A stretch of DNA of 64,000 nt, taken from contig NZ_GL877881.1 in assembly GCF_000194155.1 (NCBI RefSeq), positions 355,846 through 419,845 of the forward strand, given 5' to 3'. Below are positions 1-64,000 of the stretch, piece after piece; the first letter of the stretch is position 1, and every line of letters begins with the position of its first letter. The translations under genes were made by a program, and so were the position numbers. A model generated the notes under the pieces. That model was given only the letters and a program-made list of their open reading frames with translations, made no database searches and had not been told where the DNA came from. This DNA is from Saccharopolyspora spinosa NRRL 18395. GTDB taxonomy: Bacteria > Actinomycetota > Actinomycetes > Mycobacteriales > Pseudonocardiaceae.

Positions 1-2
1 GT

Positions 3-119
3 GAGGAGTCCGCTGAGCTGCGGGAACTGCGTAAGCGCAACCGCCTGTTGGAGCAGGAGAACGAGGTCCTGCGTCAGGCCGCGGCCTACCTGGCGCAGGG
101 CAACCTGCCGGGAAAATAG
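3..119 (+). CDS. IS3-type OrfA, C-terminal leucine-zipper end (partial)
   Basis: Frame 3 reads 38 codons to a TAG at 117-119 and contains heptad-like leucines (ELRELRKRNRLLEQE), the leucine-zipper tail by which IS3 OrfA proteins multimerise. An A4 run just before the stop would suit programmed frameshifting, but the downstream orfB frame is +1 relative to orfA rather than the usual -1, so OrfB may have been started separately or the junction may be mutated. The gene is cut by the window edge. Confidence 0.65.
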   Translation, partial: EESAELRELRKRNRLLEQENEVLRQAAAYLAQGNLPGK

Positions 120-881
120 TCTTCCCGCTCTCCGTGAACTGGCTGCGGCCGGTGCCCCTGTGCGGGTGCCGGTCGCGGTGACGTGCAGGGTGCTGGGCAT
201 CTCCCGGCAGGCCTACTACCAGTGGCGATCTGACCCGGTCTCACAACGAGACTTCGATGACGCTCAGCTGATCAACGCCGCACTCGACATCCATGCCGCC
301 GACCCGTCCGACGGGTACCGGTTCATCGCCGACGAACTGTCTGCCCGCGGCTTTGCCGTGTCGGAGAACCGAGTGTGGCGGATCTGCTCCATCCAACGGA
401 TCTTTTCCTTACACGCTAAGAAAAAAGCCCGTTACCGCAAGGCTGGGCCGCCGGTGCACGACGACCTCGTGTGCCGGGATTTCACCGCGAACGCGCCGAA
501 TGTGAAATGGTTGACCGATGCCGTCACCGCGTTGCGCAACGCCATCGCCCTACGCGACCCGGCGGTGTGATCGTACACTCGGACCGCGGCAGCCAGTTCC
601 GGTCGAAGAAGTACCGGTGCCTGCTGCGCAACCATAAGCTGACCGGGTCGATGGGCAGGGTCGGGGCGTGCGGCGATAACGCCGCAATGGAATCATTCTT
701 TTCCTTGCTGCAAAAGAACGTTCTCGACACACGACGCTGGCGCACCCGGGAAGAACTACGCACCGCCATCGTCACCTGGATCGAGACAAAATACCACCGC
801 AAACGCCGACAACGGGGCCTGGGCAAACTCACCCCGGTCGAGTTTGAGACCATCTACACCCCCGCCGCAACAGCGGCCTGA
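109..881 (+). pseudogene. IS3-type OrfB transposase, frameshifted and internally deleted
   Basis: Frame 1 reads a normal OrfB N-terminus (HTH-like LGISRQAYYQW, then DGYRFIADEL) up to VKWLTD, which holds the first catalytic Asp (codon at 517). Only about 20 codons later comes HSDRGSQ with the second Asp, whereas IS3 transposases have nearly 60 residues there, so about 35 codons are missing. The reading frame also changes near 563 (frame 1 stops at 568-570; the match continues in frame 3 as GVIVHSDRGSQ), consistent with loss of one G. The last catalytic Glu is present in MESFFS (codon 690). The product would be inactive. Confidence 0.85.
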
Positions 882-903
882 AAACAGTCAACCCCCAGTG
901 ACA

Positions 904-1113
904 ATCAAAGTCTGGGCAGACCCTTACGACCGGCTCGCGCAGCCGATGCCGGCCACGTCCACGCGCCTCGGCCTCCACCCGCGCGACTAGATAAGCAACC
1001 TTCAGCGCACCCTCACCGCCACCGCCGTGCCGCGCCGGGGCGTAGTAGAACGTCGCCCACACCGCGAACCCGCCAACGCCGAGCAGACTCGTCGCAATCA
1101 ACGCGGCGATCAT
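904..1113 (-). pseudogene. Small membrane protein gene cut by the IS3 element
   Basis: The ATG at 1113 overlaps the stop of the upstream gene by 4 nt (ATGA), so this was the third gene of a translationally coupled operon. About 70 residues remain: one N-terminal hydrophobic segment (IAALIATSLLGVGGFAVWA), then a glycine-rich and Arg-rich stretch. The frame then runs into IS3 DNA and stops at 829 inside the transposase. The original C-terminus is not in the window. Function unknown. Confidence 0.5.
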
Positions 1114-1325
1114 CGGCCTGTCCCCTCGCCGTCGATTACGCGCGGCGGAACGTAGGTCGCGCTCTGGTCCCGCAGCAGCTCTGCAATCTCGTACATCAGC
1201 ACCGCGGTTTCGGTGTACCGCTCGTCGGTGACGGTCTGCTCGCGCACGTCATCGGCGAGGTCCTCCAGCACCGCCGAGGCACGCACCAACAACTCGTGCA
1301 GCTGCGATTGCACCTGCGCGTTCAT
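1110..1325 (-). CDS. Small helical hypothetical protein (71 aa)
   Basis: The ATG at 1325 lies in an ATGA overlap with the stop of the zinc-motif gene upstream, and its own stop overlaps the next start in the same way, which fixes both ends. The product is acidic and predicted helical (QLHELLVRASAVLEDLADD), with no signal peptide, cysteines or recognised domain. Small proteins like this accompany XRE-TPR regulators in many actinomycetes (general knowledge); here an IS982-type element separates it from the XRE gene at 2642-3859. Function unknown. Confidence 0.6.
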   Translation of the reverse strand: MNAQVQSQLHELLVRASAVLEDLADDVREQTVTDERYTETAVLMYEIAELLRDQSATYVPPRVIDGEGTGR

Positions 1326-1564
1326 CGCGCACCCGCCACCGGCGCCATCGGGCACCGGGCGAGCACGTGCGCCGCCGCGTTGCAGTCCGGGCACGTCTCC
1401 CACAACCAGGCAATCTCGCCTGACTCGGCCTTGACGCGCTTGTCGCACAGGGTCGTGACCTCGGCGCCGGGGGCGTATCTGTGCCCCAGCTGTTGCGAGT
1501 CGGTGCTCGCGTGCCGTGCGCCAGCGGCCGGAAGCCAGTGGAACAGATGCGGTGCGTATAGCAC
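1322..1564 (-). CDS. Small zinc-finger-like protein (80 aa)
   Basis: This 80-residue protein has a C-x(n)-C-x2-C arrangement (VTTLCDKRV followed by WETCPDCNAA) and several His residues (YAPHLFHW, RHAS, GHRYAP), consistent with a small zinc-binding domain. Such proteins are common beside XRE regulators in Pseudonocardiales-type genomes. It is the first gene of a three-gene operon with 4-nt overlaps. The start at 1564 is the first ATG in frame; no strong ribosome-binding site decides it. DNA or protein binding is inference only. Confidence 0.6.
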   Translation of the reverse strand: MLYAPHLFHWLPAAGARHASTDSQQLGHRYAPGAEVTTLCDKRVKAESGEIAWLWETCPDCNAAAHVLARCPMAPVAGAR

Positions 1565-1707
1565 GGCACCACGCAGTGCCGCATCCGGCTGGTTCCCAAT
1601 TCCGTCACCTCCACGCTCGGTGCAGGCCGGTTAACAACGAACCGCAGCGCCCGCACTGATCAAGCTAGGAGTAGCGACGTACGCGGAGTTTTCTCCGTGA
1701 ATAGGCG

Positions 1708-2638
1708 CCCTAGACGAGTAATTCCAAATTCCTGCGAGCATGAGGCGAGGGTGGCCAGGATCCGTTTGTGACGACAGACCTGGACACCCTCGTGATCGCA
1801 CTCTACGTCAAAATCGACGATGACCTGGCCGGTTCGGCTCGGCTGCCTGGTCGGCCACCCAAGCTCAGCCACTCCGAGTTACTGTGCCTGGCCGTCATGC
1901 AGGCGATGCTGGGCTTTCACAATGAGGCCCGATGGCTGCGCTACACCCGCACACACCTGCGGCATCTGTTCCCCTACCTGCCCGGACAGTCCGGGTACAA
2001 CAAGCGCCTGCGTGCCGCACTGCCGCGGATCAAACGGATCATCCGGGTACTGGCCCGCGACACCGACTTCTGGCATGACACCGTGTGGATCACCGACTCC
2101 ACCCCGGTGCCCTGCGGCATGTCCCGCCCCACCGTCAAGCGTTCGGACCTGGCCGGCTTCGCCGGCTACGGCTACTGCGCGTCACACTCGCGGTTCTTCT
2201 GGGGTCTGCGCCTGTACCTGGTGTGCACCCCGGCCGGGATGCCGATGCTGTGGGCGTTGGCAGATCCCAAGCTCGGCGAGCGCGAGGTGCTGGCCGCGAT
2301 GCTGGAGGTCGACGCCGAGATGATCAAGGACCGGGCCGGGCTGCTGCTGATCAGTGACAAGGGGTTCGCCTCGAAGACCTTCGAACGATCACTGTCCGAA
2401 CAGGGCATCACGCTGCTGCGCCCGTCGCGCAAGAAGGAGGTCCTGCGAGCAGGCGAGCCGATGCTCAAGAAAGTCCGCCAACTCATCGAGTCGGTCAACG
2501 ACACCTCACGGATGCCCTGGAGCTGCTCCAGAGCAATGCCGCGTTCGGTGCGTTGGGCGACGGCCGCACCGGCCAGCCAGTCACTCGCTCACTCACCGCC
2601 TACGATCACTGATCGTATTCAGACTTACTCGTCTAGTT
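1708..2638 (+). mobile_element. IS982-type insertion sequence with 12-bp terminal inverted repeats
   Basis: CTAGACGAGTAA at 1710-1721 is repeated exactly in inverted orientation as TTACTCGTCTAG at 2625-2636, flanking one transposase gene. At about 0.93 kb it is slightly short for the family (roughly 1 kb), in keeping with the altered transposase C-terminus. No obvious target duplication is visible at the ends. It sits between an XRE regulator and a small-protein operon of the same orientation and may have separated genes that were once together. Confidence 0.8.
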
Positions 2639-2652
2639 GGGCTAAAGGGTGA
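1768..2652 (+). CDS. IS982-family transposase with a replaced C-terminus
   Basis: The DDE-type transposase matches the IS982 pattern: N-terminal GRPPKLSHSELLCLAV, then TDSTPVPCG with the first Asp (D110), GYGYCASHSRFFWGL, ISDKGF with the second Asp (D197), and LIESVND with the likely Glu (E241). Family members continue with DTLKGQLxLERHGGRT and about 40 more residues; here the sequence becomes unrelated Ser/Arg-rich residues after SVNDT and reads through the right inverted repeat to 2652. The C-terminal segment therefore looks lost or frameshifted, and activity is doubtful. The start is a GTG at 1768. Confidence 0.8.
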   Translation: MTTDLDTLVIALYVKIDDDLAGSARLPGRPPKLSHSELLCLAVMQAMLGFHNEARWLRYTRTHLRHLFPYLPGQSGYNKRLRAALPRIKRIIRVLARDTDFWHDTVWITDSTPVPCGMSRPTVKRSDLAGFAGYGYCASHSRFFWGLRLYLVCTPAGMPMLWALADPKLGEREVLAAMLEVDAEMIKDRAGLLLISDKGFASKTFERSLSEQGITLLRPSRKKEVLRAGEPMLKKVRQLIESVNDTSRMPWSCSRAMPRSVRWATAAPASQSLAHSPPTITDRIQTYSSSWAKG

Positions 2653-3859
2653 TTCCCATGCGGTACGCCATTCCGCGAAGCTCGCGGCCGACCGAGTCGC
2701 GCTGCGCCCGCTGCACCAGGTCCGCTATGGTTTCCCGCACAAACGGCATGTTCCGAACACGCTGCGGGGCAAGGTTTTCGGCCTTGCGGAGTAGCTGGAT
2801 TGCCTGGCTGCGGGTCCGCTTGTCCACTGCGAGCGACCGTCCGAGGTCGGCGTAAAACTCGCCTTGGCGTGCCGGAGACGGCACGACTTCCGGGCGTGCT
2901 CCCTTGGCCATTTCCACGACCCGGCCCCCGTAGCCGAACTCGGTTGCTAACGCCACCTGCCAGATACGAACGTTGGCGCGACCGAACCACATGTAGCCGA
3001 ACTGGCCGACGTCCTCGCGCTGTCGCTCGGCAAGCTCCTCGGCTTCCCGGTAATGGGTCCAGGCGTCGGACTCCTGTCCCATCGAGGCGTAGGCGAGCGC
3101 GGCGTTGAGGTGGAGCTGTCCGACCGCCTGTCGGAGCTCGGGCGTCATCGGTTCGCGGTCAACTGCGTCGATTGACCGGCGCGCCAACGCTGCTTGCCGC
3201 TTACGTCCGCTGCCACCGATCGCCTGGGTTCGGACCCATGCCGCGTGAGCGATCCACCCGGGGCGGCCGAGTCGGTCGGCGATCGTGATGCTGCGGTCGG
3301 CGGCCAGCTGTGCGATTCCCGGAACCCCCATCGATTTCGCCAGCATCGATGCCGCGTGGTAGCAGGTGGCGAGGCCGACTAGTGCGTCGCTGCGGCGTGC
3401 CTGGTCGGTGTAGTACACCGCGTGCAGTTCCTTGATCAGTCCTGGCACCAGGAGGCCCTGCGCCGCGTAGTCCGCGCGCGGACGTAGATCGGAGTTCAGG
3501 TGCTTGAGGTCGGCGACGATCTCCGTCCATGCGCGCGGCTCTACCTCGACCGGATCGTCCAGCCGCAAGTCAGCGACAACAGCCTCGATCATCCCGACCG
3601 CCGCGCGCGCTTCGGCGGCTGCATCGTCACGAGGCGGGAACGGAGTAGCGGCGAGCTCGGACGGTGCGACGCTGAGCGCAGCGGCCAGCGCCTCCAACGT
3701 CGATCGCTTGTCCACCCGCCGTCGGCCGCGCTCGATGTTCGACAGGTGGCCGGGGGTCATTCCCGCCAGCTCAGCAGTGGTTTTGAGGGTCATGCCCCGG
3801 AAAGCGCGGACTTCACGGATTCGGCGGCCAATGTGGGCTTCCTCGTCGAACGGGTCCAT
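2642..3859 (-). CDS. XRE-family regulator with C-terminal TPR-like helices (405 aa)
   Basis: An N-terminal HTH_3 domain spans about residues 8-65 (GRRIREVRAFRGMTLKTTAELAGM, with NIERGRR in the recognition region). The remaining 330 residues are alpha-helical and TPR-like (AALAYASMGQESDAWTHYREAEEL). Such proteins are actinobacterial transcriptional regulators whose TPR part senses a peptide, protein or metabolite. I start at ATG 3859 rather than 3931 because GAGGGAG lies just upstream and HTH homology begins soon after. The stop at 2642 is a few bases from the IS982 right end. Targets may include the small-protein operon at 904-1564. Confidence 0.8.
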   Translation of the reverse strand: MDPFDEEAHIGRRIREVRAFRGMTLKTTAELAGMTPGHLSNIERGRRRVDKRSTLEALAAALSVAPSELAATPFPPRDDAAAEARAAVGMIEAVVADLRLDDPVEVEPRAWTEIVADLKHLNSDLRPRADYAAQGLLVPGLIKELHAVYYTDQARRSDALVGLATCYHAASMLAKSMGVPGIAQLAADRSITIADRLGRPGWIAHAAWVRTQAIGGSGRKRQAALARRSIDAVDREPMTPELRQAVGQLHLNAALAYASMGQESDAWTHYREAEELAERQREDVGQFGYMWFGRANVRIWQVALATEFGYGGRVVEMAKGARPEVVPSPARQGEFYADLGRSLAVDKRTRSQAIQLLRKAENLAPQRVRNMPFVRETIADLVQRAQRDSVGRELRGMAYRMGITL

Positions 3860-3965
3860 GCGCTCGCTCCCTCTGTCACGATCATCGCACATGCTAAGGG
3901 CACTCCACCAGAAAACGACAGCCCATAGCAAGGCACCACGTGACGTCGATCAGCGCCACGAGCGA

Positions 3966-4002
3966 AGCGCCCGCCCAGCATCCGAGATGCCGGGCGGGCG
4001 CT
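3966..4002. terminator. Very strong stem-loop (11-bp plus 5-bp stems)
   Basis: AGCGCCCGCCC at 3966-3976 pairs perfectly with GGGCGGGCGCT at 3992-4002; inside, GCATC and GATGC pair around a CGA loop. It lies upstream of the XRE start and next to the decayed repeat zone. With no T-run it is either a factor-independent terminator of the type common in high-GC genomes or another structural element. Confidence 0.55.
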
Positions 4003-4097
4003 GCTGCGCGGCTGTGCCGACTTAGCGTTCCAGCTCTGGCCGGTCAACCCCGCGTGGCCGGAAAGAACCCCACTCCACTGCTCCTCGCCGCCACACG

Positions 4098-4127
4098 CTA
4101 GACGGCACGAACGGTCCGTTCGCTCCA
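4098..4127. repeat. Palindromic repeat family, partial copy A
   Basis: This is the right half of the element seen in full at 4488-4538 (CTAGACGGCACgAACGGTCC followed by GTTCGCTCCA). The left arm is absent. Copies B-E are at 4160, 4488, 17804 and 17891. Confidence 0.6.
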
Positions 4128-4159
4128 TACACCTGCCGCAAACCCCGGACTACTGGCGT

Positions 4160-4206
4160 GAAGCGAACGGCCTGATCACCTCACTAGACGGCACAAACGG
4201 TCCGTT
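4160..4206. repeat. Palindromic repeat family, copy B
   Basis: It begins GAAGCGAACGGCCTGATCAC and ends AAACGGTCCGTT, nearly identical to copy C over 45 bases. GCGAACGG and CCGTTCGC arms make the full element an imperfect palindrome; the right arm here is trimmed at TTA, which doubles as the stop codon of the adjacent gene fragment. Confidence 0.7.
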
Positions 4207-4487
4207 AGATCCTGATGTCGAGAGCGGTGCGGACGATGGTGTCGGTATCCAGGCCGTGGTAGTGGTAGACGTCTTCCAGGGAGCCCGACTGGCCGAAGTT
4301 CGTGACGCCGAGGTGGGCGGCTCGGACCTGGTTGATGCCCGCCAGGAACGCCAGCGTGTGCGGGTGTCCATCTAGGACGGTCACCAGCGGGGTCGCCCGG
4401 TGCGCCGGGAAGACCTGGTTCAGGATTCCCGCCGATCCGCCGGCGCCCTGCCGCGCCCGCAATGCCTCGAACAGCAGGCCGGGACTA
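4205..4487 (-). pseudogene. C-terminal fragment of a pyruvate dehydrogenase E1 (AceE/transketolase-like) gene
   Basis: About 93 codons read the C-terminal transketolase-like domain of the homodimeric PDH E1 family (AGILNQVFPAHRATPLVTV, GVTNFGQSGSLEDVYHYHG, then TIVRTALDIRI and stop). The full enzyme is about 900 residues and decarboxylates pyruvate on thiamine diphosphate; this piece lacks the catalytic domains and any start. The fragment begins where palindromic repeat copy C ends (4488) and stops where copy B begins (4206), so the repeats may mark the recombination points that left it behind. Non-functional. Confidence 0.8.
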
Positions 4488-4538
4488 GCGAACGGCCTGA
4501 TCACCTCACTAGACGGCACAAACGGTCCGTTCGCTCCA
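4488..4538. repeat. Palindromic repeat family, full copy C
   Basis: This is the most complete copy: GCGAACGG left arm, a spacer containing GATCACCTCACTAGACGG, and a GGTCCGTTCGC right arm followed by TCCA. The arms pair over 8 bases and the overall size is about 51 bp. It lies in the same orientation as copy B, with the aceE-like fragment between them. It could be a MITE-like or REP-like element. Confidence 0.7.
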
Positions 4539-4650
4539 CACCAGCACATACCAAAACAGCCTCCACGACAGCGAGAACCGACCGCGAATCCGTTCGCTCT
4601 CAACTGGGGGTCACAAACGCACCGGATACAACGTCGAGTGATCGCTGGCT

Positions 4651-5826
4651 TCAGCGGAGGTTGCTGGTGTGCCCGAGGGAGTACCGGCCTGGCTGCGGCA
4701 TGTAGGTCAGACCGTGCGGACCGGCACCGACTCGGATGCGGGCCAGGAGTTGGCCCGTGTCGGTGTCGAACACGTAGACCTCGTTGTGGTATCGGCCGGA
4801 CAACCACAGCTGTTTGCCGTCCGCGGAAACTCCGCCCATATCAGGGCTTCCGCCACCGGGGATGTGCCACTTGCCGATGGGCTGGTGGGTCTTGGTGTCC
4901 AGGACCGACACGCTGCCTTCCCCGCGGTTGGCGACGAACGCCCGCCGCGAATCGCGGGAGAAGTAGATCCCGTGCGCGCCCTTGCCAGTGGGCACGAAGC
5001 CGATCTGCTGGTTCGCCGCACCGTCGAACAGGTACACGCCGCCGGCCATCATGTCGGCCACGTAGAACGTCTTGCCGTCCGGCGCGAGCCGGCTGTCCTG
5101 CGGCATCCCGTCGGGGACGCGGTCGAGCTGGAAGGTGCGCACCTGCCGGCGGCTGGCGACGTCGAGCACGATCATCTTGTTGGCGAACTCGCACGTCACC
5201 AGCGCGAGCTTGCCGTCGGCGGTGAAGTCCATGTGGTTGACCCCGGCGCAGTCCGGGACGGGCAGCTTGCCCTGCGGCTGCCAGGTGTGCGGATCGTAGA
5301 AGTCCAGGCGCTTGTAGTACTCGGCGACGACGATCGCCGAGCGGCCGTCCGGGGTGAAGTACAGGTTGTACGGGTCCTGGATGGGCAACGGGGTGCTGGG
5401 CTTGCCGGTCTTCGGGTCGATCGGGGTGAGCGTCCCGGCCGGCACCTTGTCCGCGGTGACGTAGAGCGTCTTCAAGTCGTAGGACGGAACCACGTGTTGC
5501 GGTTCCTCGCCCCCGGGAAAGGCGTCCACGACCTTGAAGGTGTTCGGGTCGATCACCGAGACCGTGCCGTCCAGGCTGTTGGGCACGTAAACCAGGTTGC
5601 GCACGCCTTTCATCGCTTCCGACAGGTGGCCGGGACGGGTTGCCGCGTAAACGTCACCCTGGTCGAGCGGGGGTGGCATACCCGGCAGGACGTTGAACTG
5701 CGGTGGTGCCAGCACCGCCTTGGGCGTGTCGGCGAAGACCGCACTGTCCAGTTCTGGGCCGCTGCATCCCGCCGCCGCCAGCCCCACGATGCCGACCACC
5801 GCTAGAAGCGCTGTCCTGATCTGCAT
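4651..5826 (-). CDS. Secreted beta-propeller (YVTN-type) lipoprotein (391 aa)
   Basis: From ATG 5826 the product has a hydrophobic signal ending in a lipobox (GLAAAGC, Cys21), so it should be lipid-anchored outside the membrane. The rest is a series of about 45-residue blades with YVTN-style motifs (TLYVTADKV, GTVSVIDPNTFKVVDAF, RAFVANRGEGSVSVLD), predicting a seven-bladed propeller. Such proteins act as binding or scaffold surfaces; some relate to selenium-binding or surface-layer propellers. No catalytic residues are recognisable. It is transcribed alone, convergent with nothing, next to the repeat zone. Confidence 0.8.
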   Translation of the reverse strand: MQIRTALLAVVGIVGLAAAGCSGPELDSAVFADTPKAVLAPPQFNVLPGMPPPLDQGDVYAATRPGHLSEAMKGVRNLVYVPNSLDGTVSVIDPNTFKVVDAFPGGEEPQHVVPSYDLKTLYVTADKVPAGTLTPIDPKTGKPSTPLPIQDPYNLYFTPDGRSAIVVAEYYKRLDFYDPHTWQPQGKLPVPDCAGVNHMDFTADGKLALVTCEFANKMIVLDVASRRQVRTFQLDRVPDGMPQDSRLAPDGKTFYVADMMAGGVYLFDGAANQQIGFVPTGKGAHGIYFSRDSRRAFVANRGEGSVSVLDTKTHQPIGKWHIPGGGSPDMGGVSADGKQLWLSGRYHNEVYVFDTDTGQLLARIRVGAGPHGLTYMPQPGRYSLGHTSNLR

Positions 5827-5957
5827 GGCCGCGACGCTACAATCCGCCATCGCTTGGTCCGGGTAACGACGTGGGAACACCACGCTTCCGAATCCACCAC
5901 AGCCCCCGCACGGGTGAGGGTCTCCAGGCGCGCACGGCCTGGACGGGCAGTGGTGAC

Positions 5958-6047
5958 CAAGTCAGGAGCGTCGTCCCACCAGGTACCCCGGCAAGGCGGT
6001 CACAAGTCAGGAGCGTCGTGCCACCAGGTACCCCGGCAAGGCGGTCA
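5958..6047. repeat. 45-bp tandem duplication at the end of the biotin carboxylase gene
   Basis: Two 45-base units (5958-6002 and 6003-6047), each starting CAAGTCAGGAGCGTCGT and ending GGCAAGGCGGTCA, differ at one base. The second unit ends in the stop codon of the carboxylase gene (6045-6047), so the duplication is of the DNA just after that gene. No function is visible; replication slippage is likely. Confidence 0.85.
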
Positions 6048-7394
6048 GTCGTCGGCGAGAACCTTCTCCAGCCACATGGTGTGGACCGGGCCGTCGGCGA
6101 GTTCCGCGTTGCTGGTCAGCCGGCGGTGCAGTGCCACCGTGCTCGCGACACCTTCGACGTGGAACTCGGCGAGCGCCTGCCGCGCCCTGGCGTAGGCCTG
6201 TTGGCGGTCCGTTCCCCAGCAGATGAGCTTCGCGATGAGTGAATCGTAGAACGGGCTGATCCGGTCCCCTTGCGAAATACCCGTGTCCACCCGCACACCC
6301 GGGCCGCCGGGCAGGTGCAGTGCGGTTACATCGCCAGGAGTTGGGGTGAAGGCGCGCGCCGGGTCTTCGGCGTTGATGCGCAGCTCGATGGCGACACCCC
6401 GGCACTCGATCGAGTCCTGATCCAGCGCGAGCGGCGCGCCACCGGCGATACGCAGCTGCTCCGCGACGACGTCCACGCCGGTGATCGCCTCGGTGATCGG
6501 GTGCTCGACCTGGACGCGCGCGTTCATCTCGATGAAGTAGAAGTTCTCATCGCTGTCGACCAGGAACTCCACGGTGCCGGCGTTCCGGTAACCGACGTGC
6601 TCGGCCAGTCGCACCGCCGCCGAGGTGATGGTTTGCCGGGTCGTCTCGCGCAGGGCCGGCGCGGGCGCCTCCTCGAGGAGTTTCTGCCGGCGCCGCTGCA
6701 CCGAGCAGTCCCTTTCGAAGAGGTGCACCACTTTCCCCAGCTCGTCGGCGAGCAACTGCACCTCTACGTGCCGCGCGTTGGGAACCGCGCGCTCGAGATA
6801 GATCGTCGCGTCCCGGAACGCCGAACGCGCCTCTGCCTGGGCACCGGGCAGCACGTCCAGCAGTTCTTCGACATCGCGGACCGTCCGGATCCCCCGGCCT
6901 CCCCCACCCGCGGCTGCTTTGAGCAGCAGCGGGAATCCGAGCTCCAGAGCCGCCCGCGGCGCGTCCGCCGGATCGGTGATCGGGCCGCTGCCAGGCACCA
7001 CCGGGACGCCAGCGGCCTCAGCCGCGCGGCGCGCGGCGGCCTTGTCGCCCATCTGCTCAAGGACCGCCGGGGGCGGCCCGATAAACACCAGGTCGGCCTC
7101 ATCGATCGCCCGGGCGAAAGCGGCGTTCTCCGACAGGAATCCGTAGCCCGGGTGCACCGCGTCCACGTCGGTGGACCGCGCCGCCTTGAGCAGCGCATCC
7201 GGGTCCAAGTAGGACTTCTGCGCAGCAGACCGGCCGATGTGCACCGCATCGTCGGCCATCTGCACCCACTGCGCGTGTTCGTCGGCATCGGAGTAGACCG
7301 CCACCGCTTCGATGTCCGCCGCGTGGCACGCGCGGATGATCCGAACGGCGATCTCGCCGCGGTTGGCCACCAGCACTCGCCGCAGTCCGGTCAT
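6045..7394 (-). CDS. accC: Biotin carboxylase subunit, AccC-type (449 aa)
   Basis: This is a full-length ATP-grasp biotin carboxylase that carboxylates biotin on the carrier protein using ATP and bicarbonate. Visible signatures are the N-terminal LVANRGEIAVRIIRA, KAAAGGGGRGIR (ATP-binding loop), FIEMNARVQVEHPITE (catalytic segment) and EDPARAFTPTPG. The length of 449 matches the family. Its ATG overlaps the stop of the biotin carrier gene by 4 nt. It follows PxpB/PxpC-like genes, so it probably works with them as a split urea-carboxylase-like enzyme rather than in fatty-acid synthesis; that is inference from context. Confidence 0.9.
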   Translation of the reverse strand: MTGLRRVLVANRGEIAVRIIRACHAADIEAVAVYSDADEHAQWVQMADDAVHIGRSAAQKSYLDPDALLKAARSTDVDAVHPGYGFLSENAAFARAIDEADLVFIGPPPAVLEQMGDKAAARRAAEAAGVPVVPGSGPITDPADAPRAALELGFPLLLKAAAGGGGRGIRTVRDVEELLDVLPGAQAEARSAFRDATIYLERAVPNARHVEVQLLADELGKVVHLFERDCSVQRRRQKLLEEAPAPALRETTRQTITSAAVRLAEHVGYRNAGTVEFLVDSDENFYFIEMNARVQVEHPITEAITGVDVVAEQLRIAGGAPLALDQDSIECRGVAIELRINAEDPARAFTPTPGDVTALHLPGGPGVRVDTGISQGDRISPFYDSLIAKLICWGTDRQQAYARARQALAEFHVEGVASTVALHRRLTSNAELADGPVHTMWLEKVLADD

Positions 7395-7630
7395 GGCTCA
7401 TCGACCTCGAACATCGTCTGGCCCACGTCCACCTCGTCGCCGTCGTCGAGCAGGACCTTGCTGACGCGGCAGGCCCGGTCCGCCTTGATCTCGTTGAAGG
7501 TCTTCATCACCTCGATGATCCCCAGCGTCTGGCCCGGCCGGACAACGCTGCCGGGTTCGATGAACGGGTCCGCGTCGGGTGACGGTCGCCGGTAGAAGAC
7601 CCCCGGCAGTTGAGCATCCACTGTAGACAT
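7391..7630 (-). CDS. accB: Biotin carboxyl carrier protein (79 aa)
   Basis: A short biotinyl domain carries the biotinylation motif as EVMKT with Lys43, the usual AMKM being a variant VMKT common in AccB proteins. It begins at ATG 7630 behind AAGGGGGAG. At 79 residues it is a minimal carrier without the long Ala/Pro linker of E. coli AccB. It overlaps accC by 4 nt and follows the PxpC-like gene by 20 nt, so all are co-transcribed. Carboxybiotin would be handed to the neighbouring AHS2/PxpC-type domain, by analogy with urea carboxylase. Confidence 0.9.
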   Translation of the reverse strand: MSTVDAQLPGVFYRRPSPDADPFIEPGSVVRPGQTLGIIEVMKTFNEIKADRACRVSKVLLDDGDEVDVGQTMFEVDEP

Positions 7631-7650
7631 CGACTCCCCCTTGAACGGCG

Positions 7651-8631
7651 CTAAGCGGGTGCGACCGCCGCCCGCGCCTTCTCCAGACGTGCACGCCGCT
7701 CCTGTCGGGCGGCCATCGCCGCCTCGACGTCCACCGGCACGAAATGCACCCGACCCCCGGTCCTGGTCTGCGCCATGCGGTCCCGGTCCGCCGAGATCAC
7801 CGTGCCGATGGTCGCGTACCCACCGCCGGTGACCGCGTCGTTGAGCAGGACGATCGGCTCGTCGCCGCCGGGAACCTGCACCGAGCCGATCGGGTAGCCG
7901 AGGTCGACGACGTTGGCCTGGTCGCTGCCCGCACCGAACGGCTGCTCCCGTTCGATGAACTCCAGCGATCCGCCGCGCAGCCGGTACCCGACCCGGTCGG
8001 CGTCCTTGGTGACCTTCCACTCCGTGCTGAGGAACGACTCCAGCGCGCGCCCGGTCAACCGGTAGGCGCACAGCCCGACGACGAACCGGAGTTCGGTCGC
8101 CGCCGGGAAATCCGGGCGCAGCTCCTCGGGCACCTCGGTGCCGGCCGGCGGGGCCGGTCCGGGCTCACCGAGCGGCAGCTGGTCGCCGCTGATCAGCGCC
8201 CGCCCCTGGAAACCCCCGATACCGGTGAGCATGTAGGTCGAGCGCGAGCCCAGGTAGGGAGGCACGTCGATACCACCGCCCACTGCGATGTACGGACGGG
8301 CACCGGCGCGGACCTGTTGGACCGCCAGCACGTCACCTGCCGATACCCGCAGCGCCTGCCACGCCGGGGCGGGTTCCCCGTTGATCGTGACGCCGCCGTC
8401 CGCGCCGGTCACCGCGACGGTGCGCGAGTCGGTGAATTCCAGTTCGGGTCCGAGGTACGTCGCTTCCAGGGCAGCAGCCCCGTCCGGGTTGCCGACGAGC
8501 ACGTTGGCCACCGCGAAGGAGTACTGGTCCACCGCCCCCGACGGCGGCATTCCGATGGCGTACCGCCCGTCTCGACCATTGTCCTGGACGGTCGTGGACA
8601 AGCCGCCCGAGCGCACGATCAGGAAGCTCAC
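7651..8631 (-). CDS. pxpC: Biotin-dependent carboxyltransferase-family protein, PxpC/KipA-like (326 aa)
   Basis: The protein matches the AHS2/KipA family: N-terminal GLSTTVQDNGRDGRYAIGMP, then PPSGAVDQYSFAVANVLVGN, VDLGYPIGSVQVPGGDEPIV and a terminal RVHFVPVDVEAA. In PxpABC this subunit, with PxpB, forms the ATP-dependent 5-oxoprolinase; in urea carboxylase the same fold is part of the carboxyltransferase. I start at GTG 8631, which overlaps the PxpB stop (GTGA). A biotin carrier and biotin carboxylase follow directly, so the biotin-using role is at least as likely as simple 5-oxoprolinase. Confidence 0.85.
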   Translation of the reverse strand: MSFLIVRSGGLSTTVQDNGRDGRYAIGMPPSGAVDQYSFAVANVLVGNPDGAAALEATYLGPELEFTDSRTVAVTGADGGVTINGEPAPAWQALRVSAGDVLAVQQVRAGARPYIAVGGGIDVPPYLGSRSTYMLTGIGGFQGRALISGDQLPLGEPGPAPPAGTEVPEELRPDFPAATELRFVVGLCAYRLTGRALESFLSTEWKVTKDADRVGYRLRGGSLEFIEREQPFGAGSDQANVVDLGYPIGSVQVPGGDEPIVLLNDAVTGGGYATIGTVISADRDRMAQTRTGGRVHFVPVDVEAAMAARQERRARLEKARAAVAPA

Positions 8632-9530
8632 CGGTACAGCACCTCCAAGAGCCGGCCGTTCACCGCGTCCGGGTCGGCGAGCAGTTCCGCCGGAACCAGC
8701 TCCACGTCGCGGATCCGGTAGCGGAAGTGCCCGACCTCCACCTCCGAACGGGTGCGGTCGTATTCGTCGCGATCGATCGCCCGGTACCGCAGGACGTCGC
8801 TGGGCCGCGGGAACGCGATGTCGTCGGCGAAGTCCGGCAACCGCTGCGCGAGGTCGAACACCGGAGCGGGAGCTATCCCGAAGAGCTGGTACCCGCCGGC
8901 CCCGCGCACCGGGTAGACCACGGCGAAAGCCCCGCCGTAGCCGAATGCCCGTTCCGGCGTGTCGGTCCGCGGACGCACGTACTTCGGCACCTGGATCTGC
9001 CGGTCGCGCGGCACCATCTGGTAGCAGAACGGCAGTCCCGGGACGAAACCAAGCATGGTGACCAGGAATGGTGCGGCGGTGATCGCCTCGACCAAGGCCC
9101 GGACATCGGTGAAACCGTTGATGCGGGCGGCGAATTCGAGGTCCGTGGCGTCCGGATCCTGGTGCCGGTCGCGGAACTTCAGCAGGGTTTCGCGGGTCCA
9201 CGGATCGTCGAAGAGCACCGGCACGTCGACGATGCGGGTGCGCACCGCGTGGTCGTCCGGGAGCTCCCCGGCCGTGTGCTCCAATCTGCGCAGTTCTTCG
9301 ACCAGTTCGGCCGGGTGCAGGCGATCGGGGTTCAACCGCACCAGATACGAGGCGTTGGACGGGCAGATGTCGATGACTCCGTCGATGTTCTCGCGGCGCA
9401 GCGCACCGGTGATCGCCATCGCCTTGAGGTTGGCTTTTAGGCTCATCTCCCGGTCGAGTTCGACGAAGACGAATTCGTCGCCACCGAACTCGTAGCGCGC
9501 CGGCGGCAGCTGAACCTCCATCGCGGTCAC
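8628..9530 (-). CDS. pxpB: 5-oxoprolinase subunit B / KipI-like allophanate hydrolase domain protein (300 aa)
   Basis: This AHS1/KipI-family protein has PAPFLVTMLGFVPGLPFCYQ-like residues (FVPGLPFCYQMVP), FGYGGAFAVVYPVRGAGGYQ and a C-terminal FRYRIRDVELVP. The family partners PxpC in ATP-dependent ring opening of 5-oxoproline, or resembles the carboxyltransferase half of urea carboxylase. GTG 9530 has GAGGGGGG at suitable spacing; ATG 9521 is the alternative. At 300 aa it is longer than typical KipI (about 230-240) and than the paralogue at 21067-21777 (236). It leads the operon running down to accC. Confidence 0.85.
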   Translation of the reverse strand: MTAMEVQLPPARYEFGGDEFVFVELDREMSLKANLKAMAITGALRRENIDGVIDICPSNASYLVRLNPDRLHPAELVEELRRLEHTAGELPDDHAVRTRIVDVPVLFDDPWTRETLLKFRDRHQDPDATDLEFAARINGFTDVRALVEAITAAPFLVTMLGFVPGLPFCYQMVPRDRQIQVPKYVRPRTDTPERAFGYGGAFAVVYPVRGAGGYQLFGIAPAPVFDLAQRLPDFADDIAFPRPSDVLRYRAIDRDEYDRTRSEVEVGHFRYRIRDVELVPAELLADPDAVNGRLLEVLYR

Positions 9531-9696
9531 GGCCCACCCCCCTCGCCAACGAATGCGAATTGAGAATGCGCCGCAGGAACGTTCCGCGCAGCTTGGTCGT
9601 GCGTGGGTGAGGCACCTTCGGGTGAGCCGCTTTGTGACCGCTCTGCGTGCGGCGGTCCCGGCACCTACCATCAGCGGCCGACCTGGAGGTGACCAG

Positions 9697-10467
9697 TTGC
9701 GCACTCTCGTCGATCTCAACGCTGACGCCGGGGAGAGCCTCGGACGGTGGCGGCTCGGTGATGACGCCCGCCTCATCCCGCTCGTGACATCCGTCAACAT
9801 CGCGTGCGGTTGGCACGCCGGGGATCCGGCGACGATGAGCCGCTCCGTCGAGCTGGCGCGTGACGGCCGGACATCGATCGGCGCGCACCCGGGTTTCCCC
9901 GACCTCATCGGCTTCGGCAGGCGAGCTCTGTCGATGAGCCCGGGGGAAGCCGCGCGGGCCTGCCTCTACCAGTTCGGTGCCCTGCAGGCCATCGCCGCAC
10001 ACCACGGCGCCGCGATCTCCCACGTCAAGCCGCACGGTGCGCTCTACGGCCTGGCGGTCAAGGACGACGCCGTCGCCGAAGCCGTGGTGGAGGCCTTCGC
10101 CGCTGCGGCCCCCGGCGTGCGGGTCGTGCTCCTGGCCGGGCCGGTCGCCGAACGTCTCGCCGAGCGGGGGTTCCCGGTGGTGCGGGAGGCGTTCGCCGAC
10201 CTGGACTACGACGAATCCGGACACATCATCATCGAGCCGGATCCCCGGGCCAAGTCCCCGCAGCGCTGCGCGGACCAGGCGGTGGCGGTGCTCCGCGGCG
10301 AAGTTACCTCCGTCGCGGGCACGCCCATCGCGGTCGACGCCGACACGATCTGCCTGCACGGCGACCGACCGAATGCGGTGGAGATCGCGGAGGCGATCCG
10401 CGACCGGTTCGCCTCCGAAGGGGTGCGCCTGGCTTCGATGGCCGAGGTCGCGGACGCGCGGTCCTGA
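9697..10467 (+). CDS. pxpA: 5-oxoprolinase subunit A, LamB/YcsF family (256 aa)
   Basis: YcsF-family hallmarks are DLNADAGES at the N-terminus, SVNIACGWHAGDP, IGAHPGFPDLIGFGRR and SHVKPHGALYGLAV. PxpA is thought to phosphorylate or cleave 5-oxoproline with PxpBC to yield glutamate using ATP. The TTG start at 9697 follows GGAGG at 9685-9689 with 7 nt spacing. It is transcribed divergently from pxpB, leaving about 165 nt for a shared promoter region, and ends 1 nt from the convergent amidohydrolase gene. Confidence 0.9.
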   Translation: MRTLVDLNADAGESLGRWRLGDDARLIPLVTSVNIACGWHAGDPATMSRSVELARDGRTSIGAHPGFPDLIGFGRRALSMSPGEAARACLYQFGALQAIAAHHGAAISHVKPHGALYGLAVKDDAVAEAVVEAFAAAAPGVRVVLLAGPVAERLAERGFPVVREAFADLDYDESGHIIIEPDPRAKSPQRCADQAVAVLRGEVTSVAGTPIAVDADTICLHGDRPNAVEIAEAIRDRFASEGVRLASMAEVADARS

Positions 10468-10468
10468 G

Positions 10469-11401
10469 TCAACCCGCCGGCAGCAGGTGGTCGGAGGACT
10501 CGATGCGCGAATCGCCCAGGTGGTCCCCTTCCGGGCTGAACGGCGGCACGGTACACGGCACGCAGTCGGCCACCAGCAACGAGTCCACCGCTCGCTCCTC
10601 GGGGCCGGCGCACACCACCGCGGTACCGTTCGGCGCCCAGATGCCGGAATTGCCCCGGTACTCCCACTGCCCGCGTTCCGACACCTCCCAGCCGCGCCGA
10701 TTGGCGTAGGCGACGAACACCCGCCACACGGCCGCCATCGCGGGAATGATGTGCTCGGTGGCATCGGGATAGGGAACCAGCGTCGGAGTCCCGTCCTGGA
10801 GCGTGAAGTGCCGGTCGGCAGCCGTGGGACCGACGATCAACCGCGCACCGCGCCGGACCAGACTCTGGTAGAGCGGCGGGAACTCGCACTCGTAGCAGTT
10901 GAGCAAGCCGATCGGGAATCCGTTCAGCTCGACCACCGGCGGAATCTCTTCACCAGCGGTGAAGTTCGCGCGTTCGGCGGCGCCGTACAGGTGCGTCTTA
11001 CGGTAGTTGGCGATGAGCTCGCCGTCGGCGGCAATGGCCACCGAATCGTGCAAGGCACCGCTTTCCGCCCGTTCCACGTAGGGCAGGACGACTGCGACTT
11101 CGTGCAGTTTGGAGAGCTTCCGGGCGAGTTTGACGGACTGGCCGTCGTACGGCTCCGCCAGCAGTTCGCACTGCTCACGCCCGAGCGCGTAGCCGGTGTT
11201 GAAGCACTCGGGGAACGCGCAGAGCTGGCTCTCGTAGTCGGCCGCCAGGGCCAGAACTTCCTCCATCCTGGCGAGGTTCTCCGCCTTCGCGGTCGGTGAA
11301 CCCGCCGGGTTCTCGCCTTGGAAGAGCGAAACCCGGATTCCGGTACCGGGCCGTGGGGGTTCGCGGTCGACCAACCTGCTGATGATTCTGACGGGACGCA
11401 T
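10469..11401 (-). CDS. Carbon-nitrogen hydrolase (nitrilase superfamily) (310 aa)
   Basis: The nitrilase-fold triad is visible: Glu65 in FPECFNTGY, Lys135 in YRKTHLYG and Cys169 in LLNCYECEFP. Substrates of this superfamily are amides, nitriles or carbamoyl compounds; which one applies here cannot be read from sequence. The ATG at 11401 follows a GGAGAGGAGAG stretch and lies 15 nt after the decarboxylase stop, so the two genes form an operon. The neighbourhood suggests hydrolysis of an amide into an amino or carboxylic acid entering glutamate/GABA metabolism. Confidence 0.8.
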   Translation of the reverse strand: MRPVRIISRLVDREPPRPGTGIRVSLFQGENPAGSPTAKAENLARMEEVLALAADYESQLCAFPECFNTGYALGREQCELLAEPYDGQSVKLARKLSKLHEVAVVLPYVERAESGALHDSVAIAADGELIANYRKTHLYGAAERANFTAGEEIPPVVELNGFPIGLLNCYECEFPPLYQSLVRRGARLIVGPTAADRHFTLQDGTPTLVPYPDATEHIIPAMAAVWRVFVAYANRRGWEVSERGQWEYRGNSGIWAPNGTAVVCAGPEERAVDSLLVADCVPCTVPPFSPEGDHLGDSRIESSDHLLPAG

Positions 11402-11416
11402 GGCTCTCCTCTCCGA

Positions 11417-12700
11417 TCAATTCACAGTGGAGACGAACTCTTCAACAGCGGCTATGAAATCCTCGACCGCCTCTAGCGTGAAATCGCTGCGGACGACGAC
11501 GCGCATCGCTTCGACGTTGCCCAGTTCCGGCGGAAGCGTGTAGACCGGCACCGCCCAGCCGCGGTCGGCCAGGTGCATCGCCAACCGCCGCAACTTGATC
11601 GGCAGCTCGGCGGTCAGCACGACCACCGGCAGCTCGCTGCCGTCACCAAGCAGCCGGAACCGCCCGGTGTCGTGCAGGCGGGCGGCCAACTGCCGCGCCA
11701 GCAACCTCGAACGCGCGTGCACGGCGTGGAAACCGGCGAACCCGAAGCGAACGAAGTTGTAGTACTGAAGGACCACGGGCGCTGCCGACCTGGAGAAGCT
11801 CAGCTCGTAGTGGGTGTCGTCGCCGCCGAGGTAGTTGATCCGAATCCCCAGTTCGGGGCTGCGCCGGCCCCCGTCGCGCCACAGCAGCCAACCCAAGCCC
11901 GGTAGGACCATGCCCGACTTGTGGCCGGAGGCGTTGATCGAAACCACCCGCGGGATGCGGAAGTCCCAGCAGAGCTCGGTGTCCAGGAACGGTGCGATGA
12001 ACCCGCCGGATGCGGCGTCGACGTGCATGGGCACGTCGATCCCGCGTTGTTGGTCGAGCCTGTCCAGCTCGGCCGCGATCTCGGCGATCGGCTCGTAACG
12101 ACCATCCAAAGTGGATCCGAGGATGCCGATCACGCCGATGGTGCCTTCGTCGCACAGGTCTGCGGCCGCAGTGCCGTCGAGGGCCAGCCGGCCGGCCCTG
12201 GCCGGGGCGATGCGGGCCTCGACTCCCCAATGGCGGCAGAACTTCTTCCAGCAGGCGTGCGCGCCGGCACCCATGACGAGGTTCGGGCGGGACAGCTCGT
12301 CCCTGGTGCGTTCCTGCCAGCTCCGCAGCAAGGAGACCCCGGCCAGCAGGGCGGACTCACTGGACCCCGTGGTGGCGCTGCCAACCACTGCTCGCGAATC
12401 CCCGTGCCACAGCACGCCGATGATCCGCACGCATTCGCGCAGCAATTCGTCCATCGCCGGGTACTGCTCGCGGTCGACCAGGTTGTAGTTCAGGTAGGCG
12501 CGGTAGAGCCGCTGCGCCTCCGGTTCGATCGATGTGGTGAGGAAGGTCGCGAGGTTCCGTTCCGGACTGCAGCCGCCGCGCAACCTGCCCGCCACGGCAT
12601 TCAGCGCTGCATCCGCGTCCATTCCGAAATCCGGGATCCCGCGCCGAAGTTGCGTCGAGGAACATAACGGTTCCTCGGCCGCGTTCGCCAGAGCAGACAT
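11417..12700 (-). CDS. gadB: PLP-dependent glutamate decarboxylase-like enzyme (427 aa)
   Basis: This group II decarboxylase has a PLP Lys261 (SINASGHKSGMV) and the conserved Asp228 of HVDAASGGF. GSATTGSSESALLAG near residue 110 also fits GadB-type enzymes, which turn glutamate into GABA and CO2. It is about 30-40 residues shorter than E. coli GadB, mostly at the ends. ATG 12700 follows AGGAG. Its place beside a 5-oxoprolinase locus fits a route 5-oxoproline to glutamate to GABA, but substrate identity is inference. Confidence 0.8.
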   Translation of the reverse strand: MSALANAAEEPLCSSTQLRRGIPDFGMDADAALNAVAGRLRGGCSPERNLATFLTTSIEPEAQRLYRAYLNYNLVDREQYPAMDELLRECVRIIGVLWHGDSRAVVGSATTGSSESALLAGVSLLRSWQERTRDELSRPNLVMGAGAHACWKKFCRHWGVEARIAPARAGRLALDGTAAADLCDEGTIGVIGILGSTLDGRYEPIAEIAAELDRLDQQRGIDVPMHVDAASGGFIAPFLDTELCWDFRIPRVVSINASGHKSGMVLPGLGWLLWRDGGRRSPELGIRINYLGGDDTHYELSFSRSAAPVVLQYYNFVRFGFAGFHAVHARSRLLARQLAARLHDTGRFRLLGDGSELPVVVLTAELPIKLRRLAMHLADRGWAVPVYTLPPELGNVEAMRVVVRSDFTLEAVEDFIAAVEEFVSTVN

Positions 12701-12772
12701 GGTTGAACACTCCTGTTGCTGGTGGTGTGCGACAACATCGGCCAGGCTACGAGCGATCAGGAGCAATGCGCC

Positions 12773-13351
12773 ATGAACAATTCGGCCCAGCGCTTTCGTA
12801 CTAGTGCAGGACCCACCAACCGTGCTGGGCCGTCCGGGGTATCTCCTGCGGCATTCGAGCGATTTGATCGCTGTTTCAGTTATCTCCGCTGGTCGCGTGG
12901 CGAAATAGGAAGTGCTGATCGACGAACCGGGTACCGGGCGACCCCGGCCGAACCGCCCGAGTGGAGGCGTTTGATGGCCCGTTCCCACGACCGGGCGCTA
13001 GACCGGGCGATAACCGCTCTGCTGCACGAGGCCGTTGAGCATTCACGCGCGATGCGCCAGGTCCTGCACCAGGTCGGTCAGCTTGCTGCGCTCCGGATCG
13101 AGCTGACCCGACCAGACGAGAACGATGGTTTTCCCAAAGTCGCTGCGAACGGCCACGTGCTGTCCCCGCTGACCAAGCGGGAACGGGAGGTGCTCGACCA
13201 GCTCGTTCGCGGCCGCTCCAACAGAGAGATCGCCCGATCGCTGGGCATATCGGAGCGCACGGTCAAGAACCATCTCCGCAACATCTTCACCAAGCTGGGC
13301 GTGGGCGATCGAACTTCAGCGGTCGTGAAAGCCCTGGGGGGCAACAGGTAG
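12773..13351 (+). CDS. LuxR-type HTH regulator (192 aa)
   Basis: The C-terminal 65 residues form a LuxR/GerE DNA-binding domain (SPLTKREREVLDQLVRGRSN, then REIARSLGISERTVKNHLRN and IFTKLGV). The N-terminal half shows no receiver or other known domain. ATG 12773 follows AGGAG; 72 nt separate it from the divergent decarboxylase gene, so it is the likely local regulator of the decarboxylase-amidohydrolase operon. Confidence 0.8.
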   Translation: MNNSAQRFRTSAGPTNRAGPSGVSPAAFERFDRCFSYLRWSRGEIGSADRRTGYRATPAEPPEWRRLMARSHDRALDRAITALLHEAVEHSRAMRQVLHQVGQLAALRIELTRPDENDGFPKVAANGHVLSPLTKREREVLDQLVRGRSNREIARSLGISERTVKNHLRNIFTKLGVGDRTSAVVKALGGNR

Positions 13352-13952
13352 CCCACTCCGTGGTGGCGTGAGATCCGCAGAGCAACCCGAGTACCAGGCC
13401 AGCCGTACGAGTTGGCCGGCAACCGATGCGGGAGCAGAACTCCTTCTCGGCCGGGGCGGGGAATCTCGCCAAGATCTCGAACAGGAGACCGGCGCCTCAA
13501 GCGGCGTGCGCCGCGACAGCTAGTCCGGCTCACGCGACTCCCGACGGCGTCGGGCGCGGCGTTCGCGTTCTCCTCGGCTGCGGCTACGGCGAACGCCGAC
13601 CACCGCTCGGGTTCCGTCACGGCCAGCGCTCGCACAGCCTCGGCGATCGCATCGGAACTCAGACCGCCCGAAGTCGGTTCCAGGCCGCCGATGATGTCGC
13701 GCACCTGCGTCCAACGGGCATCCGCCAGGTGCGCATACCGCATCGTCGTTCGCGTCCCCTCACCTGGTGACGGTGTGGTGGCGCATTTACCTTGCAGGAC
13801 ATGTTCATTGAGACCATGCATGGTGGTGCCGATGGGGCGTTCGGCACGCTATAGATCATGAGCAGTCCTGTGGGGAAGACCGACGAGCTCGAACCCTCAC
13901 CGAGCACATCGGTACCGGTGATGCATCGCTGGACGATCCCGATCGGGATCGT
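13352..13952. other. Non-coding or decayed stretch
   Basis: No gene is convincing here. A minus-strand reading frame from ATG 13743 (RYAHLADARWTQVRDIIGGL) looks protein-like for about 70 codons but then runs into Arg-rich residues and the antisense of the LuxR gene, so it may be a fragment. No RNA gene or strong hairpin was seen. Confidence 0.4.
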
Positions 13953-14275
13953 GTGCTGATGCTGTTTGGCGCAGGAACCGAGCAACAAGATCGGCGGGAG
14001 ATCTTCAAACTCGCCGAAAGAATCGTGATCGGCACTGGCGGCGCGGTAGCGCTGTGGCTGCGTGCCCGTCGCCAGCGCATCACCGAACTCGACCTTGCCC
14101 ACCGAGAACGCGTCGCGGCGGAGACAAAGGTCCGCGAAGAACTGGGCGCCGGCAACAACCGCCACGACGCCCCAGGAACGCCGCGTCATCGATCTGTATT
14201 CCACGACGGGCGAACAACTCGGATCGGCCGAGTCACCGGTACGCATCACCGCCCTGCCTGCCCTTAGCGTCCGGC
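13953..14275 (+). pseudogene. Fragment of a membrane-helix / pentapeptide-repeat-type protein, frameshifted
   Basis: The frame from ATG 13953 reads EIFKLAERIVIGTGGAVALW, then LRARRQRITELDLAHRERVA. Near 14165 the homology moves to another frame (QERRVIDLYSTTGEQLGSAE, then SPVRITALPAL). Together this resembles the N-terminal part of actinomycete proteins that go on into pentapeptide repeats (ERRxTELYTKAAEQLGSxxxPVRLxGLYALERLA). The rest is missing. Family assignment is from memory and moderately certain; the frameshift and truncation are clear. Confidence 0.5.
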
Positions 14276-14800
14276 CTTCCAGCGGGAACGCCGAGATCTC
14301 CGGCTGGACGAGCTGCTGCTGGTCCACGACCAAGGGCCCAGCCGAAGGGACCACGTCATCGCACCGCGTCGTCCGCGATGCCAGCTCAAAGGGCCGATCC
14401 TGCCACGTCGGACTAGCAAGTTCTTCATCACCTGCACCCTTCCCGATCGCGAGTAATGGTCAATCTGGTAGGTGTTCGCGGCGAGGACCACACGAGCAGT
14501 CGCGAGAACCTGTACCTTTCCCCCGGCAGAACACGCGTGCCCTGGCCTGGGGCTGCCGCGTGGGTGGGTTGGTAGAACATCTGACACCCGGTAGGGCCCC
14601 GTGTTCGTCACAGCCAGCCCGCACCTCGTGCACCGCGCTATCGCCGCCAGGACCTGCAACGGGGTGCGACGCTGAGCATCCAAACCGCAGGCGGCGGCGG
14701 TTACGGGCAGAACGATCGATGCTGTGCGGAAGCCACGCGCACGGTCCGACCACCCGGGCCGTGCGCGTACGGTGGCCGAAGCGCACTGCTGAGGAGCGGC
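14276..14800. other. Non-coding or decayed stretch before the esterase gene
   Basis: Several open frames exist on both strands but none has a ribosome-binding site, a family match or sensible composition. The last 30 bases carry a GAGGAG ribosome-binding site for the esterase at 14801. Confidence 0.4.
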
Positions 14801-15646
14801 ATGGATCCACGCGTGGCGAACACCTCGGTCGACGGCAGGCACGGGCCCATCCCGGTCCGGGTTTACACCCCGTCGGCAGCGGCCGCGCAGCGGCGCGCTC
14901 CCTTCGTCTGGATCCACGGCGGCGGCTTCGTCAGCGGCGGTCTCGACCAACCCGAGTCCCACGCCGTCGCCAACGCCATCGCCGCGACCGGACGCACCGT
15001 GGTCACCGTCGACTACCGACTGGTGCCGCCGTTCAACCACTTCCGCAGGCCCAAGCCCGGCCCGCTGCCGGGCGTGCACTTCCCGGTCCCCCTTGACGAC
15101 GTCACCGACGCGTTCAACTCGGTCCGCGCCCAGTCACCAACCGGGGCAGCGACTTTGGGCGGCGCGAGCGCCGGAGCCTGCCTGTCCGCAGCCACGGCAC
15201 TCCGGCTCCGCGACCAACGCGCCTCGGGGCCGTTCCGACTGGTACTCGCCTACGGCACCTTCCACGCCGCGCTCCCGGCCCCGTCCCCGCAACTGGCCGC
15301 CCGCCTGCGCGGCCGCCACGGCATCCTCCGGCTCCGGCCGGGCACCGTGGAGCGGATGAACCGCAACTACGCCGGCACACCGGAAGCGATGACCAACCCC
15401 CACGCCTTCCCCGGCGGCTCCGACGTCGAAGGACTGCCACCCACCCTCGTGCTCGACGCCGACCGGGACTCGCTGCGCGCCTCCGGCGAGGCCTTCGCGG
15501 CCGAACTCGCCGCCGCGCACATACCCGTCGAACACCACGTCATCCCGGGAACGATTCATGGCTTCCTAAACAGACCGAACCGCCCGCACTTCCGCACCGC
15601 CATCGACATCATCGTCAAGTACCTCACTGACAACGCCGCGGGATAA
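14801..15646 (+). CDS. Alpha/beta-hydrolase, HSL-type esterase (281 aa)
   Basis: The oxyanion-hole motif HGGGF lies at residues 39-43, the nucleophile Ser123 is in GGASAG, and Asp223 and His253 (TIHGF) complete the triad, as in the hormone-sensitive-lipase family of carboxylesterases. No signal peptide is present, so it is cytoplasmic. The ATG follows GAGGAG. It stands alone between decayed regions. The physiological ester is unknown. Confidence 0.85.
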   Translation: MDPRVANTSVDGRHGPIPVRVYTPSAAAAQRRAPFVWIHGGGFVSGGLDQPESHAVANAIAATGRTVVTVDYRLVPPFNHFRRPKPGPLPGVHFPVPLDDVTDAFNSVRAQSPTGAATLGGASAGACLSAATALRLRDQRASGPFRLVLAYGTFHAALPAPSPQLAARLRGRHGILRLRPGTVERMNRNYAGTPEAMTNPHAFPGGSDVEGLPPTLVLDADRDSLRASGEAFAAELAAAHIPVEHHVIPGTIHGFLNRPNRPHFRTAIDIIVKYLTDNAAG

Positions 15647-16016
15647 CCCGCTCGGTTCGCGTGCACAGCTCGACCGAGCATAAGAATGTCCTCAATGGAC
15701 TGCCCTCGGCCTTCGATCCTCGGCGGTATCAATCGTGCATTCGACGCTAAGGCAACGACCCAACGCTTCAGGGCCATCAAAGCTGGCCGACGGCCCCGAC
15801 AGGCGCGGTCCCGCAAGTCTACGGGCTGTTCAGCTCGCCAGGACGGCAGGACTTTGACCCGCGCCCTCGAACCCAGCGAGGTCCACAAGAGACCGTGACT
15901 CCTGGAAACGCGGGACTGTAGGACAAGCCGCCCAGTGCAGCGCAGTCCAGGTCGGACATTCCTCCTGTGCCTGCACATCGTCGAAGCCAGTGCACCCTCC
16001 CGGTCACAGGTGCCGC
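15647..16016. other. Intergenic, no gene seen
   Basis: Short frames here have no ribosome-binding site or family signature. GCTCGGT and ACCGAGC just after the esterase stop could pair around a 16-nt loop, a weak terminator candidate. Confidence 0.4.
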
Positions 16017-16640
16017 CTACGCCGGAACCGCGTAGGCGACGATGTTGTCCTCGTATTGGCGGGTGCTGTCGTCGAAGGGGCCTCCACAGGTGATCAGCGC
16101 CAAGCGCGGATTGCCGGTCCGGTCGAACAGGTCCGCCGGCAAGGATGCCTTGGGGTAACTGCGCACTGCCGCGATCCGGTACCGGGTCGCGCCGTGCGCG
16201 GAGGTGACCTCGAGAGGATCGCCCGGCTGGAGTTCAGCCACCCGGAACAGCGCACCCGGACCGGCGCTGCGGGTGTCGACGTGCCCAGCCAACACGACCG
16301 TGCCGGTCCGAGAACCCGGCGCGGCGCCGGCGCTCCACCAGCCGACCACGTCGGGTGATTCGGGCACGCTCAGCTGGCGGTCCGGCCCGGGCAACACTGG
16401 CTGCACCGGCGCGTCGACACCCATCGCCGATAGCCGCATGCGCTGCGGCACCTCGCTCAGCGACACCGGCTCCAGCGCTTGCTGCGCTGGAGCCGGAGAA
16501 AGTCCCGCATGGGCAGGCGGAACGGTCCCGATGTGCGGCAGGGAGGGACCGCTGACCAGAGCGTGGCCGAGTCCCGCCGCCACGGTCACCAGGCCGAGCG
16601 CCAGCACGACCACCGGCGCCCGGCGTCGCCATGAGCTCAC
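16017..16640 (-). CDS. Class F sortase (207 aa)
   Basis: An N-terminal hydrophobic anchor (APVVVLALGLVTVAAGLGHA) is followed by a sortase domain with the catalytic His in LAGHVDT and Cys in LALITCGG, plus a downstream Arg (DSTRQYEDN). Class F sortases are actinobacterial transpeptidases that attach surface proteins to peptidoglycan. I prefer GTG 16640, which overlaps the stop of the DUF4142 gene (GTGA); ATG 16658 is possible. Co-translation with the upstream gene suggests that protein is its substrate. Confidence 0.85.
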   Translation of the reverse strand: MSSWRRRAPVVVLALGLVTVAAGLGHALVSGPSLPHIGTVPPAHAGLSPAPAQQALEPVSLSEVPQRMRLSAMGVDAPVQPVLPGPDRQLSVPESPDVVGWWSAGAAPGSRTGTVVLAGHVDTRSAGPGALFRVAELQPGDPLEVTSAHGATRYRIAAVRSYPKASLPADLFDRTGNPRLALITCGGPFDDSTRQYEDNIVAYAVPA

Positions 16641-17314
16641 CCGGTCCGCCGGCGCCACCGCAGCAGCATCGCACCGGCAGCCACGACCATTGCCAAACCG
16701 CCCGCGACCAGGCCCAGATCGCCAGTGCTGGACTGCGCTCGCTCCGCCAAGCCGCCGGAACCCGTGTTGGCCCCCTTCGGCGGAATTCCGAGGGCGTTCG
16801 CAGCCTCCTGGGCATGGCTCAGGTGCCTGAGGACCGCCGGGAGGAAGTCCTTCGCGAAGCTCTGCACGTCAGCATCCCGACCGGAGTCGATTTCGGAACG
16901 AGTCAGCGTGCTCGCCTCCTGGTGCCCGGAGATCTGCGCGTGCAGGTAAATGCTGTCGAACATTGTGCCCGACGCGCCCTCCAGCTGTTTTCCGGTGCTC
17001 TGCTGTTGCGCATTCGGCGACGATGGCAGCGTCACGCCCTTCTGTTCCGCCAGCCGTTCGAGTTTGCCCTGCGCGTCCTGGTGGTCGGTGAGCGTTTCCT
17101 GCGCCAGCGACCGCACCTGCGGCGTGTTGGCTTTCTGCAGCGCCAGCTTGCCTATGGTGATCTCCGCCAAGTTCACCTGCGCGGCCTGCGTCATGAAGGA
17201 ATTGTCTTGTTCAGCCACTGCGGCCGCGTGCGCGGCAACGCCGGGCACAGCCAACGCCGCCACTATGGCCACGCCACCGACCGCGGCGGCGGCGCGTTTC
17301 CTCATCTTGGTCAT
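16637..17314 (-). CDS. Secreted DUF4142 protein with C-terminal membrane/sorting-like tail (225 aa)
   Basis: The product has a signal peptide (AAAAVGGVAIVAALAVPGVA), a ferritin-like helical DUF4142 domain (residues about 40-165, with QVRSLAQETLTDHQDAQGKL and SIYLHAQISGHQ), a Gly-rich linker, a hydrophobic helix (LGLVAGGLAMVVAAGAMLL) and a basic end RWRRRTG. This tail has the layout of a sortase sorting signal, but the canonical LPxTG is replaced by SSTG about where it should be. ATG 17314 is used; 17317 and 17305 are alternatives near the GGGGGG ribosome-binding site. It overlaps the sortase gene by 4 nt. Confidence 0.75.
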   Translation of the reverse strand: MTKMRKRAAAAVGGVAIVAALAVPGVAAHAAAVAEQDNSFMTQAAQVNLAEITIGKLALQKANTPQVRSLAQETLTDHQDAQGKLERLAEQKGVTLPSSPNAQQQSTGKQLEGASGTMFDSIYLHAQISGHQEASTLTRSEIDSGRDADVQSFAKDFLPAVLRHLSHAQEAANALGIPPKGANTGSGGLAERAQSSTGDLGLVAGGLAMVVAAGAMLLRWRRRTG

Positions 17315-17548
17315 CATCCCCCCAGTCAAGAACCAATTGCGCAGTCGGGATACCCGCACGTGCGGCAGCGAAAACCTCGGTCAATCAACGGATCTCCGGC
17401 CGGTGGTCAGATGGCCGCAGCATCACCAGAGGTATCCAGCCTCCAGCGATTCTCGGAAGCCCTTTCCCAGTTCACCGCACAGGGGACCCGTTGATCGATG
17501 CCGACGACAGCGTCACCGACCCGTTCAACCCAAGACTGTGACAGGCGG

Positions 17549-17716
17549 GTCTCCTGCGGCCAGGAGGTCGCGGCGAGCGACCTTATCGCGGTGCCGGAAG
17601 CGATGAAGATGGAGAAGGCGGGCACGGCCCACAAGGCGGGCACGGTCACGGGCCTGTCGGCCCAGCCGGGCGACCCGGTCTCGCAGGGCACCACCCTCTG
17701 CAAGCTGAAGGACTGA
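17549..17716 (+). pseudogene. C-terminal biotinyl-domain fragment of an acyl-CoA carboxylase alpha subunit
   Basis: Roughly 55 codons read a biotin attachment domain (SCGQEVAASDLIAVPEAMKM, then AHKAGTVTGLSAQPGD and SQGTTLCKLKD, stop). Lys of AMKM is preserved, but there is no carboxylase part and no credible start; the family protein is about 600 residues. It is a stranded 3' end, comparable to the aceE-like fragment at 4205, and like it lies close to copies of the palindromic repeat. Confidence 0.75.
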
Positions 17717-17803
17717 ACGTCTGGGGCCGTGAGCCTTTTGGGCCACTATCGAGGATGTTTGGGAACTCGCTGTGTGGCGGTGGGTATCTGGCGGCGGTGG
17801 GCT

Positions 17804-17855
17804 GAAGCGAACGGACTGTTCACGTCAATAGACGCAACGAACAAGCCGTTCGCCC
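17804..17855. repeat. Palindromic repeat family, copy D
   Basis: Starts GAAGCGAACGGACTGTTCAC and ends AAGCCGTTCGCCCC. It shares the GCGAACGG and CCGTTCGC arms and the TAGACGC-AC-AAC core with copies A-C, with more divergent spacer bases. Confidence 0.65.
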
Positions 17856-17890
17856 CGTTCGCCCCATCCACCCACCAGCGGCATCCGGTT

Positions 17891-17958
17891 GGTGGGTGAA
17901 GCGAACGGACCATTCACGTCAATAAGCGCAACGAACAGGCCGTTCGCCTCATCCACCC
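17891..17958. repeat. Palindromic repeat family, copy E, with extended arms
   Basis: GGTGGGTGAAGCGAACGG at 17891-17908 is nearly the inverse of CCGTTCGCCTCATCCACCC at 17940-17958, giving an 18-bp imperfect stem. The core matches copy D. Copies D and E lie 94 bases apart in the same orientation. Confidence 0.65.
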
Positions 17959-17959
17959 G

Positions 17960-18146
17960 TCACCGGCTTTGCCCTGGTTGGCTTTGGGGCCACCGGCACT
18001 GCTCAGGGTCGAACCGGCCGCTCTTGACGGCCTGCACGAACCCGGCGACGTCAACCCGCAGCATGGGGCCGGGAGCTCGCGAGCTCGGCGCAGGTTGCGG
18101 TGTTGGCGCTGTAGCTGGACTTGCGCCAGGTTGCCTCAGCTTTCAT
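17960..18146 (-). pseudogene. DUF397 protein remnant, frameshifted
   Basis: From ATG 18146 the frame gives TWRKSSYSANTATCAELASS, a typical DUF397 opening, then stops early. In another frame the expected C-terminal half follows (LRVDVAGFVQAVKSGRF and DPEQC). One frame change, probably with a small deletion, lies near 18075. DUF397 proteins are small partners of XRE regulators in actinomycetes; no such regulator is adjacent. Non-functional. Confidence 0.7.
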
Positions 18147-18262
18147 TGACGTCACGGCATGCGCCGTTTGCGGTTGCTGCGGCGGGGCCGACGATTCCTT
18201 TGTGGATGGTCCGACGCAGGTGGACGACTCGCACCGAATGCTCCGGACGATCGCCGCGGAGC

Positions 18263-18889
18263 TCAGGCGCCGTTGGCGTTGGCCCATCCCACAAGCGCCT
18301 GGAAGTATGCGTGTTCGAGGTGCAGGAGGGCCTCGTCACGGGTGAGGCCGGTGTCGACCAGGTCCAGGATCTCGCGCGGGTCGAACATGATGTTGCACAG
18401 GAACAAGGCGTGTTCGAAGTGCTCGTCCGGGATCTCCAGGTGCCGCATCACGCTGCGAACCGGTCGTTCCCACGCCTCTCGCACGGTGGAGATGACCGGG
18501 TCGTTGCCACGCAGCCTCGCCAGGAAGCCGCCGCGGGAACGCAGCTGCACCATCGCGGCCCCGTAGCTCTCCAGCAACCGGGCCCATTCGCCTGCGACTT
18601 CCTCGAACAGCGCCGGACCGGTTTTCGGGCAGTCGTGGCTGTAGTCGCGCAGCTCGACGATCACTCGGTGCAGGTAGGCGTTGAGCAGGTCGTCCAGCGC
18701 CGAGAAGTACCGGTAGGCGGTGGGCACCGACAGGCCAGCTCTGTCCGCGATCGCGGGCATGGAGACACCGCCGGGGTCGGTGCGCAACAGCTCCCCCGCA
18801 GCTTCGAGCAGCCGCTCTCGGTTGCGGACCGCGTCCCGGCGTGGCCGGCTGCGGGCCGGCGCGCGGCGCCCCGGTGTGGTGGTCAGCAA
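18263..18889 (-). CDS. TetR-family regulator (208 aa)
   Basis: The N-terminal HTH reads RNRERLLEAAGELLRTDPGG, then MPAIADRAGLSVPTAYRYF, typical of TetR repressors; the C-terminal ligand domain is unassigned. The frame opens at TTG 18889, and GGAGG overlaps the stop of the upstream aminotransferase gene, so the start may be this TTG or CTG 18886. It is co-transcribed with the aminotransferase and probably controls that gene and the divergent pxpABC operon, for which a palindrome lies at 20246-20259. Confidence 0.85.
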   Translation of the reverse strand: MLTTTPGRRAPARSRPRRDAVRNRERLLEAAGELLRTDPGGVSMPAIADRAGLSVPTAYRYFSALDDLLNAYLHRVIVELRDYSHDCPKTGPALFEEVAGEWARLLESYGAAMVQLRSRGGFLARLRGNDPVISTVREAWERPVRSVMRHLEIPDEHFEHALFLCNIMFDPREILDLVDTGLTRDEALLHLEHAYFQALVGWANANGA

Positions 18890-18895
18890 TGCCTC

Positions 18896-20038
18896 CTACA
18901 GTCGCGCGAGGGTCTTCTGCATGCGGTTCAGTCCTTCGTCGAGCGTATCGAAGTCGGCGGCGAAGGAGAGCCGGACGTGGCCTTCCCCCGAGGGGCCGTA
19001 TTCGCTGCCAGCGCGCACCGCGACACCACCAGCCAGCAGGCGCTGCACGACGTCCTCGGACCGCAGCGCACAGCGGTACCTGGCGAAGGCGTAGAACGCG
19101 CCTTCGGGCTTGATCGCCTCGACCTCGTCCATCTCGGCGAGACGCTTGGCCACCAGGTCGCGGCGCTCCTGGTAGGCGCGCAGCATCGGCGCCGCCAGTT
19201 CTGGGCCGAGTCGCAATGCGGTGATGGCCGCCCGCTGGGCAGCGGCGTTCAGAGCGCTGTTGAAGGTGCGGTGCACATGACGGATGGGCGCCGTCATCTC
19301 GACCGGCGCGACGACGTACCCGACTCTCCAGCCGGTCATGGCGTAGGTCTTCGACAGCGTCTGGCAGTAGATGAGGCGCTCGCGCAGGGATTCGACGGCG
19401 AGCGCGGAGGTGAACGGCACCCCGTCGTAGACGATCTCGGCGTACGCCTCGTCGGCCAGCACCAGGACATCGGTTCCGTCCAGCAACGCACCCAGGGCGC
19501 CCAACTCATCGCCGTTGAACACGGTTCCGGTCGGGTTGACGGGGTTGCACAGCACGATCATCCGCGCGCCTCGGAGGGCGTCGGCGAGCGCGTCCAGATC
19601 GAGTCGGTGATCTGATGTCGTCGGGACGAGCACCGGTTCGCCACCGGCCAACCGCACCGCGTCCGGGTAGAGGGAGTAGGTGGGTTCGGGGATCACCACT
19701 CGATCTCCCGGGTTCACGGCGGCGAGGACAGCGGCATTGATCGCGGCTGCGCCGCCGTGGGTCACCGCGACGTTGCCTTCCGAGTACGCCTGGCCGGACC
19801 GCCCGGACGCAGCCGCGGCAATCACCTCGCGGAGTTCGGGGTCGCCGTTGAGATCTCCGTAGTGGGTGTAGCCGTCGGCGAGCGCGCGACGACAGGCTTC
19901 CACGATCGGCTCCGGGGTCGGGAAATCGGGTTCGCCCGTGGCCAGCGACACCGTCCCGGCCGGCGGGACCGCGCCGGCCGGCCGAAGCGACGAACGTTTA
20001 ACACGGGTGATGGCGAGCGACGGCTGGAACCGGACCAC
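18896..20038 (-). CDS. Class I/II PLP-dependent aminotransferase (380 aa)
   Basis: Fold-type I aminotransferase signatures are PNPxNPTG (CNPVNPTG at 164-171), Asp196 in VLADEAYAE and the PLP-binding Lys230 in TLSKTYAMTGWRVGY. Substrates of this subgroup include aspartate, aromatic amino acids and other 2-oxo acids. GTG 20038 follows GAGGAG. Being divergent from pxpABC-rraA and sharing a regulator, it may remove the amino group of the glutamate-like product of the PxpABC enzyme. The exact substrate is not readable. Confidence 0.85.
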   Translation of the reverse strand: MVRFQPSLAITRVKRSSLRPAGAVPPAGTVSLATGEPDFPTPEPIVEACRRALADGYTHYGDLNGDPELREVIAAAASGRSGQAYSEGNVAVTHGGAAAINAAVLAAVNPGDRVVIPEPTYSLYPDAVRLAGGEPVLVPTTSDHRLDLDALADALRGARMIVLCNPVNPTGTVFNGDELGALGALLDGTDVLVLADEAYAEIVYDGVPFTSALAVESLRERLIYCQTLSKTYAMTGWRVGYVVAPVEMTAPIRHVHRTFNSALNAAAQRAAITALRLGPELAAPMLRAYQERRDLVAKRLAEMDEVEAIKPEGAFYAFARYRCALRSEDVVQRLLAGGVAVRAGSEYGPSGEGHVRLSFAADFDTLDEGLNRMQKTLARL

Positions 20039-20245
20039 AGCTTCTCCTCAGGACGAGCGACTCGGCGAGCTCGGCACGAAACCGATAGTAGAGTCTCAGT
20101 TTTGATGCAGTATAGGAGAGGGTGGAGCTCCACGGTCAAGCCTCATCCTTCGGCAACGACGGCCGTTTCAGGTGCTTAAACCGCCTGGATTTCCAGGGGC
20201 AACCTATTGACAACACGGAACCCGCTCGCCACGCTGTCCTGAACT

Positions 20246-20259
20246 GAGATACCTATCTC
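20246..20259. promoter_or_regulatory. Candidate TetR operator upstream of the second pxpA
   Basis: GAGATA-CC-TATCTC is a perfect 14-bp palindrome ending 10 nt before the pxpA ribosome-binding site and within the divergent aminotransferase-pxp intergenic region. Its size and place suit a TetR dimer site. Confidence 0.5.
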
Positions 20260-20278
20260 GAATCGAGTGGGAGGTTGC

Positions 20279-21070
20279 ATGGGTGCGGTAGTCGATCTCG
20301 TCGCGGATCTCGGGGAGAGCTTCGGCGCCTACCGGATGGGTGATGACGAAGCGCTCCTCGACGTCGTCAGCTCGGCCAACGTCGCGTGCGGCTTCCACGC
20401 CGGCGACCCGCGGGTGATGGATTCCACCGTGCGCGCCTGCGTTCGCCGCGGGGTCGGGGTCGGGGCGCACCCCGGGATCCCCGACCTGGTGGGGTTCGGC
20501 CGGCGGGCACTGGAGATGACTCCGAACGAGGTGCGCACCGACGTGCTGTACCAGATCGGCGCGTTGTCCGCGTTCGCCGCCGCGCACGGCACCCGGCTGC
20601 GCCACGTCACCCCGCACGGCAGGCTCGGCAACCTGGTGGTGACCGACGACGAGTACGCCGAGGCCGTCGCGGATGCCGTGCAGTCCTACGACCCGTTGTT
20701 GATCATCGTGGCGCAGGAAGGCCGGCTCGCCGTGCACGCACGCTCGCGCGGGCTCCCGGTCGCGGTCCTGGGCCTGGCCGATCGCGCCTATCAGGACGAC
20801 GGAACACTCGTGCGCCGTTCCGAGCCCGGTGCGGTGATCCACGATTCTCGCGAGGTCGCCGAACGAGTCGTGCGGATGGTCACCGAAGGCGTGATCCGAT
20901 CGATCAACGGTCACGACATCCCGGTGCGGTGCGACTCGGTGCTGCTGCACGGCGACACCCCTGGTGCGGTCGAGTTGGCCCGCACCGTCCGTCGTGAACT
21001 CGTGGCCGCGGCGGTGCGCATCCGACCGCTGACCGAGATCCTGGCCACCAAGAACGGAAACACCCGGTGA
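20279..21070 (+). CDS. pxpA: 5-oxoprolinase subunit A paralogue, LamB/YcsF family (263 aa)
   Basis: It has DLVADLGESFG, SANVACGFHAGDP, VGAHPGIPDLVGFGRR and HVTPHGRLGNL. Compared with the first locus, family KPHGALY is changed to TPHGRLG, so a conserved Lys and Ala near the substrate are replaced, which may mean a different lactam or related ring. ATG 20279 follows GGGAGG closely; an in-frame GTG at 20267 would include the ribosome-binding site and is less likely. The next gene overlaps by 4 nt. Confidence 0.85.
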   Translation: MGAVVDLVADLGESFGAYRMGDDEALLDVVSSANVACGFHAGDPRVMDSTVRACVRRGVGVGAHPGIPDLVGFGRRALEMTPNEVRTDVLYQIGALSAFAAAHGTRLRHVTPHGRLGNLVVTDDEYAEAVADAVQSYDPLLIIVAQEGRLAVHARSRGLPVAVLGLADRAYQDDGTLVRRSEPGAVIHDSREVAERVVRMVTEGVIRSINGHDIPVRCDSVLLHGDTPGAVELARTVRRELVAAAVRIRPLTEILATKNGNTR

Positions 21071-21777
21071 TGGCCCCGCCAACGTGGCAGATCACCGACT
21101 TCGGCGACTCAGCGTTACTCGCCAAAGCGGTGGGCTCGGGCCCCGAGCACTGCTGGCAGGCCGTGCAGCGCTTGGCCGACGCCCTCGAACCCGATGATCG
21201 GGTCATCGACCTGGTTGCCACCTACGACAGCCTGCTCGTCGAGTTCGACTGCGACGAGGTCACGCACACCGAGCTGACGGAAGCGGTGCACCGAACCATC
21301 GCAGCCCAGCCCACCACGCCAGCACCGCTGCGCAGCCGCGCCTTCCGCATCCCGGTTGTCTTCGGCGGCTCCTGCGGACCGGATCTTCCTGCCGTGGCGG
21401 AAGAACTGGGCATCACCGAACAAGATGTGGTGGACGCGCTGTGCAGCCGCGAGTTCCCAGTCCGCTTCCTCGGCGCACCCGCCGGAGCCCCCATGCTGGA
21501 CGGCACGCCGTTCGCCCAGCCGATCGGCCGATGCGCGCAACCCCGCGTCGCCGTCGAGCCGGGTTCCGTCGCGCTGTCCGGCCACCAAGCAGTCATCTAC
21601 CCGGTGCGTTCCCCCGGCGGCTGGCGGCTGATCGGGCGAACCCCGCTGAAGCTGGTCGACATCGCCGACGAGCCGTACGTGCCGTACCAACCGGGAGACC
21701 GGTTCCGGTTCGTCCCCATCGACGCCGATCACTGGAGCGACTGCGCCGCCCAGATCGTGGAGGTCGTGGATGCCTGA
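21067..21777 (+). CDS. pxpB: 5-oxoprolinase subunit B paralogue, KipI-like (236 aa)
   Basis: AHS1/KipI-type sequence: FGDSALLAKAV at the N-terminus, IPVVFGGSCGPDLPAVAEEL in the middle, and GHQAVIYPVRSPGGWRLIGR near the end, with FRFVPID last. Normal length for KipI/PxpB. In the usual GFxPGFxYL region it reads FPVRFLGAPAGAPMLDG, noticeably different from the first-locus copy. GTG 21067 overlaps the pxpA stop; ATG 21070 is equally possible. It overlaps pxpC by 8 nt. Confidence 0.85.
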   Translation: MMAPPTWQITDFGDSALLAKAVGSGPEHCWQAVQRLADALEPDDRVIDLVATYDSLLVEFDCDEVTHTELTEAVHRTIAAQPTTPAPLRSRAFRIPVVFGGSCGPDLPAVAEELGITEQDVVDALCSREFPVRFLGAPAGAPMLDGTPFAQPIGRCAQPRVAVEPGSVALSGHQAVIYPVRSPGGWRLIGRTPLKLVDIADEPYVPYQPGDRFRFVPIDADHWSDCAAQIVEVVDA

Positions 21778-22753
21778 AGAACTCCAAGTGCGCCAGGCCG
21801 GTATCGCTGCCATCACCGACCTCGGACGCCGCGGGCTCGCCCGGCGGGGCGTGCCCGTCAACGGTGCCGCCGACCAGTACTCGGCGGCCGTGGCCAACAT
21901 CCTGGTCGGCAATCCGCGCAGCGCCCCGCTGATCGAGATCACCGCGACCGGCTTCGCGCTAAGCACCACTCGTCCCGTACTGGTCTCCGTCACCGGAGCA
22001 CCGGCCGAAGTGACCATCAACGACCGCCTCGGCCGGATGTGGGAACCGCTGTGCCTGGAACCCGGCACGACCATCCGGGTCGCAGCGCCGACGGGCGGGC
22101 TCCGCTGCTACCTCGCGGTGCACGGAACCATCGACGCACCAACGGTTTCCGGCAGCTGCGCGCCGGACTCCCTGCTGGGTGTCGGTACCCAGCTGGCGAC
22201 CGGGGCGACGGTCGGCCTGCGCAGCGACTACCGACCGGTCGACCACCCGGTCTTCCGCCATCCGCTGTTCTGCCTGGGAGCCGCGCCGCCGCGATTCCCG
22301 GATCCCTGCACGATCGACGTCACCGACGGCCCGGACATCGCCGAATTCCCCACCGGCCGCGAACTCCTCGCATCTGCGACCTACGCGGTCACCCCGCGCA
22401 GCAACCACATCGGACTGCGCTTGGCCGGCCCCATGCCACCGCGCTTGAGCTCAGCGGAGGTGCTCTCGCGCGGCATCCCCGTCGGCGCCGTCGAAGTCCC
22501 GCCCTCCGAAGAGTTGCTCGTGCTGCAACGAGGCCGGCCAGTCACCGCCGGATACCCCGTGATCGCAGTCGCCACCAAGATCGCCCAAGACGCGCTGGGA
22601 CAACTCCGCCCCGGCCAGCACCTCCGCTTCCGGTACCGAACCGTCGCCGACGCCGTCGCGATGCACAGGGCCCGCCAGCACCGGCTGCGAACTCTGGCGA
22701 ACCGGGTCTGCACGGTCTTCGCCGCACTCGGCATCTCCTGCCGCACCGCCTGA
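21770..22753 (+). CDS. pxpC: 5-oxoprolinase subunit C paralogue, KipA-like (327 aa)
   Basis: AHS2/KipA family: ITDLGRRGLARRGVPVNGAA, DQYSAAVANILVGN, SRGIPVGAVEVPPSEELLVL and a C-terminal LRFRYRTVADA. Together with PxpB it should form the ATP-driven ring-opening or carboxyltransferase-like half of the enzyme. No biotin carboxylase or carrier gene is near this copy, unlike the first locus, which argues for the non-biotin 5-oxoprolinase mode. It is 12 nt from the aldolase gene. Confidence 0.85.
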   Translation: MPEELQVRQAGIAAITDLGRRGLARRGVPVNGAADQYSAAVANILVGNPRSAPLIEITATGFALSTTRPVLVSVTGAPAEVTINDRLGRMWEPLCLEPGTTIRVAAPTGGLRCYLAVHGTIDAPTVSGSCAPDSLLGVGTQLATGATVGLRSDYRPVDHPVFRHPLFCLGAAPPRFPDPCTIDVTDGPDIAEFPTGRELLASATYAVTPRSNHIGLRLAGPMPPRLSSAEVLSRGIPVGAVEVPPSEELLVLQRGRPVTAGYPVIAVATKIAQDALGQLRPGQHLRFRYRTVADAVAMHRARQHRLRTLANRVCTVFAALGISCRTA

Positions 22754-22765
22754 AAGAGGACTCCC

Positions 22766-23413
22766 ATGACCGCAAGTTCCACCGCCGATCAATTGGCCAG
22801 GCTCAAGGAACTCGGGGCCGCCACCGTGCACGAAGCACAGGGCGGCACCGGCGCCCTCGACAGCGCCGTCAAGCCCCTGCACCCCGCGATGGCCGTCGCC
22901 GGTCCGGCACTGACCGTGGACTGCAAACCCGCCGACAACCTCGCCATCCAACACGCCGTCACCCTCGCCCGCCCCGGCGACGTCCTGGTCGTCGACGCCA
23001 AGGCATTCCTGGAAGCCGGCCCGTGGGGCGACATCCTCACCCTCTACGCCCAGCAGGTCGGCATCACCGGACTGGTCATCGACGGCTCAGTGCGCGACAG
23101 CCAAGCCATCGTCGACATGGGATTCCCGGTGTTCTGCCGCGGCATCTGCATCAAGGGAACCGGGAAGAACCAACCCGGCAAGGTCAACGAGACGATCATC
23201 TGCGGCGGCGTCACGATCAACCCGGGCGATGTCGTGGTCGGCGACGCCGACGGCGTCGTGGTGGTCCCCGCCGGCGACGTCGAATGGGTCATCGAGCTAT
23301 CCGAAGCCCGCGAGCAGAAGGAAGCCCGCTTCCGAACCGCTTTGCGGGACGGGCAAAGCCTGGTCGAGCTCATGAGCCTCGGTCCCAAACTCACCGAACA
23401 CGGCTACCGCTGA
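22766..23413 (+). CDS. RraA-family aldolase (HMG/CHA aldolase-like) (215 aa)
   Basis: RraA-fold class II pyruvate aldolases of this kind cleave 4-hydroxy-4-methyl- or 4-carboxy-4-hydroxy-2-oxo dicarboxylates, releasing pyruvate. The active-site pattern is visible: GPWGD at 86-89 and, about 21 residues on, DGSVRD with Arg110-Asp111, then GFPVFCRGICIKGTGK. The presence of the G...R-D pattern favours a catalytic aldolase over the RNase E inhibitor RraA. It lies between pxpC and a transporter in one operon, with AAGAGG before ATG 22766. Confidence 0.8.
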   Translation: MTASSTADQLARLKELGAATVHEAQGGTGALDSAVKPLHPAMAVAGPALTVDCKPADNLAIQHAVTLARPGDVLVVDAKAFLEAGPWGDILTLYAQQVGITGLVIDGSVRDSQAIVDMGFPVFCRGICIKGTGKNQPGKVNETIICGGVTINPGDVVVGDADGVVVVPAGDVEWVIELSEAREQKEARFRTALRDGQSLVELMSLGPKLTEHGYR

Positions 23414-23441
23414 CCTGAACCACTCGCCCCTGGAGTCGAGC

Positions 23442-24761
23442 ATGCCCCACACCCCGACGACCGAGCCCACCGACCAGCAGGCATCACCCGCCCAACTGCG
23501 ACGCGTCACCCTGGCCGGCAGCCTCGGTGTCTTCGTCGAGTTCTTCGACTACGGCATCTACGGCTTCCTCGCCCCGATCATCGCCACGGTCTTCTTCGCC
23601 GGACAAGGCAGCACCGCCGCGCTCCTGATGACCTACGGTGTATTCGCCCTCACCTTCTTCTTCCGTCCACTGGGCGGTTTCGTCCTCGGCTACCTAGCTG
23701 ACCGGATCGGCCGACGCGCCGTGCTGGTCTTCGCTCTCACGCTGATGACCGGCGCCACCACAGCCATCGGCCTGCTCCCCGGTTACAACACCATCGGCAT
23801 CGCCGCACCGATCCTGCTGCTGTGCATGCGCATCGCCCAGGGCTTCTCCGCAGGCGGCGAAGTCGCCAGCGCCATGTCCTTCGTGGGCGAACACTCCCCC
23901 GCCCACCGGCGCGGATTCCTGATGTCCTGGACCCAGGTCGGCTCGTTCACCGCCCTGCTCACCGGCACCCTGCTCGCCATGTGCCTCAACTCCGCCCTCA
24001 GCGAGCAGGCGATGCAAGCCTGGGGCTGGAGGGTGCCGTTCCTGCTCGCCGCACCGCTGGGCATCGTCGGCTACTACATCCGAGCCCGGCTGCACGACAC
24101 GCCGAACTTCACCAAGCTCCAAGAATCCGACACCGTGGCGGCCAACCCGATCCGGGAGACGTTCGCCGAGAAGGGGAACCTGCGCAACCTGGCGCTGGCC
24201 ATCGGGATCCCGGTGCTCAACAGCTCCGGTTACTACGTGCTGTTCACCTACATGCCCACGTACCTGTCGAAAGAGCTGAAGTTCAACCAGGTCCAGGGCC
24301 TCACCGTTACCGCGGTGTCCCTGGTCGTGATCGCGGTTTCCATCCCGCTCGCCGCCAAGCTGTCGGACCGCATCGGCCGCCGCCCGGTCCTCATGACCTC
24401 GGCGATCGGCCTCGTGATCCTCGCCTACCCCTGCTTCTGGCTGATGACGCAGGGCAGCGTCATCGCCTCGGTCCTCGGAGCTGTCGTCATGGCCCTGTTC
24501 TACTCCGGGCATGCCGGGATCATCCACGCGGTCCTCGTCGAGATGTTCCCCACCCGGGTCCGCAACACCGCCTACTCCATCGGCTACAACATCTCAACCG
24601 CAGTGTTCGGCGGCGCGGCCCCACTGGTCCTCACGGCATTGATCTCCGCGACCGGCGATCCCGCCATCCCCGCCTACTACGTCATCCTCACAGCTCTGGG
24701 AACCGGCGTCTCCGTCCTGCTGGCGAGGGAGACCGCTCGCTCCTCGCTCACCGACAAATAG
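23442..24761 (+). CDS. MHS-family MFS transporter (metabolite:H+ symporter) (439 aa)
   Basis: Twelve membrane segments are predicted, with MHS signatures: VEFFDYGIYGFLAPIIATVF near the N-terminus, GYLADRIGRRAVL between helices 2 and 3, and AAKLSDRIGRRPVLM in the second half. MHS members (KgtP, ShiA, ProP, dicarboxylate and aromatic acid carriers) import organic acids with protons. As the last gene of the pxp-aldolase operon it probably imports the substrate. It starts at ATG 23442, 28 nt after the aldolase stop. Confidence 0.85.
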   Translation: MPHTPTTEPTDQQASPAQLRRVTLAGSLGVFVEFFDYGIYGFLAPIIATVFFAGQGSTAALLMTYGVFALTFFFRPLGGFVLGYLADRIGRRAVLVFALTLMTGATTAIGLLPGYNTIGIAAPILLLCMRIAQGFSAGGEVASAMSFVGEHSPAHRRGFLMSWTQVGSFTALLTGTLLAMCLNSALSEQAMQAWGWRVPFLLAAPLGIVGYYIRARLHDTPNFTKLQESDTVAANPIRETFAEKGNLRNLALAIGIPVLNSSGYYVLFTYMPTYLSKELKFNQVQGLTVTAVSLVVIAVSIPLAAKLSDRIGRRPVLMTSAIGLVILAYPCFWLMTQGSVIASVLGAVVMALFYSGHAGIIHAVLVEMFPTRVRNTAYSIGYNISTAVFGGAAPLVLTALISATGDPAIPAYYVILTALGTGVSVLLARETARSSLTDK

Positions 24762-24873
24762 CGGCAAAAGACCAGTCCTCGCAGCACATTTGCCGTCGAG
24801 GCGCGACAAGATCGGGCCCTCATCCGCTTCCTTGCGGGTGCGGGCCCGCCCCCGGGCAGCGCGGACGGTTCAC

Positions 24874-24901
24874 CTCAGGTCCACCGGGACGTGGACCTGA
24901 G
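24874..24901. terminator. Perfect 11-bp hairpin between convergent operons
   Basis: CTCAGGTCCAC and GTGGACCTGAG pair around a 6-nt loop, in the 307-nt gap between the MHS transporter and the convergent MFS gene. No T-tract follows on either strand. A bidirectional terminator is the simplest reading. Nothing else is seen in this gap. Confidence 0.6.
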
Positions 24902-25068
24902 CTGAGACCGGGAGGGCCCCGAGGCTGCCGCACCGACCCGGCTGCCACGCGCCGAGCAGTCGGGTCGGTACCTCGGTGCCCTCCAGCGGTCACGAGCAGG
25001 ATGCCGAATCCAATGGGCTTGGGTGGCGCGGTCGGGGGCGTGGTCACACGCATGCCAGCTGGGGCGGG

Positions 25069-26307
25069 TCATCGATGGGCGGGACGGGCGGTGTAGGCGA
25101 CAGCGGGGATGATGGCCAGGGCGAGGGCGCCGCCGATGCCGGCGAGTGCGGTGTAGCTGCTGGCGGCGACGACCAGACCGGATGCCATACCGCCCCCGGC
25201 TCCGGCGAGTGCGATGGCGACGTCGACCGCGCCCTGGGTCTTGGCGCGGGTTGCCAGGGGGACGGTGTCGGTGATGATCGCGGTTCCGCTGACCAGCCCG
25301 AAGTTCCAGCCGAGTCCGAGCAGAGCGAGAGCGAAGGCCAGCAGTACCACGGAGTTCGGCGGTGCCAGGGCCGCGAGCAGTCCCGCGCCGAGGAGGGTGA
25401 CCCCGGAAGCGGCGGCCACGGCCATCCGCCCGAAGCGGTCGACTAGCAGCCCGCTGAACGGCGATGGCAGGTACATCCCGGCCACGTGAACGGCGATGAC
25501 CAGGCCCGCCGCGCTGACATCGTGGCCGTGGTGCTGCATGTGGATGGGCGTCATGGTCATGATCGCGACCATGATCAGCTGCGTGAGCACCATGACTGCC
25601 GCACCCAGCATCAGGTGTGCGCTGCGACCGTTTCGCGTGCTGGTCGCTTCCTGCTCCGGGGGTTCGCCGGCGGGATCTGCCGCGTCCGCGGCGATGGCCC
25701 GTGCGGTGGTCAGGGGGTCGGGGCGAAGCATGGTCCACAGCACGGCCGCGGCTGCTGCGTAGGCGACCGAGGCCAGGATGAAGGGACCGGCCAGACGCGG
25801 GATGTTCAGGGCATCGGCCAACTGGCCCGTCGCGGTGACCAGGTTCGGTCCGGCGACCGCCCCCACGGTGGTGGCCACCAGGACGGTGCTCACGGCCCGG
25901 CCGCGGTGCTGTGGCGAGGCGAGGTCGGCTCCGGCGTAGCGGGCCTGGAGGTTGGTGGCGGTGCCCGCGCCGTAGACGAACAGTGCGAGGAACAGTAGTA
26001 GCACGCTGCCGGTGGCAGCGGCGATGACGACCCCGAGGCTTCCTGCAGCTCCGGCGGCGTAGCCCACCGAGAGCCCGATGCGGCGGCCCAGGTGCTGCGA
26101 GGTGCGTCCGACGATGACCGCAGCGGCGGCGGAGCCGATGGTGAAGAGACCGCTGGGCAGCCCGGACAGGCTGGTGCTGCCGAGCATGTCTTGCGCCAGC
26201 AGGGCGCCAACGGTGATGCCGGCGGCGAGACCGGCTCCGCTGAGGATCTGGGCGGTCACGAGCACCGCGAGGATGCGCTTTTGGGCTGGGTGAACTGCAG
26301 TGCGCAC
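25069..26307 (-). CDS. MFS transporter, drug/metabolite efflux type (412 aa)
   Basis: Twelve hydrophobic segments and MFS loop motifs (GRTSQHLGRRIGLS and GLLVDRFGRMAVA) define it. A His-rich loop (MTPIHMQHHGHD, residues about 235-250) is unusual and could bind metal. I use GTG 26307 (RTAVHPAQKRIL), with AAAGG upstream; a far longer frame to 27156 is open but runs over the methyltransferase gene and is spurious. The substrate is unknown. Confidence 0.8.
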   Translation of the reverse strand: MRTAVHPAQKRILAVLVTAQILSGAGLAAGITVGALLAQDMLGSTSLSGLPSGLFTIGSAAAAVIVGRTSQHLGRRIGLSVGYAAGAAGSLGVVIAAATGSVLLLFLALFVYGAGTATNLQARYAGADLASPQHRGRAVSTVLVATTVGAVAGPNLVTATGQLADALNIPRLAGPFILASVAYAAAAAVLWTMLRPDPLTTARAIAADAADPAGEPPEQEATSTRNGRSAHLMLGAAVMVLTQLIMVAIMTMTPIHMQHHGHDVSAAGLVIAVHVAGMYLPSPFSGLLVDRFGRMAVAAASGVTLLGAGLLAALAPPNSVVLLAFALALLGLGWNFGLVSGTAIITDTVPLATRAKTQGAVDVAIALAGAGGGMASGLVVAASSYTALAGIGGALALAIIPAVAYTARPAHR

Positions 26308-26408
26308 GGGGTGCCTTTCGGGCCGGACGCGGCGAGGGCGTCGGGCGGCTCGGCCGGTGCGTCGGGACGGCACGAGTGCCGGACGCTCCGGTGGGAGGTT
26401 CGGTGAGG

Positions 26409-27065
26409 TCAGCGGGGCTTGGTTTGGGTGATGCGCCACAGTCGGCGTGGAAGTCGACCTTCTTCGAAGGCGTGTACCTCGGACGGATTCCACTGCTGCG
26501 CGAGGGTTTCGACCAGTGCGCGGTCGAAGAAGTGCACGGCGAAGCCGCCGTGTTCGTAGATGTCGTCGCCGTGCGCGATGCCGGTGCCGTAGTGGGCATC
26601 GCCGGTGTGGCGGACGGTGTACACCAAGGTGCCGCCCGGCCGCAGCACGCGACGGATCTCCGCGACGAGCGCGCGAATCTCTGCAGTGGACAGTGCCATG
26701 CACAGCAGCATGTGCGCGAAAACGCCGTCCACGCTGCCGTCGGGAAGCGGGATCGGGGTGCGGGCGTCGTGGAGGGTCGTGGTGATGTTCTCGGCGAGGC
26801 CGCGCTGGTGCGCGCGGGTGCGAAGTTGGGTCAGGCCATCGCGGCTGAAGTCCGTGGCGTGCACGGTGAATCCGCGCCGGGCGAAGTGAAGGCTGTCGCG
26901 GCCATGCCCGGCGCCCAGGTGGAGGACCGCAGTGGCGTGGCCGGCGGAGAAGACGTCGGCCGCGTGTTGCGCGGGTTCGGATGGTTCGTCGCCGTACATG
27001 TGGGGGTGGGCCTGGTGAGTGGACTGCCAGTGCGTGCGCTGAGCGCGTCCCAGGTCGACGGTCAT
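26409..27065 (-). CDS. Class I SAM-dependent methyltransferase (218 aa)
   Basis: Motif I is VLHLGAGHGRDSLHFARRG, motif II VHATDFSRDGL, and the post-I region LPDGSVDGVFAHMLLCMAL with VLRPGGTLVYTVRHTG completes a Methyltransf_11/25 fold. ATG 27065 follows GCGAGG. It lies 102 nt upstream of the MFS gene on the same strand and 63 nt after the regulator gene, so the three may be one operon. The acceptor substrate is unknown; thiol or metalloid methylation would fit the neighbours but is speculation. Confidence 0.8.
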   Translation of the reverse strand: MTVDLGRAQRTHWQSTHQAHPHMYGDEPSEPAQHAADVFSAGHATAVLHLGAGHGRDSLHFARRGFTVHATDFSRDGLTQLRTRAHQRGLAENITTTLHDARTPIPLPDGSVDGVFAHMLLCMALSTAEIRALVAEIRRVLRPGGTLVYTVRHTGDAHYGTGIAHGDDIYEHGGFAVHFFDRALVETLAQQWNPSEVHAFEEGRLPRRLWRITQTKPR

Positions 27066-27127
27066 GGTGCCTCGCATTCGGTAGATCGCCGTGCGGGTTT
27101 CGGTGCGCGGGTCGACGTGGGCGTGCG

Positions 27128-27787
27128 TCAGCTCGTTTCCACGGGCAGTTCGGCAAGTTGCCATTCGAGCATCCCGTCGGTGAGCCGTCGGGCGCTGCGG
27201 CCGTGGGCGGCCAGCAGACGCACAGCGTCGTGGGCGAGCACGCAGTAGCTACCGCGGCAGTAGGCGACGATCTCTTGATCGGCCGGGATTTCTCCGAGCT
27301 TGTCGGCCAGTTCTTCTACCGGAATCGACACCGCGCCCGGGATGTGCCCAGCTTCGTACTCCTCGCGCGGACGCACGTCGAGCACGACGACGTCACCGAG
27401 CCGCGCCCGGCGGAGCAGTTCCTCGCGGCTGACGTGTTCGGCATCGTCGGAACCGAGGTAGGCGGCGCGGGCCGCTTCCACGTCGGGCAGGTGGGCATTG
27501 GCGACGGTGCGCATCAGCGCGTACAGGGCGGCGACGTCCGTGCCGGCGAGGCGGTAGTAGATCTTGGTGCCATCCCGGCGGGTGGTGACCAGGTTCGCCT
27601 GCTTGAGGGTCTGCAGGTGCGCCGAGGCGGTGGTCATCCCCAGCTGCGCCGCGCGCGCCAACGCCTCGACCGTGCGCTCGCCCTGGGCGAGCAGGTCGAG
27701 CAGCTCCAGCCTCTTGCCGCTGCCCAGCGCCTTGCCGACGCGGGCGAACTGGTCGAACAAGGCCGTCTTCGCGTCTCGATCACCCAT
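27128..27787 (-). CDS. ArsR-type regulator fused to a rhodanese domain (219 aa)
   Basis: Residues 10-95 form an ArsR winged helix (GKRLELLDLLAQGERTVEAL, HLQTLKQANLVTTRRDGTKI). Residues 115-215 form a rhodanese domain with VLDVRPREEYEAGHIPGAVS and active loop Cys177 in YCRGSYC (second Cys at 182). Such fusions link gene control to sulfane sulfur; the loop Cys could accept persulfide and alter DNA binding. ATG 27787 is chosen; a dyad for binding lies at once upstream. Divergent from the persulfide dioxygenase gene. Confidence 0.85.
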   Translation of the reverse strand: MGDRDAKTALFDQFARVGKALGSGKRLELLDLLAQGERTVEALARAAQLGMTTASAHLQTLKQANLVTTRRDGTKIYYRLAGTDVAALYALMRTVANAHLPDVEAARAAYLGSDDAEHVSREELLRRARLGDVVVLDVRPREEYEAGHIPGAVSIPVEELADKLGEIPADQEIVAYCRGSYCVLAHDAVRLLAAHGRSARRLTDGMLEWQLAELPVETS

Positions 27788-27790
27788 CGA

Positions 27791-27811
27791 TACTCCAATC
27801 TTCTTTGGAAT
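27791..27811. promoter_or_regulatory. Dyad in the ArsR-rhodanese / ETHE1 intergenic region
   Basis: TACTCCAA and TTGGAATA form an imperfect palindrome around a 5-nt spacer, right before the regulator's start codon and upstream of the divergent gene. A TATAAC hexamer follows at about 27816. It is a plausible ArsR operator controlling both directions. Confidence 0.45.
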
Positions 27812-27868
27812 AGTGTATAACCAAGTCAAGGGGGCGATGGAACACCCACCGATGGGAGGGGTACCGCG

Positions 27869-29224
27869 ATGAGCACGGTGGACGTGGTGCCGCTCGTCGA
27901 TGAAGGGCTCGGCAATTCCGCCTACCTGGTCGACCTCGGAGACGGGCGAGGGCTGGTGGTGGACGTGAGCCTGGACCTGCGGGGCGCGTGGCAGGCCGCG
28001 CGGCGGCGCGGTCTGGAGCTGGCGTTCGCTGCGGACACCCACCTGCACGCCGACTTCCTCTCCGGCGCGCGTCAGCTGGCCGCGACGGAAGGTACCCGCG
28101 TCCTGGCGTCGGCCGCCGGGCACCGGGAGTTCCGCCACAGCGGGCTGCGCGACGGAGACGAGGTCGATCTCGGCGGGCTGCGGCTGCGAGCGCTGGCCAC
28201 GCCTGGGCACACCCACGAGCACCTTGCGTTCCTGCTGCTCGACGGCGACCGCCCGGCAGGGGTGTTCACCGGCGGATCGCTGCTGGTCGGAGCTGCGGCT
28301 CGCACCGATTTGATCTCGCCGCAGCAGACGGAGGCCCTGGCACGCCAGCAGTACACCTCCCTTCAGCGGTTGGCGGGCCTGCCCGATGAGGTCGCGGTCT
28401 GGCCCACCCACGGAGCCGGGTCGTTCTGCTCGGCACCACCGGGTGCGCGGCGCACCAGCACCATCGGCGCGGAGAAGGCCGGCAATCCGTTGCTGCGGGC
28501 CCGCGACGCGGACGCCTTCGCGACGGCTCTGCTCGACTCGCTCGGCAGTTTCCCGCCCTACTTCCTGCGGCTGGCCGAAGCCAACCGACGCGGCCCGGCG
28601 GTGCTGAATTCCTACCCCGAGCTGTCCGCGCTGGATTCGGCGCGGGTGCAGTCGCTGATCGCCGAGGGTGCGCAGGTAATCGATGCCCGCCCCGTGGAAC
28701 GGTTCGCCGCCGCCCACATCCCCGGAGCGCTGTCGATCCCGCTGCGTCCGGTGTTCGCGTCTTGGTTGGGCTGGCTCGCCCCGCCCGAGCCACCGCTGGT
28801 GATCGTCCGCGAGGACGCGCAGGACCCGGCCGAGATCGCCTGGCAGGCAGCCAAGATCGGCTGCAGCAGCATCGTCGGAGAGCTGGCCGGCGGGATGGAC
28901 GCCTGGACGGCCGCCGGCCGCACCACGATGAGCACCCAGCTCGTCCGCGCCGACGAGATCACCGACCAGCACGTCCTCGATGTGCGCCAGGCATCGGAGT
29001 TCGCCGCCGGGCACCTGCCCGGCGCCACCCACGTCGAACTCGGCGCGCTCGCCGATCAGGCTGACGCGCTGGCCGCCTCGCCGACCGTGGTCATGTGCGG
29101 GCATGGCGAGCGGGCGATAGGCGGGGCCAGCCTGCTGGAGCGAGCCGGGCACCGCGATCTGGCGGTCTTGCAGGGCGGCCCGGAGGACTGGGCCGAGATC
29201 ACCGGCCGTTCGCTGGAGGTCTGA
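27869..29224 (+). CDS. ETHE1/BLH-like persulfide dioxygenase with two C-terminal rhodanese domains (451 aa)
   Basis: The N-terminal 240 residues are a metallo-beta-lactamase fold with the persulfide-dioxygenase signature THLHADF (His58, His60, Asp62) and PGHTHEH (His114). Two rhodanese domains follow: one at about 255-350 (VIDARPVERFAAAHIPGAL) whose active-site position reads IVREDAQ without Cys, and one at about 355-450 (VLDVRQASEFAAGHLPGA) with Cys410 in VVMCGHG. The enzyme would oxidise glutathione- or mycothiol-type persulfide to sulfite and pass sulfur by the second rhodanese. ATG follows GGGAGGGG. Confidence 0.85.
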   Translation: MSTVDVVPLVDEGLGNSAYLVDLGDGRGLVVDVSLDLRGAWQAARRRGLELAFAADTHLHADFLSGARQLAATEGTRVLASAAGHREFRHSGLRDGDEVDLGGLRLRALATPGHTHEHLAFLLLDGDRPAGVFTGGSLLVGAAARTDLISPQQTEALARQQYTSLQRLAGLPDEVAVWPTHGAGSFCSAPPGARRTSTIGAEKAGNPLLRARDADAFATALLDSLGSFPPYFLRLAEANRRGPAVLNSYPELSALDSARVQSLIAEGAQVIDARPVERFAAAHIPGALSIPLRPVFASWLGWLAPPEPPLVIVREDAQDPAEIAWQAAKIGCSSIVGELAGGMDAWTAAGRTTMSTQLVRADEITDQHVLDVRQASEFAAGHLPGATHVELGALADQADALAASPTVVMCGHGERAIGGASLLERAGHRDLAVLQGGPEDWAEITGRSLEV

Positions 29225-29226
29225 GC

Positions 29227-30498
29227 ATGAGCACCACCGGCCTGCGGCTGGGCCTGCGCGCAAACCTCGCCCAGTTCAGCCTGCTCGTGGCGGTCAACGC
29301 CCTGGTTGGCGGGATGGTCGGCCAGGAGCAGACGGTGCTCCCGCTCCTGGCCAAGCAGGAATTCCACCTGGCCGGCTACACCTTCCTGTTGACCTACGTG
29401 CTCGTCTTCGGGCTCAGCAAGGCCGCCACCAACTACCTCGCCGGCACCTGGTCCGACCGCTTCGGCCGCAAACCCGTCCTGGTCGCGGGGTGGTTGATCG
29501 CCATCCCCGTTCCGCTGATGCTGATCTGGGCACCGAACTGGGGCTGGATCGTGGCCGCCAACTTCCTGCTCGGCATCAACCAGGGCCTGACCTGGTCGAC
29601 GACCGTGATCATGAAGGTCGATCTCGTCGGTCCTCGGCAGCGAGGGCTGGCAATGGGGTTCAACGAAGCCGCCGGATACGGCGCGGTCGCGATCACCGCG
29701 GCACTCGCCGGTTATCTCGCGGCGCAGTACGGGCTCCGCCCCGCCCCGTTCCTGCTCGGGGCGTTCTACGTCGTACTCGGCCTCACCCTCTCAGCCCTCG
29801 TGGTGCGAGAAACCCGCGATCACGCCCACCTGGAAGCCACCCAGCGCACCAGCAGCAGAAACGCCGGCGAGCACACCAGCCTGACCAACCGGCAGGTCTT
29901 CGCCCGCACCACCTTCACCGACCCGGCCCTGTCTTCGGCGAGCCACGCCGGCCTGGTCAACAACCTCAACTTCGGCCTTTCCTGGGGCCTGTTCCCGCTG
30001 TTGTTCGCCAGCGTCGGCTTGGCCGTCGACCGCGTCGGACTCCTGGTGGCCCTCTACCCCGCGGTCTGGGGAATCGGACAACTCGCCACCGGCGCGCTGT
30101 CCGACCGATGGGGCCGCAAGCACCTCATCACCACCGGAATGCTCACCCAGGCAGCCGCGCTGGCCCTCATCGCCGTGGCCCACAGCTTCTCCGCGTGGGC
30201 GCTCGCCACCGTTCTGCTGGGAGCCGGAACCGCGATGGTCTACCCGACACTGCTGGCGGCCATCGGCGACGTCGCCCACCCCAGCTGGCGCGCCCGCTCC
30301 GTCGGCGTCTACCGCCTCTGGCGCGACAGCGGCTACGCCGCCGGCGCCGTCCTCGGCGGCGTCGTCGCCGACCTCTGGGACCTGCGCGCCGCAATCTGGG
30401 CCGCAGCCGCCCTCAGCTTCGCCACCGGTCTCAGCGTTGCTATCCGCATGTACGAAACCCATCCCCGAACCCGCCATGCTGCCGAGGAGACCCCATGA
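29227..30498 (+). CDS. MFS transporter in the sulfur module (423 aa)
   Basis: Twelve predicted helices and both MFS loops are present (GTWSDRFGRKPVLVAG and GALSDRWGRKHLITTG). A Thr/Ser-rich cytoplasmic loop divides the two halves (THQRTSSRNAG-like region around residue 200-220). It starts 2 nt after the dioxygenase stop and is surely co-transcribed with it. Export of a sulfur compound (such as sulfite) or uptake of a sulfur source is plausible, not shown. The following gene overlaps by 4 nt but is truncated. Confidence 0.8.
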   Translation: MSTTGLRLGLRANLAQFSLLVAVNALVGGMVGQEQTVLPLLAKQEFHLAGYTFLLTYVLVFGLSKAATNYLAGTWSDRFGRKPVLVAGWLIAIPVPLMLIWAPNWGWIVAANFLLGINQGLTWSTTVIMKVDLVGPRQRGLAMGFNEAAGYGAVAITAALAGYLAAQYGLRPAPFLLGAFYVVLGLTLSALVVRETRDHAHLEATQRTSSRNAGEHTSLTNRQVFARTTFTDPALSSASHAGLVNNLNFGLSWGLFPLLFASVGLAVDRVGLLVALYPAVWGIGQLATGALSDRWGRKHLITTGMLTQAAALALIAVAHSFSAWALATVLLGAGTAMVYPTLLAAIGDVAHPSWRARSVGVYRLWRDSGYAAGAVLGGVVADLWDLRAAIWAAAALSFATGLSVAIRMYETHPRTRHAAEETP

Positions 30499-30548
30499 CC
30501 ATCCCCGCCGGACTCCACGTCAACCCGATCTACCTGGACTACAACTAA
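30495..30548 (+). pseudogene. First 17 codons of a cysteine desulfurase-like gene
   Basis: ATG 30495 sits in an ATGA overlap with the MFS stop and reads IPAGLHVNPIYLDYN before an immediate TAA. The NifS/IscS family opens with PIYLDYNATTPVDP, so the gene is cut within its first motif. The DNA after 30545 belongs to an unrelated frame. This shows a deletion or recombination junction that removed the rest of a sulfur-mobilisation gene from the operon. Confidence 0.65.
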
Positions 30549-30660
30549 GCAGTATGGCTCGGAAAAGATCGTCGAGCGTGTGCGTGACCTGCGTTCCCGG
30601 ATGGACACGACGTGCGGTGACGTCAAGCTGCTTGATCGTATGTTGATCGACCTTTACGGC
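30549..30660 (+). pseudogene. C-terminal fragment of an unknown helical (TPR/XRE-like) protein
   Basis: A frame with no start reads KIVERVRDLRSRMDTTCGDV, then KLLDRMLIDLYG and a TGA that overlaps the ribosome-binding site of the next gene. The composition resembles the end of an XRE-TPR regulator. It begins directly after the truncated desulfurase. Identity is tentative; the coding character and gene-to-gene spacing are the evidence. Confidence 0.4.
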
Positions 30661-30669
30661 TGAAGGAGT

Positions 30670-31140
30670 GTGACGCGACTTGCTGTGACGGGGCACCGAG
30701 GGCTGCCGCAGCAGACCACAGAACTGGTGCAGTATGCGCTTCGTTCAGAGTTGGGGAAGTACGCGACTCCCTGATCGGGCTGAGCCGCATCGCGGACGGC
30801 GCGGATACGCTCTTCGCACGAGCAGTCCTCGTAGCGCGGGGCGCTGATCGTCATCGTTCCGGCAGCCAACTACCGCGAGAAACTTCCGGAAGAGCACCAC
30901 ACCGACTACGACGAACTGTTCGGCCTAGCCTCGGAGATCATCCGGCTCGACTTCTCCGATTCGACCTCCGAGTCCCACATAACGGCCAGCGTCAAGATGA
31001 TCGAGCTGGCGGATCGCCTCGTTACGGTGTGGGATGGCATGCCTGCTCGGGGCTACGGGGGCACGGCTGATGTTGTGGAGGCCGCTCGTGAGCGTGATCT
31101 CGCGGTCACCGTCATCTGGCCGGATGGAGCCGACGCATAG
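30670..31140 (+). pseudogene. SLOG-like nucleotide-binding protein, broken by frameshifts
   Basis: Three frames read one protein: GTG 30670 gives TRLAVTGHRGLPQQTTELVQ and stops near 30773; another frame gives GLSRIADGADTLFARAVLVA; a third gives IVIVPAANYREKLPEEHHTD and later VTVWDGMPARGYGGTADVV to the TAG at 31140. The GHRGLP, ADGADxLFA and PARGYGGTADVV blocks match a SLOG-fold family common in Streptomyces-type genomes. At least two frameshifts, near 30765 and 30842, make it non-functional. Confidence 0.7.
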
Positions 31141-31269
31141 CCTCGCTGCACCTTCTCGCGTCGGGAAGTGTGGGAGAAGTATGTGCACTGGCTTCCACCG
31201 ACAATGCCCCACCGCGGGTGTGCCAGTACCAGTGCCCGCACCGATCATGCGCTCAGGCCTGAGACTGCC

Positions 31270-31722
31270 TCACCGGAAAGTTCCCCTTTCGGAACCGGGG
31301 CGTCGCACCGCCACCATTCCCGCGACTGCCAGGCCCAAGATGATCGACAGCGCCCCAACGACGACGTTGTTCCAGATCATCCCCACCGTCGGCAGACCGA
31401 AAGTGGTGACCCACGTCGCGATGATCAGCCAAATTCCGATAGGAGCCGCAGTCCAGCTGATGCCACCGCTGCGTTCCGGCGTTCCGGTGAGCCCCAGACC
31501 GATCGCCGTGACGATCAGCCCCAGGATGAGATTGTTCATGCTCAGTAATGGCTGAGAGCCAGCGAACCCAACGACCCAGGGCGAGACTGCGGTGTAGGCG
31601 CCGGTGAGCATGAGGGCGGATTCGCTGCCCGTAGTGGTAGGTGCGGCTAAGGCGGCTTCGTAGTCCCTGAGACGCGAGGTCTCAGCCGTTGTGCGAGTAC
31701 CGCGTTGTTCCGGGGCGACCAT
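31270..31722 (-). CDS. SPW-repeat membrane protein (150 aa)
   Basis: Four transmembrane helices are predicted after a 35-residue soluble start. The first SPW motif is in AVSPWVVGFAG, with NNLILGLIVTAIGLG and, in the second repeat, NNVVVGALSIILGLAVAG. SPW proteins are small actinobacterial membrane proteins of unknown role, sometimes near stress genes. ATG 31722 follows GAGGAGATGAG. It stands alone. Confidence 0.8.
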   Translation of the reverse strand: MVAPEQRGTRTTAETSRLRDYEAALAAPTTTGSESALMLTGAYTAVSPWVVGFAGSQPLLSMNNLILGLIVTAIGLGLTGTPERSGGISWTAAPIGIWLIIATWVTTFGLPTVGMIWNNVVVGALSIILGLAVAGMVAVRRPGSERGTFR

Positions 31723-32233
31723 GACATCTCATCTCCTCGTTGCCTCGCAGATCTCTTGCTCCCCTCGAGTTGCCATCGCATGCCCTGTGCAAACGTGCCG
31801 ACGCCGTTGTACTGGAGTGCCTTTTGAGTACTTCCAGGGTGCATCCAGCACCACATACACCTCAAGGAGCAGGAGCCACAACAACATCGTGCACACCACA
31901 GGAAACAGGCGCTCGCCAGCCAGCATCTGTCATGAGATCAAGACCGCGAATTTGATTGCTCGTTGCCAGCAGCCGGATCGAGGAACCAGTTCGCTGGCGG
32001 TATGCCAAGCGTGGAGGATTCGGACGAGTGGTTCTTGCTTTCGGGGCATCACCTTTCCTGACCGCCTGAACAGAACTGACCCGGCCCACACGGGCCGGGT
32101 CAGTCCCACCGTTACCACCACGGAAGCCAGAAACCCGGTAAGGGCACCGGCTTCCCTCGACTACCCGCACAACGAGCACCGAAACCTCAGTCAGCGCAAT
32201 CTGATTGACGCTTGGCCGAATCAGGGGTGCTGT
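31723..32233. other. Intergenic region with one hairpin
   Basis: No gene is supported. Apart from the hairpin at 32076-32103 I see nothing organised; short open frames have no ribosome-binding site or family match. Confidence 0.45.
32076..32103. terminator. Perfect 12-bp hairpin
   Basis: CTGACCCGGCCC and GGGCCGGGTCAG pair perfectly around ACAC. It lies 130 nt beyond the end of the manganese catalase gene. No T-run follows. Probably a terminator for one of the flanking transcripts. Confidence 0.6.
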
Positions 32234-33187
32234 TCACGCGGGTCCGTACCTGACCGGCTCGTCGGCCTCCGCTAGTTCCATCTCAGCTGTCGCCTGGATG
32301 AGTTCGATCAGCTCCGAGTCGAGACCTGGGCTGAACTCCTCCGGCCGCTCCGGCGCGATGCCGAAAGGTACGCCCTCTGGCGCTTGGGCCATGCGCAACA
32401 CTTCGCCGTCGTGCGCCGACGGTGAATTCCCTTGGAAAACCTTGGCCGCCTCGGACTGGTGGTCGAGGTTGAAGGTGTACTGCCTGTTGTGCAGACCTCG
32501 CTCGAGCAGAGTGGCGACCTCTGGGTACCGCTCGGCGTTCGTCTTGGGAATCGGCAACGTCTTGCCCCAGTTCACACCGAGGCTTTCCAACGCCTTGGCA
32601 TAGGCGTTCTCGTGCGCTTGGTCGCGAACGATGAGGTACGACACCGTCGATCGCAGCGTCTTGTTCGAACTCATCTCGTAGATGCGGCACTTCTGGAGCC
32701 TGCCGGTCGACTCGAGCATCAGGTTGTACAGCAGATCAAGCACGAGGTTACCGCTGTTGTAGACATATGAGCCCGACCAGGGATTGCCCACAGCGTCGAC
32801 GGGCAGCGCACCTTGCGCGCCGACGAGCATGTGATGGATGTTGCCTTGTGCGAGGGCGTTCGACAACGGCGTCGCCCCCTTGGCACCTGGCTGATCGAGG
32901 GGCTCGTCCTTGGATCCCCGGTATCGCGGCGAACCATCCGTCAGCCGCGCGATCGTCGTGGCGATCAGCTCAACGTGGCTGATCTCCTCCGTTCCGATGC
33001 CGTACAGCAGGTCTCGATAAGGTTTGCCCTCGGGACCTCGGAAGTTGAAGCTCTGGAACAGGTACTGCATCATCGTCCGCATCTCACCGAACTGGCCGCC
33101 CAAGCCTTCCTGCAAGGCGTTGGCAGCGCCGGGGTCCGGCTCGTCAGGAACGATCTCGTTGATCATCCGCTGTACGTGGAAGAACAT
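32234..33187 (-). CDS. Manganese (non-haem) catalase (317 aa)
   Basis: The ferritin-like dimanganese catalase reads MFFHVQRMINEIVPDEPDP, then GGQFGEMRTMMQYLFQSFNF, GTEEISHVELIATTIARL (Glu and His ligands) and VRDQAHENAYAKALE (second ligand helix). These enzymes disproportionate H2O2. Length about 317 is normal. ATG 33187 follows GGGAGG. It is monocistronic; the C-terminal 60 residues are acidic and Pro-rich as in family members. Confidence 0.9.
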   Translation of the reverse strand: MFFHVQRMINEIVPDEPDPGAANALQEGLGGQFGEMRTMMQYLFQSFNFRGPEGKPYRDLLYGIGTEEISHVELIATTIARLTDGSPRYRGSKDEPLDQPGAKGATPLSNALAQGNIHHMLVGAQGALPVDAVGNPWSGSYVYNSGNLVLDLLYNLMLESTGRLQKCRIYEMSSNKTLRSTVSYLIVRDQAHENAYAKALESLGVNWGKTLPIPKTNAERYPEVATLLERGLHNRQYTFNLDHQSEAAKVFQGNSPSAHDGEVLRMAQAPEGVPFGIAPERPEEFSPGLDSELIELIQATAEMELAEADEPVRYGPA

Positions 33188-33497
33188 GGCACCTCCCACC
33201 CCGGCACCGCTGTCTGCTTGGCGCCACCGGGGGTAGCTGAGATCAAGACTCTGGATGGATGTGAGACGATTTCCGTCTGTGCTCGCTCGATCCGATGCAG
33301 CGGCGCCAGAACTACGTGCCTTGAATAGCCCGCCGACGAGCCAGCACCGTCCACGGTAGAAGCACCCGAGCCACTTCGCCAACGCTGCCAAGGCAATTAC
33401 AACCAGCTCGCCACCGTCTTGGTTCGCAGGTGGCGGTCCCGCCCGCGGAGCAGATCGAACTGTTGGCAGTTGCTCATGCAGGGTTGGGAACGGTCAA
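33188..33497. other. Intergenic region, possible gene end
   Basis: Only one coding-like trace is seen: a plus-strand frame reading VAVPPAEQIELLAVAHAGLG to a TAG at about 33498, with no start or family. The rest includes the catalase promoter side. No strong hairpin was seen. Confidence 0.35.
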
Positions 33498-34020
33498 TTA
33501 GAGAAGTCCGGAAAGTGCGGCGATCTTGCAGGCCACCTCAGCAAGGTCGCAGCCGACGAGGTCGGGCGGGTTGAAGAACTCGGCGTAGTGACCTTCCAGG
33601 CGACTGGCCCAGGCGGTGTTAAGCCCAGCTCGTTTGGCCCCGTGGCAATCGAAGGCGTGCACGGCGACCAAGCGCTCCTCGGCGGCGTGTCCGATCCGTT
33701 GCTGTGCGTACTCGTCGACGCGCCGCGTGGTTTCCAGCTGCGGACGTGGCCGGTTCGGCATCGAGGTGAGCGGGCAGCTCACCGAAACCCGCCAGCACAT
33801 GTGCCACGGCACGATCGTCGATTTCACCGCGGCCGAGCGTGCGCAGCGCAGCCGCGGCCACCTCGGGGAACGGCGCGTAGTCGTCGGTCAGCGTCAATGC
33901 GATGCCATCCCGCAGCAAGCGGTCGAACCAACGCTCGATCAGTTCGGGAGAGAGGCCGACGTCGTCGAATCGGGACCGCAGCGGTTCCAGCGACATGAGC
34001 GTTTCGACCACGTCGAACAC
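33498..34020 (-). pseudogene. HAD-family hydrolase (haloacid dehalogenase type II-like), deleted and frameshifted
   Basis: The frame from 34020 opens with FDVVETLMSLEPLRSRFDDV and runs to LPAHLDAEPAT, then becomes nonsense. A second frame resumes with VDEYAQQRIGHAAEERLVAV and HAFDCHGAKRAGLNTAWASR to a proper end at 33498. Family members have about 50 residues between these parts, including the catalytic Lys and the TNG motif; these are absent. An internal deletion plus a frame change near 33740 explains it. Inactive. Confidence 0.75.
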
Positions 34021-34211
34021 GACTGTTCGGGGTCTGCTGCGAATGGAAACCTCCGACCTAGCTGCCCGACATCACCGGGGGCATGCACGGGCCGTGTCGG
34101 TGTTGTCCAGGTTCACCGCCTATCATGCGAGCCCCACTGCCCCTTCCGGGCGCGCGCACCGACCGCCGGGATGCTACCTGCACCGTGGTCCGGTCACGGT
34201 GCAGGTAATCG

Positions 34212-34800
34212 CGCGTTCAGACGAGGAAGCAGGAGCTCCCGCAGCAGCTACAGGACCACCGCGGCGATCGGGATCGCGACCACAGCACCGATCACCCCGA
34301 GCGGGGTTCCGCCGAGCAGCACGGCCAACACGGTGATCGGGGCGGGCACCCGAACCGTGCGGCCGATGATCCGGGGCACCAGCAGGTAGTCCTCGACGAA
34401 CCGGTAGATCACGAAGAACCCCGCGGTGGCCAGGCCGACCGGCAGCGACACGGTCAGCGATACCAGCGTCACGATCACTCACGCAGCGATGGTTCCATCG
34501 ACGGGGATCAGGTCCAGCAGCACCGCGACCATCGACGCCAGCAGCAACGGGTACGGCACACCGAAGGTGAGCATACACACGTACGCGGACAACCCCGCGA
34601 TGACCGAGGTGATCAGGTTGCCCAACAAGTACGCGCCGATCTTGACGGAAACCTCGTCGCCGATCAGTACCGCGCGAGGGCGACGCGCTACCGGGAACAG
34701 ACGGTAGAGCGACCGGCGGATGCGGGCATCGACGCCAGGAAGTACACCAGTAGCACGACGACCACGACCGAGTTCCGCCTGCCACCAAGGCGGAACCCAA
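34212..34800 (-). pseudogene. AI-2E/PerM-family transporter with stops and a frameshift
   Basis: The core reads RRPRAVLIGDEVSVKIGAYL, NLITSVIAGLSAYVCMLTFG, PYPLLLASMVAVLLDLIPV, then an in-frame TGA at 34479-34481, then VIVTLVSLTVSLPVGLATAG and RIIGRTVRVPAPITVLAVLL. A second stop lies at 34248 before LLRELLLPRLN, which is the expected end. Upstream, the hydrophobic segment SVVVVVLLVYFLASMP is in another frame, and the N-terminal half of this about 350-residue permease is missing. Clearly dead. Confidence 0.75.
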
Positions 34801-35135
34801 CTGTCCAATGTGCTCACTTTCACCCTCCGGGAGATCTCGCGCCAGGCAGGCGCACACCTCGTCCTCCGCGACGAATCCCGCGTTGCCGCCACTTGCGCGT
34901 GACCTCCACCACACGCCGCCCCACCCCGCGAAAACTCCCGCAACGCAAGGGATATCACCATCCAGCGGCCCGCTGTCCTCACTGTCAGCTCCTGATCCGA
35001 CACCCCCAGCAATTGCTCCATTTGGCGTAGCGAAATGTTCATTCTGATGGGGGAGCATCGCCGGATAATTTACAAACCCCCAGCTCCCGGCTCTTTGCGT
35101 TCCCCCGGCGCGGAGTCGGGAAAGAAGGAGAGAAC

Positions 35136-36041
35136 ATGCCCCGAGGTTCTCTGATCCGAAGCATTCTCGCGTTCGCCGCGACGATGCTGGCCGGCTTGGC
35201 GCTCACAGCACCAACCGCCAGTGCCGTGGCTACGCCGTTCATCATCGGAGGTACCCAAGCAACTCAGACCTACAGCTTCATGGCGTCCATGCAGTCCACC
35301 GACGGCCAACACCACTGCGGCGCCTCGCTGGTCGACAAGCAGTGGCTGGTCACCGCCGCGCACTGCGTGGCAGGACAAGAGCCCAGCAATGTTCAGTACC
35401 GGATCGGGACAACCGACCGCACCAGCGGCGGCGAGGTCGTCAAGCCGGACAAGTTCGTGGCCCACCCCAACGCAACGCAGAAGACCGGGGACGAAATCGC
35501 CAGCGGCTACGACATCGCGATGGTCCACCTCTCGCAGCCGGTGAAGGCCGAGCCGATCAAGATCTCTGCCACGTCACCGCAGCCGGGCACCGCAGTGACA
35601 CTGCTCGGTTGGGGCCAGACGTGCGGGACGCCCAAGTGCGGCGAGCCGCCCGTGAACTTGAAGGAGCTGGAAACCAAGACGATCGACGCGTCGAACTGCA
35701 CCGGCGCGCAAGATCCCTTCGATGCGACACGTGAGCTGTGCATCGACAACCAGAAGGGCAAGGTCAGCGCCTGCTACGGCGACTCCGGTGGCCCGGCGGT
35801 GGTGCATGAGGACGACGGTTTCGCACTGGTCGGCGCGACCAGCCGTGGCCAAGCCGAGAACTGCCCGGAGAAGCCCGGCATCTACAGCAACCTCGTGGCG
35901 CACACCGACTGGATCAACGAGACCATTAAGTCTGGCGGCTCGTCCAGCCCCGGCAAGTCCCCGGGCAAGTCCCCGGGCAAGTTCCCCGGCCCTCTCCCCG
36001 ACATGCCGTTGTTCCCGTCGATGGGGCCGCGCCACCGGTAA
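35136..36041 (+). CDS. Secreted trypsin-like serine protease (301 aa)
   Basis: A signal peptide (SILAFAATMLAGLALTAPTA, ending ASA at 30) and short propeptide lead to a typical mature start IIGGT at 36. The catalytic triad is His76 (TAAHC), Asp126 (YDIAM) and Ser217 (CYGDSGGP); several Cys pairs support disulfides. The last 40 residues are a Pro/Gly/Lys tail with SPGK repeated, absent from classic trypsins and perhaps a wall- or polymer-binding extension. ATG follows AAGGAGAG. Family S1. Confidence 0.9.
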   Translation: MPRGSLIRSILAFAATMLAGLALTAPTASAVATPFIIGGTQATQTYSFMASMQSTDGQHHCGASLVDKQWLVTAAHCVAGQEPSNVQYRIGTTDRTSGGEVVKPDKFVAHPNATQKTGDEIASGYDIAMVHLSQPVKAEPIKISATSPQPGTAVTLLGWGQTCGTPKCGEPPVNLKELETKTIDASNCTGAQDPFDATRELCIDNQKGKVSACYGDSGGPAVVHEDDGFALVGATSRGQAENCPEKPGIYSNLVAHTDWINETIKSGGSSSPGKSPGKSPGKFPGPLPDMPLFPSMGPRHR

Positions 36042-36074
36042 CCCGCCACCCACCGCGGACACCCGCAGCGAGCA

Positions 36075-36133
36075 GCGGGGGTCGTGAAACCGCCACATCG
36101 TGAAACCGCCACAGCCGGTTCCCCGACCCCCGC
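36075..36133. terminator. Long-loop inverted repeat enclosing a 16-bp direct repeat
   Basis: GCGGGGGTCG (36075-36084) pairs with CGACCCCCGC (36124-36133). Within the 39-nt loop TCGTGAAACCGCCACA occurs twice in tandem (36082-36097 and 36098-36113). It lies between the convergent protease and diguanylate cyclase genes and may end both transcripts. Confidence 0.5.
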
Positions 36134-36213
36134 ATTCGCGTCTGAACCCGCAGGAAAGGCCGGTGCTTATCCTCCGCAACGGCCAACAGGCCGTCGCAGG
36201 ACCAGCTGCGTCG

Positions 36214-37698
36214 TCAATCCGCTCTGCTCCGCTTGTCCTGGTACATCGCTTGATCAGCGTGCGCCAGTGCGTCGCTCGGGTGTTGACCGGGGGCGATGCG
36301 GTGGTAGCCGATGCTGGCGGTGATCCGGACCGAATTGTCCTCAGTTTCCAAGGCGACCGGCTGGGCCACCTCATCGGCCAGGTGTTGCACCAGCTCCTCG
36401 GGGTCGTGCGGTGGTGGGATGAGGAGGATGACGAATTCGTCGCCGCCGATGCGCGCGACCGTGTCGCCATCGCGCACGCACCCGCGCAGCCGGTGAGCGG
36501 TGATGCGCAGCAACTCGTCGCCGGCCTGATGTCCGAGCCTGTCGTTGACCGTTTTGAAGTCGTCCAGGTCGACGTAGATCAGCCCGCGTTCTTCGAACTG
36601 GGGACTCGACACGGCCTCGTCGAGCAAGTCGGCGAGCAGCACCCGGTTGGCCACGCCCGTGAGCGGATCTTGCAGAACGGCCTGAGCGAGCAGCCGGTGG
36701 GCCCGGTAGAGCTGCAGCAAGGTGGTGAAGTGACGGAGGATGACCAGAGCGATGATCACGCTGAGCACGTAGACCACGTCGGGGTACGGGCTGCCGCCCG
36801 CCATGTTGATGACGACCATGCCCAGGACGGCAGTCAGCGGAACGTACGGCACTGCCAGCAGCGCCAATGACACGCTCCGGCGCCGGGCAGTGGCTGGTCG
36901 CGGCGCCGCGAGTGCCGCGGGGATCAGCAGGAGCGTACCGATCAGGTAGCCCAGTTCGGCTGCTGCGGGTGCCGCCGCCCCGTAGATCGTGCTGTCGGCG
37001 TAAACGATGTCGCTGGCACCCATTGCGCACAATCCGACCACCAGCCAGATCAACCGGGGCCGCCACATGCTGTGCAAAGCGACGGCCATGAGCAACGCGA
37101 CCACGATCAGAATTAAGTCACCGACTGTGTAAGAAACCGTCAGCAGCGTCATCGTGGGGGAATCATGGGAACCCGCCTGGACCGCGAGGACCTCGCAGGC
37201 GAGCGCGACGAGTGCCGTGACGATGATGAGGCCGTCGAGCAGTAGAACTCGTGGTGGATCCGCAGTGTCGTACACCCGGACCCTGGCGTGGTCGGCTCGG
37301 GCTATCACGAGCAGCGCCGCGAACACTCCCGCCGGAAACAGCAGGAAAAGCGCGCTAGCAATACCCGGCACCGCCAACGCGGCACCGTGCACGGCGCGAT
37401 GCCACGTCCAGACCGCCTGCGCGGCGACCCATCCTCCCAAACCGACGGCCAGGAATAGTCGCCAGCGCCGCTCCGGGCCGGTATGCGACCACCCGGTCCA
37501 CGAGTAGGCGACGACGGCAACGATCGCGTTGACCAGAGCTGCCAGGTCGTCGGCCAGCCGCGACACCGGGTCCGCGTAGGTGAGGACTAGAACAGTCGCC
37601 GCCGCCGTTAGGACGACAAGCCACCCCATTAAAAGCCACCGTGGTGGCCCGGATGCAAGTCGCCGTGGAGGCACACGCACACGGCCACTGTTACACAT
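36214..37698 (-). CDS. Membrane-bound diguanylate cyclase, GGDEF (494 aa)
   Basis: About 320 N-terminal residues hold some eight membrane helices with no named sensor (LGLWxx-type motifs were not seen). The GGDEF domain has the active motif GGDEF at 418-422 within VARIGGDEFVIL, and an inhibitory RxxD site, RDGD at 409-412, five residues before it. It should make cyclic di-GMP and be product-inhibited. No EAL domain is attached. ATG 37698 has only a weak ribosome-binding site; ATG at residue 24 (MGWLVV) is possible. Confidence 0.85.
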   Translation of the reverse strand: MCNSGRVRVPPRRLASGPPRWLLMGWLVVLTAAATVLVLTYADPVSRLADDLAALVNAIVAVVAYSWTGWSHTGPERRWRLFLAVGLGGWVAAQAVWTWHRAVHGAALAVPGIASALFLLFPAGVFAALLVIARADHARVRVYDTADPPRVLLLDGLIIVTALVALACEVLAVQAGSHDSPTMTLLTVSYTVGDLILIVVALLMAVALHSMWRPRLIWLVVGLCAMGASDIVYADSTIYGAAAPAAAELGYLIGTLLLIPAALAAPRPATARRRSVSLALLAVPYVPLTAVLGMVVINMAGGSPYPDVVYVLSVIIALVILRHFTTLLQLYRAHRLLAQAVLQDPLTGVANRVLLADLLDEAVSSPQFEERGLIYVDLDDFKTVNDRLGHQAGDELLRITAHRLRGCVRDGDTVARIGGDEFVILLIPPPHDPEELVQHLADEVAQPVALETEDNSVRITASIGYHRIAPGQHPSDALAHADQAMYQDKRSRAD

Positions 37699-38059
37699 CG
37701 GCCCCGCCCACGCCTACTGGAGCGACTCAAGAACAAGCCTGCGACCAGCACAAATGCCGCAGAGAGCCCCGACGCGCAGGGGCTTCGGGCCTCAACCGCG
37801 CAATAGTTTCACGAGCTTGGCGCTGGCGGCAGCTCGGCGTGCGGCGAGTAGACGTTCGTGCCCCCGGCGGCCAGCAGCCCTGGCCGGAGAACCTGGCCGC
37901 CGCCCGCAGCGGCGCTCCCCGGGCGAGGAGAAACTCACATTGGTCTGGCCCACTCGCGCCAACGTGCTGCTGACCGAGCCGACCAGCAACCTGCCCCCGC
38001 GTCCCGCGCCGATTCGCTCCTACGGAATCCGCTTACGGCCGGGGGTGCGAGCGGATCCA
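37699..38059. other. Intergenic, no gene seen
   Basis: Long frames on the plus strand across this region are antisense shadows of the neighbouring genes with no start signals. Nothing else is supported. Confidence 0.4.
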
Positions 38060-38692
38060 CTACGCGACATGAGCAACTACCCCGGTGCGAATGAGGATCA
38101 CCGCGCCGATGACGATGTAGACGACTGGAACCAGCCAGCGGCGCACGCGGTCGAGGCCACTGAGCACTCGCTTCCGAGTCGCGGTGAAACGGGCCACCAG
38201 GCACCACACCCCGATGAGCGTCAAGAAGACGACCACGGTCAGCGCGGTCTGCGCCAGCGAAAAGACGCGGAATGCGGCGCTGTAGACGCTGAGGTTGTCC
38301 GCCCCGTTGGCTATGACGATCGAAACGACCGACAGCACGCCGATGCTCGGCAGATCCCGCTCCTGCTCGCCTGCCCGGACGGCCCGTACCAGGCCCGTGA
38401 TTCCGAGCGCCAGCGGCAGAAGACCGAGCAACCCGATCCAGGACTCCGGCACGACCATCAGCCCGACGGCCGCCAGCAGGCTCATCGCGATCAGGCACGT
38501 CGACCCCAGGTACTGACCGGCCGCGATCTGCCACGGGCGCGGGCTGCCCACCTGCGCGGAGCGCAAGAACAACGCGGTCAGCACGACCAAGCCGTCGATA
38601 TTCGTAGCCGTCCACATCACCACTGCGACCAAGACCGCCGCACCCAAAGCCACCACACGAGAAATGCTGACCTCGCCGCATCCAGACGGCAC
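38060..38692 (-). CDS. CadD-family cadmium-resistance-type membrane transporter (210 aa)
   Basis: Five to six helices are predicted. Family-like features are TATNIDGLVVLTALF near the N-terminus, GQYLGSTCLIAMSLLAAVGL, GLLPLALGITGLVRA and SIVIANGADNLSVYSAAF. CadD proteins confer cadmium resistance in Gram-positive bacteria; many homologues are of unknown substrate. The frame opens at GTG 38692, but the first membrane helix begins about residue 14 and a later GTG near 38653 is possible. Monocistronic. Confidence 0.75.
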   Translation of the reverse strand: MPSGCGEVSISRVVALGAAVLVAVVMWTATNIDGLVVLTALFLRSAQVGSPRPWQIAAGQYLGSTCLIAMSLLAAVGLMVVPESWIGLLGLLPLALGITGLVRAVRAGEQERDLPSIGVLSVVSIVIANGADNLSVYSAAFRVFSLAQTALTVVVFLTLIGVWCLVARFTATRKRVLSGLDRVRRWLVPVVYIVIGAVILIRTGVVAHVA

Positions 38693-39059
38693 CGCGACAA
38701 TTCACACGAACGAGTGATGGCGGCAGCGGATCTTCCGGAATGACGCTCAGCCGCGCGCCCGGTCGGTGACCTCGGTTGGCGCGCTCCCGAAACCGTTCGC
38801 GCCTTCGCCAGCCATCCGGGATGCCACGAACGCGGCCGACCGCTTTCCGCGGCTCGGCAAGGATCCGCAGCATCGCTCACTCGGGTGGTAAAAGCGAATT
38901 GATATCGCTGCGACGTGCCAGCCCGCCAACGATGGTGTCGCTGCCACCGAGCTTGGTTCGCCTGCTGCACGCGAAGATCGCTGTATGGCGCGGCCGTCCA
39001 TACGTGCTCGGTTCCGCAGTGGACGAGTACCGCGCTCCAGATGGGGGATGGAGACGCCA
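38693..39059. other. Intergenic, no gene seen
   Basis: This is the divergent promoter region of the CadD-type and coiled-coil genes. The sequence has a few open frames but none with start signals. Confidence 0.4.
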
Positions 39060-39743
39060 ATGGATGATGTTGTTCCGGCCCGGCCGGCTTTCGCCGAGCG
39101 GTGGCGTGGATTCGATCGAGCGCAGGTCGCCGAACATCTCGACCTGCTCGAATCCGAGCTCCGCCAGCTCCGCCAGCTCCGCGAGGAGCTTCGCTCCACA
39201 GACGAGGAGGAGCAGCACGACTCGGAGGTCGTCGAGTTCGCGGAGAAACGTGCCGCCGCGATCATCGGCCAAGCGCGCGAGGAGGCGGCGAGGCTCTTGG
39301 CGGAGGCGGAGCGAACAGCCGAGCAGATCAGAGCGCAGGCTTGCGATTTTGCTCGCTTGCTGGCGGAGCGTCGGGCCGACCTCGATCGGGAAACCGCGTG
39401 CTGGAAGAGGGAAGAGCGCGAGCGCGAGCACCGTCTTCGGCGGAACGTTCAGAAGGAGTACAAAAGAATCACGGCGCTGGCGCAGGAGGATGCCGAGCGG
39501 CTGCTCGATCGAACGCGTCGACGCTGCGAACAGCAAGACGCCGCAAGCGATGTGCGCTACCGGCGCATTTGCGCGGAGGCGGAAGAACGGAGGCAGGAGA
39601 CCGGCGCGGCCATCAATGCGTTGCTCCAGGAAGTGGTCAAACATTCGACCGCGTTGCGGGAGCTGAGCCTGCCGAACGACGGGATTGTCGACGGCCACAC
39701 CGCTCACCAGCCCGTGGCCAACAGCCAGAACATCCAACGTTGA
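39060..39743 (+). CDS. DivIVA-like coiled-coil protein (227 aa)
   Basis: The first 35 residues resemble a DivIVA membrane-curvature domain (AERWRGFDRAQVAEHLDLLE). From residue 25 to about 190 the sequence is a long Glu/Arg-rich coiled coil (AAAIIGQAREEAARLLAEAE, REEREREHRLRRNVQKEYKR). In actinobacteria such proteins organise polar growth or cell-wall machinery. I use ATG 39060 behind GGAG; ATG 39048 is close by. A cytoskeletal-adaptor role is inferred. Confidence 0.7.
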   Translation: MDDVVPARPAFAERWRGFDRAQVAEHLDLLESELRQLRQLREELRSTDEEEQHDSEVVEFAEKRAAAIIGQAREEAARLLAEAERTAEQIRAQACDFARLLAERRADLDRETACWKREEREREHRLRRNVQKEYKRITALAQEDAERLLDRTRRRCEQQDAASDVRYRRICAEAEERRQETGAAINALLQEVVKHSTALRELSLPNDGIVDGHTAHQPVANSQNIQR

Positions 39744-39856
39744 AGGAAATAGATGTCCTTGTGATTCGTCCGCTCGTCGCCGCTCCGGCGCAGCGCCGCG
39801 GCCCAGAATTGCGTGGTGATCGACTGCTACGTTGTGCGCGCCAGCGGACGGTCGCA

Positions 39857-40573
39857 TCACTTCTGCGCCCGGCTGGACCGCCGGACAGCGCGGTGGTGGA
39901 ACGTGGCGGTGCCGATGACGACCGCCAAGGCTGCCAGCGGTAGCAGCGGCAACGCCCACGGCACCACGAGCATCACGATCCCGCCTGATGCGGCGCCGGC
40001 CGCCGCCGCCAGCAGGATCGCAGTTCCCCGCACGTCGAACACCTTCGGCCGGTCGCCGGCCGCGAGCCCGGCGACGACGCCGGTCAACGTGCCGGTCAGG
40101 TATGTGGTGGACAACTTCGTCCGGCGCCCCAACCCGCCCATCGCCGCGCTCTGCAGCCCCATCCCGACCGACGCCAGCACCAGCAGTCCGACCTGCCAGG
40201 CCCCGCCCGGCCGCGCGTCGGTGACGACCCAACCACCGGCGAACCCAGCGAGCACCACCACTTCGACCAGCAGGACCGCCGTGACCCGCAGCGGCCAGAG
40301 CGGGCCGTGCGGACGCGGCGACCCGGTGATCCGGCTACCCGCCGCCGCACCCGCGACATAGCCCGCGAAAGCGACGAGGGTGTGCACTGCTAACGGAGCA
40401 GACGCCCTCGCGATCGCTAGTCCGAACAGCACCAGGTTGCCGGTCATCACACTGCTGAAGACCTCACCGAGCCGGGTGAAGCTCGCGACGTCCACGGCAC
40501 CGGTGCCGAAAGTCAGTACCACCGCCATTGCGCCCAACGGCGGAAATCCGTCCGCACCCCGGGCAACGCTCAA
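39857..40573 (-). CDS. YoaK/DUF1275-family membrane protein (238 aa)
   Basis: Six helices are predicted. DUF1275 features are LTFGTGAVDVASFTRLGEVF, SVMTGNLVLFGLAIA, GMGLQSAAMGGLGRR and TTYLTGTLTGVVAGLA. Function in the family is unknown. The start is uncertain: TTG 40573 gives a normal N-terminus with a weak GGCGGGA box, while ATG 40528 lies inside the first helix. It stands alone. Confidence 0.8.
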   Translation of the reverse strand: MSVARGADGFPPLGAMAVVLTFGTGAVDVASFTRLGEVFSSVMTGNLVLFGLAIARASAPLAVHTLVAFAGYVAGAAAGSRITGSPRPHGPLWPLRVTAVLLVEVVVLAGFAGGWVVTDARPGGAWQVGLLVLASVGMGLQSAAMGGLGRRTKLSTTYLTGTLTGVVAGLAAGDRPKVFDVRGTAILLAAAAGAASGGIVMLVVPWALPLLPLAALAVVIGTATFHHRAVRRSSRAQK

Positions 40574-40973
40574 GGCAGTCCCGCCGCGGCTGCACCGTTC
40601 GCCCGGGCGGCGTGAAGGTCGGCCAGCACGACCTCCCGGCGCACCCCGCCGCGCTCGGTCGACGACAGCACCGCCGCCGACCCCACGGTGCCCACGCCGA
40701 CCTCCACGGCACACCACCCTCGTCCGGAAAACGAAGTACCGGGCCAGTCCCCTTGTGTACCGCAGTCGACCGGCTCCCGCCCGCCACACCGGAATGGCGC
40801 CAATTGCGGGCAACCTGCAGATAAATTCTCACGTTCTCGAAGGTCAACCGGAAATCCAAGATGAGGAATATTCAAATTCTCTCGGAATCCGCCCCGGAAT
40901 CAGTAGCTAAGAATTAGGCCATCCGAGGCACTGTCCTATCCGGCCAATGGAACCTTGTTTAACCTCTCCGTCC

Positions 40974-41405
40974 ATGATGGACCCGGCGTTTCCGACCGAC
41001 GAGGATGCGCAATCGATCCTGTCCTTCGCGCAGGCCGCATTGGACGCCCACGTGCAGGACGATCTGGCCGCGCTCAGGCACCTGATGGACCTCAACGAAG
41101 CCCACGGACCCGCCGGCATGTACTTGGCCACGGTGCTCCTGGCGGCGAACCTCGATCACCTGCTGGTCGAACCGCCCACCGGGATGAGCATCGGTACTGA
41201 CGAAACCACCGGTCCTCGCGATGTTCTCGACGCGTTGAACTTCGCCGCCGCCGTCCACGCCAAGAACCGTCCAAGCGCCGACTCCATCTGGAACAGGCTG
41301 GTGACCGAACAGCGGCCAGTGGACCTCACGATCGCAATGTTGCACCTGCACAAGAAGCTCCGCGCACAAGGCGAGTACCCGGACGAACCCCGGAGACCGC
41401 ACTAG
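40974..41405 (+). CDS. Hypothetical protein (143 aa)
   Basis: A soluble, mostly helical acidic protein (AQSILSFAQAALDAHVQDDL, AALRHLMDLNEAHGPAGMYL) without known motifs. It may carry a tetrahelical fold but I cannot place it. ATG 40974 (or 40977, 40947) lacks a strong ribosome-binding site. Codon use is normal for the genome. Confidence 0.55.
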   Translation: MMDPAFPTDEDAQSILSFAQAALDAHVQDDLAALRHLMDLNEAHGPAGMYLATVLLAANLDHLLVEPPTGMSIGTDETTGPRDVLDALNFAAAVHAKNRPSADSIWNRLVTEQRPVDLTIAMLHLHKKLRAQGEYPDEPRRPH

Positions 41406-41481
41406 TGGCCACGAGGACGATCGGCGAACCCGCCAACGCGCTGAACTCTGCGATCCGGCCACACCGCCTTGAACATTGCTT

Positions 41482-41544
41482 TCAACCACTGGGTTGACGG
41501 ATGGGCAACATACGCCTACGGTTCTTTCAACCAAGGAGTTGAAA
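41482..41544. promoter_or_regulatory. Two related dyads upstream of the ArsR gene
   Basis: TCAACC-actg-GGTTGA at 41482-41497 and TTTCAAC-caagga-GTTGAAA at 41525-41544 share the half-site TCAAC and stand just before the ArsR-type gene at 41553. They probably form its own operator and that of the operon. Confidence 0.5.
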
Positions 41545-41552
41545 CTGGGAAG

Positions 41553-41948
41553 ATGACCACGGACCCGCTGTCCCGAGCCTTCGCCGCCCTCGCGGATCCG
41601 ACCCGGCGCGACATGGTCGCCCGGCTCTCGGAAGGCGACGCGACCGTGAGCCAGCTGGCCGAGCCGTATGGGATCACGCTGCAGGCCGTCTACAAGCACC
41701 TGCGGGTGCTCGAGGACGCCGGGCTCGTCAGCCGACCACGAGGGCCGCAGCCACGGTCGGCACGCTTGGAGGCCCAGGCCTTCGACCTCTTGGACACCTG
41801 GATCGAGCGCCACCGGAGTCGCGTCGAGCAGCGCTACCGCCGCCTTGACGCCGTCCTGGCGGAGATGGAGGAAGAAACGCATGAAAAGGATCACAGAAAC
41901 GAGCATCGAAGCCGACCCGAGGCTGCCGGTCATCCGGACGACTCGTGA
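41553..41948 (+). CDS. ArsR-family regulator (131 aa)
   Basis: A winged helix of the metal-independent ArsR subgroup that accompanies SRPBCC genes: FAALADPTRRDMVARLSEGD, VSQLAEPYGITLQAVYKHLR, VLEDAGLVSRPRG. No metal-binding Cys cluster is present, so it is not a metalloid sensor. The last 24 residues overlap the SRPBCC gene by 68 nt in another frame. ATG 41553 follows GGGAAG. It probably represses its operon through the dyads at 41482-41544. Confidence 0.85.
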   Translation: MTTDPLSRAFAALADPTRRDMVARLSEGDATVSQLAEPYGITLQAVYKHLRVLEDAGLVSRPRGPQPRSARLEAQAFDLLDTWIERHRSRVEQRYRRLDAVLAEMEEETHEKDHRNEHRSRPEAAGHPDDS

Positions 41949-42363
41949 CTTCGCGGCAAGGCCCGAGCAACTGTTCCGCGCCCACACCGAACCCGCGTTG
42001 TTCGCTCAGTGGGTGGGCCCCAACGCCACGACCACCCGGATCGAGCGCTGGGACGCGTCCACCGGCGGCAGCTGGCGGTACGTTTCGGTGCACGACGGAA
42101 CGGAGTACTGGTTCCACGGCTGCTTCCACGAGGTGCGGCCGGACCGAATCGTGCAGACCTTCACGTTCGAGGGCGATCCCGACGGAGTCGCGCTGGAGAC
42201 GCTGTGGTTCGAGGATCTGGGCGACGGCCGCACGCGGCTGCGGACGCAGTCGCTGGTCGACAGCTTCGAAAGCCGCGATGCGTGGCTGCACAGCGGCATG
42301 GAGGTCGGTGTCAACGAGGGCTACGCGAAGCTGGAGAGGATGCTCATCGATGGCGCTGCCTGA
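41881..42363 (+). CDS. SRPBCC (AHSA1/CalC-like) protein (160 aa)
   Basis: The START-like helix-grip fold reads IRTTRDFAARPEQLFRAHTE, PALFAQWVGP, GGSWRYVSVHDGTEYWFHG, IVQTFTFEGDPDGVALETL. It belongs to the Aha1-like SRPBCC group that binds hydrophobic ligands, often with ArsR partners. ATG 41881 overlaps the ArsR gene. The role is ligand binding or unknown chemistry. It overlaps the next gene by 14 nt. Confidence 0.8.
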   Translation: MKRITETSIEADPRLPVIRTTRDFAARPEQLFRAHTEPALFAQWVGPNATTTRIERWDASTGGSWRYVSVHDGTEYWFHGCFHEVRPDRIVQTFTFEGDPDGVALETLWFEDLGDGRTRLRTQSLVDSFESRDAWLHSGMEVGVNEGYAKLERMLIDGAA

Positions 42364-42922
42364 GCGCCCGGCCGAACGGCACCGCCAGGTTGCCGGGCTG
42401 TTCACCGACAAGGTCCGCCGGACCCGGTCCTGGGACGCGCCATCCCCGGTCGCCGGCTGGACCGCCCGCGACGTCGTGCGCCACCTGACCGAATGGTTCC
42501 CCGGGTTCCTTGCCGCCGGCGCCGGCATCGAACTGCCCCGCGGACCATCAGTGGACGAGAACCCGGTCGCTGCATGGCAAGTTCACTGCGACGGCGTGCA
42601 GGCGGTGCTGGACGATCCGGACACGGCGCACCGGGAACTCACCAACCCGCACCTCGGCAACCTGCCCCTGCAAACCGCGATCGACCAGTTCTACACCGCT
42701 GACGTGTTCATGCACACCTGGGATCTCGCCAGGGCTACCGGCCAGGACGACCGGCTGGACCCCGACTTCTGCGCTCAGCTCCTCGGCGGGATGGAGCAGA
42801 TGGAACAGATCCTCCGCTCCTCCGGCCAGTTCGGCGCCCGGGTCGAGGTTCCCGGCGATGCGGACACCCAGGCCAAACTGCTCGGTTTCATCGGCCGGGA
42901 TCCGTACTGGCCGGGGCGGTGA
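42350..42922 (+). CDS. DinB/TIGR03086-type mycothiol-dependent domain protein (190 aa)
   Basis: A four-helix DinB-like protein with the metal-binding His pattern (VRHLTEWFPGFLAAG in helix 2 and FMHTWDLARATGQD in helix 3), matching TIGR03086 proteins related to maleylpyruvate isomerase. Many such actinobacterial enzymes use mycothiol; the actual reaction is unknown. ATG 42350 overlaps the SRPBCC gene. Third gene of the ArsR operon. Confidence 0.75.
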   Translation: MALPERPAERHRQVAGLFTDKVRRTRSWDAPSPVAGWTARDVVRHLTEWFPGFLAAGAGIELPRGPSVDENPVAAWQVHCDGVQAVLDDPDTAHRELTNPHLGNLPLQTAIDQFYTADVFMHTWDLARATGQDDRLDPDFCAQLLGGMEQMEQILRSSGQFGARVEVPGDADTQAKLLGFIGRDPYWPGR

Positions 42923-43423
42923 GCCGGACGGCCCGACCTCCTAGCCGGGTGTGGCCGGTGCGTTCGCCATGCCGCGCCTACGCGTGCCGCGTCTACGAAC
43001 CTTGATCGGCCTATCGATCATCATGCGTTCGCAGCCCACCCACCATCCGGGCCGCATTGGAGTGTGGGCGATCGGTGCCGAGGTGCTGCACGACGGCAGC
43101 GGCGTCGAGACGGCCGACGACATCGCGGCCGCACTGGGCACCGCCATCGGCCCGGTCGGCCCTACCTGTTCTACCTCGGCCTGCTCGGCGGCCTAGACGA
43201 CGGTCACCGGCTCGATCTTCGCGCTGAGCAAGATGACCGCCGAGGCATTGCACGTCGTCCGTCCACACCGGACCAGGAGATCCGACGGCGACCCGGGCAA
43301 GGACGCGTTCTACCAGGTCATGATCGTCCGGGGCCGCCCAGCAGCCGGAGGCGGATGGCTAGTGCGCGAGTCGAACCTCGGACCCAGCTGATCAGCGAGC
43401 AGTGCCATTCGCGCACTCCGGCC
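42923..43423. other. Decayed region without a recognisable gene
   Basis: Coding-like pieces appear in different frames (HPGRIGVWAIGAEVLHDGSG; then PYLFYLGLLGGLDD; then DAFYQVMIVRGRP) but cannot be joined into a known family. Together they look like a gene broken by frameshifts on the plus strand. No RNA gene or hairpin was seen. Confidence 0.35.
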
Positions 43424-44308
43424 TCATGTCCCCTTGCGGAACAGGAAGGTCAGGTCTTCGCCGGTGGAACGGGTGAATTCCTCGCCCTCCTGGAGCATGC
43501 GCAGACGAACCGCGAGATCGGCCGCAAAGACATCCACAGTGGACTCGATAAGCGTGGCGTACGTGTGTGCCGCGTCCCGCCCGCGCAACCACCCGTTGAC
43601 CCACACGCAGGCCGCGATTGGGAGCGCAGGCCACCAGAACAGTCCGATCAGCAGGTACCCGACCGCCCAGGTGGCCTGGTTCGCCGCGGTGTCGAACGCC
43701 TCGCGGGCGGCCCGCAGCTCCGCGCGGGAGGTGTCGTCGAGGATCAGCCACAACCGGGGCCACCAAGATTCGACGTCCGCCTCGTACTGGTGGTGGACCC
43801 GGGTATCCGCCGCGGCGATCCGGTCACCGATGAAGGTCGGCCGGACCGGCGTCGCCAGGGAAATACGGTTGCGCCGCCTGGCGAAGCGGTGCTTGGTTGC
43901 CTCATCCACGGCTTCAGCGGAGGCGTCGTCCGCCGCGCGCCATCTGCGCTCTCGACGTGCTCGCAGCTTCTCCCCGGCTGCGGACACCCAGGACGATCGC
44001 GCATCCACCCAGACACCTAGCCACAGCCGCTGGGTTCGTGCGGTGAGGCCACGCACGATCAGCCCCGCGATCGTGGAGGCGAGCAGTACCGCGCCGACCA
44101 CCAGCAACTGGGCCATCGGCGGTCGGCGTCCCAGCGCGCTGGACCAGGCATCGGCACGACGCAGCAGTTCGTTCCAGTCGAGTGCGTGCGAGTGGCCGAG
44201 CATGCCGGCCACCAGCGCCGTGGCCACCAGCAGCAAGCCGGGCAGCACCAGCAGGGAGAACCACTTCTCCGCGAACTTGCGGCCCAGCTCGTTGAAGAAG
44301 GCGTTCAC
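43424..44308 (-). CDS. Membrane protein next to the CHAT-TPR gene (294 aa)
   Basis: One or two N-terminal helices (WFSLLVLPGLLLVATALVAG and PMAQLLVVGAVLLASTIAGL), a basic cytoplasmic middle (KLRARRERRWRAADD), then two helices near residue 235-255 (ATWAVGYLLIGLFWWPALPI). No known domain. GTG 44308 overlaps the stop of the upstream gene (GTGA), fixing the start. I recall similar proteins in Streptomyces beside putative NTPase or caspase-like genes; a membrane-effector role is inference. Confidence 0.7.
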   Translation of the reverse strand: MNAFFNELGRKFAEKWFSLLVLPGLLLVATALVAGMLGHSHALDWNELLRRADAWSSALGRRPPMAQLLVVGAVLLASTIAGLIVRGLTARTQRLWLGVWVDARSSWVSAAGEKLRARRERRWRAADDASAEAVDEATKHRFARRRNRISLATPVRPTFIGDRIAAADTRVHHQYEADVESWWPRLWLILDDTSRAELRAAREAFDTAANQATWAVGYLLIGLFWWPALPIAACVWVNGWLRGRDAAHTYATLIESTVDVFAADLAVRLRMLQEGEEFTRSTGEDLTFLFRKGT

Positions 44309-44772
44309 CCGCGTGTCCGGCGCAGCGGCCGGTCCAGCAACCAGCACTCGGGCACCGGTCCGCCTGGCGTGCGCCGCACCTGGCGGTCACACCGTCCGTT
44401 CGGGCAGCTGTAGCTTTCGGCCGCCGAACGGGAACCGAGGCCCGGCACAATCATGTGATCGGTCGATCGCTGCCCTTCGAACACGTCGCGCGGGATGCCC
44501 AGCCTCGGCAGCTGATCCACCACGAGAGCACCTTCTCTGATCTTGCGGAGCACGTCGTCGAGAACCGGGGAAACCTGCTGCTGGCGCGCGAACTGCGAGA
44601 GTTTCGGCAGCGCTTCGCAAAACCCGGCGAGGTTGTTGTCCAGATGCACGGTTCCATCTTCCACATCTCGATCGCACTGCTGCGCGAAATGCCGGTATCG
44701 TAACCAGAACTGCCCAACGGGCGACCGTGTCGCACCATCGCGAGGTGAGCTCGTCAGGTACATGGGCATCAT
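44305..44772 (-). CDS. Small protein with a C-terminal Cys motif, partner of the CHAT system (155 aa)
   Basis: The N-terminal and middle parts are helical (FWLRYRHFAQQCDRDVEDGT, LPKLSQFARQQQVSPVLDDV), and the C-terminus reads YSCPNGRCDRQVRR and VPECWLLDRPLRR, a likely small zinc site. Such C-x4-C tails occur in actinomycete multi-gene NTPase/protease conflict systems (recalled, not searched). It overlaps the membrane gene by 4 nt and begins within about 20 nt of the divergent CHAT gene. Start uncertain: ATG 44772, 44769 or 44763. Confidence 0.65.
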   Translation of the reverse strand: MMPMYLTSSPRDGATRSPVGQFWLRYRHFAQQCDRDVEDGTVHLDNNLAGFCEALPKLSQFARQQQVSPVLDDVLRKIREGALVVDQLPRLGIPRDVFEGQRSTDHMIVPGLGSRSAAESYSCPNGRCDRQVRRTPGGPVPECWLLDRPLRRTRG

Positions 44773-44792
44773 CCCGATGAGCCGGAGTTCTC

Positions 44793-47700
44793 ATGGCGCA
44801 ACCGGATCCGCACCGCCACCGCGACCTGGCGGCGTCCGCAGTGGCCCTGCGGGCGCGGTACGAGCAGACCGGTGACGCCACCGCGCTGGGCAAGGCGATC
44901 AGCACGCTGGCAGACGCCGTCAGGTTGGCCGAGCACGGCGAACCGATGCTTGCCGCGATGCTCGCCGAACTGGGTTACGTGCTGCGACTGGAATTCGAGC
45001 GAGTGCGCGACGTGACCGCGATCGACGAGGCGATCGCGGTCGGGCGCCGTGCCGCCGAGCTCTGCCCGTCCAGTTCTCCGCAGCGCGCCGGAATCCTGAG
45101 CTACCTAGCGGGCAGTCTCTTGTCGGCGTCAGCAGTGCGCAAGGATCCCGCGCTGGTGGCCGAGGCCGTTCGCGATGCACGCGAGGCGGTCGCGACGACC
45201 CGGCAGGACGACCCGCTGCGCGCGGGACGGCTGGGCGACCTCGCCCTGGCATTGCTCGCGCAGCGCCACGTCACAGGCGATCAGGACGCCCGAGGCGAGA
45301 TCGTGGAGATGTTGCGCGAGGCCATTGCCGGCACTGGAACCGACGATCCGAGCCGCAGCTGGCTGCTGACCAACCTGGGGTACGCGCTCGTTCTCCCCGG
45401 TGGGAACGACCTTGCGGGTGCACGGCTGTCCGAGGCGGTTTCGGTGTTCGAGGAGGCGGTCGCCGCAACACCCCCGGAGCACGCCAACTACGGGAGGTCC
45501 CAGTACGGACTGGGCACGGTGCTCCGGATGCGCTGGCAGCACACCCACGAGCGAGCGCTGCTGGACCGTGCGATCGATGCCGTGCGTGCCGCGGTGGCGT
45601 CGGTGCCCGCTGACCACGGTTCGGCCCGCGCCTGGCTTTCCGAACTCGCGAAGCTGCTGGCTGTCCGCACCTCGTGGTGGCCGCGGGCAGACCTCGTCGA
45701 GGAGGCGGTCGCCGTCTACCGCCGCCTGCTGGAGCTGGATCCCGAGAACGTCACCGACCGGCTGGGCCTCGCGGAAGCACTCCTTGCTCGTTTCGCCTCC
45801 TGCACCCTCGATCTGCGGCTGGTAAACGAAGCCCTCGACCACGTTCGCGTCGCCCTCGGCGCCGACATGCCGGACGAGCAAGTTCGGGTGCTGGCGCGGT
45901 CGGTGGAGGGAGAGTGCCTCGAGCAGCTTGCCACGGCCCAGCAAGACCTCGACCTGTGCGAGCAGGCGGTGGACGCGCTGCGGACAGTCCTGCGGGATTT
46001 CCGCGAGCCCCCGGGCGTCGAGGCGGGACTGTGGTTGAGGCTCAGCATGGCGCTGAGGACACGGCACGTATTGACCGGGGAAGGGATCCAGGAGGCGGTG
46101 GAAGCGGCTCGGCGGGCAGTCGCACTCGGCGAAGACGCGCTGGACACCCGGCATGGATCCGCGCAGCATGCCTTGCGGCTGTCGACCCTGGCCAACCTGC
46201 TGTTGCGGGCCGCCGACGAAGACCGCGCCGACCTGGACGAGGCCGAGCGGGTCGGGCGTCGGGCCGTGCGCGAGTGCCCGCCTGACGATCTCATGCGTTC
46301 TCGGGTCCTCTTCGAGTTCAGCGAGATCCTCCTGGCGCGCGAACGCCGTTCTGGTGATCCGGCAGAGCTGGACGAGGCGATCGATCTGATGCGGGAGGCC
46401 GAAGCCGTACCGGTGAAGGTCCCCGAGCACACCCTGCACATGTCGGCTCTGGCAAGCGCGTTGATCGCGCGCTACCAGCGTTTCGCGGACCTGCGCACGC
46501 TCGAGGAAGCCATCGCGGTCGGGCGCGCGGCGGTCGACGCGCTTCCCGCGTCCAACCCGGAGCGCGTCAACCAACTCGCGAGACTGGTCGGCTACCTCTA
46601 CGAGCACTACCTGCGCTCCGCCGAGGAATCCAGCATCACCGAAGCCATCGAGACCAGCCGGCACCTGATCGCCGCGACTCCGCCGAACCACCCCGAGCTC
46701 GGACGGCGACTTGCGAACATGGCCCTGATGCTGCGCGCCCGGTGGTTCATCGACACCGGGCAGCCTGACGATCTGCGGGCGGCGCTCGACGTACACCGGC
46801 AGGCGGCCGATGCGCTGCCCGACGGCCATCCCGTCCGCGGGCGCGCGTTGAGCAACCGGAGCCTGGCCCTGCTCGACGACTACCAGGAGACCGGGCGCGA
46901 GCAGAGCATCGTCGAAGCCGTGGACAATGCGCGGCAGGCGGTGGCGGCCACTCCGCCGGGCCATCCCGACCGGGCCGACACCCTGGGCGTTCTCGGTCAT
47001 GCACTGGGCTCGTTGTTCGAACGGACCGGCGCCATCGGACATGCGCTGGAAGCCATCCGGGTGACCCAGGTCGCCACGTCGATCACGACGGCCCAGCCGT
47101 CAAAACGTTTCAAGAACGCCGAGCTCTTGGGAAGGCTAGGCGCCACGACCGACCAGTGGGACGTCGCCGCGGAGGGATACCGGGAGGCAGTCGGCCTGTT
47201 TCCGTTGCTTGCGCCCCGCAACCTGCACCGCATGGACCTGGAGCACCAGGTGGCCAGCGCTGGGCGGGTAGCATCCGACGCCGCCGCGAGTGCGCTGTGG
47301 GCCGGCCTCGACGCCGAGGCGTTCGAGCTCCTGGAGCAGGGGCGCGGGGTCCTGTTGTCGCGCGTTCTCGACAGCCGCGACGAGCTGGCGGAACTGCGCG
47401 TGAAGCACCCGGAACTCGCCGGCGAATGGGAGGAACTGAGGAACGAACTGGACGCGACGACCGGGTTCGGCGAAATACCGCCTGCCGCTGGGACTTCGGG
47501 GATGCCGGACTCGGATCGGCGCCATCGGCTGGGCCGGCGTCGCGACCAACTGCTCGTGCGGATCAGGGACGTGCCGGGGTTCGTGGACTTCCTCCGACCT
47601 GCCAGCCTGGCGGCGATGCTCCCCGCCGCCGAGGCCGGGCCGGTGGTCACGATCAACGTCAGCGCGTGGCGTTGCGACGCGCTGGTGCTCACCGGGGGCG

Positions 47701-48683
47701 AAACCCGGATCATGCGGCTGCCCGACCTGAGCACGACGGAACTGGACGAGCGGATCCCGGTGTTCCAGGAAGCGTTGGTCAGCACGCATTCCGGCGACTT
47801 CGCCGAGCGAGCGACGGCACAGGTCGTGGTCCGGCGGACGCTGAGCTGGCTGTGGGACGTGGTAGCCGGCCCGGTGCTGGAAGTCCTCGGGTACACAGCC
47901 GCGCCCGTCGAAGGCGCGCCCTGGCCCAGGGTCTGGTGGTCCCCGACCGGCCTGCTCAACTTCCTCCCGCTGCACGCCGCCGGCCGGTTCCCGGGCGAAC
48001 CGGGCGAACCGGTGCGGGAAGATGCCGCCGTGCTGGACCGCGTCGTGTCGTCCTACACACCGACGATCCGCGCGCTCTCCCATGCCCGCTCCCGGCCTGC
48101 TGCGCCGCATCAGCGGCTACTGGCGGCGGCGATGCCCGTGACACGAGGGCAGCACCCGCTGCCCTACGCGCGGGCCGAGGTGGAGGATCTGGCCCAGCAA
48201 CGCGGCGACGTGTCACTCCTCATCGAAGAGGAAGCGACGCACGACACCGTGATAGCCGCCCTCCGCCACTCGAGCTGGGCGCACTTCGCCTGCCACGCGC
48301 ACAGCGATCCGGTCAGCCCTTCGAAGAGCCATCTGCTGCTGCACGACAGCCCGCTGAGCGTCATCGAGATCAGTCGGCTCAGGTTGCAGGACGCCGAACT
48401 GGCGTACCTTTCCGCGTGTTCGACCGCGCGCGGAAGCACCCGCCTCGCCGATGAGGCGATCCACATCGCCTCGGCGTTCCAGTTGGCGGGCTACCGGAAT
48501 GTGGTCGGATCGCTCTGGTCGGTGGCGGACAGCACTGCGGCGAAGGTGGCCAAGGGCTTCTACCACCGGCTGACCAGCGGCCTGCCACCTGCCGTCGCGC
48601 TGCATGCGGTGATCCGGGGACTGCGGGACGAGGAGCCGTTGACCCCGTCGGCATGGGCCGGCTACGTCCACGCCGGCCCATAG
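44793..48683 (+). CDS. TPR-repeat protein with C-terminal CHAT (caspase-like) protease domain (1296 aa)
   Basis: Residues about 10-830 are many 40-50-residue helical repeats (ALGKAISTLADAVRLAEHGE, AIDEAIAVGRRAAELCP, LEEAIAVGRAAVDALPASNP). The last 300 residues form a CHAT domain with predicted catalytic His1168 in HFACHAHSDP and Cys1209 in YLSACSTARG, followed by GYRNVVGSLWSVADSTAAKV. CHAT proteases are caspase-family enzymes in bacterial defence and regulated death. No Sec signal. ATG 44793 has GGAG six bases upstream. It is divergent from the two-gene partner operon. The substrate is unknown. Confidence 0.85.
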   Translation: MAQPDPHRHRDLAASAVALRARYEQTGDATALGKAISTLADAVRLAEHGEPMLAAMLAELGYVLRLEFERVRDVTAIDEAIAVGRRAAELCPSSSPQRAGILSYLAGSLLSASAVRKDPALVAEAVRDAREAVATTRQDDPLRAGRLGDLALALLAQRHVTGDQDARGEIVEMLREAIAGTGTDDPSRSWLLTNLGYALVLPGGNDLAGARLSEAVSVFEEAVAATPPEHANYGRSQYGLGTVLRMRWQHTHERALLDRAIDAVRAAVASVPADHGSARAWLSELAKLLAVRTSWWPRADLVEEAVAVYRRLLELDPENVTDRLGLAEALLARFASCTLDLRLVNEALDHVRVALGADMPDEQVRVLARSVEGECLEQLATAQQDLDLCEQAVDALRTVLRDFREPPGVEAGLWLRLSMALRTRHVLTGEGIQEAVEAARRAVALGEDALDTRHGSAQHALRLSTLANLLLRAADEDRADLDEAERVGRRAVRECPPDDLMRSRVLFEFSEILLARERRSGDPAELDEAIDLMREAEAVPVKVPEHTLHMSALASALIARYQRFADLRTLEEAIAVGRAAVDALPASNPERVNQLARLVGYLYEHYLRSAEESSITEAIETSRHLIAATPPNHPELGRRLANMALMLRARWFIDTGQPDDLRAALDVHRQAADALPDGHPVRGRALSNRSLALLDDYQETGREQSIVEAVDNARQAVAATPPGHPDRADTLGVLGHALGSLFERTGAIGHALEAIRVTQVATSITTAQPSKRFKNAELLGRLGATTDQWDVAAEGYREAVGLFPLLAPRNLHRMDLEHQVASAGRVASDAAASALWAGLDAEAFELLEQGRGVLLSRVLDSRDELAELRVKHPELAGEWEELRNELDATTGFGEIPPAAGTSGMPDSDRRHRLGRRRDQLLVRIRDVPGFVDFLRPASLAAMLPAAEAGPVVTINVSAWRCDALVLTGGETRIMRLPDLSTTELDERIPVFQEALVSTHSGDFAERATAQVVVRRTLSWLWDVVAGPVLEVLGYTAAPVEGAPWPRVWWSPTGLLNFLPLHAAGRFPGEPGEPVREDAAVLDRVVSSYTPTIRALSHARSRPAAPHQRLLAAAMPVTRGQHPLPYARAEVEDLAQQRGDVSLLIEEEATHDTVIAALRHSSWAHFACHAHSDPVSPSKSHLLLHDSPLSVIEISRLRLQDAELAYLSACSTARGSTRLADEAIHIASAFQLAGYRNVVGSLWSVADSTAAKVAKGFYHRLTSGLPPAVALHAVIRGLRDEEPLTPSAWAGYVHAGP

Positions 48684-48860
48684 CCCGGGCAATGGCAGCG
48701 AGATGATCTGCGGTGAACCTCGACCGACGGGCCCATCCGCCACCACTGTCCACATCAGACGGCTACGCCGGAACTGCGGTCCATAGGTCGCGATCCCGGC
48801 AGCGCGCAGCAGCCTCCGGGGGGCCGCAGGTCCGGACCGCACCGACATCAGCCGCCGCCG

Positions 48861-49181
48861 TCAGGTGCCGGGGGCGCGGAAGTCGACCGCCTTCCGCACA
48901 GCCTCGTCGATGTCCTCGGGGCGGAGCAGCGGCACCGCCCTGGACGTCACGGCGCCGGTGGCCCGCACCGCCATAGCCGTGGCGGCCATCGAGGCGTCGT
49001 CGGGCACGTCGACAACGATGTAGAAATCATGGTCGCCGAAAGCGAAGTACATCGACTCGAGCGTTCCGCCGCACGACCCGAGGACCCTCTCAACGGCCTC
49101 CCGCCGCCCGGTTCCGCCCTCGGCGAGCACTCCCTTCGTCCCCTCGGCGGTGTAGCTGCCCTGCACCAAGTACTTCGGCAT
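48861..49181 (-). CDS. GYD-domain protein (106 aa)
   Basis: The short ferredoxin-like GYD domain reads PKYLVQGSYTAEGTKGVLAE, then ALGDHDFYIVVDVPDDAS-like residues (FAFGDHDFYIVVDVPDDASM) and ALLRPEDID near the end. The domain is common in actinobacteria with no known role. ATG 49181 follows GGGGGAG. Single gene. Confidence 0.75.
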   Translation of the reverse strand: MPKYLVQGSYTAEGTKGVLAEGGTGRREAVERVLGSCGGTLESMYFAFGDHDFYIVVDVPDDASMAATAMAVRATGAVTSRAVPLLRPEDIDEAVRKAVDFRAPGT

Positions 49182-49649
49182 GTCGCTCCCCCACTTCACC
49201 GTGCGGCCACCCGCAGCCGCGGTTCTGCTCCCACCCTCGGGCACTAGAGCAGGCTGGGCCATTCGAAACAGCCGCCCGGACTACTCATCCGCGGGACAAG
49301 CGGTCGCGGCCGCCTACAACGCCAGCAGGTCACGGCCGCTACGCGGCTCGACGAACGATCAGTTAATTCATCCGATGATCGTCCAGGACCGAAAAATTTT
49401 GGCAATCTTGAATAGTCAAATGTAAGTCTTGCGATCACGCATCGTCAGCCACACCTGCGGGAGCACAAACTTCAAGCAGGCAAGACGGGACCACCCATAC
49501 GGCCGCCCAAGCCGACCCGAAAGGCCCATTGTGACATGCGAATCAACCAGCTACTTTCAGTGGGCCGCAACCAGTTTCTGCGTCGCTACCTGCGATTTTG
49601 ATAACTGAACTGCGGTCTATTGCAACTCACCTTTCCCTTGGAGGATTCA
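49182..49649. other. Intergenic region, A+T-rich promoter side
   Basis: No gene is supported. The stretch 49380-49470 is noticeably A+T-rich (GAAAAATTTTGG, TTGAATAGTC) and probably holds the promoter of the secreted protein at 49650. No dyad stands out. Confidence 0.4.
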
Positions 49650-50258
49650 TTGCTGCCCATTCGGAACTACCTCGCTGCTGCCACGGCGGCCGTTCTTATC
49701 GGCGGTGCAGGCACCTTGCTGGCGGCACCGGCTTCCGCATCGCCGAGCGCGATCAGCCATTTTGACGACGGAAGTTTCGAAACACCAACGGTAGCAGCAA
49801 ACACGTTCCAGAACATCACGATGGGGCAGTCTTTCGGACCGTGGCGAGTGGCGAGTGGGAATATCGACCTGATCGGTGCAGGGTACTGGCAGGCTGCCGA
49901 GGGTGACCAGTCCGTCGACCTCAACGGCACAACTGCGGGGGCTGTTTCCCAGACTTTTACCACGGTCCCTGGAACGGGATACACGGTGACGTATTCCCTT
50001 GCTGGCAATCCCGGCGGATCGGCGATCCTGAAAACGGGCAAAGTCCTCATCGACGGGCAGAATTTCCAAGACTTTTCCTTCGACACGACCGGAAAAACTA
50101 CGACCAACATGGGCTATGTGAGACGGCAGGTGACCTTCGTGGCCACCAGTACATCCACGACGTTGACGTTCGCCAGCACCACCCCCAACAGTGCGTGGGG
50201 ACCGGTGATCGACGACGTCACGGTCAAGTCCTGCCCGCCTCCCCCGTGTTGCGGGTGA
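49650..50258 (+). CDS. Secreted choice-of-anchor C-type protein (202 aa)
   Basis: From TTG 49650, behind GGAGG, the product has a signal peptide (AAATAAVLIGGAGTLLAA, then PASA). The mature part is a beta-sandwich like DUF642 and the choice-of-anchor C proteins: DGSFETPTVAANTFQNI, SGNIDLIGAGYWQAAEGDQS, VDLNG, WGPVIDDVTV. It ends CPPPPCC, a Cys/Pro tail. These proteins are thought to bind extracellular carbohydrate. A 10-bp hairpin follows at 50344. Confidence 0.8.
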   Translation: MLPIRNYLAAATAAVLIGGAGTLLAAPASASPSAISHFDDGSFETPTVAANTFQNITMGQSFGPWRVASGNIDLIGAGYWQAAEGDQSVDLNGTTAGAVSQTFTTVPGTGYTVTYSLAGNPGGSAILKTGKVLIDGQNFQDFSFDTTGKTTTNMGYVRRQVTFVATSTSTTLTFASTTPNSAWGPVIDDVTVKSCPPPPCCG

Positions 50259-50343
50259 TCCGGGCGCGGTGATGGTGGGCAACCCGGTCGGATCGCCGGT
50301 GCGGCCTGCACAGCACGCGCAAGTTCTTTAAACCGGCTGTTAG

Positions 50344-50377
50344 GGCGGGTGTGGGGCAGGGCCGTCTCACACCCGCC
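50344..50377. terminator. Hairpin with 10-bp perfect stem
   Basis: GGCGGGTGTG (50344-50353) pairs with CACACCCGCC (50368-50377) about 90 nt after the secreted-protein gene. The loop is 14 nt and is followed by GACTCTCGTCGCTTTTC. Likely terminator. Confidence 0.6.
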
Positions 50378-50941
50378 GACTCTCGTCGCTTTTCAGCGCC
50401 GGAGCGAGAGCCTGCACCGTTTCCGATCGCCTCGGCGGGGGGCGCGGCGCGGCACCGTTTTTCGGCAGGCCGGGACTGGCCGTACCACTGCAGACCGGCA
50501 AAACTCGCTCGGATGATGACGGCGAAGAGCGTCCGGACCTGCCAGTTCGGGCGCTCTTCGCTGTTCAGGAGCCGATCCTGGCTGGTCGGCCCGCGAAACC
50601 GCCGTCGGCCATCCGTGGCGGCGTGCGGACCTGACTCAGCTGTTCACGCTGGGGGCGATGCTGGTTACCTTGGTGTTGGCCATTCCTCAGGCCATCAGCG
50701 TGCAAGCCACGTGGGTAAGCAGGTCGGCGTCGCGTATCCCGAGTCACTGGAGTTTCAGTCCTGGTTCCAGCCTGCTTCCCGGCGTCGGTCTTTTTCGACT
50801 ATTCGATGGTTTACGTCTAAGAGAGGAAGGCGAAGCGCCTTCTGGAGGAATGCGTGGACAGCTTGATTGGAGCGGCGGCATGTCGGCTGTAGCGGTGGGC
50901 AACTGAATGCCGACCCAGGCATAGGCTCCCCGAGAGGTCCG
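50378..50941. other. Decayed or non-coding stretch
   Basis: No gene is supported on either strand. It leads into a Nudix-like pseudogene. Confidence 0.4.
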
Positions 50942-51436
50942 GGGGAAATCAGCAGTTCTTCGACCAAAGGAAAGTGGATTCCCAAGGCCGAATACGACGA
51001 GATCACCAAGAAGATCCCGATTCTGTGCATCGAAGTGTTGCCGATCCACCCGGGGCCAGAGCGCTTGGTGGGACTGATACTCCGCAACACCTTCTGGGGC
51101 CGCCGTCGATGGTGCCTCGTGGGCGGCGGAGCCCAACACGGCGAACCGCTGCCGAACGCCGTCTAGCGGTCTTCGATTGGGCGCGGGGTGACCGAGTTTC
51201 ACTCGACCTCGACACTGTGAATCTGAAGGAAGTGGCGGAGTACTTTCCCGATCCTGACACCGGCGAGTTCTTCGACCCCCGCAAGCATGCCGTCGCTCTC
51301 ACTTACACCTGCGTCATGTCGGGTGACCCGTGTCCTCGTGGGAAAGCCATCGATTTCCGCTGGTCCTCGTCCCGACCCGCTTCCCGAGCATGACGACCTC
51401 GGTTTCGGGCAAAGCGTCTTGTACCGCGCCTTCTGA
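50942..51436 (+). pseudogene. Nudix hydrolase pseudogene with frameshifts
   Basis: One frame gives GKWIPKAEYDEITKKIPILC, VLPIHPGPERLVGLILRNT and RRWCLVGGGAQHGEPLPNA; a second continues with LKEVAEYFPDPDTGEFFDPR and KHAVALTYTCVMSGDPCP; a third ends with PEHDDLGFGQSVLYRAF and stop at 51434-51436. Together they follow a Nudix-type hydrolase with (V)GGxxxxGE and EYFPDP...DPRKHAVALTY. Frame changes near 51130-51170 and 51360 disable it. The start is not visible. Confidence 0.65.
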
Positions 51437-51822
51437 CTGGTTGACCCTCGATCAAACCACCAAGCCGACCCAGCGATATGACGGCTTCCGCATCTGCCGG
51501 CCGGTATCGGGCCCTCCGGGAGATCTGCCTGCAGCTGCGCGAACAAAGCCCTGGATACAGCGCTGCGCTGAGCGCTTCAGATGCCCTGACGACCGTGCTG
51601 GTCGAGGTAGCGCCGTAGGGCCGTGTTGATGGTGGTGTGGTCGGCGTCGGGTCTCCGGTCAGGCCCTCGATGGTCGCGGTGGTGGTCATGGCGGTGTCCT
51701 CCTGGCGCTGGTCGGGGTCGATGCAGCGGGCCCGAAGGTCTGCATGGACGGTCGGCCGGCTGACCCGGGCGACGTCGGCCAACGCGGCATCCGGATTGCC
51801 ACCAGGGGCCTGAAGTCATCGT
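51437..51822. other. Decayed stretch with small open frames
   Basis: A plus frame at 51478-51618 encodes 46 residues (GRYRALREICLQLREQSPGY) and a minus frame carries an HTH-like stretch (ADVARVSRPTVHADL). Neither has a ribosome-binding site or a clear family. They may be fragments. Confidence 0.3.
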
Positions 51823-51930
51823 GAAGAAGGTTTGAACCGACGTTGGGCATGCTTCGTTGAAGAGGGTGTGAACCGACGTTGGGGATGCTTCGTTAAGAGG
51901 GTATGAAGCCACGTTGGACATGCTTACCTG
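51823..51930. repeat. Three imperfect 36-bp tandem repeats
   Basis: Units start at 51823, 51859 and 51895 with GAAGAAGGTTTGAACC-type sequence and include ACGTTGGGCATGCTTC. Divergence rises from the first to the third. A unit length of 12 codons permits peptide repeats, but no gene is identified. Confidence 0.75.
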
Positions 51931-51968
51931 AAACTCCACCACGCTGCGTCTCCGAGCCGCGCGATCGA

Positions 51969-52391
51969 GAACTCGACGGCCCAGCGGACACAGCCCCAGC
52001 AGTCCCCTACCGAAGGGGGCGTCCTAGCTGGCCGCCCACCTGGAGAGCGACTCGGCGTTCGTGGCCGAGGCGGACGGCAAAGTGGCCGGGTTCGCGGTCT
52101 ACGGCCCGTGGCGGGAACCGGACGGATACCGGCACAACAGTGGCGGACCCCGTCTACGTCCGCGAAGGCCAGCACGGGCTCCGCATCGGCTCCGCGCTGC
52201 TGGCCCCCCTCATCGCCTCGGCTCGCAAGGCTGGTCACCACGTCATATTCGCCGATGTCGAAGCCGAGAACACCTCCTCGATCCGGCGGCACGAGCGGTC
52301 CGGATTCCACCACGTCGGCACGGTGCCCGAGGTCTGCACCAAATTCGGCCGATGGCTCGACCTGACGATCATGCAACTACCCCTGGCGTGA
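51969..52391 (+). pseudogene. GNAT N-acetyltransferase, frameshifted
   Basis: In one frame AEADGKVAGFAVYGPWREPD leads to GYRH; the rest, VADPVYVREGQHGLRIGSAL and SIRRHERSGFHHVGTVPEVC, is in another. Comparison with phosphinothricin-type GNATs (xxxHTVxDSVYVxxxxRGxGIG) suggests a single base inserted in the ACA codon near 52133. The 3' end is complete (MQLPLA at 52391). Non-functional as read. Confidence 0.75.
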
Positions 52392-52584
52392 GCCGCCGGC
52401 GCAATGCCACTGGCGTCGTCGCACCTTCCACCGCAGCGAAATTCGTTGGTGCCATTGGAATCGGGCGCGGTCACGCCTGCGGCAATCCGATTTGGCCGGT
52501 CGTCGGTGGTAAGCGGCGCCGCCAGTTCTGCGTGGCGACGGGCCTGCACCGTCCACCTCCATTCACCTCCGTCCACCGCGTGGC

Positions 52585-53955
52585 TCACGGGCGGAGGTCG
52601 GTGACAGCGGCACCGGTCTCGGGGGCGTAGGGGAAGGAGACGTGCTGGTGGACCATTTCCCAGCGGTCGCCGCGTTTCCGGAACACGCGGGTACCCCGCG
52701 ACCAGCTTTCGTCGCTCGTGCCATCCGGCAGTTCGGCTTGCATGCGGTTTAGTCCCCACACGACGGCGAGGTCATCGCGGATCAGCACCGTCATATCCGG
52801 CACGTCCCACCCGACCGCGCCGCCGGTCCAGTCCAGCCCGCGCCCGCAGACTTCGCGAACCGCGTCCACGCCGTGGTACTGCAGGGGTGCTTCGTGCTCG
52901 TAGGACACGATGTCGTCGGCGATGTGCGCCATCAGTCGGTCGAGATCCTTGCGGGCGGTGGCGTCGAACCAATTCTGGTGCACCGCGCGCACCTCGGCCT
53001 CGGCGGTCGTCTCGATGGGTGGGTGAAGGAGTGGTGCTCGTGCGCGACCACCCAGCGACCGTGTTCCTTGTGCAGCCCCAGCGTGAGTCGCAGCCGCCGG
53101 TCCGGGTTCTCGGCCAGTTCCTCGGGGGTGCCGCAGCGCAGCAGGGCGTGGGCGAACGCGACGTCCGAGCTCGTATCGCTGCCTGCGGTGACCTCCAGCG
53201 GGTCCCTCGGCCAGGAACGCCCGGATCGCCTCACGACCGGCGAACCACTGCGGCAGCGGTGGCATCGAGTACTTCGCGTCGGCGGTCAGCATTCCCACGA
53301 TCGCCTCGACGTCGGCGCGCTCCCAAGCGGCCGCGTACCTGCCGGCCAGCTCGCGGACGCCATCGTCACCCAGGGACCGCAACACGACCTGCTGGCTGGG
53401 GCCCGGGCCCTGCCGGTCCAGCGTTGAGCGGGCGCGTTGCAGCGCGCTGTTCACCGACGCGACCGTGGTGTCCAGCAGCGTCGCGACCTCGCGCGCCGAG
53501 AACCCGAGCACCTCCCGAAGGATCAGCACGGCGCGCGGGCGAGCCGCCAAGTGCTGCAGTGCAGCCACGAACGCCAACTCCACGCTTTCGCGCGCCACCG
53601 ACCGCGTTTCCGGGTCGTCGGGAAAGGGCTCCAGCCACACCACATCGGCCGGTGGCGCGTCCGGCCCGAGATCCGCCGGCAGCTCGCGCCGCCCGCGCCG
53701 CTCCAGCAGCGTCAAGCACCTGTTCGTGGCGATCCGGTACAGCCACGGCCGGATCGAGCCGCGCCGGTCGAACCTGTCCAGGCCCCGCCACGCTCTGAGC
53801 AAGACCTCTTGCACCACATCCTCGGCGTCCTCGACCGACGCCAGCATGCGGTAGCAGTGCGCCCGCAACTCCGCGCGGAACGGGCGGACCAACTGCTCGA
53901 ACGCAACCGTGTCACCCGCCAGCGCGGCCGCCACCAGCAGCCCGTCCCCCGACAT
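52585..53955 (-). CDS. ECF sigma factor fused in frame to an NTF2-like domain (456 aa)
   Basis: Residues 1-170 are an ECF sigma factor: sigma2 with [20 protein letters not shown] and sigma4 with [38 protein letters not shown]. An NTF2/SnoaL-like extension begins ([20 protein letters not shown]) but breaks off at FLAEGP (about residue 247). The next 70 residues are Arg-rich; the antisense-free neighbour frame there reads the end of another NTF2 protein. From residue 315 a second, complete NTF2-like domain follows ([20 protein letters not shown]). A deletion joining sigma and NTF2 genes is the simplest explanation. GTG or ATG start at 53955. Confidence 0.7.
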
Positions 53956-54106
53956 CCGTCCCTCCCGAACCAGAAGCGGAAACCGTCGTTCTCAGCGCCG
54001 TCCACATGGTGGCACGGAAGCGGTGCAACGCGTCGCTACCGCGCATGCCCGGCACCACCGGTATCCGGAACCGACGGGCAAGCAAGTCGGGAATGGGGAA
54101 GGCCCC

Positions 54107-55096
54107 TCAGTGCGGGGATACGACCGCTGCTACCGAACGAGCGAACTCGATTATCGCGGCGCTGACTTGCGCTGGTGCTTCCTGCTGCGTCCAATGCCCG
54201 ACGTCAGGCAGGACCAAGGCTTCACTTCGGCCCGCCACGAGCTCATCCATGCGCTCGATTGCGTCCCGCACGCCCGGGAAGTTCAAACATCGGTCCTGTT
54301 CGCCCACCAGATACAAAGCGGGACAACGAATCACACTGTTCTGCAAGAAGGCGGTGAGTTCCCAGTTGCGATCCATATTGCGATACCAATTGAGTGCACC
54401 GCTGAAGCCGGCCGAGAATTCGGCGGCATAGGTCTCAATATCGGTTTCAGTGAGCCAGGTAGGAAGTTTCTCAGGTTCAGGATAGATGTCGAGATATGTG
54501 CGACCAGCAGGGACGATGGGTGCGGGTGACCTGGCATGGGTCTTGGACTGGGACGACTTTCGTGAACCGCGAAGCATCAGCCGGAAGGTCTTGTGCGGGT
54601 CCGCACCGAGGTCCGCGTCTGCCGGGCCCGGGCGTTGAAAGTAATTGGTGTAAACACCGTCGCCGAAAGCTTCGACCATTTCAGTGAGTTGCGACTGCGA
54701 GCCACGGGGCCGGTACGGCAGGCTCAGGCCGACCACCCCACGTACCAAGTCTGGCCGCATGAGCGCTGTATGCCACGCTACTTCCGCGCCCCAATCGTGA
54801 CCGACGACCACACCTTCTTTCTCATCGAGAGCATCCAGCAGTTGGATGACGTCGCCAACCAAATGCATAATGGAGTACTTTTCCACGGAAACCGGATGGT
54901 CACTCTGGCCATACCCGCGCTGATCCACCGCTACCGCTCGAAACCCGGCCTCGGCAAGGGTCGCAATTTGATGGCGCCACGAATACCACATCTCGGGAAA
55001 GCCGTGCAAGAGCAGAACCAGCGGCCCAGTGCCGGCTTCGGCGATATGCAGGCGGACGTCACCCGCTTGAACAAATCGATGCGTAATGGAGGTCAC
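54107..55096 (-). CDS. Epoxide hydrolase, alpha/beta-hydrolase fold (329 aa)
   Basis: Soluble epoxide-hydrolase features: oxyanion motif HGFPE at 31-35, nucleophile Asp101 in GHDWG, base His301 in GHWTQQE, and cap tyrosines near 149-152 and 238. It opens epoxides to diols without cofactors. It is 21 nt after the P450 gene and the third gene of the terpene synthase operon, so it likely hydrolyses a terpene epoxide made by the P450. The ATG 55096 follows AAGGG. Confidence 0.85.
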   Translation of the reverse strand: MTSITHRFVQAGDVRLHIAEAGTGPLVLLLHGFPEMWYSWRHQIATLAEAGFRAVAVDQRGYGQSDHPVSVEKYSIMHLVGDVIQLLDALDEKEGVVVGHDWGAEVAWHTALMRPDLVRGVVGLSLPYRPRGSQSQLTEMVEAFGDGVYTNYFQRPGPADADLGADPHKTFRLMLRGSRKSSQSKTHARSPAPIVPAGRTYLDIYPEPEKLPTWLTETDIETYAAEFSAGFSGALNWYRNMDRNWELTAFLQNSVIRCPALYLVGEQDRCLNFPGVRDAIERMDELVAGRSEALVLPDVGHWTQQEAPAQVSAAIIEFARSVAAVVSPH

Positions 55097-55117
55097 TGCT
55101 ATTAGCCCTTAATTAGA

Positions 55118-56287
55118 TTACCAGGTGACGGGGAACCGATCGAACCCGCCGATTACCGTTTCGATACGGCGCGGCAACGCTTCGCAGGTGCGCGCTGGCC
55201 GCAGGTGAGGGAAACGTCCGAACAGTTCTGCCAGCATCACTTCAAGTTCGACTCGCGCCAACTGCTGCCCTAGGCACTGGTGCGGGCCGAAGCCGAAGGA
55301 TGCATGCCGAACCCGGCGTCGGGTTGCGTCCATCTCTTCAGGATGCGGACAAAGCGCCGGATCTCTGTTGGCGGCCGGGAGAAATGCTATGACGCGGTCC
55401 CCTTCCTTGATCTCCTGACCGCCAAGTCTGATGTGCTCGCGGGCAACCCGGTCTACGCCGTACTGAATAACGGTGATGTAGCGCAGTAGTTCTTCGACGG
55501 TTTCCGAGCTCTGCAGCGCGCCCGCAAGAAGGTTGCGGCGGGCCACTGAGTTCTGACTAAGCACGGCTACGCTTTCGGTGACCATCCCGGTTATGGTCAA
55601 ATATCCGCCCATCAGCAACGTCACGGCCAAGTCAGCGAGCACGACATCGGCGAATTGCCCGGTAGCGATAAGCTCGTCAAGGAGGCCACCAGTGGGTGCG
55701 CGCCGAATCTCCTCGATCACCCGGCACATACAATCGAGGGCTTGGTCCACGACCACCCGGCTTTCCTCCGACGTCTGACCGCGACGCAAGAGGCCCTCGA
55801 TTATTTCTCTAAATTGAGAGCGAAAAACGGGGAGAATGCCAAGCATTTCATGAATAACACGCTCTGGTACCGGCAGCGCGAAGGTTTCGATCAGATCGGC
55901 TGATCGGTTCTGCCTTTTCGAGAGCACATCGAGTTGCTCGCGGGTAATTTCGCGAATCCGCGGCTCCAGTCGCTGGATCCGGCGGGCAGAGAATACCTTG
56001 TTCAGCGGCTGACGGTACCATCCGTGTTCGGGTGCGTCATTATGCAGCAGTCGGCCGATCTTGCGCTCGTCTTCGGACCAAGAAGGTCGATGTATCGGCT
56101 CATCGCCGGCGCCGAACCGGGCGTCCGAAAGAATCAACCGCACCTCTTCGTACCCCTTGGCAAGCCAAACCTTTTCACCCGTCGCGAGGGTTACTTGCTT
56201 AACTTGTTCACTCCAGGAGGTAAGCGCGGATAAACACTTCTCGGAAAAGTCGAAGGAAGTGGTTTCAGGCTGTGTGGATGCGTTCAT
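55118..56287 (-). CDS. Cytochrome P450 (389 aa)
   Basis: The haem-binding signature is FGFGPHQC (Cys338), the ExxR pair is Glu266-Arg269, and the I-helix motif is GGYLT at 227-231. In most P450s this reads (A/G)Gx(D/E)T; here the acidic residue is Leu230, which changes proton delivery and occurs in P450s doing atypical or substrate-assisted chemistry. It has no membrane anchor, as usual for soluble bacterial P450s. ATG 56287 is used; ATG 56296 is possible. It lies 13 nt after the terpene synthase and probably oxidises its product. Confidence 0.85.
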   Translation of the reverse strand: MNASTQPETTSFDFSEKCLSALTSWSEQVKQVTLATGEKVWLAKGYEEVRLILSDARFGAGDEPIHRPSWSEDERKIGRLLHNDAPEHGWYRQPLNKVFSARRIQRLEPRIREITREQLDVLSKRQNRSADLIETFALPVPERVIHEMLGILPVFRSQFREIIEGLLRRGQTSEESRVVVDQALDCMCRVIEEIRRAPTGGLLDELIATGQFADVVLADLAVTLLMGGYLTITGMVTESVAVLSQNSVARRNLLAGALQSSETVEELLRYITVIQYGVDRVAREHIRLGGQEIKEGDRVIAFLPAANRDPALCPHPEEMDATRRRVRHASFGFGPHQCLGQQLARVELEVMLAELFGRFPHLRPARTCEALPRRIETVIGGFDRFPVTW

Positions 56288-56300
56288 CAAAACCATTTCC

Positions 56301-57449
56301 CTATCTGATCGCAGCCCGCACGGCTTTGCCGAAATGGTCGTCCACCGCCCCAAATGTCACCCAGTCTTCGATGGTGAACGAGTAGGAAGCCCTGGTCATA
56401 TACCAATCGACGTGAAAGTCCGCACAACGAGCGAGCCATCGGTAATGTTGACTGAGTGGATGACTGGGATCGTCGGCGACTCGATGCATATGCGCTATCT
56501 TGCCGCGCACCTCAGACAGCAAGTCTTGAATCGCCTGCAACTCACTTACTTGTTTTTCCTTCACCATGAGGACGACGGCGTTGACCTGTCCGGAATGCAT
56601 ATCGTCGTCAAGACTGGCGATATCGTTGCTCACGCGGACACACCAGCCGAGATCCAGGCAGCAAGATCGATAACGGTCGACTTCGATCCGGTCAATATCG
56701 TGCGGCATATTTGTCATCATTGCACTGAGTAGCAGTATTGGCGCACCTGCGTCATAGCTACCGTTCGCGAGATGTTGGTCGAGCGTTGGAGCCGATTCGT
56801 CGTTTGCTCGCGAGTCGCGATTTACCAGATGGCTTCGCAGCGTCTTCGCCAGGACGTCAAGAAATATTTCTACACTCTCCGCTGATTGCGCGCGACGCAC
56901 GGCTCCACCCATGCAATCCGCGAAGCAGGAGATGGTCTGCTCGACAAGGGAAAGTTGTCCGCTCGCACGCGCCGAAGCGAGAACGTTATCCAGCGGGCCC
57001 GCCTCGCTCACCGCGGATCCTCGCTGGTCCGGGATGATGCTGGACGAGGTTGGGGTTCTGGCTTGGGGTATTGTGGCACTCTTGGCGACACCTAAGCAGG
57101 CCGCCGTCAGATCTTGCAAGGCTGTTTCGTCAAAAATTCCGTACTCGTCATCTACAATGTCGTCATACACGAATAGGGTAAGGCATTGGGCGGCAAACTC
57201 GCGTACCGTCTGATTGTAGGTGCCCGCAAAGGTGTAGGCGGCAAGCAAAGATGACCAGGGGAGAGCCGCACTGCTCCGCGAAACCTTAATGTCCGGACGG
57301 GCGCGCGTCCACTCCTCGAGATCTCGGTACACGGCTACGGCCGCTTCACATTCCTGAAGCGGCCAGCGAGCGGTACGTGTCGAATTGAGCCCACCGAGAA
57401 TTCCTGCCACGGAGCAGGTCAAGTCAATGGGCTTGGCGCCGTTGTCCAT
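56301..57449 (-). CDS. Class I terpene synthase (382 aa)
   Basis: Both metal-binding motifs are intact: DDIVD at 96-100 within FVYDDIVDDE, and the NSE triad NDIASLDDD at 275-283 (N275, S279, D283). The all-helical length of about 380 residues suits bacterial sesqui- or diterpene cyclases; the product is unreadable. The C-terminal RY-type region is not evident. It begins the operon with P450 and epoxide hydrolase. The DNA is A+T-richer than most of the window, suggesting transfer. ATG 57449 has a weak GAGG upstream. Confidence 0.85.
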   Translation of the reverse strand: MDNGAKPIDLTCSVAGILGGLNSTRTARWPLQECEAAVAVYRDLEEWTRARPDIKVSRSSAALPWSSLLAAYTFAGTYNQTVREFAAQCLTLFVYDDIVDDEYGIFDETALQDLTAACLGVAKSATIPQARTPTSSSIIPDQRGSAVSEAGPLDNVLASARASGQLSLVEQTISCFADCMGGAVRRAQSAESVEIFLDVLAKTLRSHLVNRDSRANDESAPTLDQHLANGSYDAGAPILLLSAMMTNMPHDIDRIEVDRYRSCCLDLGWCVRVSNDIASLDDDMHSGQVNAVVLMVKEKQVSELQAIQDLLSEVRGKIAHMHRVADDPSHPLSQHYRWLARCADFHVDWYMTRASYSFTIEDWVTFGAVDDHFGKAVRAAIR

Positions 57450-57994
57450 GCGGTCCTCGATAAGTCAGGTAAGAGCCGAATAGGATCTCCGGTTAAGAAC
57501 CGAAGTGGCGCTTACGGATAGGTAGCAGAAGGCGACTGTAGGTAGCCGCCAGGTGCCGGTCAACGCAAGATCGGATTGGGTGAGTCGGAGGGGCAGAAAG
57601 TAGCGCACAAAAGGGCAAATTCGCCGGAGATTGTTCTCCGGTTACCGCCGCGGCTCGCCTGATCTCGCGGCACCGCGGGTTCCGCTTTTGCCTAAACGGG
57701 TTAGGGCGTAGTGAGGGCTGCGACGTCGGGAACCCGGACACGCCTCAAAAAAATTCACTCCGCCCGCGTGCTTTTCGTGACGCTTTGTGATCGCTGTCGC
57801 TGGGCGGCGGTGGCGGTGTCGTGGTGGCTGGGCTGCTGTCGTCGGCGGCTGGTGGGGTTCGGGGTGTCGTGGGTTCGCTGCTGCCGCTGTGGGGTGCGCT
57901 GACGGGTCCGCTCCGTTGGCTCGCTGTGCTGCGTTCCCTGGTGCAGGGCACCCTGAGCGAGGCAGCAGGCTTCACGCTGTGGCCGAGCACTTGG
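57450..57994. other. Intergenic region upstream of the terpene operon
   Basis: No gene is supported. A minus-strand frame here is Pro/Ser/Thr-rich (SSPATTTPPPPPSDSDHKAS) but has no start signal. The promoter of the terpene synthase operon should be in 57450-57700. Confidence 0.4.
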
Positions 57995-59326
57995 CTAACC
58001 AGTTCGCATTATTTCGCCTATGCGCCGGTTTAGGTCTCGCACGGCTGGATTGCTTAAATGCCGCTTTCCTGCCACTCTTAGCTGCCGCAGCGCATTAAAG
58101 ACTCGATCTGATCGTACCTGGCCGACAGATGTTATCGCGTCATTTCCAAGATCGACGGCATATACGGGGTCCGCTCGGGACATAATCAGGGTGGCAAGGT
58201 TGGCCAAGGCTAGCGCTTTTCCTCGTGAATGCGATGCCGGAAAACTTGCGATCGACGCGCATAGTTGATTCTGCGCCTCCCTGTAATCACCGCCATTCAG
58301 CGCCAATCCCAGAAGTGCCCTGCCGCAGTCACGCGCCAGTCGTGAACTATCGTAATAAGTGATCCACTCCGGCTCATTGTCAGAGCGGCCAACAAAGCAA
58401 TCCTCCGCGCGACGAATCGCCGTGATGCAATCCATTTCCCGCTCAACACCGAATGAACCGAGCGCCCTAGCGTGCCGCGTATGCATCACCGAGCGAACGA
58501 GAGGCGTGAGTCTATCGGTGCGCACAAGCGCCATTTCTGCATAGCTAAGCGCGTCGTCGAAACGTTCCTGGTGGACTGCAAGATTAGCCATTCCGGAAAG
58601 TGCTTTGGCTCTGAGGGACCAGTCGCCTACTTCGGTCGCACATCCAGCAGCGAACCGAAAGCAGCTTTCTGCCTTCTGATGTAGGCCAGCGTCGAAGCAT
58701 ACGCCCGCCGCGATGTCCGCCAAGTCTCCCATTGCGGCGAACAGTTCACGCCTTGTTGTTTCCGAGGAAAATTGGCCGTTGAGCAACTGTGCCGAACTCG
58801 TAAGTTGCGCAATAGCGGCGTCGGCCGATAGTTCGCCTCCGAACAAATGGTCCTGACCAGCGAACATGCGCGCCATATGGTTAATATGGTCGATTTCCGC
58901 GCGACCGATTCGGCGATACGTGCCGGTAGGTGATGCACTCGCTACGAACTCTGCCACCGGGTCCACGAGCGTGAAGCCAGCGATGCTACCGGCCAAGGCT
59001 CGCAAAAACGTCTTTCGTTCCACGTCATCCCCTCCGTTCGCGCGCCGGGGGCTGGCTCTCAAGGTAGTGGCACGGCTACGGGAACTGCGAAAGCCAAGGT
59101 CAGCGTCCGATTCGACTTGGAGGACTGTCCGTAGCGCCTCCCGGTAGGACCGGTTGGGCCAGGTGTGAACCCCGCGTTCCAACTTGCCTATGTAATCGGC
59201 ATCCATTGCGCCTGGGCCGTCGGTCAGGCGCTCTACCTCGGCATTTGCTCGTTCCGCTAGTTGTCCTTGGGTCAATCCAGCGGCTACCCGTGCGGCCCGG
59301 AGAAGATCATTTGACATACCGGACAC
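57995..59326 (-). CDS. XRE-family regulator with TPR-like C-terminus (443 aa)
   Basis: The N-terminal HTH reads LLRAARVAAGLTQGQLAERA, then YIGKLERGVHTWPNRSYREA; the remaining about 350 residues are TPR-like helices (AKALSGMANLAVHQERFDDA, SYAEMALVR). GTG 59326 follows GGAGGG; ATG 59317 is the alternative. It is upstream of the terpene operon on the same strand and in the same A+T-rich island, so it is the most likely pathway-specific regulator. Confidence 0.8.
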   Translation of the reverse strand: MSGMSNDLLRAARVAAGLTQGQLAERANAEVERLTDGPGAMDADYIGKLERGVHTWPNRSYREALRTVLQVESDADLGFRSSRSRATTLRASPRRANGGDDVERKTFLRALAGSIAGFTLVDPVAEFVASASPTGTYRRIGRAEIDHINHMARMFAGQDHLFGGELSADAAIAQLTSSAQLLNGQFSSETTRRELFAAMGDLADIAAGVCFDAGLHQKAESCFRFAAGCATEVGDWSLRAKALSGMANLAVHQERFDDALSYAEMALVRTDRLTPLVRSVMHTRHARALGSFGVEREMDCITAIRRAEDCFVGRSDNEPEWITYYDSSRLARDCGRALLGLALNGGDYREAQNQLCASIASFPASHSRGKALALANLATLIMSRADPVYAVDLGNDAITSVGQVRSDRVFNALRQLRVAGKRHLSNPAVRDLNRRIGEIMRTG

Positions 59327-59770
59327 GGGCAACCCTCCGTAGTCGATCAGTCCCAAAGTGTAGCCAGATGATCAGGGCATTTGGGGTGTGATCGGACCAG
59401 TCCTCCGGGTAAACCTCCGGGTTGATCGGCTGGTTGGTTCCCGGGCTCTTCTATGGCTATGTCTCTGTTCCGGCTCAAGCCGTATCCGGACATGCTAGGT
59501 ATGTAGCGCGCAATGGTGCCGCTACTCCCCTGGTCTCGGCGGAAGCCCCCCGACGCCGGAACTGGGGAACGGTCGGTGACCAGTCCACGGGCGGCCAGGG
59601 GCGTAGTTGACGCGCGGTACCCCGACGGGGCTGGTCACCGGCCACACCACGGCGACGACAGTTCGTGCGAGGGACGACATGGCGATGACAGGCAGCCCGA
59701 CATATCCGGGCGGGTGCGTGGATGCGTGGATAAGCGCTTCGGGCAGCAGTTCGGTCTAAGGCAGACGGAA
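59327..59770. other. Intergenic, possible small peptide
   Basis: An ATG at 59679 behind GAGGGA opens a 26-codon frame (AMTGSPTYPGGCVDAWISAS) ending 11 nt before the next gene; it could be a leader peptide. A second short frame at 59453-59506 is even less certain. Otherwise nothing is seen. Confidence 0.3.
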
Positions 59771-60151
59771 ATGGCTATATTTGCCGCGTATCTCCTTGTC
59801 GCCGCTAGCGTATTCGGCTCAATCCTGTGGTGGGAGCTTCGCCAGAGCAAGCGCGTCACCTCTCCCTCGCAGGGGGATCACGTATCTGGCACGCTCAGCG
59901 TTCGACAGATACGCGACAAGCTACATCGGGAGCAGGAAAATGGCCCGGCTCACAATTCGCCCGTTGACCGAGTCGCATACGAAAATCGTGATTTGTATCC
60001 GGCGGACGACAGCGCCACCGTTCGGATTCCTATTTACGTTGATCCAGGGCAAACAGAACCGATATTTTCACTTGTCCGCCCGTACCTCGACGCATGGCTA
60101 CCGGAGCATGAATCGTTCATTGATGAATGGGGCAGCGATCGGCGAGCGTGA
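59771..60151 (+). CDS. Small membrane-anchored hypothetical protein (126 aa)
   Basis: One N-terminal helix (MAIFAAYLLVAASVFGSILW) precedes a soluble part of about 100 residues (RQSKRVTSPSQGDHVSGTLS, VRIPIYVDPGQTEPIFSLVR) with no known motif. ATG 59771 has a weak box. Function unknown. Confidence 0.5.
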   Translation: MAIFAAYLLVAASVFGSILWWELRQSKRVTSPSQGDHVSGTLSVRQIRDKLHREQENGPAHNSPVDRVAYENRDLYPADDSATVRIPIYVDPGQTEPIFSLVRPYLDAWLPEHESFIDEWGSDRRA

Positions 60152-60346
60152 GCGGTTGACCATCGGGTTTCCTGGCCTGCGGTTGCGGTCAGGGTATGCC
60201 AAGCGAGAACGGGGTAATGCCTACGGCACGCATTGGCGCGGCCCGGCTGCGGTTTCAACCGGCCTTCGCCGTTTGGACGTCCGGCCGATACCGAAGCTTG
60301 ATCGACCGGGCTCTCTTGGTTCACCCGGTCGGGCCAGTATGCCTCG
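60152..60346. other. Promoter region of the secreted nuclease gene
   Basis: Under 200 nt; no gene is supported. It lies just before the nuclease gene, so its promoter is probably here. Confidence 0.4.
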
Positions 60347-62740
60347 GTGACTTCACTCCTGCGCAATACCCGCCGCGCACTCGCGGCGGTCACTGTTGTC
60401 GCTGTTAGCGGGTCGACCGTGCTGGTCACACCCGCTGCGGCGGCACCGAGCACTGGCCCGGTCATCGCCGAGGTGTACGGCGGCGGCGGGAACTCCGGCG
60501 CGCACCTCACCCAGGACTTCGTCGAACTGGTGACAGTCGGCGGCACCGCGGCGGACCTGACCGGGATGAGCGTGCAGTACCTGCCGGCCTCGCCGACCGC
60601 GAACTCCCGCTGGCAGGCCACTGCGCTGTCCGGTTCGGTCGAGCCGGGCGCGCGTTATCTCGTCGGCGAGGCCAAGAGCGGCGGCGGCACCGCCGAACTG
60701 CCCGCGCCGGAGGCCGCCGGGTCGATCAACATGGCGGCGGCCTCCGGCACGGTGGCGCTGGTCGAGGGGACAACCCCGCTCACCTGCCGCACCGCCGACG
60801 ACTGCGCGGCCGACTCGCGGATCGTCGACCTCGTCGGCTACGGCAGCGCGGTGGTCCGGGAGACCGGACCGGCTCCTGCGGGCAGCAACACCACCTCCGT
60901 CCACCGCCCCGGCCTGGTCGACACCGACGACAACGCAGCCGACTTCGCGGCCGGCTCGCCGACCCCGGAGAACTCCAAGGGCGAAGGCCCCGGCGAGCCC
61001 GGCGGTGGGGTGACCGACACGCGCATCCACGACGTCCAGGGCAGCACCCGGACATCCCCGTTGGCCGGCAAGGTCGTGCGAGTCCCCGGCATCGTGACCG
61101 CGGCGCGGACGTTCGGCTCGGCGCGTGGTTTCTGGCTGCAGGACCCCGAATCCGACAACGACCCGCGCACCAGCGAGGGCATCTTCGTGGTCACCGGTTC
61201 GGTGACCCCGGCCGTCGCGGTCGGCGACGCCGTCGCCGTCACCGGTGCGGTGGCTGAGTACCGCCCCGCGTCCGGCTCGCCGACGACCACCGAGCTCACC
61301 AGCGCCACCTGGACCACCGCCTCGCGCGGCAACGAGCTGCCCGATGCGCTCGCGATCACCGAGGACACGGTGCCCGACCAGTACGTCGCGGAGCCGGGCG
61401 GCAGCATCGAATCGCGGCCGCTGGAGCCCTCAAAGTACGCGTTGGACTTCTGGGCGGCCCACGACGGTGAGCTGATCAGCATCGTCGACGCGCGCGCCGT
61501 GGGCGGGACCACCGCCTACAACGAGCTCTACGTGACGACCAAGCCGAACGAGCACCCGACTGCCCGCGGTGGCTCGGTGTACCTCGGCTACCACGAGACC
61601 AACAGCGGGATCGTCAAGGTGCAATCGCTGATCCCGTTCTCCGAACGACCGTTCCCACCGGCCAACGTGGGTGACGTCCTCACCGGTATCACCTCCGGAC
61701 CGGTCGAGTACAGCCAGTTCGGCGGGTACACCGTCCAGGCCTCGATCCTCGGCGAGCTCAAGGACAACGGTCTGGTGCGCGAGGTCACCCGTCCGCAGAA
61801 GGGCGGCGAGCTCGCGGTGGCCACCTACAACGTGGAGAACCTGTCGGCCGTCGACGAGCAGGCCAAATTCGACGGGCTGGCCAGCGGCATCGTGAAGCAC
61901 CTGTCCTCGCCCGACATCGTCACGCTGGAGGAGATCCAGGACAACAACGGGCCTGCGGGTGCCAACGACGGCGTGGTGGCGGCGGACCAGACGCTGAAGC
62001 GCTTCGTCGACGCGATCGTGGCGGCGGGTGGCCCGCGCTACGAGTGGCGGCAGATCGATCCCCAGGACATGACCGACGGTGGCCAGCCGGGTGGCAACAT
62101 CCGCGTGGGCTTCCTGTTCAACCCGAAGCGGGTGTCGTTCGTGGACCGCCCGGGCGGTGGCGCCACGACCGCGGTCGACGTGGTGGCCGAGAACAACGGG
62201 AAGCCGCACCTGTCGATGTCCCCCGGCCGGGTCGACCCGGGCAACACGGCGTGGCAGAACAGCCGCAAGCCGCTGGCCGGCGAGTTCGTCTTCCAGGGCA
62301 AGGCGGTGTTCGTCGTGGCGAACCACTTCGCTTCGAAGGGCGGTGACCAGTCCGTGCACGGGATCAACCAGCCACCGAACCGCAGCTCCGAGGTGCAGCG
62401 CGGGCAGCAGGCCGAGGTCCTGCGCGCGTTCATCGACAAGTTGCTCGCGGCCGATCCGAAGGCGAATGTCGTGGTGGCCGGCGACCTGAACGACTACCAG
62501 TTCTCGCCGACCCTGCAGACCCTCACCCAGGGTGGTGCGTTGACGGCGTTGATCGACACCTTGCCGGAGAACGAGCGCTACAGCTACGTGTTCGAGGGCC
62601 GCTCGCAGGCCCTCGACCACATCCTGGTGTCGCGGACGCCGCGGCGGGTGGACTACGACGTGGTGCACATCAACTCCGAGTTCGCCGTGCAGTCCAGCGA
62701 CCACGACCCGCAGATCGTGCGGTTCCAACCCGGTAACTGA
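60347..62740 (+). CDS. Secreted ExeM/NucH-type endonuclease with lamin-tail domain (797 aa)
   Basis: A signal peptide (ALAAVTVVAVSGSTVLVTPA) leads to a lamin-tail domain at about 35-200 (VIAEVYGGGGNSGAHLTQDF), an OB-fold-like middle (VRVPGIVTAARTFGSARGFW) and a C-terminal endonuclease/exonuclease/phosphatase domain (VATYNVENLSAVDEQAKFDG, VVVAGDLNDYQFSPTLQTLT, SSDHDPQIVRFQ). These enzymes degrade extracellular DNA. GTG 60347 is used with weak upstream signal. A hairpin follows at 62754. Confidence 0.9.
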   Translation: MTSLLRNTRRALAAVTVVAVSGSTVLVTPAAAAPSTGPVIAEVYGGGGNSGAHLTQDFVELVTVGGTAADLTGMSVQYLPASPTANSRWQATALSGSVEPGARYLVGEAKSGGGTAELPAPEAAGSINMAAASGTVALVEGTTPLTCRTADDCAADSRIVDLVGYGSAVVRETGPAPAGSNTTSVHRPGLVDTDDNAADFAAGSPTPENSKGEGPGEPGGGVTDTRIHDVQGSTRTSPLAGKVVRVPGIVTAARTFGSARGFWLQDPESDNDPRTSEGIFVVTGSVTPAVAVGDAVAVTGAVAEYRPASGSPTTTELTSATWTTASRGNELPDALAITEDTVPDQYVAEPGGSIESRPLEPSKYALDFWAAHDGELISIVDARAVGGTTAYNELYVTTKPNEHPTARGGSVYLGYHETNSGIVKVQSLIPFSERPFPPANVGDVLTGITSGPVEYSQFGGYTVQASILGELKDNGLVREVTRPQKGGELAVATYNVENLSAVDEQAKFDGLASGIVKHLSSPDIVTLEEIQDNNGPAGANDGVVAADQTLKRFVDAIVAAGGPRYEWRQIDPQDMTDGGQPGGNIRVGFLFNPKRVSFVDRPGGGATTAVDVVAENNGKPHLSMSPGRVDPGNTAWQNSRKPLAGEFVFQGKAVFVVANHFASKGGDQSVHGINQPPNRSSEVQRGQQAEVLRAFIDKLLAADPKANVVVAGDLNDYQFSPTLQTLTQGGALTALIDTLPENERYSYVFEGRSQALDHILVSRTPRRVDYDVVHINSEFAVQSSDHDPQIVRFQPGN

Positions 62741-62753
62741 CCCGCGAGTCCCC

Positions 62754-62773
62754 GCTCCGGTCGCGGCCGGAGC
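62754..62773. terminator. Hairpin between convergent genes
   Basis: GCTCCGG and CCGGAGC pair perfectly around TCGCGG, 14 nt after the nuclease stop and 24 nt before the ABC transporter stop. A likely two-way terminator. Confidence 0.6.
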
Positions 62774-62796
62774 CGCCCGAGGCCGCCTTGGTGCGT

Positions 62797-63633
62797 TCAA
62801 CGCAACCGAGCTGGTCTCGGGTGCTTCACATCTGGCTGATCCGCTCCTTCGGGATGCACCGAATCGTATGTGCACAGTGGACGCCCGGTGAGTTCGTCGA
62901 GCCGCACCCGGCCGGACACGCCGAACACCGATGCCAGCAGCGTTTCGTCGACGACCTCACCCGTCGGGCCCTCGGCGTGGACCACGCCGTCGCGGAGCGC
63001 GACGAGTCGGTCGGCGTAGCGGGCGGCCTGTTCGAGGTCGTGCAGCACGGTCACCACGCACAGCCCGCGCTCGTGCTGCAACCGACGGACCAGTTCGAGG
63101 ACTTCCAACTGGTGGCCGATGTCCAGGTAGGTGGTGGGCTCGTCGAGCAGCAGGATCGAGGTGTCCTGTGCCAACGCGAGCGCCAGGCGCACGCGTTGGC
63201 GTTCGCCACCGGAGAGGCGGTCGATCAACTCATCGGCGTAGTGCTCGACACCGGTGGCGGACATCGCGTCGCGCACCTGTGCGTCGTCCCCGCCCGCCAG
63301 CATCCCCAAGGGACCGTGCACGGCGTACCGGCCCTGGCGCACCAACTGCCGGACGGTGAGGCCGGGCACGGACGGCATCGACTGCGGCAGGACCGCGACC
63401 TCGCGGGCGATCTGACGACGGGAGGCCGATCGCAGCGAATGGCCTCGTACGAGGACTTCACCGGCATCCGGCACGTGGAGTCCGCCGAGCACGCGCAACA
63501 ACGTGGTCTTGCCACAGCCGTTGCGGCCGACGAGCGCCACCCATTCGCCGTCGGAGACGGTGAGATCGACGCCGGCGAGGACTATCCGGTCTCCGAATCG
63601 GACGGTGATCCCACGGGCTTTCAAGGCACTCAA
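62797..63633 (-). CDS. ABC transporter ATP-binding protein, siderophore/haem type (278 aa)
   Basis: Walker A is GRNGCGKT (36-43), the signature motif LSGGE (140-144) and Walker B LLLDEP (161-166). FecE/HmuV-type features (VLPQSMPSVPGLTVRQLV, GLCVVTVLHDLEQAARYADR) point to iron-siderophore or haem import. TTG 63633 follows GGAGGAAAG and overlaps the stop of the permease gene by 4 nt (TTGA). No binding-protein gene is in the window. Confidence 0.85.
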   Translation of the reverse strand: MSALKARGITVRFGDRIVLAGVDLTVSDGEWVALVGRNGCGKTTLLRVLGGLHVPDAGEVLVRGHSLRSASRRQIAREVAVLPQSMPSVPGLTVRQLVRQGRYAVHGPLGMLAGGDDAQVRDAMSATGVEHYADELIDRLSGGERQRVRLALALAQDTSILLLDEPTTYLDIGHQLEVLELVRRLQHERGLCVVTVLHDLEQAARYADRLVALRDGVVHAEGPTGEVVDETLLASVFGVSGRVRLDELTGRPLCTYDSVHPEGADQPDVKHPRPARLR

Positions 63634-64000
63634 GGCTTTCCTCCGGCAGTCGGGGTTCTCCTGGCGACCCGGATCAGGACCACTGCGCCGATCAACGCGG
63701 TCACCGCCCCGGTTGGGACACCGGCGCGCGCAGGGTCCGCGACCCACGACGTGACGGCCTGGGCCACGACATCCGCGCCGCACACCGTCGCGGCACCGAG
63801 CAATCCGGCTGCGGGCAGGGTGAAACGGTGATCGGCGCCGAACAGCGCACGTGCGGCGTGCGGGGCGAGCAGACCCACGAAGGACATGGCACCGACCGAG
63901 GCGATTGCGACGGCCGTCATCAGAACCGCGATGAGCAGCACCGCGCTGCGCCAGGGAGTAACCGCGAGCCCGACGGCGCGCCCGTGGTCATCGTCGACTG
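63630..64000 (-). CDS. FecCD-family ABC permease, C-terminal part
   Basis: The visible 122 codons read GAMSFVGLLAPHAARALFG, FTLPAAGLLGAATVCGADVV and, at the end, VPTGAVTALIGAVVLIRVAR: the last four helices of an iron-siderophore permease of the BtuC/FecCD kind. The gene begins beyond the window. Its stop overlaps the ATP-binding gene, so both are co-translated. Confidence 0.85.
   Translation of the reverse strand, partial: VDDDHGRAVGLAVTPWRSAVLLIAVLMTAVAIASVGAMSFVGLLAPHAARALFGADHRFTLPAAGLLGAATVCGADVVAQAVTSWVADPARAGVPTGAVTALIGAVVLIRVARRTPTAGGKP

Follow-up and report, generated by a model that had tools for sequence, protein, structure and literature searches.

The 64,000-nucleotide stretch of the Saccharopolyspora spinosa NRRL 18395 genome analysed here (the window) contains a cluster of seven neighbouring genes in which relatives of the 5-oxoprolinase subunits PxpA, PxpB and PxpC stand together with an RraA-family protein resembling HMG/CHA aldolases, an MHS-type transporter, an aminotransferase and a TetR-family regulator. 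At roughly even odds (probability about 0.5), this operon allows the cell to take up and degrade a hydroxylated pyroglutamate-type lactam. If so, some genes labelled '5-oxoprolinase subunit PxpA' act on another substrate, loss of the KPHGALY tyrosine provides a simple sequence marker for lactamases with new substrates, and a breakdown pathway of soil bacteria and rhizobial plasmids becomes open to direct test.

Organization of the gene cluster

The gene set is real and lies where a first-pass annotation had placed it, with each of the seven proteins exceeding its Pfam gathering score. The features are as follows.

18263..18889, minus strand: TetR-family regulator, 208 aa (Pfam TetR_N)
18896..20038, minus strand: class I/II aminotransferase, 380 aa (Pfam Aminotran_1_2, 215 bits)
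20039..20278, no strand: divergent gap of 240 bp with candidate operators (12-bp palindrome and inverted repeat)
20279..21070 (alternative start 20267), plus strand: PxpA-like LamB/YcsF protein (Pfam LamB_YcsF, 311.5 bits)
20603..20632, plus strand: codons of HVTPHGRLGN, PxpA residues 109–118 (HVKPHGALYN or similar in canonical PxpAs)
21070..21777 (alternative start 21067), plus strand: PxpB-like protein (Pfam CT_C_D)
21770..22753, plus strand: PxpC-like protein (Pfam CT_A_B)
22766..23413, plus strand: RraA-family protein, HMG/CHA-aldolase-like (Pfam RraA-like, 153 bits; D-X20-R-D)
23442..24761, plus strand: MHS-type MFS transporter, likely importer (Pfam Sugar_tr/MFS_1)

Coordinates and Pfam matches confirmed that pxpA, pxpB, pxpC, the RraA-family gene and the MHS importer gene form a single tight operon, and that the aminotransferase and TetR genes are a pair divergent from it, both as first annotated. 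The PxpA and PxpB reading frames share 1 bp (ATG starts), PxpB and PxpC overlap by 8 bp, and gaps of 12 bp and 28 bp separate PxpC from RraA and RraA from the MHS gene; GGGAGG lies upstream of the PxpA ATG at 20279. Pfam and NCBIfam both placed the three Pxp proteins in their families. PxpA scored 343.5 bits against the NCBIfam subfamily NF003814 (cut-off 226), with PxpB (119.2 bits, TIGR00370, cut-off 145.55) and PxpC (130.2 bits, NF045499, cut-off 500) below their equivalog cut-offs. The top NCBIfam model for the transporter was TIGR00883 (metabolite/H+ symporter; 378.9 bits, below the cut-off of 443.45), and the protein was 51–57 % identical to the MHS genes of loci L050, L064 and L011. TLSK near residues 227–230 of the aminotransferase presumably contains the PLP lysine. 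The genome also contains the pxp cluster L009, whose aminotransferase is 50 % identical to this enzyme; the counterpart in a Microbacterium cluster (L064), where a TetR homologue was also found (213 bits), is 48 % identical.

An altered PxpA motif associated with RraA

The unusual TPHGRLG motif reported at first pass is present at residues 111–117 of the window PxpA. All four solved PxpAs carry KPHG(A/M)LY and keep the motif tyrosine, which is missing in the window protein. An RraA gene was located near 30 of 54 PxpAs without this tyrosine, compared with 0 of 39 with it (Fisher P=3e-8, a figure that ignores descent). This P value was not accepted as proof of independence because shared descent is ignored and motif changes are few: the tree contained two changes of motif state and six of RraA state, the tyrosine having been lost only about twice. 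An independent-pairs test, which has no power here, gave a median P of 1, and the claim of a statistically independent link was dropped. The proximity itself exceeds chance, since the host genome encodes five RraA-like genes in 8.58 Mb and one would be expected to lie 9 kb or less from a chosen gene in about 1 % of cases.

The grouping of pxpABC with an aminotransferase and an RraA-type aldolase gene, which had been put forward for a search in other genomes, recurs in actinobacteria and proteobacteria. Among the 20 group A loci (window included), RraA was found in 15, an aminotransferase in 16 and an MHS gene in 15, and Microbacterium L064 holds all seven gene families of the window in a different order. 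RraA was also near 6 of 15 group B PxpAs and 9 of 11 serine-type (group C) PxpAs, near none of four in group D, and no aminotransferase above 100 bits was near any of the 11 serine-type proteins. For 24 of the 54 tyrosine-less PxpAs (18 of the 45 with full flanks) the search turned up no RraA nearby. The window cluster unites the tyrosine-less PxpA, RraA and the aminotransferase. Other pxp clusters have different C–C cleaving enzymes close by, namely a split TPP enzyme together with ALDH (L009 and, with weaker matches, L010) or an HpcH/HpaI lyase (L060). Viral contigs gave 12 pattern matches, none of them a relative.

The RraA-family protein

The G...R-D pattern of the first-pass annotation was borne out, with D-X20-R-D as its full form. 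Eight of the ten residues mapped from the reference HMG/CHA aldolase (3NOJ) are identical in the window protein (G88, D89, R110, D111, G131, K134, R182 and E186), including the essential arginine and the metal ligands; the mismatches are His75 to Gln (Q62) and Arg40 to Gly (G27). The protein scored 194.7 bits against NF006731 (cut-off 179) and 172 bits against the LigK/PcmE equivalog TIGR02798, under the cut-off of 304.5. The RraA partners of PxpA are of several types, judged from one representative each: NF006731 in the window, PRK06201 in L076 and PRK08245 in L079. D-X20-R-D was absent from all six group B RraAs and from that of L141.

Sister operons in actinobacteria and rhizobia

Related operons with an orthologous SDR dehydrogenase occur in actinobacteria and in proteobacteria, rhizobia included. 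PxpABC-SDR-aminotransferase-RraA operons were found in Rhizobium johnstonii 3841 (pRL10), Rhizobium etli CFN 42 (p42c) and Streptomyces, and no description of these rhizobial and actinobacterial operons was found in the literature searched. Proteobacterial members mostly carry biotin carboxylase, BCCP and ABC importers as well. Most sister operons have the SDR, which the window operon lacks; no orthologue was detected among the window cluster genes, the set compared. The window aminotransferase is 33–35 % identical to those of the sister modules, compared with 47–72 % among the module members examined.

The operon was also found on plasmids of peanut-associated Bradyrhizobium (seven records matched, two examined). 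Peanut plants produce both 4-methyleneglutamine and an HMG aldolase. The SDR marker, however, also occurs in records from bean, pea and clover hosts, and the operon itself is present in R. etli CFN 42 and R. johnstonii 3841, so it is not specific to peanut and the link was set aside.

Proposed pathway and alternatives

From gene context, we infer which reactions are catalysed, which way the transporter works and how the genes are regulated. The MHS protein would import the lactam, and the PxpABC relative with its altered motif would use ATP to open the ring, giving an alpha-amino dicarboxylic acid. The aminotransferase would convert this to a 4-hydroxy-2-oxo acid, which the RraA-family enzyme would split into pyruvate and a second oxo acid or aldehyde, and TetR would regulate the divergent gene pair. 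The substrate could be 4-hydroxypyroglutamate itself, with pyruvate and glyoxylate as products by analogy with hydroxyproline breakdown in mammals; it could also be a 4-substituted pyroglutamate or a more hydroxylated lactam. The same chain of import, ring opening, transamination and C–C cleavage had been proposed at first pass. Its support comes from gene context, and it leaves the SDR of the sister operons, and the sugar-acid enzymes that some of them carry, unexplained. As a whole, the first-pass interpretation is partly borne out: a changed PxpA motif does mark the RraA-linked PxpAs, but the data do not set the proposed 4-hydroxy(-4-substituted) pyroglutamate apart from other hydroxylated lactams. 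For the monatin lactam as a candidate substrate, no mention of monatin was found among the literature matches listed.

Because sugar-acid dehydrogenases adjoin the sister operons, the comparison suggests that the substrate is a hydroxylated, perhaps polyhydroxylated, lactam. In its strong form, which we consider rather unlikely, the substrate is a polyhydroxylated lactam resembling a sugar acid or iminosugar, ring opening and transamination supply RraA with a hydroxylated 2-oxo acid, sugar-acid dehydrogenases do the rest, and the window operon represents a reduced form of the system. A gluconate-5-dehydrogenase-like SDR, a 2-hydroxyacid dehydrogenase and an L-idonate-5-dehydrogenase-like protein were near 13, 12 and 9 of the 54 tyrosine-less PxpAs, respectively, and near 0 of the 39 others, although these are raw locus counts, uncorrected for descent, at thresholds chosen by the analysts. 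In Agrobacterium larrymoorei, Sinorhizobium chiapasense and Paracoccus, RraA has a similar gene block, in other arrangements, as its neighbour; identities to the actinobacterial counterparts are 55 % for the SDR of this block and 44 % for its idonate-type dehydrogenase. In Terrarubrum, kdgD and a mannonate dehydratase adjoin the gene set. However, the 2-hydroxyacid dehydrogenase of the block is only 35 % identical to its actinobacterial counterpart, the block was present in only 3 of 11 plasmid regions examined and may independently serve plant-derived idonate, and no sugar-acid genes were seen in the window cluster.

It is improbable that the RraA protein is not an aldolase but a decarboxylase or dehydratase of a 2-oxo acid, a behaviour known from class II pyruvate aldolases with oxaloacetate and from FlDet with a ketodeoxyglucarate. 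HMG/CHA aldolase does also decarboxylate oxaloacetate (PMC5065237), FlDet is an RraA-family dehydratase/decarboxylase (PMC8563752), and the NF006731 model names both activities; however, FlDet and HMG/CHA aldolase share only 20 % identity (PMC8563752), and the retained pyruvate-aldolase residues argue for C–C cleavage. More doubtful still is a plain 5-oxoproline operon in which the motif change is neutral and the aldolase and aminotransferase hitchhike or handle glutamate. All three subunits do belong to PxpABC families, and in L046 and L047 a variant motif, TPHGSLG, is accompanied by NRAMP and D-glutamate cyclase, a canonical context. Against this, no RraA was found beside any of the 39 tyrosine-bearing PxpAs, and the host already owns a canonical set: of its six full PxpAs one is clearly canonical (L008, KPHGALYN), encoded with PxpB, PxpC, D-glutamate cyclase and GntR.

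With breakdown of a hydroxylated pyroglutamate-type lactam as the preferred reading, the window operon may tentatively be viewed as one branch of a wider diversification. ATP-dependent lactamases of the PxpABC family would have evolved into catabolic modules for hydroxylated lactams that combine a changed PxpA motif, an aminotransferase and an interchangeable enzyme for C–C cleavage, be it an RraA aldolase, an HpcH/HpaI lyase or a TPP decarboxylase paired with an aldehyde dehydrogenase. Such modules would span Actinomycetota and Pseudomonadota, including pRL10 and the plasmids of peanut-nodule bradyrhizobia, and would act on plant- or soil-derived lactams, for which the literature searched gave no tie to such a pathway.

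The divergent intergenic region

The palindrome noted between the divergent genes is present and perfect (GTGGAGCTCCAC, 12 bp, 20122–20133) but statistically weak: the window contains 33 perfect 12-bp palindromes, and when the mononucleotides of the 240-bp gap were shuffled 500 times, 4.2 % of the shuffled sequences had at least one. Positions 20246–20259 form another inverted repeat, GAGATA-CC-TATCTC. Neither repeat was matched in 241 bp around the corresponding L064 gap, inspected by eye. Palindrome-based regulation was kept as a weak proposal, 12-bp palindromes being common in this GC-rich window and none alike being seen in L064.

With the TetR gene as query, 5 of 394 genomes of the class matched, the host included. 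Six matches lay outside the host and the flanks of five were examined (L134 was left out): in L136, L137, L138 and L140 an aminotransferase and/or RraA match was found alongside and no PxpA match, and in the flanks of L139 neither an aminotransferase nor an RraA match was seen.

Comparison with known systems

The prokaryotic 5-oxoprolinase PxpABC is known from Corynebacterium glutamicum, where pxpTABC includes an NRAMP-type PxpT with a GntR-type PxpR, and from Bacillus subtilis (cited in PMC13274462). Like the C. glutamicum operon, the window combines the three subunit families with a transporter and a divergent regulator. It differs in having MHS and TetR in place of NRAMP and GntR and in its added aminotransferase and RraA, neither an aldolase nor an aminotransferase being mentioned in the main text of that report (PMC13274462). 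It departs from PxpABC also in TPHGRLG and in PxpB and PxpC scores beneath the equivalog cut-offs. One caprolactamase is described by the authors of its report as not similar to PxpABC (PMC8453981). Gly101, Asp102, Arg123, Asp124, Gly144, Lys147, Arg195 and Glu199 of HMG/CHA aldolase (PMC5065237) are the residues conserved in the window RraA, but the reference enzyme belongs to an aromatic meta-cleavage operon and the window protein to a putative lactam operon.

The rhizobial and actinobacterial modules share with the window a tyrosine-less lactam opener, an aminotransferase, RraA and an importer, and differ in their orthologous SDR and more distant aminotransferase. In the mammalian hydroxyproline route, an aminotransferase converts 4-hydroxyglutamate to 4-hydroxy-2-oxoglutarate, which HOG aldolase, a class I enzyme unrelated to RraA, cleaves to pyruvate and glyoxylate. 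That route has no lactam step, but its course from an amino dicarboxylate through 4-hydroxy-2-oxoglutarate to pyruvate and glyoxylate is the one that the window enzymes may follow.

Operon structure and proposed pathway

The genomic context of the operon supports a predicted lactam-opening catabolism with transamination and C–C cleavage. All seven genes named in the first-pass annotation were located within 18263–24761. PxpA (20279–21070), PxpB, PxpC, RraA (22766–23413) and an MHS importer form a single operon on the forward strand, as had been proposed; adjacent genes overlap by 1 and 8 bp or are spaced 12 and 28 bp apart. The aminotransferase and TetR genes lie on the opposite strand. The palindrome reported between the divergent units was present but is weak as evidence. 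The best placed PxpA start is the ATG at 20279, with GGGAGG upstream. The open-licence literature searched yielded no description of an operon of this kind, and the term 'undescribed' is limited to that literature.

A fragment at 17528–17716, just outside the cluster, resembles the C terminus of a biotin carboxyl carrier and contains EAMKMEK, a motif of such proteins; the remainder of the gene was not seen around it.

Association of RraA with the PxpA motif

Genome contigs were scanned with the window PxpA and the best 80 of 567 confirmed loci were taken. These, with longer loci from the host genome and family, gave an alignment of 93 PxpAs (>120 bits); own-genome duplicates (L001–L007) and loci with flanks of about 1.5 kb (L013–L042) were left out of the counts. 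PxpAs were classified by the residue at the tyrosine of KPHG(A/M)LY.

Genes near 93 PxpAs (best 80 of 567 loci plus longer own-genome and family loci). RraA, ≤9 kb from PxpA; aminotransferase, >100 bits; SDR dehydrogenase, >200 bits; descent ignored in the last three rows.
RraA: tyrosine 0/39, glycine 21/43, serine 9/11
Aminotransferase: tyrosine 3/39, glycine 30/43, serine 0/11
SDR: tyrosine 0/39, tyrosine-less 29/54
Gluconate genes: tyrosine 0/39, tyrosine-less 13/54
2-hydroxyacid dehydrogenase genes: tyrosine 0/39, tyrosine-less 12/54
Idonate genes: tyrosine 0/39, tyrosine-less 9/54

The anticipated conservation of the gene set elsewhere was thus found, with RraA near 30 of 54 tyrosine-less PxpAs among these 93. 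For full-flank loci of the same set, the proportions were 0/28 for tyrosine-type and 27/45 for tyrosine-less PxpAs (Fisher P=3e-8, descent ignored). The lack of any aminotransferase match over 100 bits near the serine-type PxpAs counts against a universal aminotransferase step.

In a PxpA tree, reconstructed by a quick method with the motif columns taken out, motif state changed twice and RraA six times, and only one independent pair had support. Much of the association could therefore be explained by descent alone. Function beyond descent is argued for by four observations. RraA partners belong to different subfamilies, with one representative of each passing (NF006731 in the window, PRK06201 in Propionivibrio of PxpA group B and PRK08245 in Bradyrhizobium of the serine-type group C). 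The seven gene families of the cluster are all kept in a Microbacterium locus (L064), in rearranged order. The aminotransferase has been exchanged, that of the window operon being 33–35 % identical to those of groups A, B and D, which are mutually 51–57 % identical. At one further locus (L060; PxpA TPHGRLGN), an HpcH/HpaI-type lyase replaces RraA, accompanied by a TPP enzyme and a CoA-transferase. However, RraA occurs in only six of 15 group B loci and none of four in group D (among the 93 aligned PxpAs).

In the host's family, a PxpA at least 65 % identical to that of the window was present in four of 150 genomes searched, host included; RraA accompanied two of the three non-host loci (L043 and L044) and was absent from L045. 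Homologues of the window TetR had an aminotransferase match at L137, L138 and L140 and an RraA match at L136 and L140, with no PxpA match at any of these four loci.

Sister operons and plasmid regions

Group A (20 mostly actinobacterial loci, window included, among the 93 PxpAs from the best 80 of 567 loci and the longer own-genome and family loci) contained PxpB in 20, PxpC in 19, aminotransferase and LysR in 16 each, RraA and MHS in 15 each and SDR in 14. The Nonomuraea (L050) SDR gene is flanked by those for MHS and aminotransferase, and its product is 61–65 % identical to SDRs of three group B loci. At E≤1e-50, the group-B-type SDR of plasmid region L141 matched 180 of the 72 556 plasmid records, and Rhizobium accounted for 125 of the matches. 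Eleven of the 180 regions, picked for diversity, were examined (L141 and L155 were near-identical). PxpA and aminotransferase were annotated in all 11 and RraA or 'CHA aldolase' in nine; RraA was not annotated in the Rahnella and Neorhizobium regions. RraAs of R. etli, R. johnstonii, A. larrymoorei, A. vitis and Paracoccus were 68–72 % identical to that of Nonomuraea and 42–47 % to that of the window. A Pseudonocardia plasmid region carried a PxpA match (HLSPHGRLGN) without partners.

No RraA was annotated near either of two tyrosine-bearing plasmid PxpAs examined. On an Eleftheria plasmid, such a PxpA neighbours DUF969, DUF979, biotin carboxylase and pyroglutamyl peptidase, so biotin carboxylase accompanies both PxpA types.
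L149, S. meliloti Rm41 pRM41A, 23247–27329: tyrosine-bearing PxpA, fused PxpBC-type gene, biotin carboxylase
These three L149 genes lie among sugar ABC transporter, Gfo/Idh, glycolate oxidase and beta-hydroxyaspartate genes.

Other pxp clusters of the host genome

Six PxpAs of the 8.58-Mb host genome are full, and one further match is partial. L008 is a canonical set (KPHGALYN PxpA, PxpB, PxpC, D-glutamate cyclase and GntR genes). The three tyrosine-type PxpAs with an aminotransferase are all from this genome:
L009, 2700–11291: PxpABC, aminotransferase, MHS transporter, split TPP enzyme, aldehyde dehydrogenase
L010, 4737–13239: similar set (PxpABC, aminotransferase, MHS, aldehyde dehydrogenase), TPP matches weaker
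L011, 4145–12522: PxpABC, aminotransferase, MHS transporter, Asp/Glu racemase, amidohydrolase

A lactam opener, aminotransferase and importer thus occur together four times in the host, window included, and three of these clusters contain an enzyme potentially able to cleave the 2-oxo acid. L009 and L010 possibly break down lactams via oxidative decarboxylation in place of aldol cleavage, and L011 may be another lactam module.

The window holds a second pxp cluster:
6045–11401: biotin carboxylase, PxpC, PxpB-like and nitrilase-family genes (− strand); PxpA at 9703–10467 (+ strand)
11417–12988, adjoining: PLP-dependent decarboxylase (Pfam Pyridoxal_deC)

Biotin carboxylase and PxpC were identified by Pfam, and the PxpB match was weak (30 bits). 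This PxpA retains KPHGALY, has lost the R-x-x-PGA segment and sits on a very long branch. Glutamate or a related product is a possible substrate of the decarboxylase.

Substrate

Genes named for gluconate, idonate and 2-hydroxyacid enzymes lie behind LysR in actinobacterial sister operons, follow RraA in Agrobacterium and Sinorhizobium, and occur near RraA in Paracoccus and in part near group B Paraburkholderia loci. These neighbours favour a hydroxylated, perhaps polyhydroxylated, substrate. Were it 4-hydroxy-pyroglutamate, glyoxylate reduction would be a possible role for the 2-hydroxyacid dehydrogenase, but the SDR and idonate-type genes would be left without explanation.

Comparison with characterized enzymes

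Window RraA aligned to 3NOJ (phmmer) without gaps at an offset of 13. Eight of 10 mapped residues were identical (Gly101, Asp102, Arg123, Asp124, Gly144, Lys147, Arg195 and Glu199; 3NOJ numbering), His75 and Arg40 were not conserved, and Asn71 paired with N58. According to PMC5065237, substitution of Asn71 or Lys147 in the reference aldolase causes a >1000-fold loss and Arg123 is essential. The family also includes a dehydratase/decarboxylase, FlDet (PMC8563752).

Window PxpA scored 311.5 bits against Pfam LamB_YcsF and retains other stretches conserved in the alignment (CGFHAGDP, the GAH segment, DRAY and HGD). PxpB and PxpC both fell below the NCBIfam 5-oxoprolinase equivalog cut-offs and, together with the PxpA motif change, this means that the enzyme is not filed as a 5-oxoprolinase. 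The original PxpABC paper is reportedly that of Niehaus et al. The window PxpABC most likely works like a 5-oxoprolinase. The altered motif noted at first pass is real: window PxpA reads HVTPHGRLGN, whereas four solved homologues have KPHG(A/M)LY, namely PH0986 (KPHGALYN), TTHB195 (KPHGALYL), PA4511 (KPHGALYN) and E. coli YbgL (KPHGMLYN).
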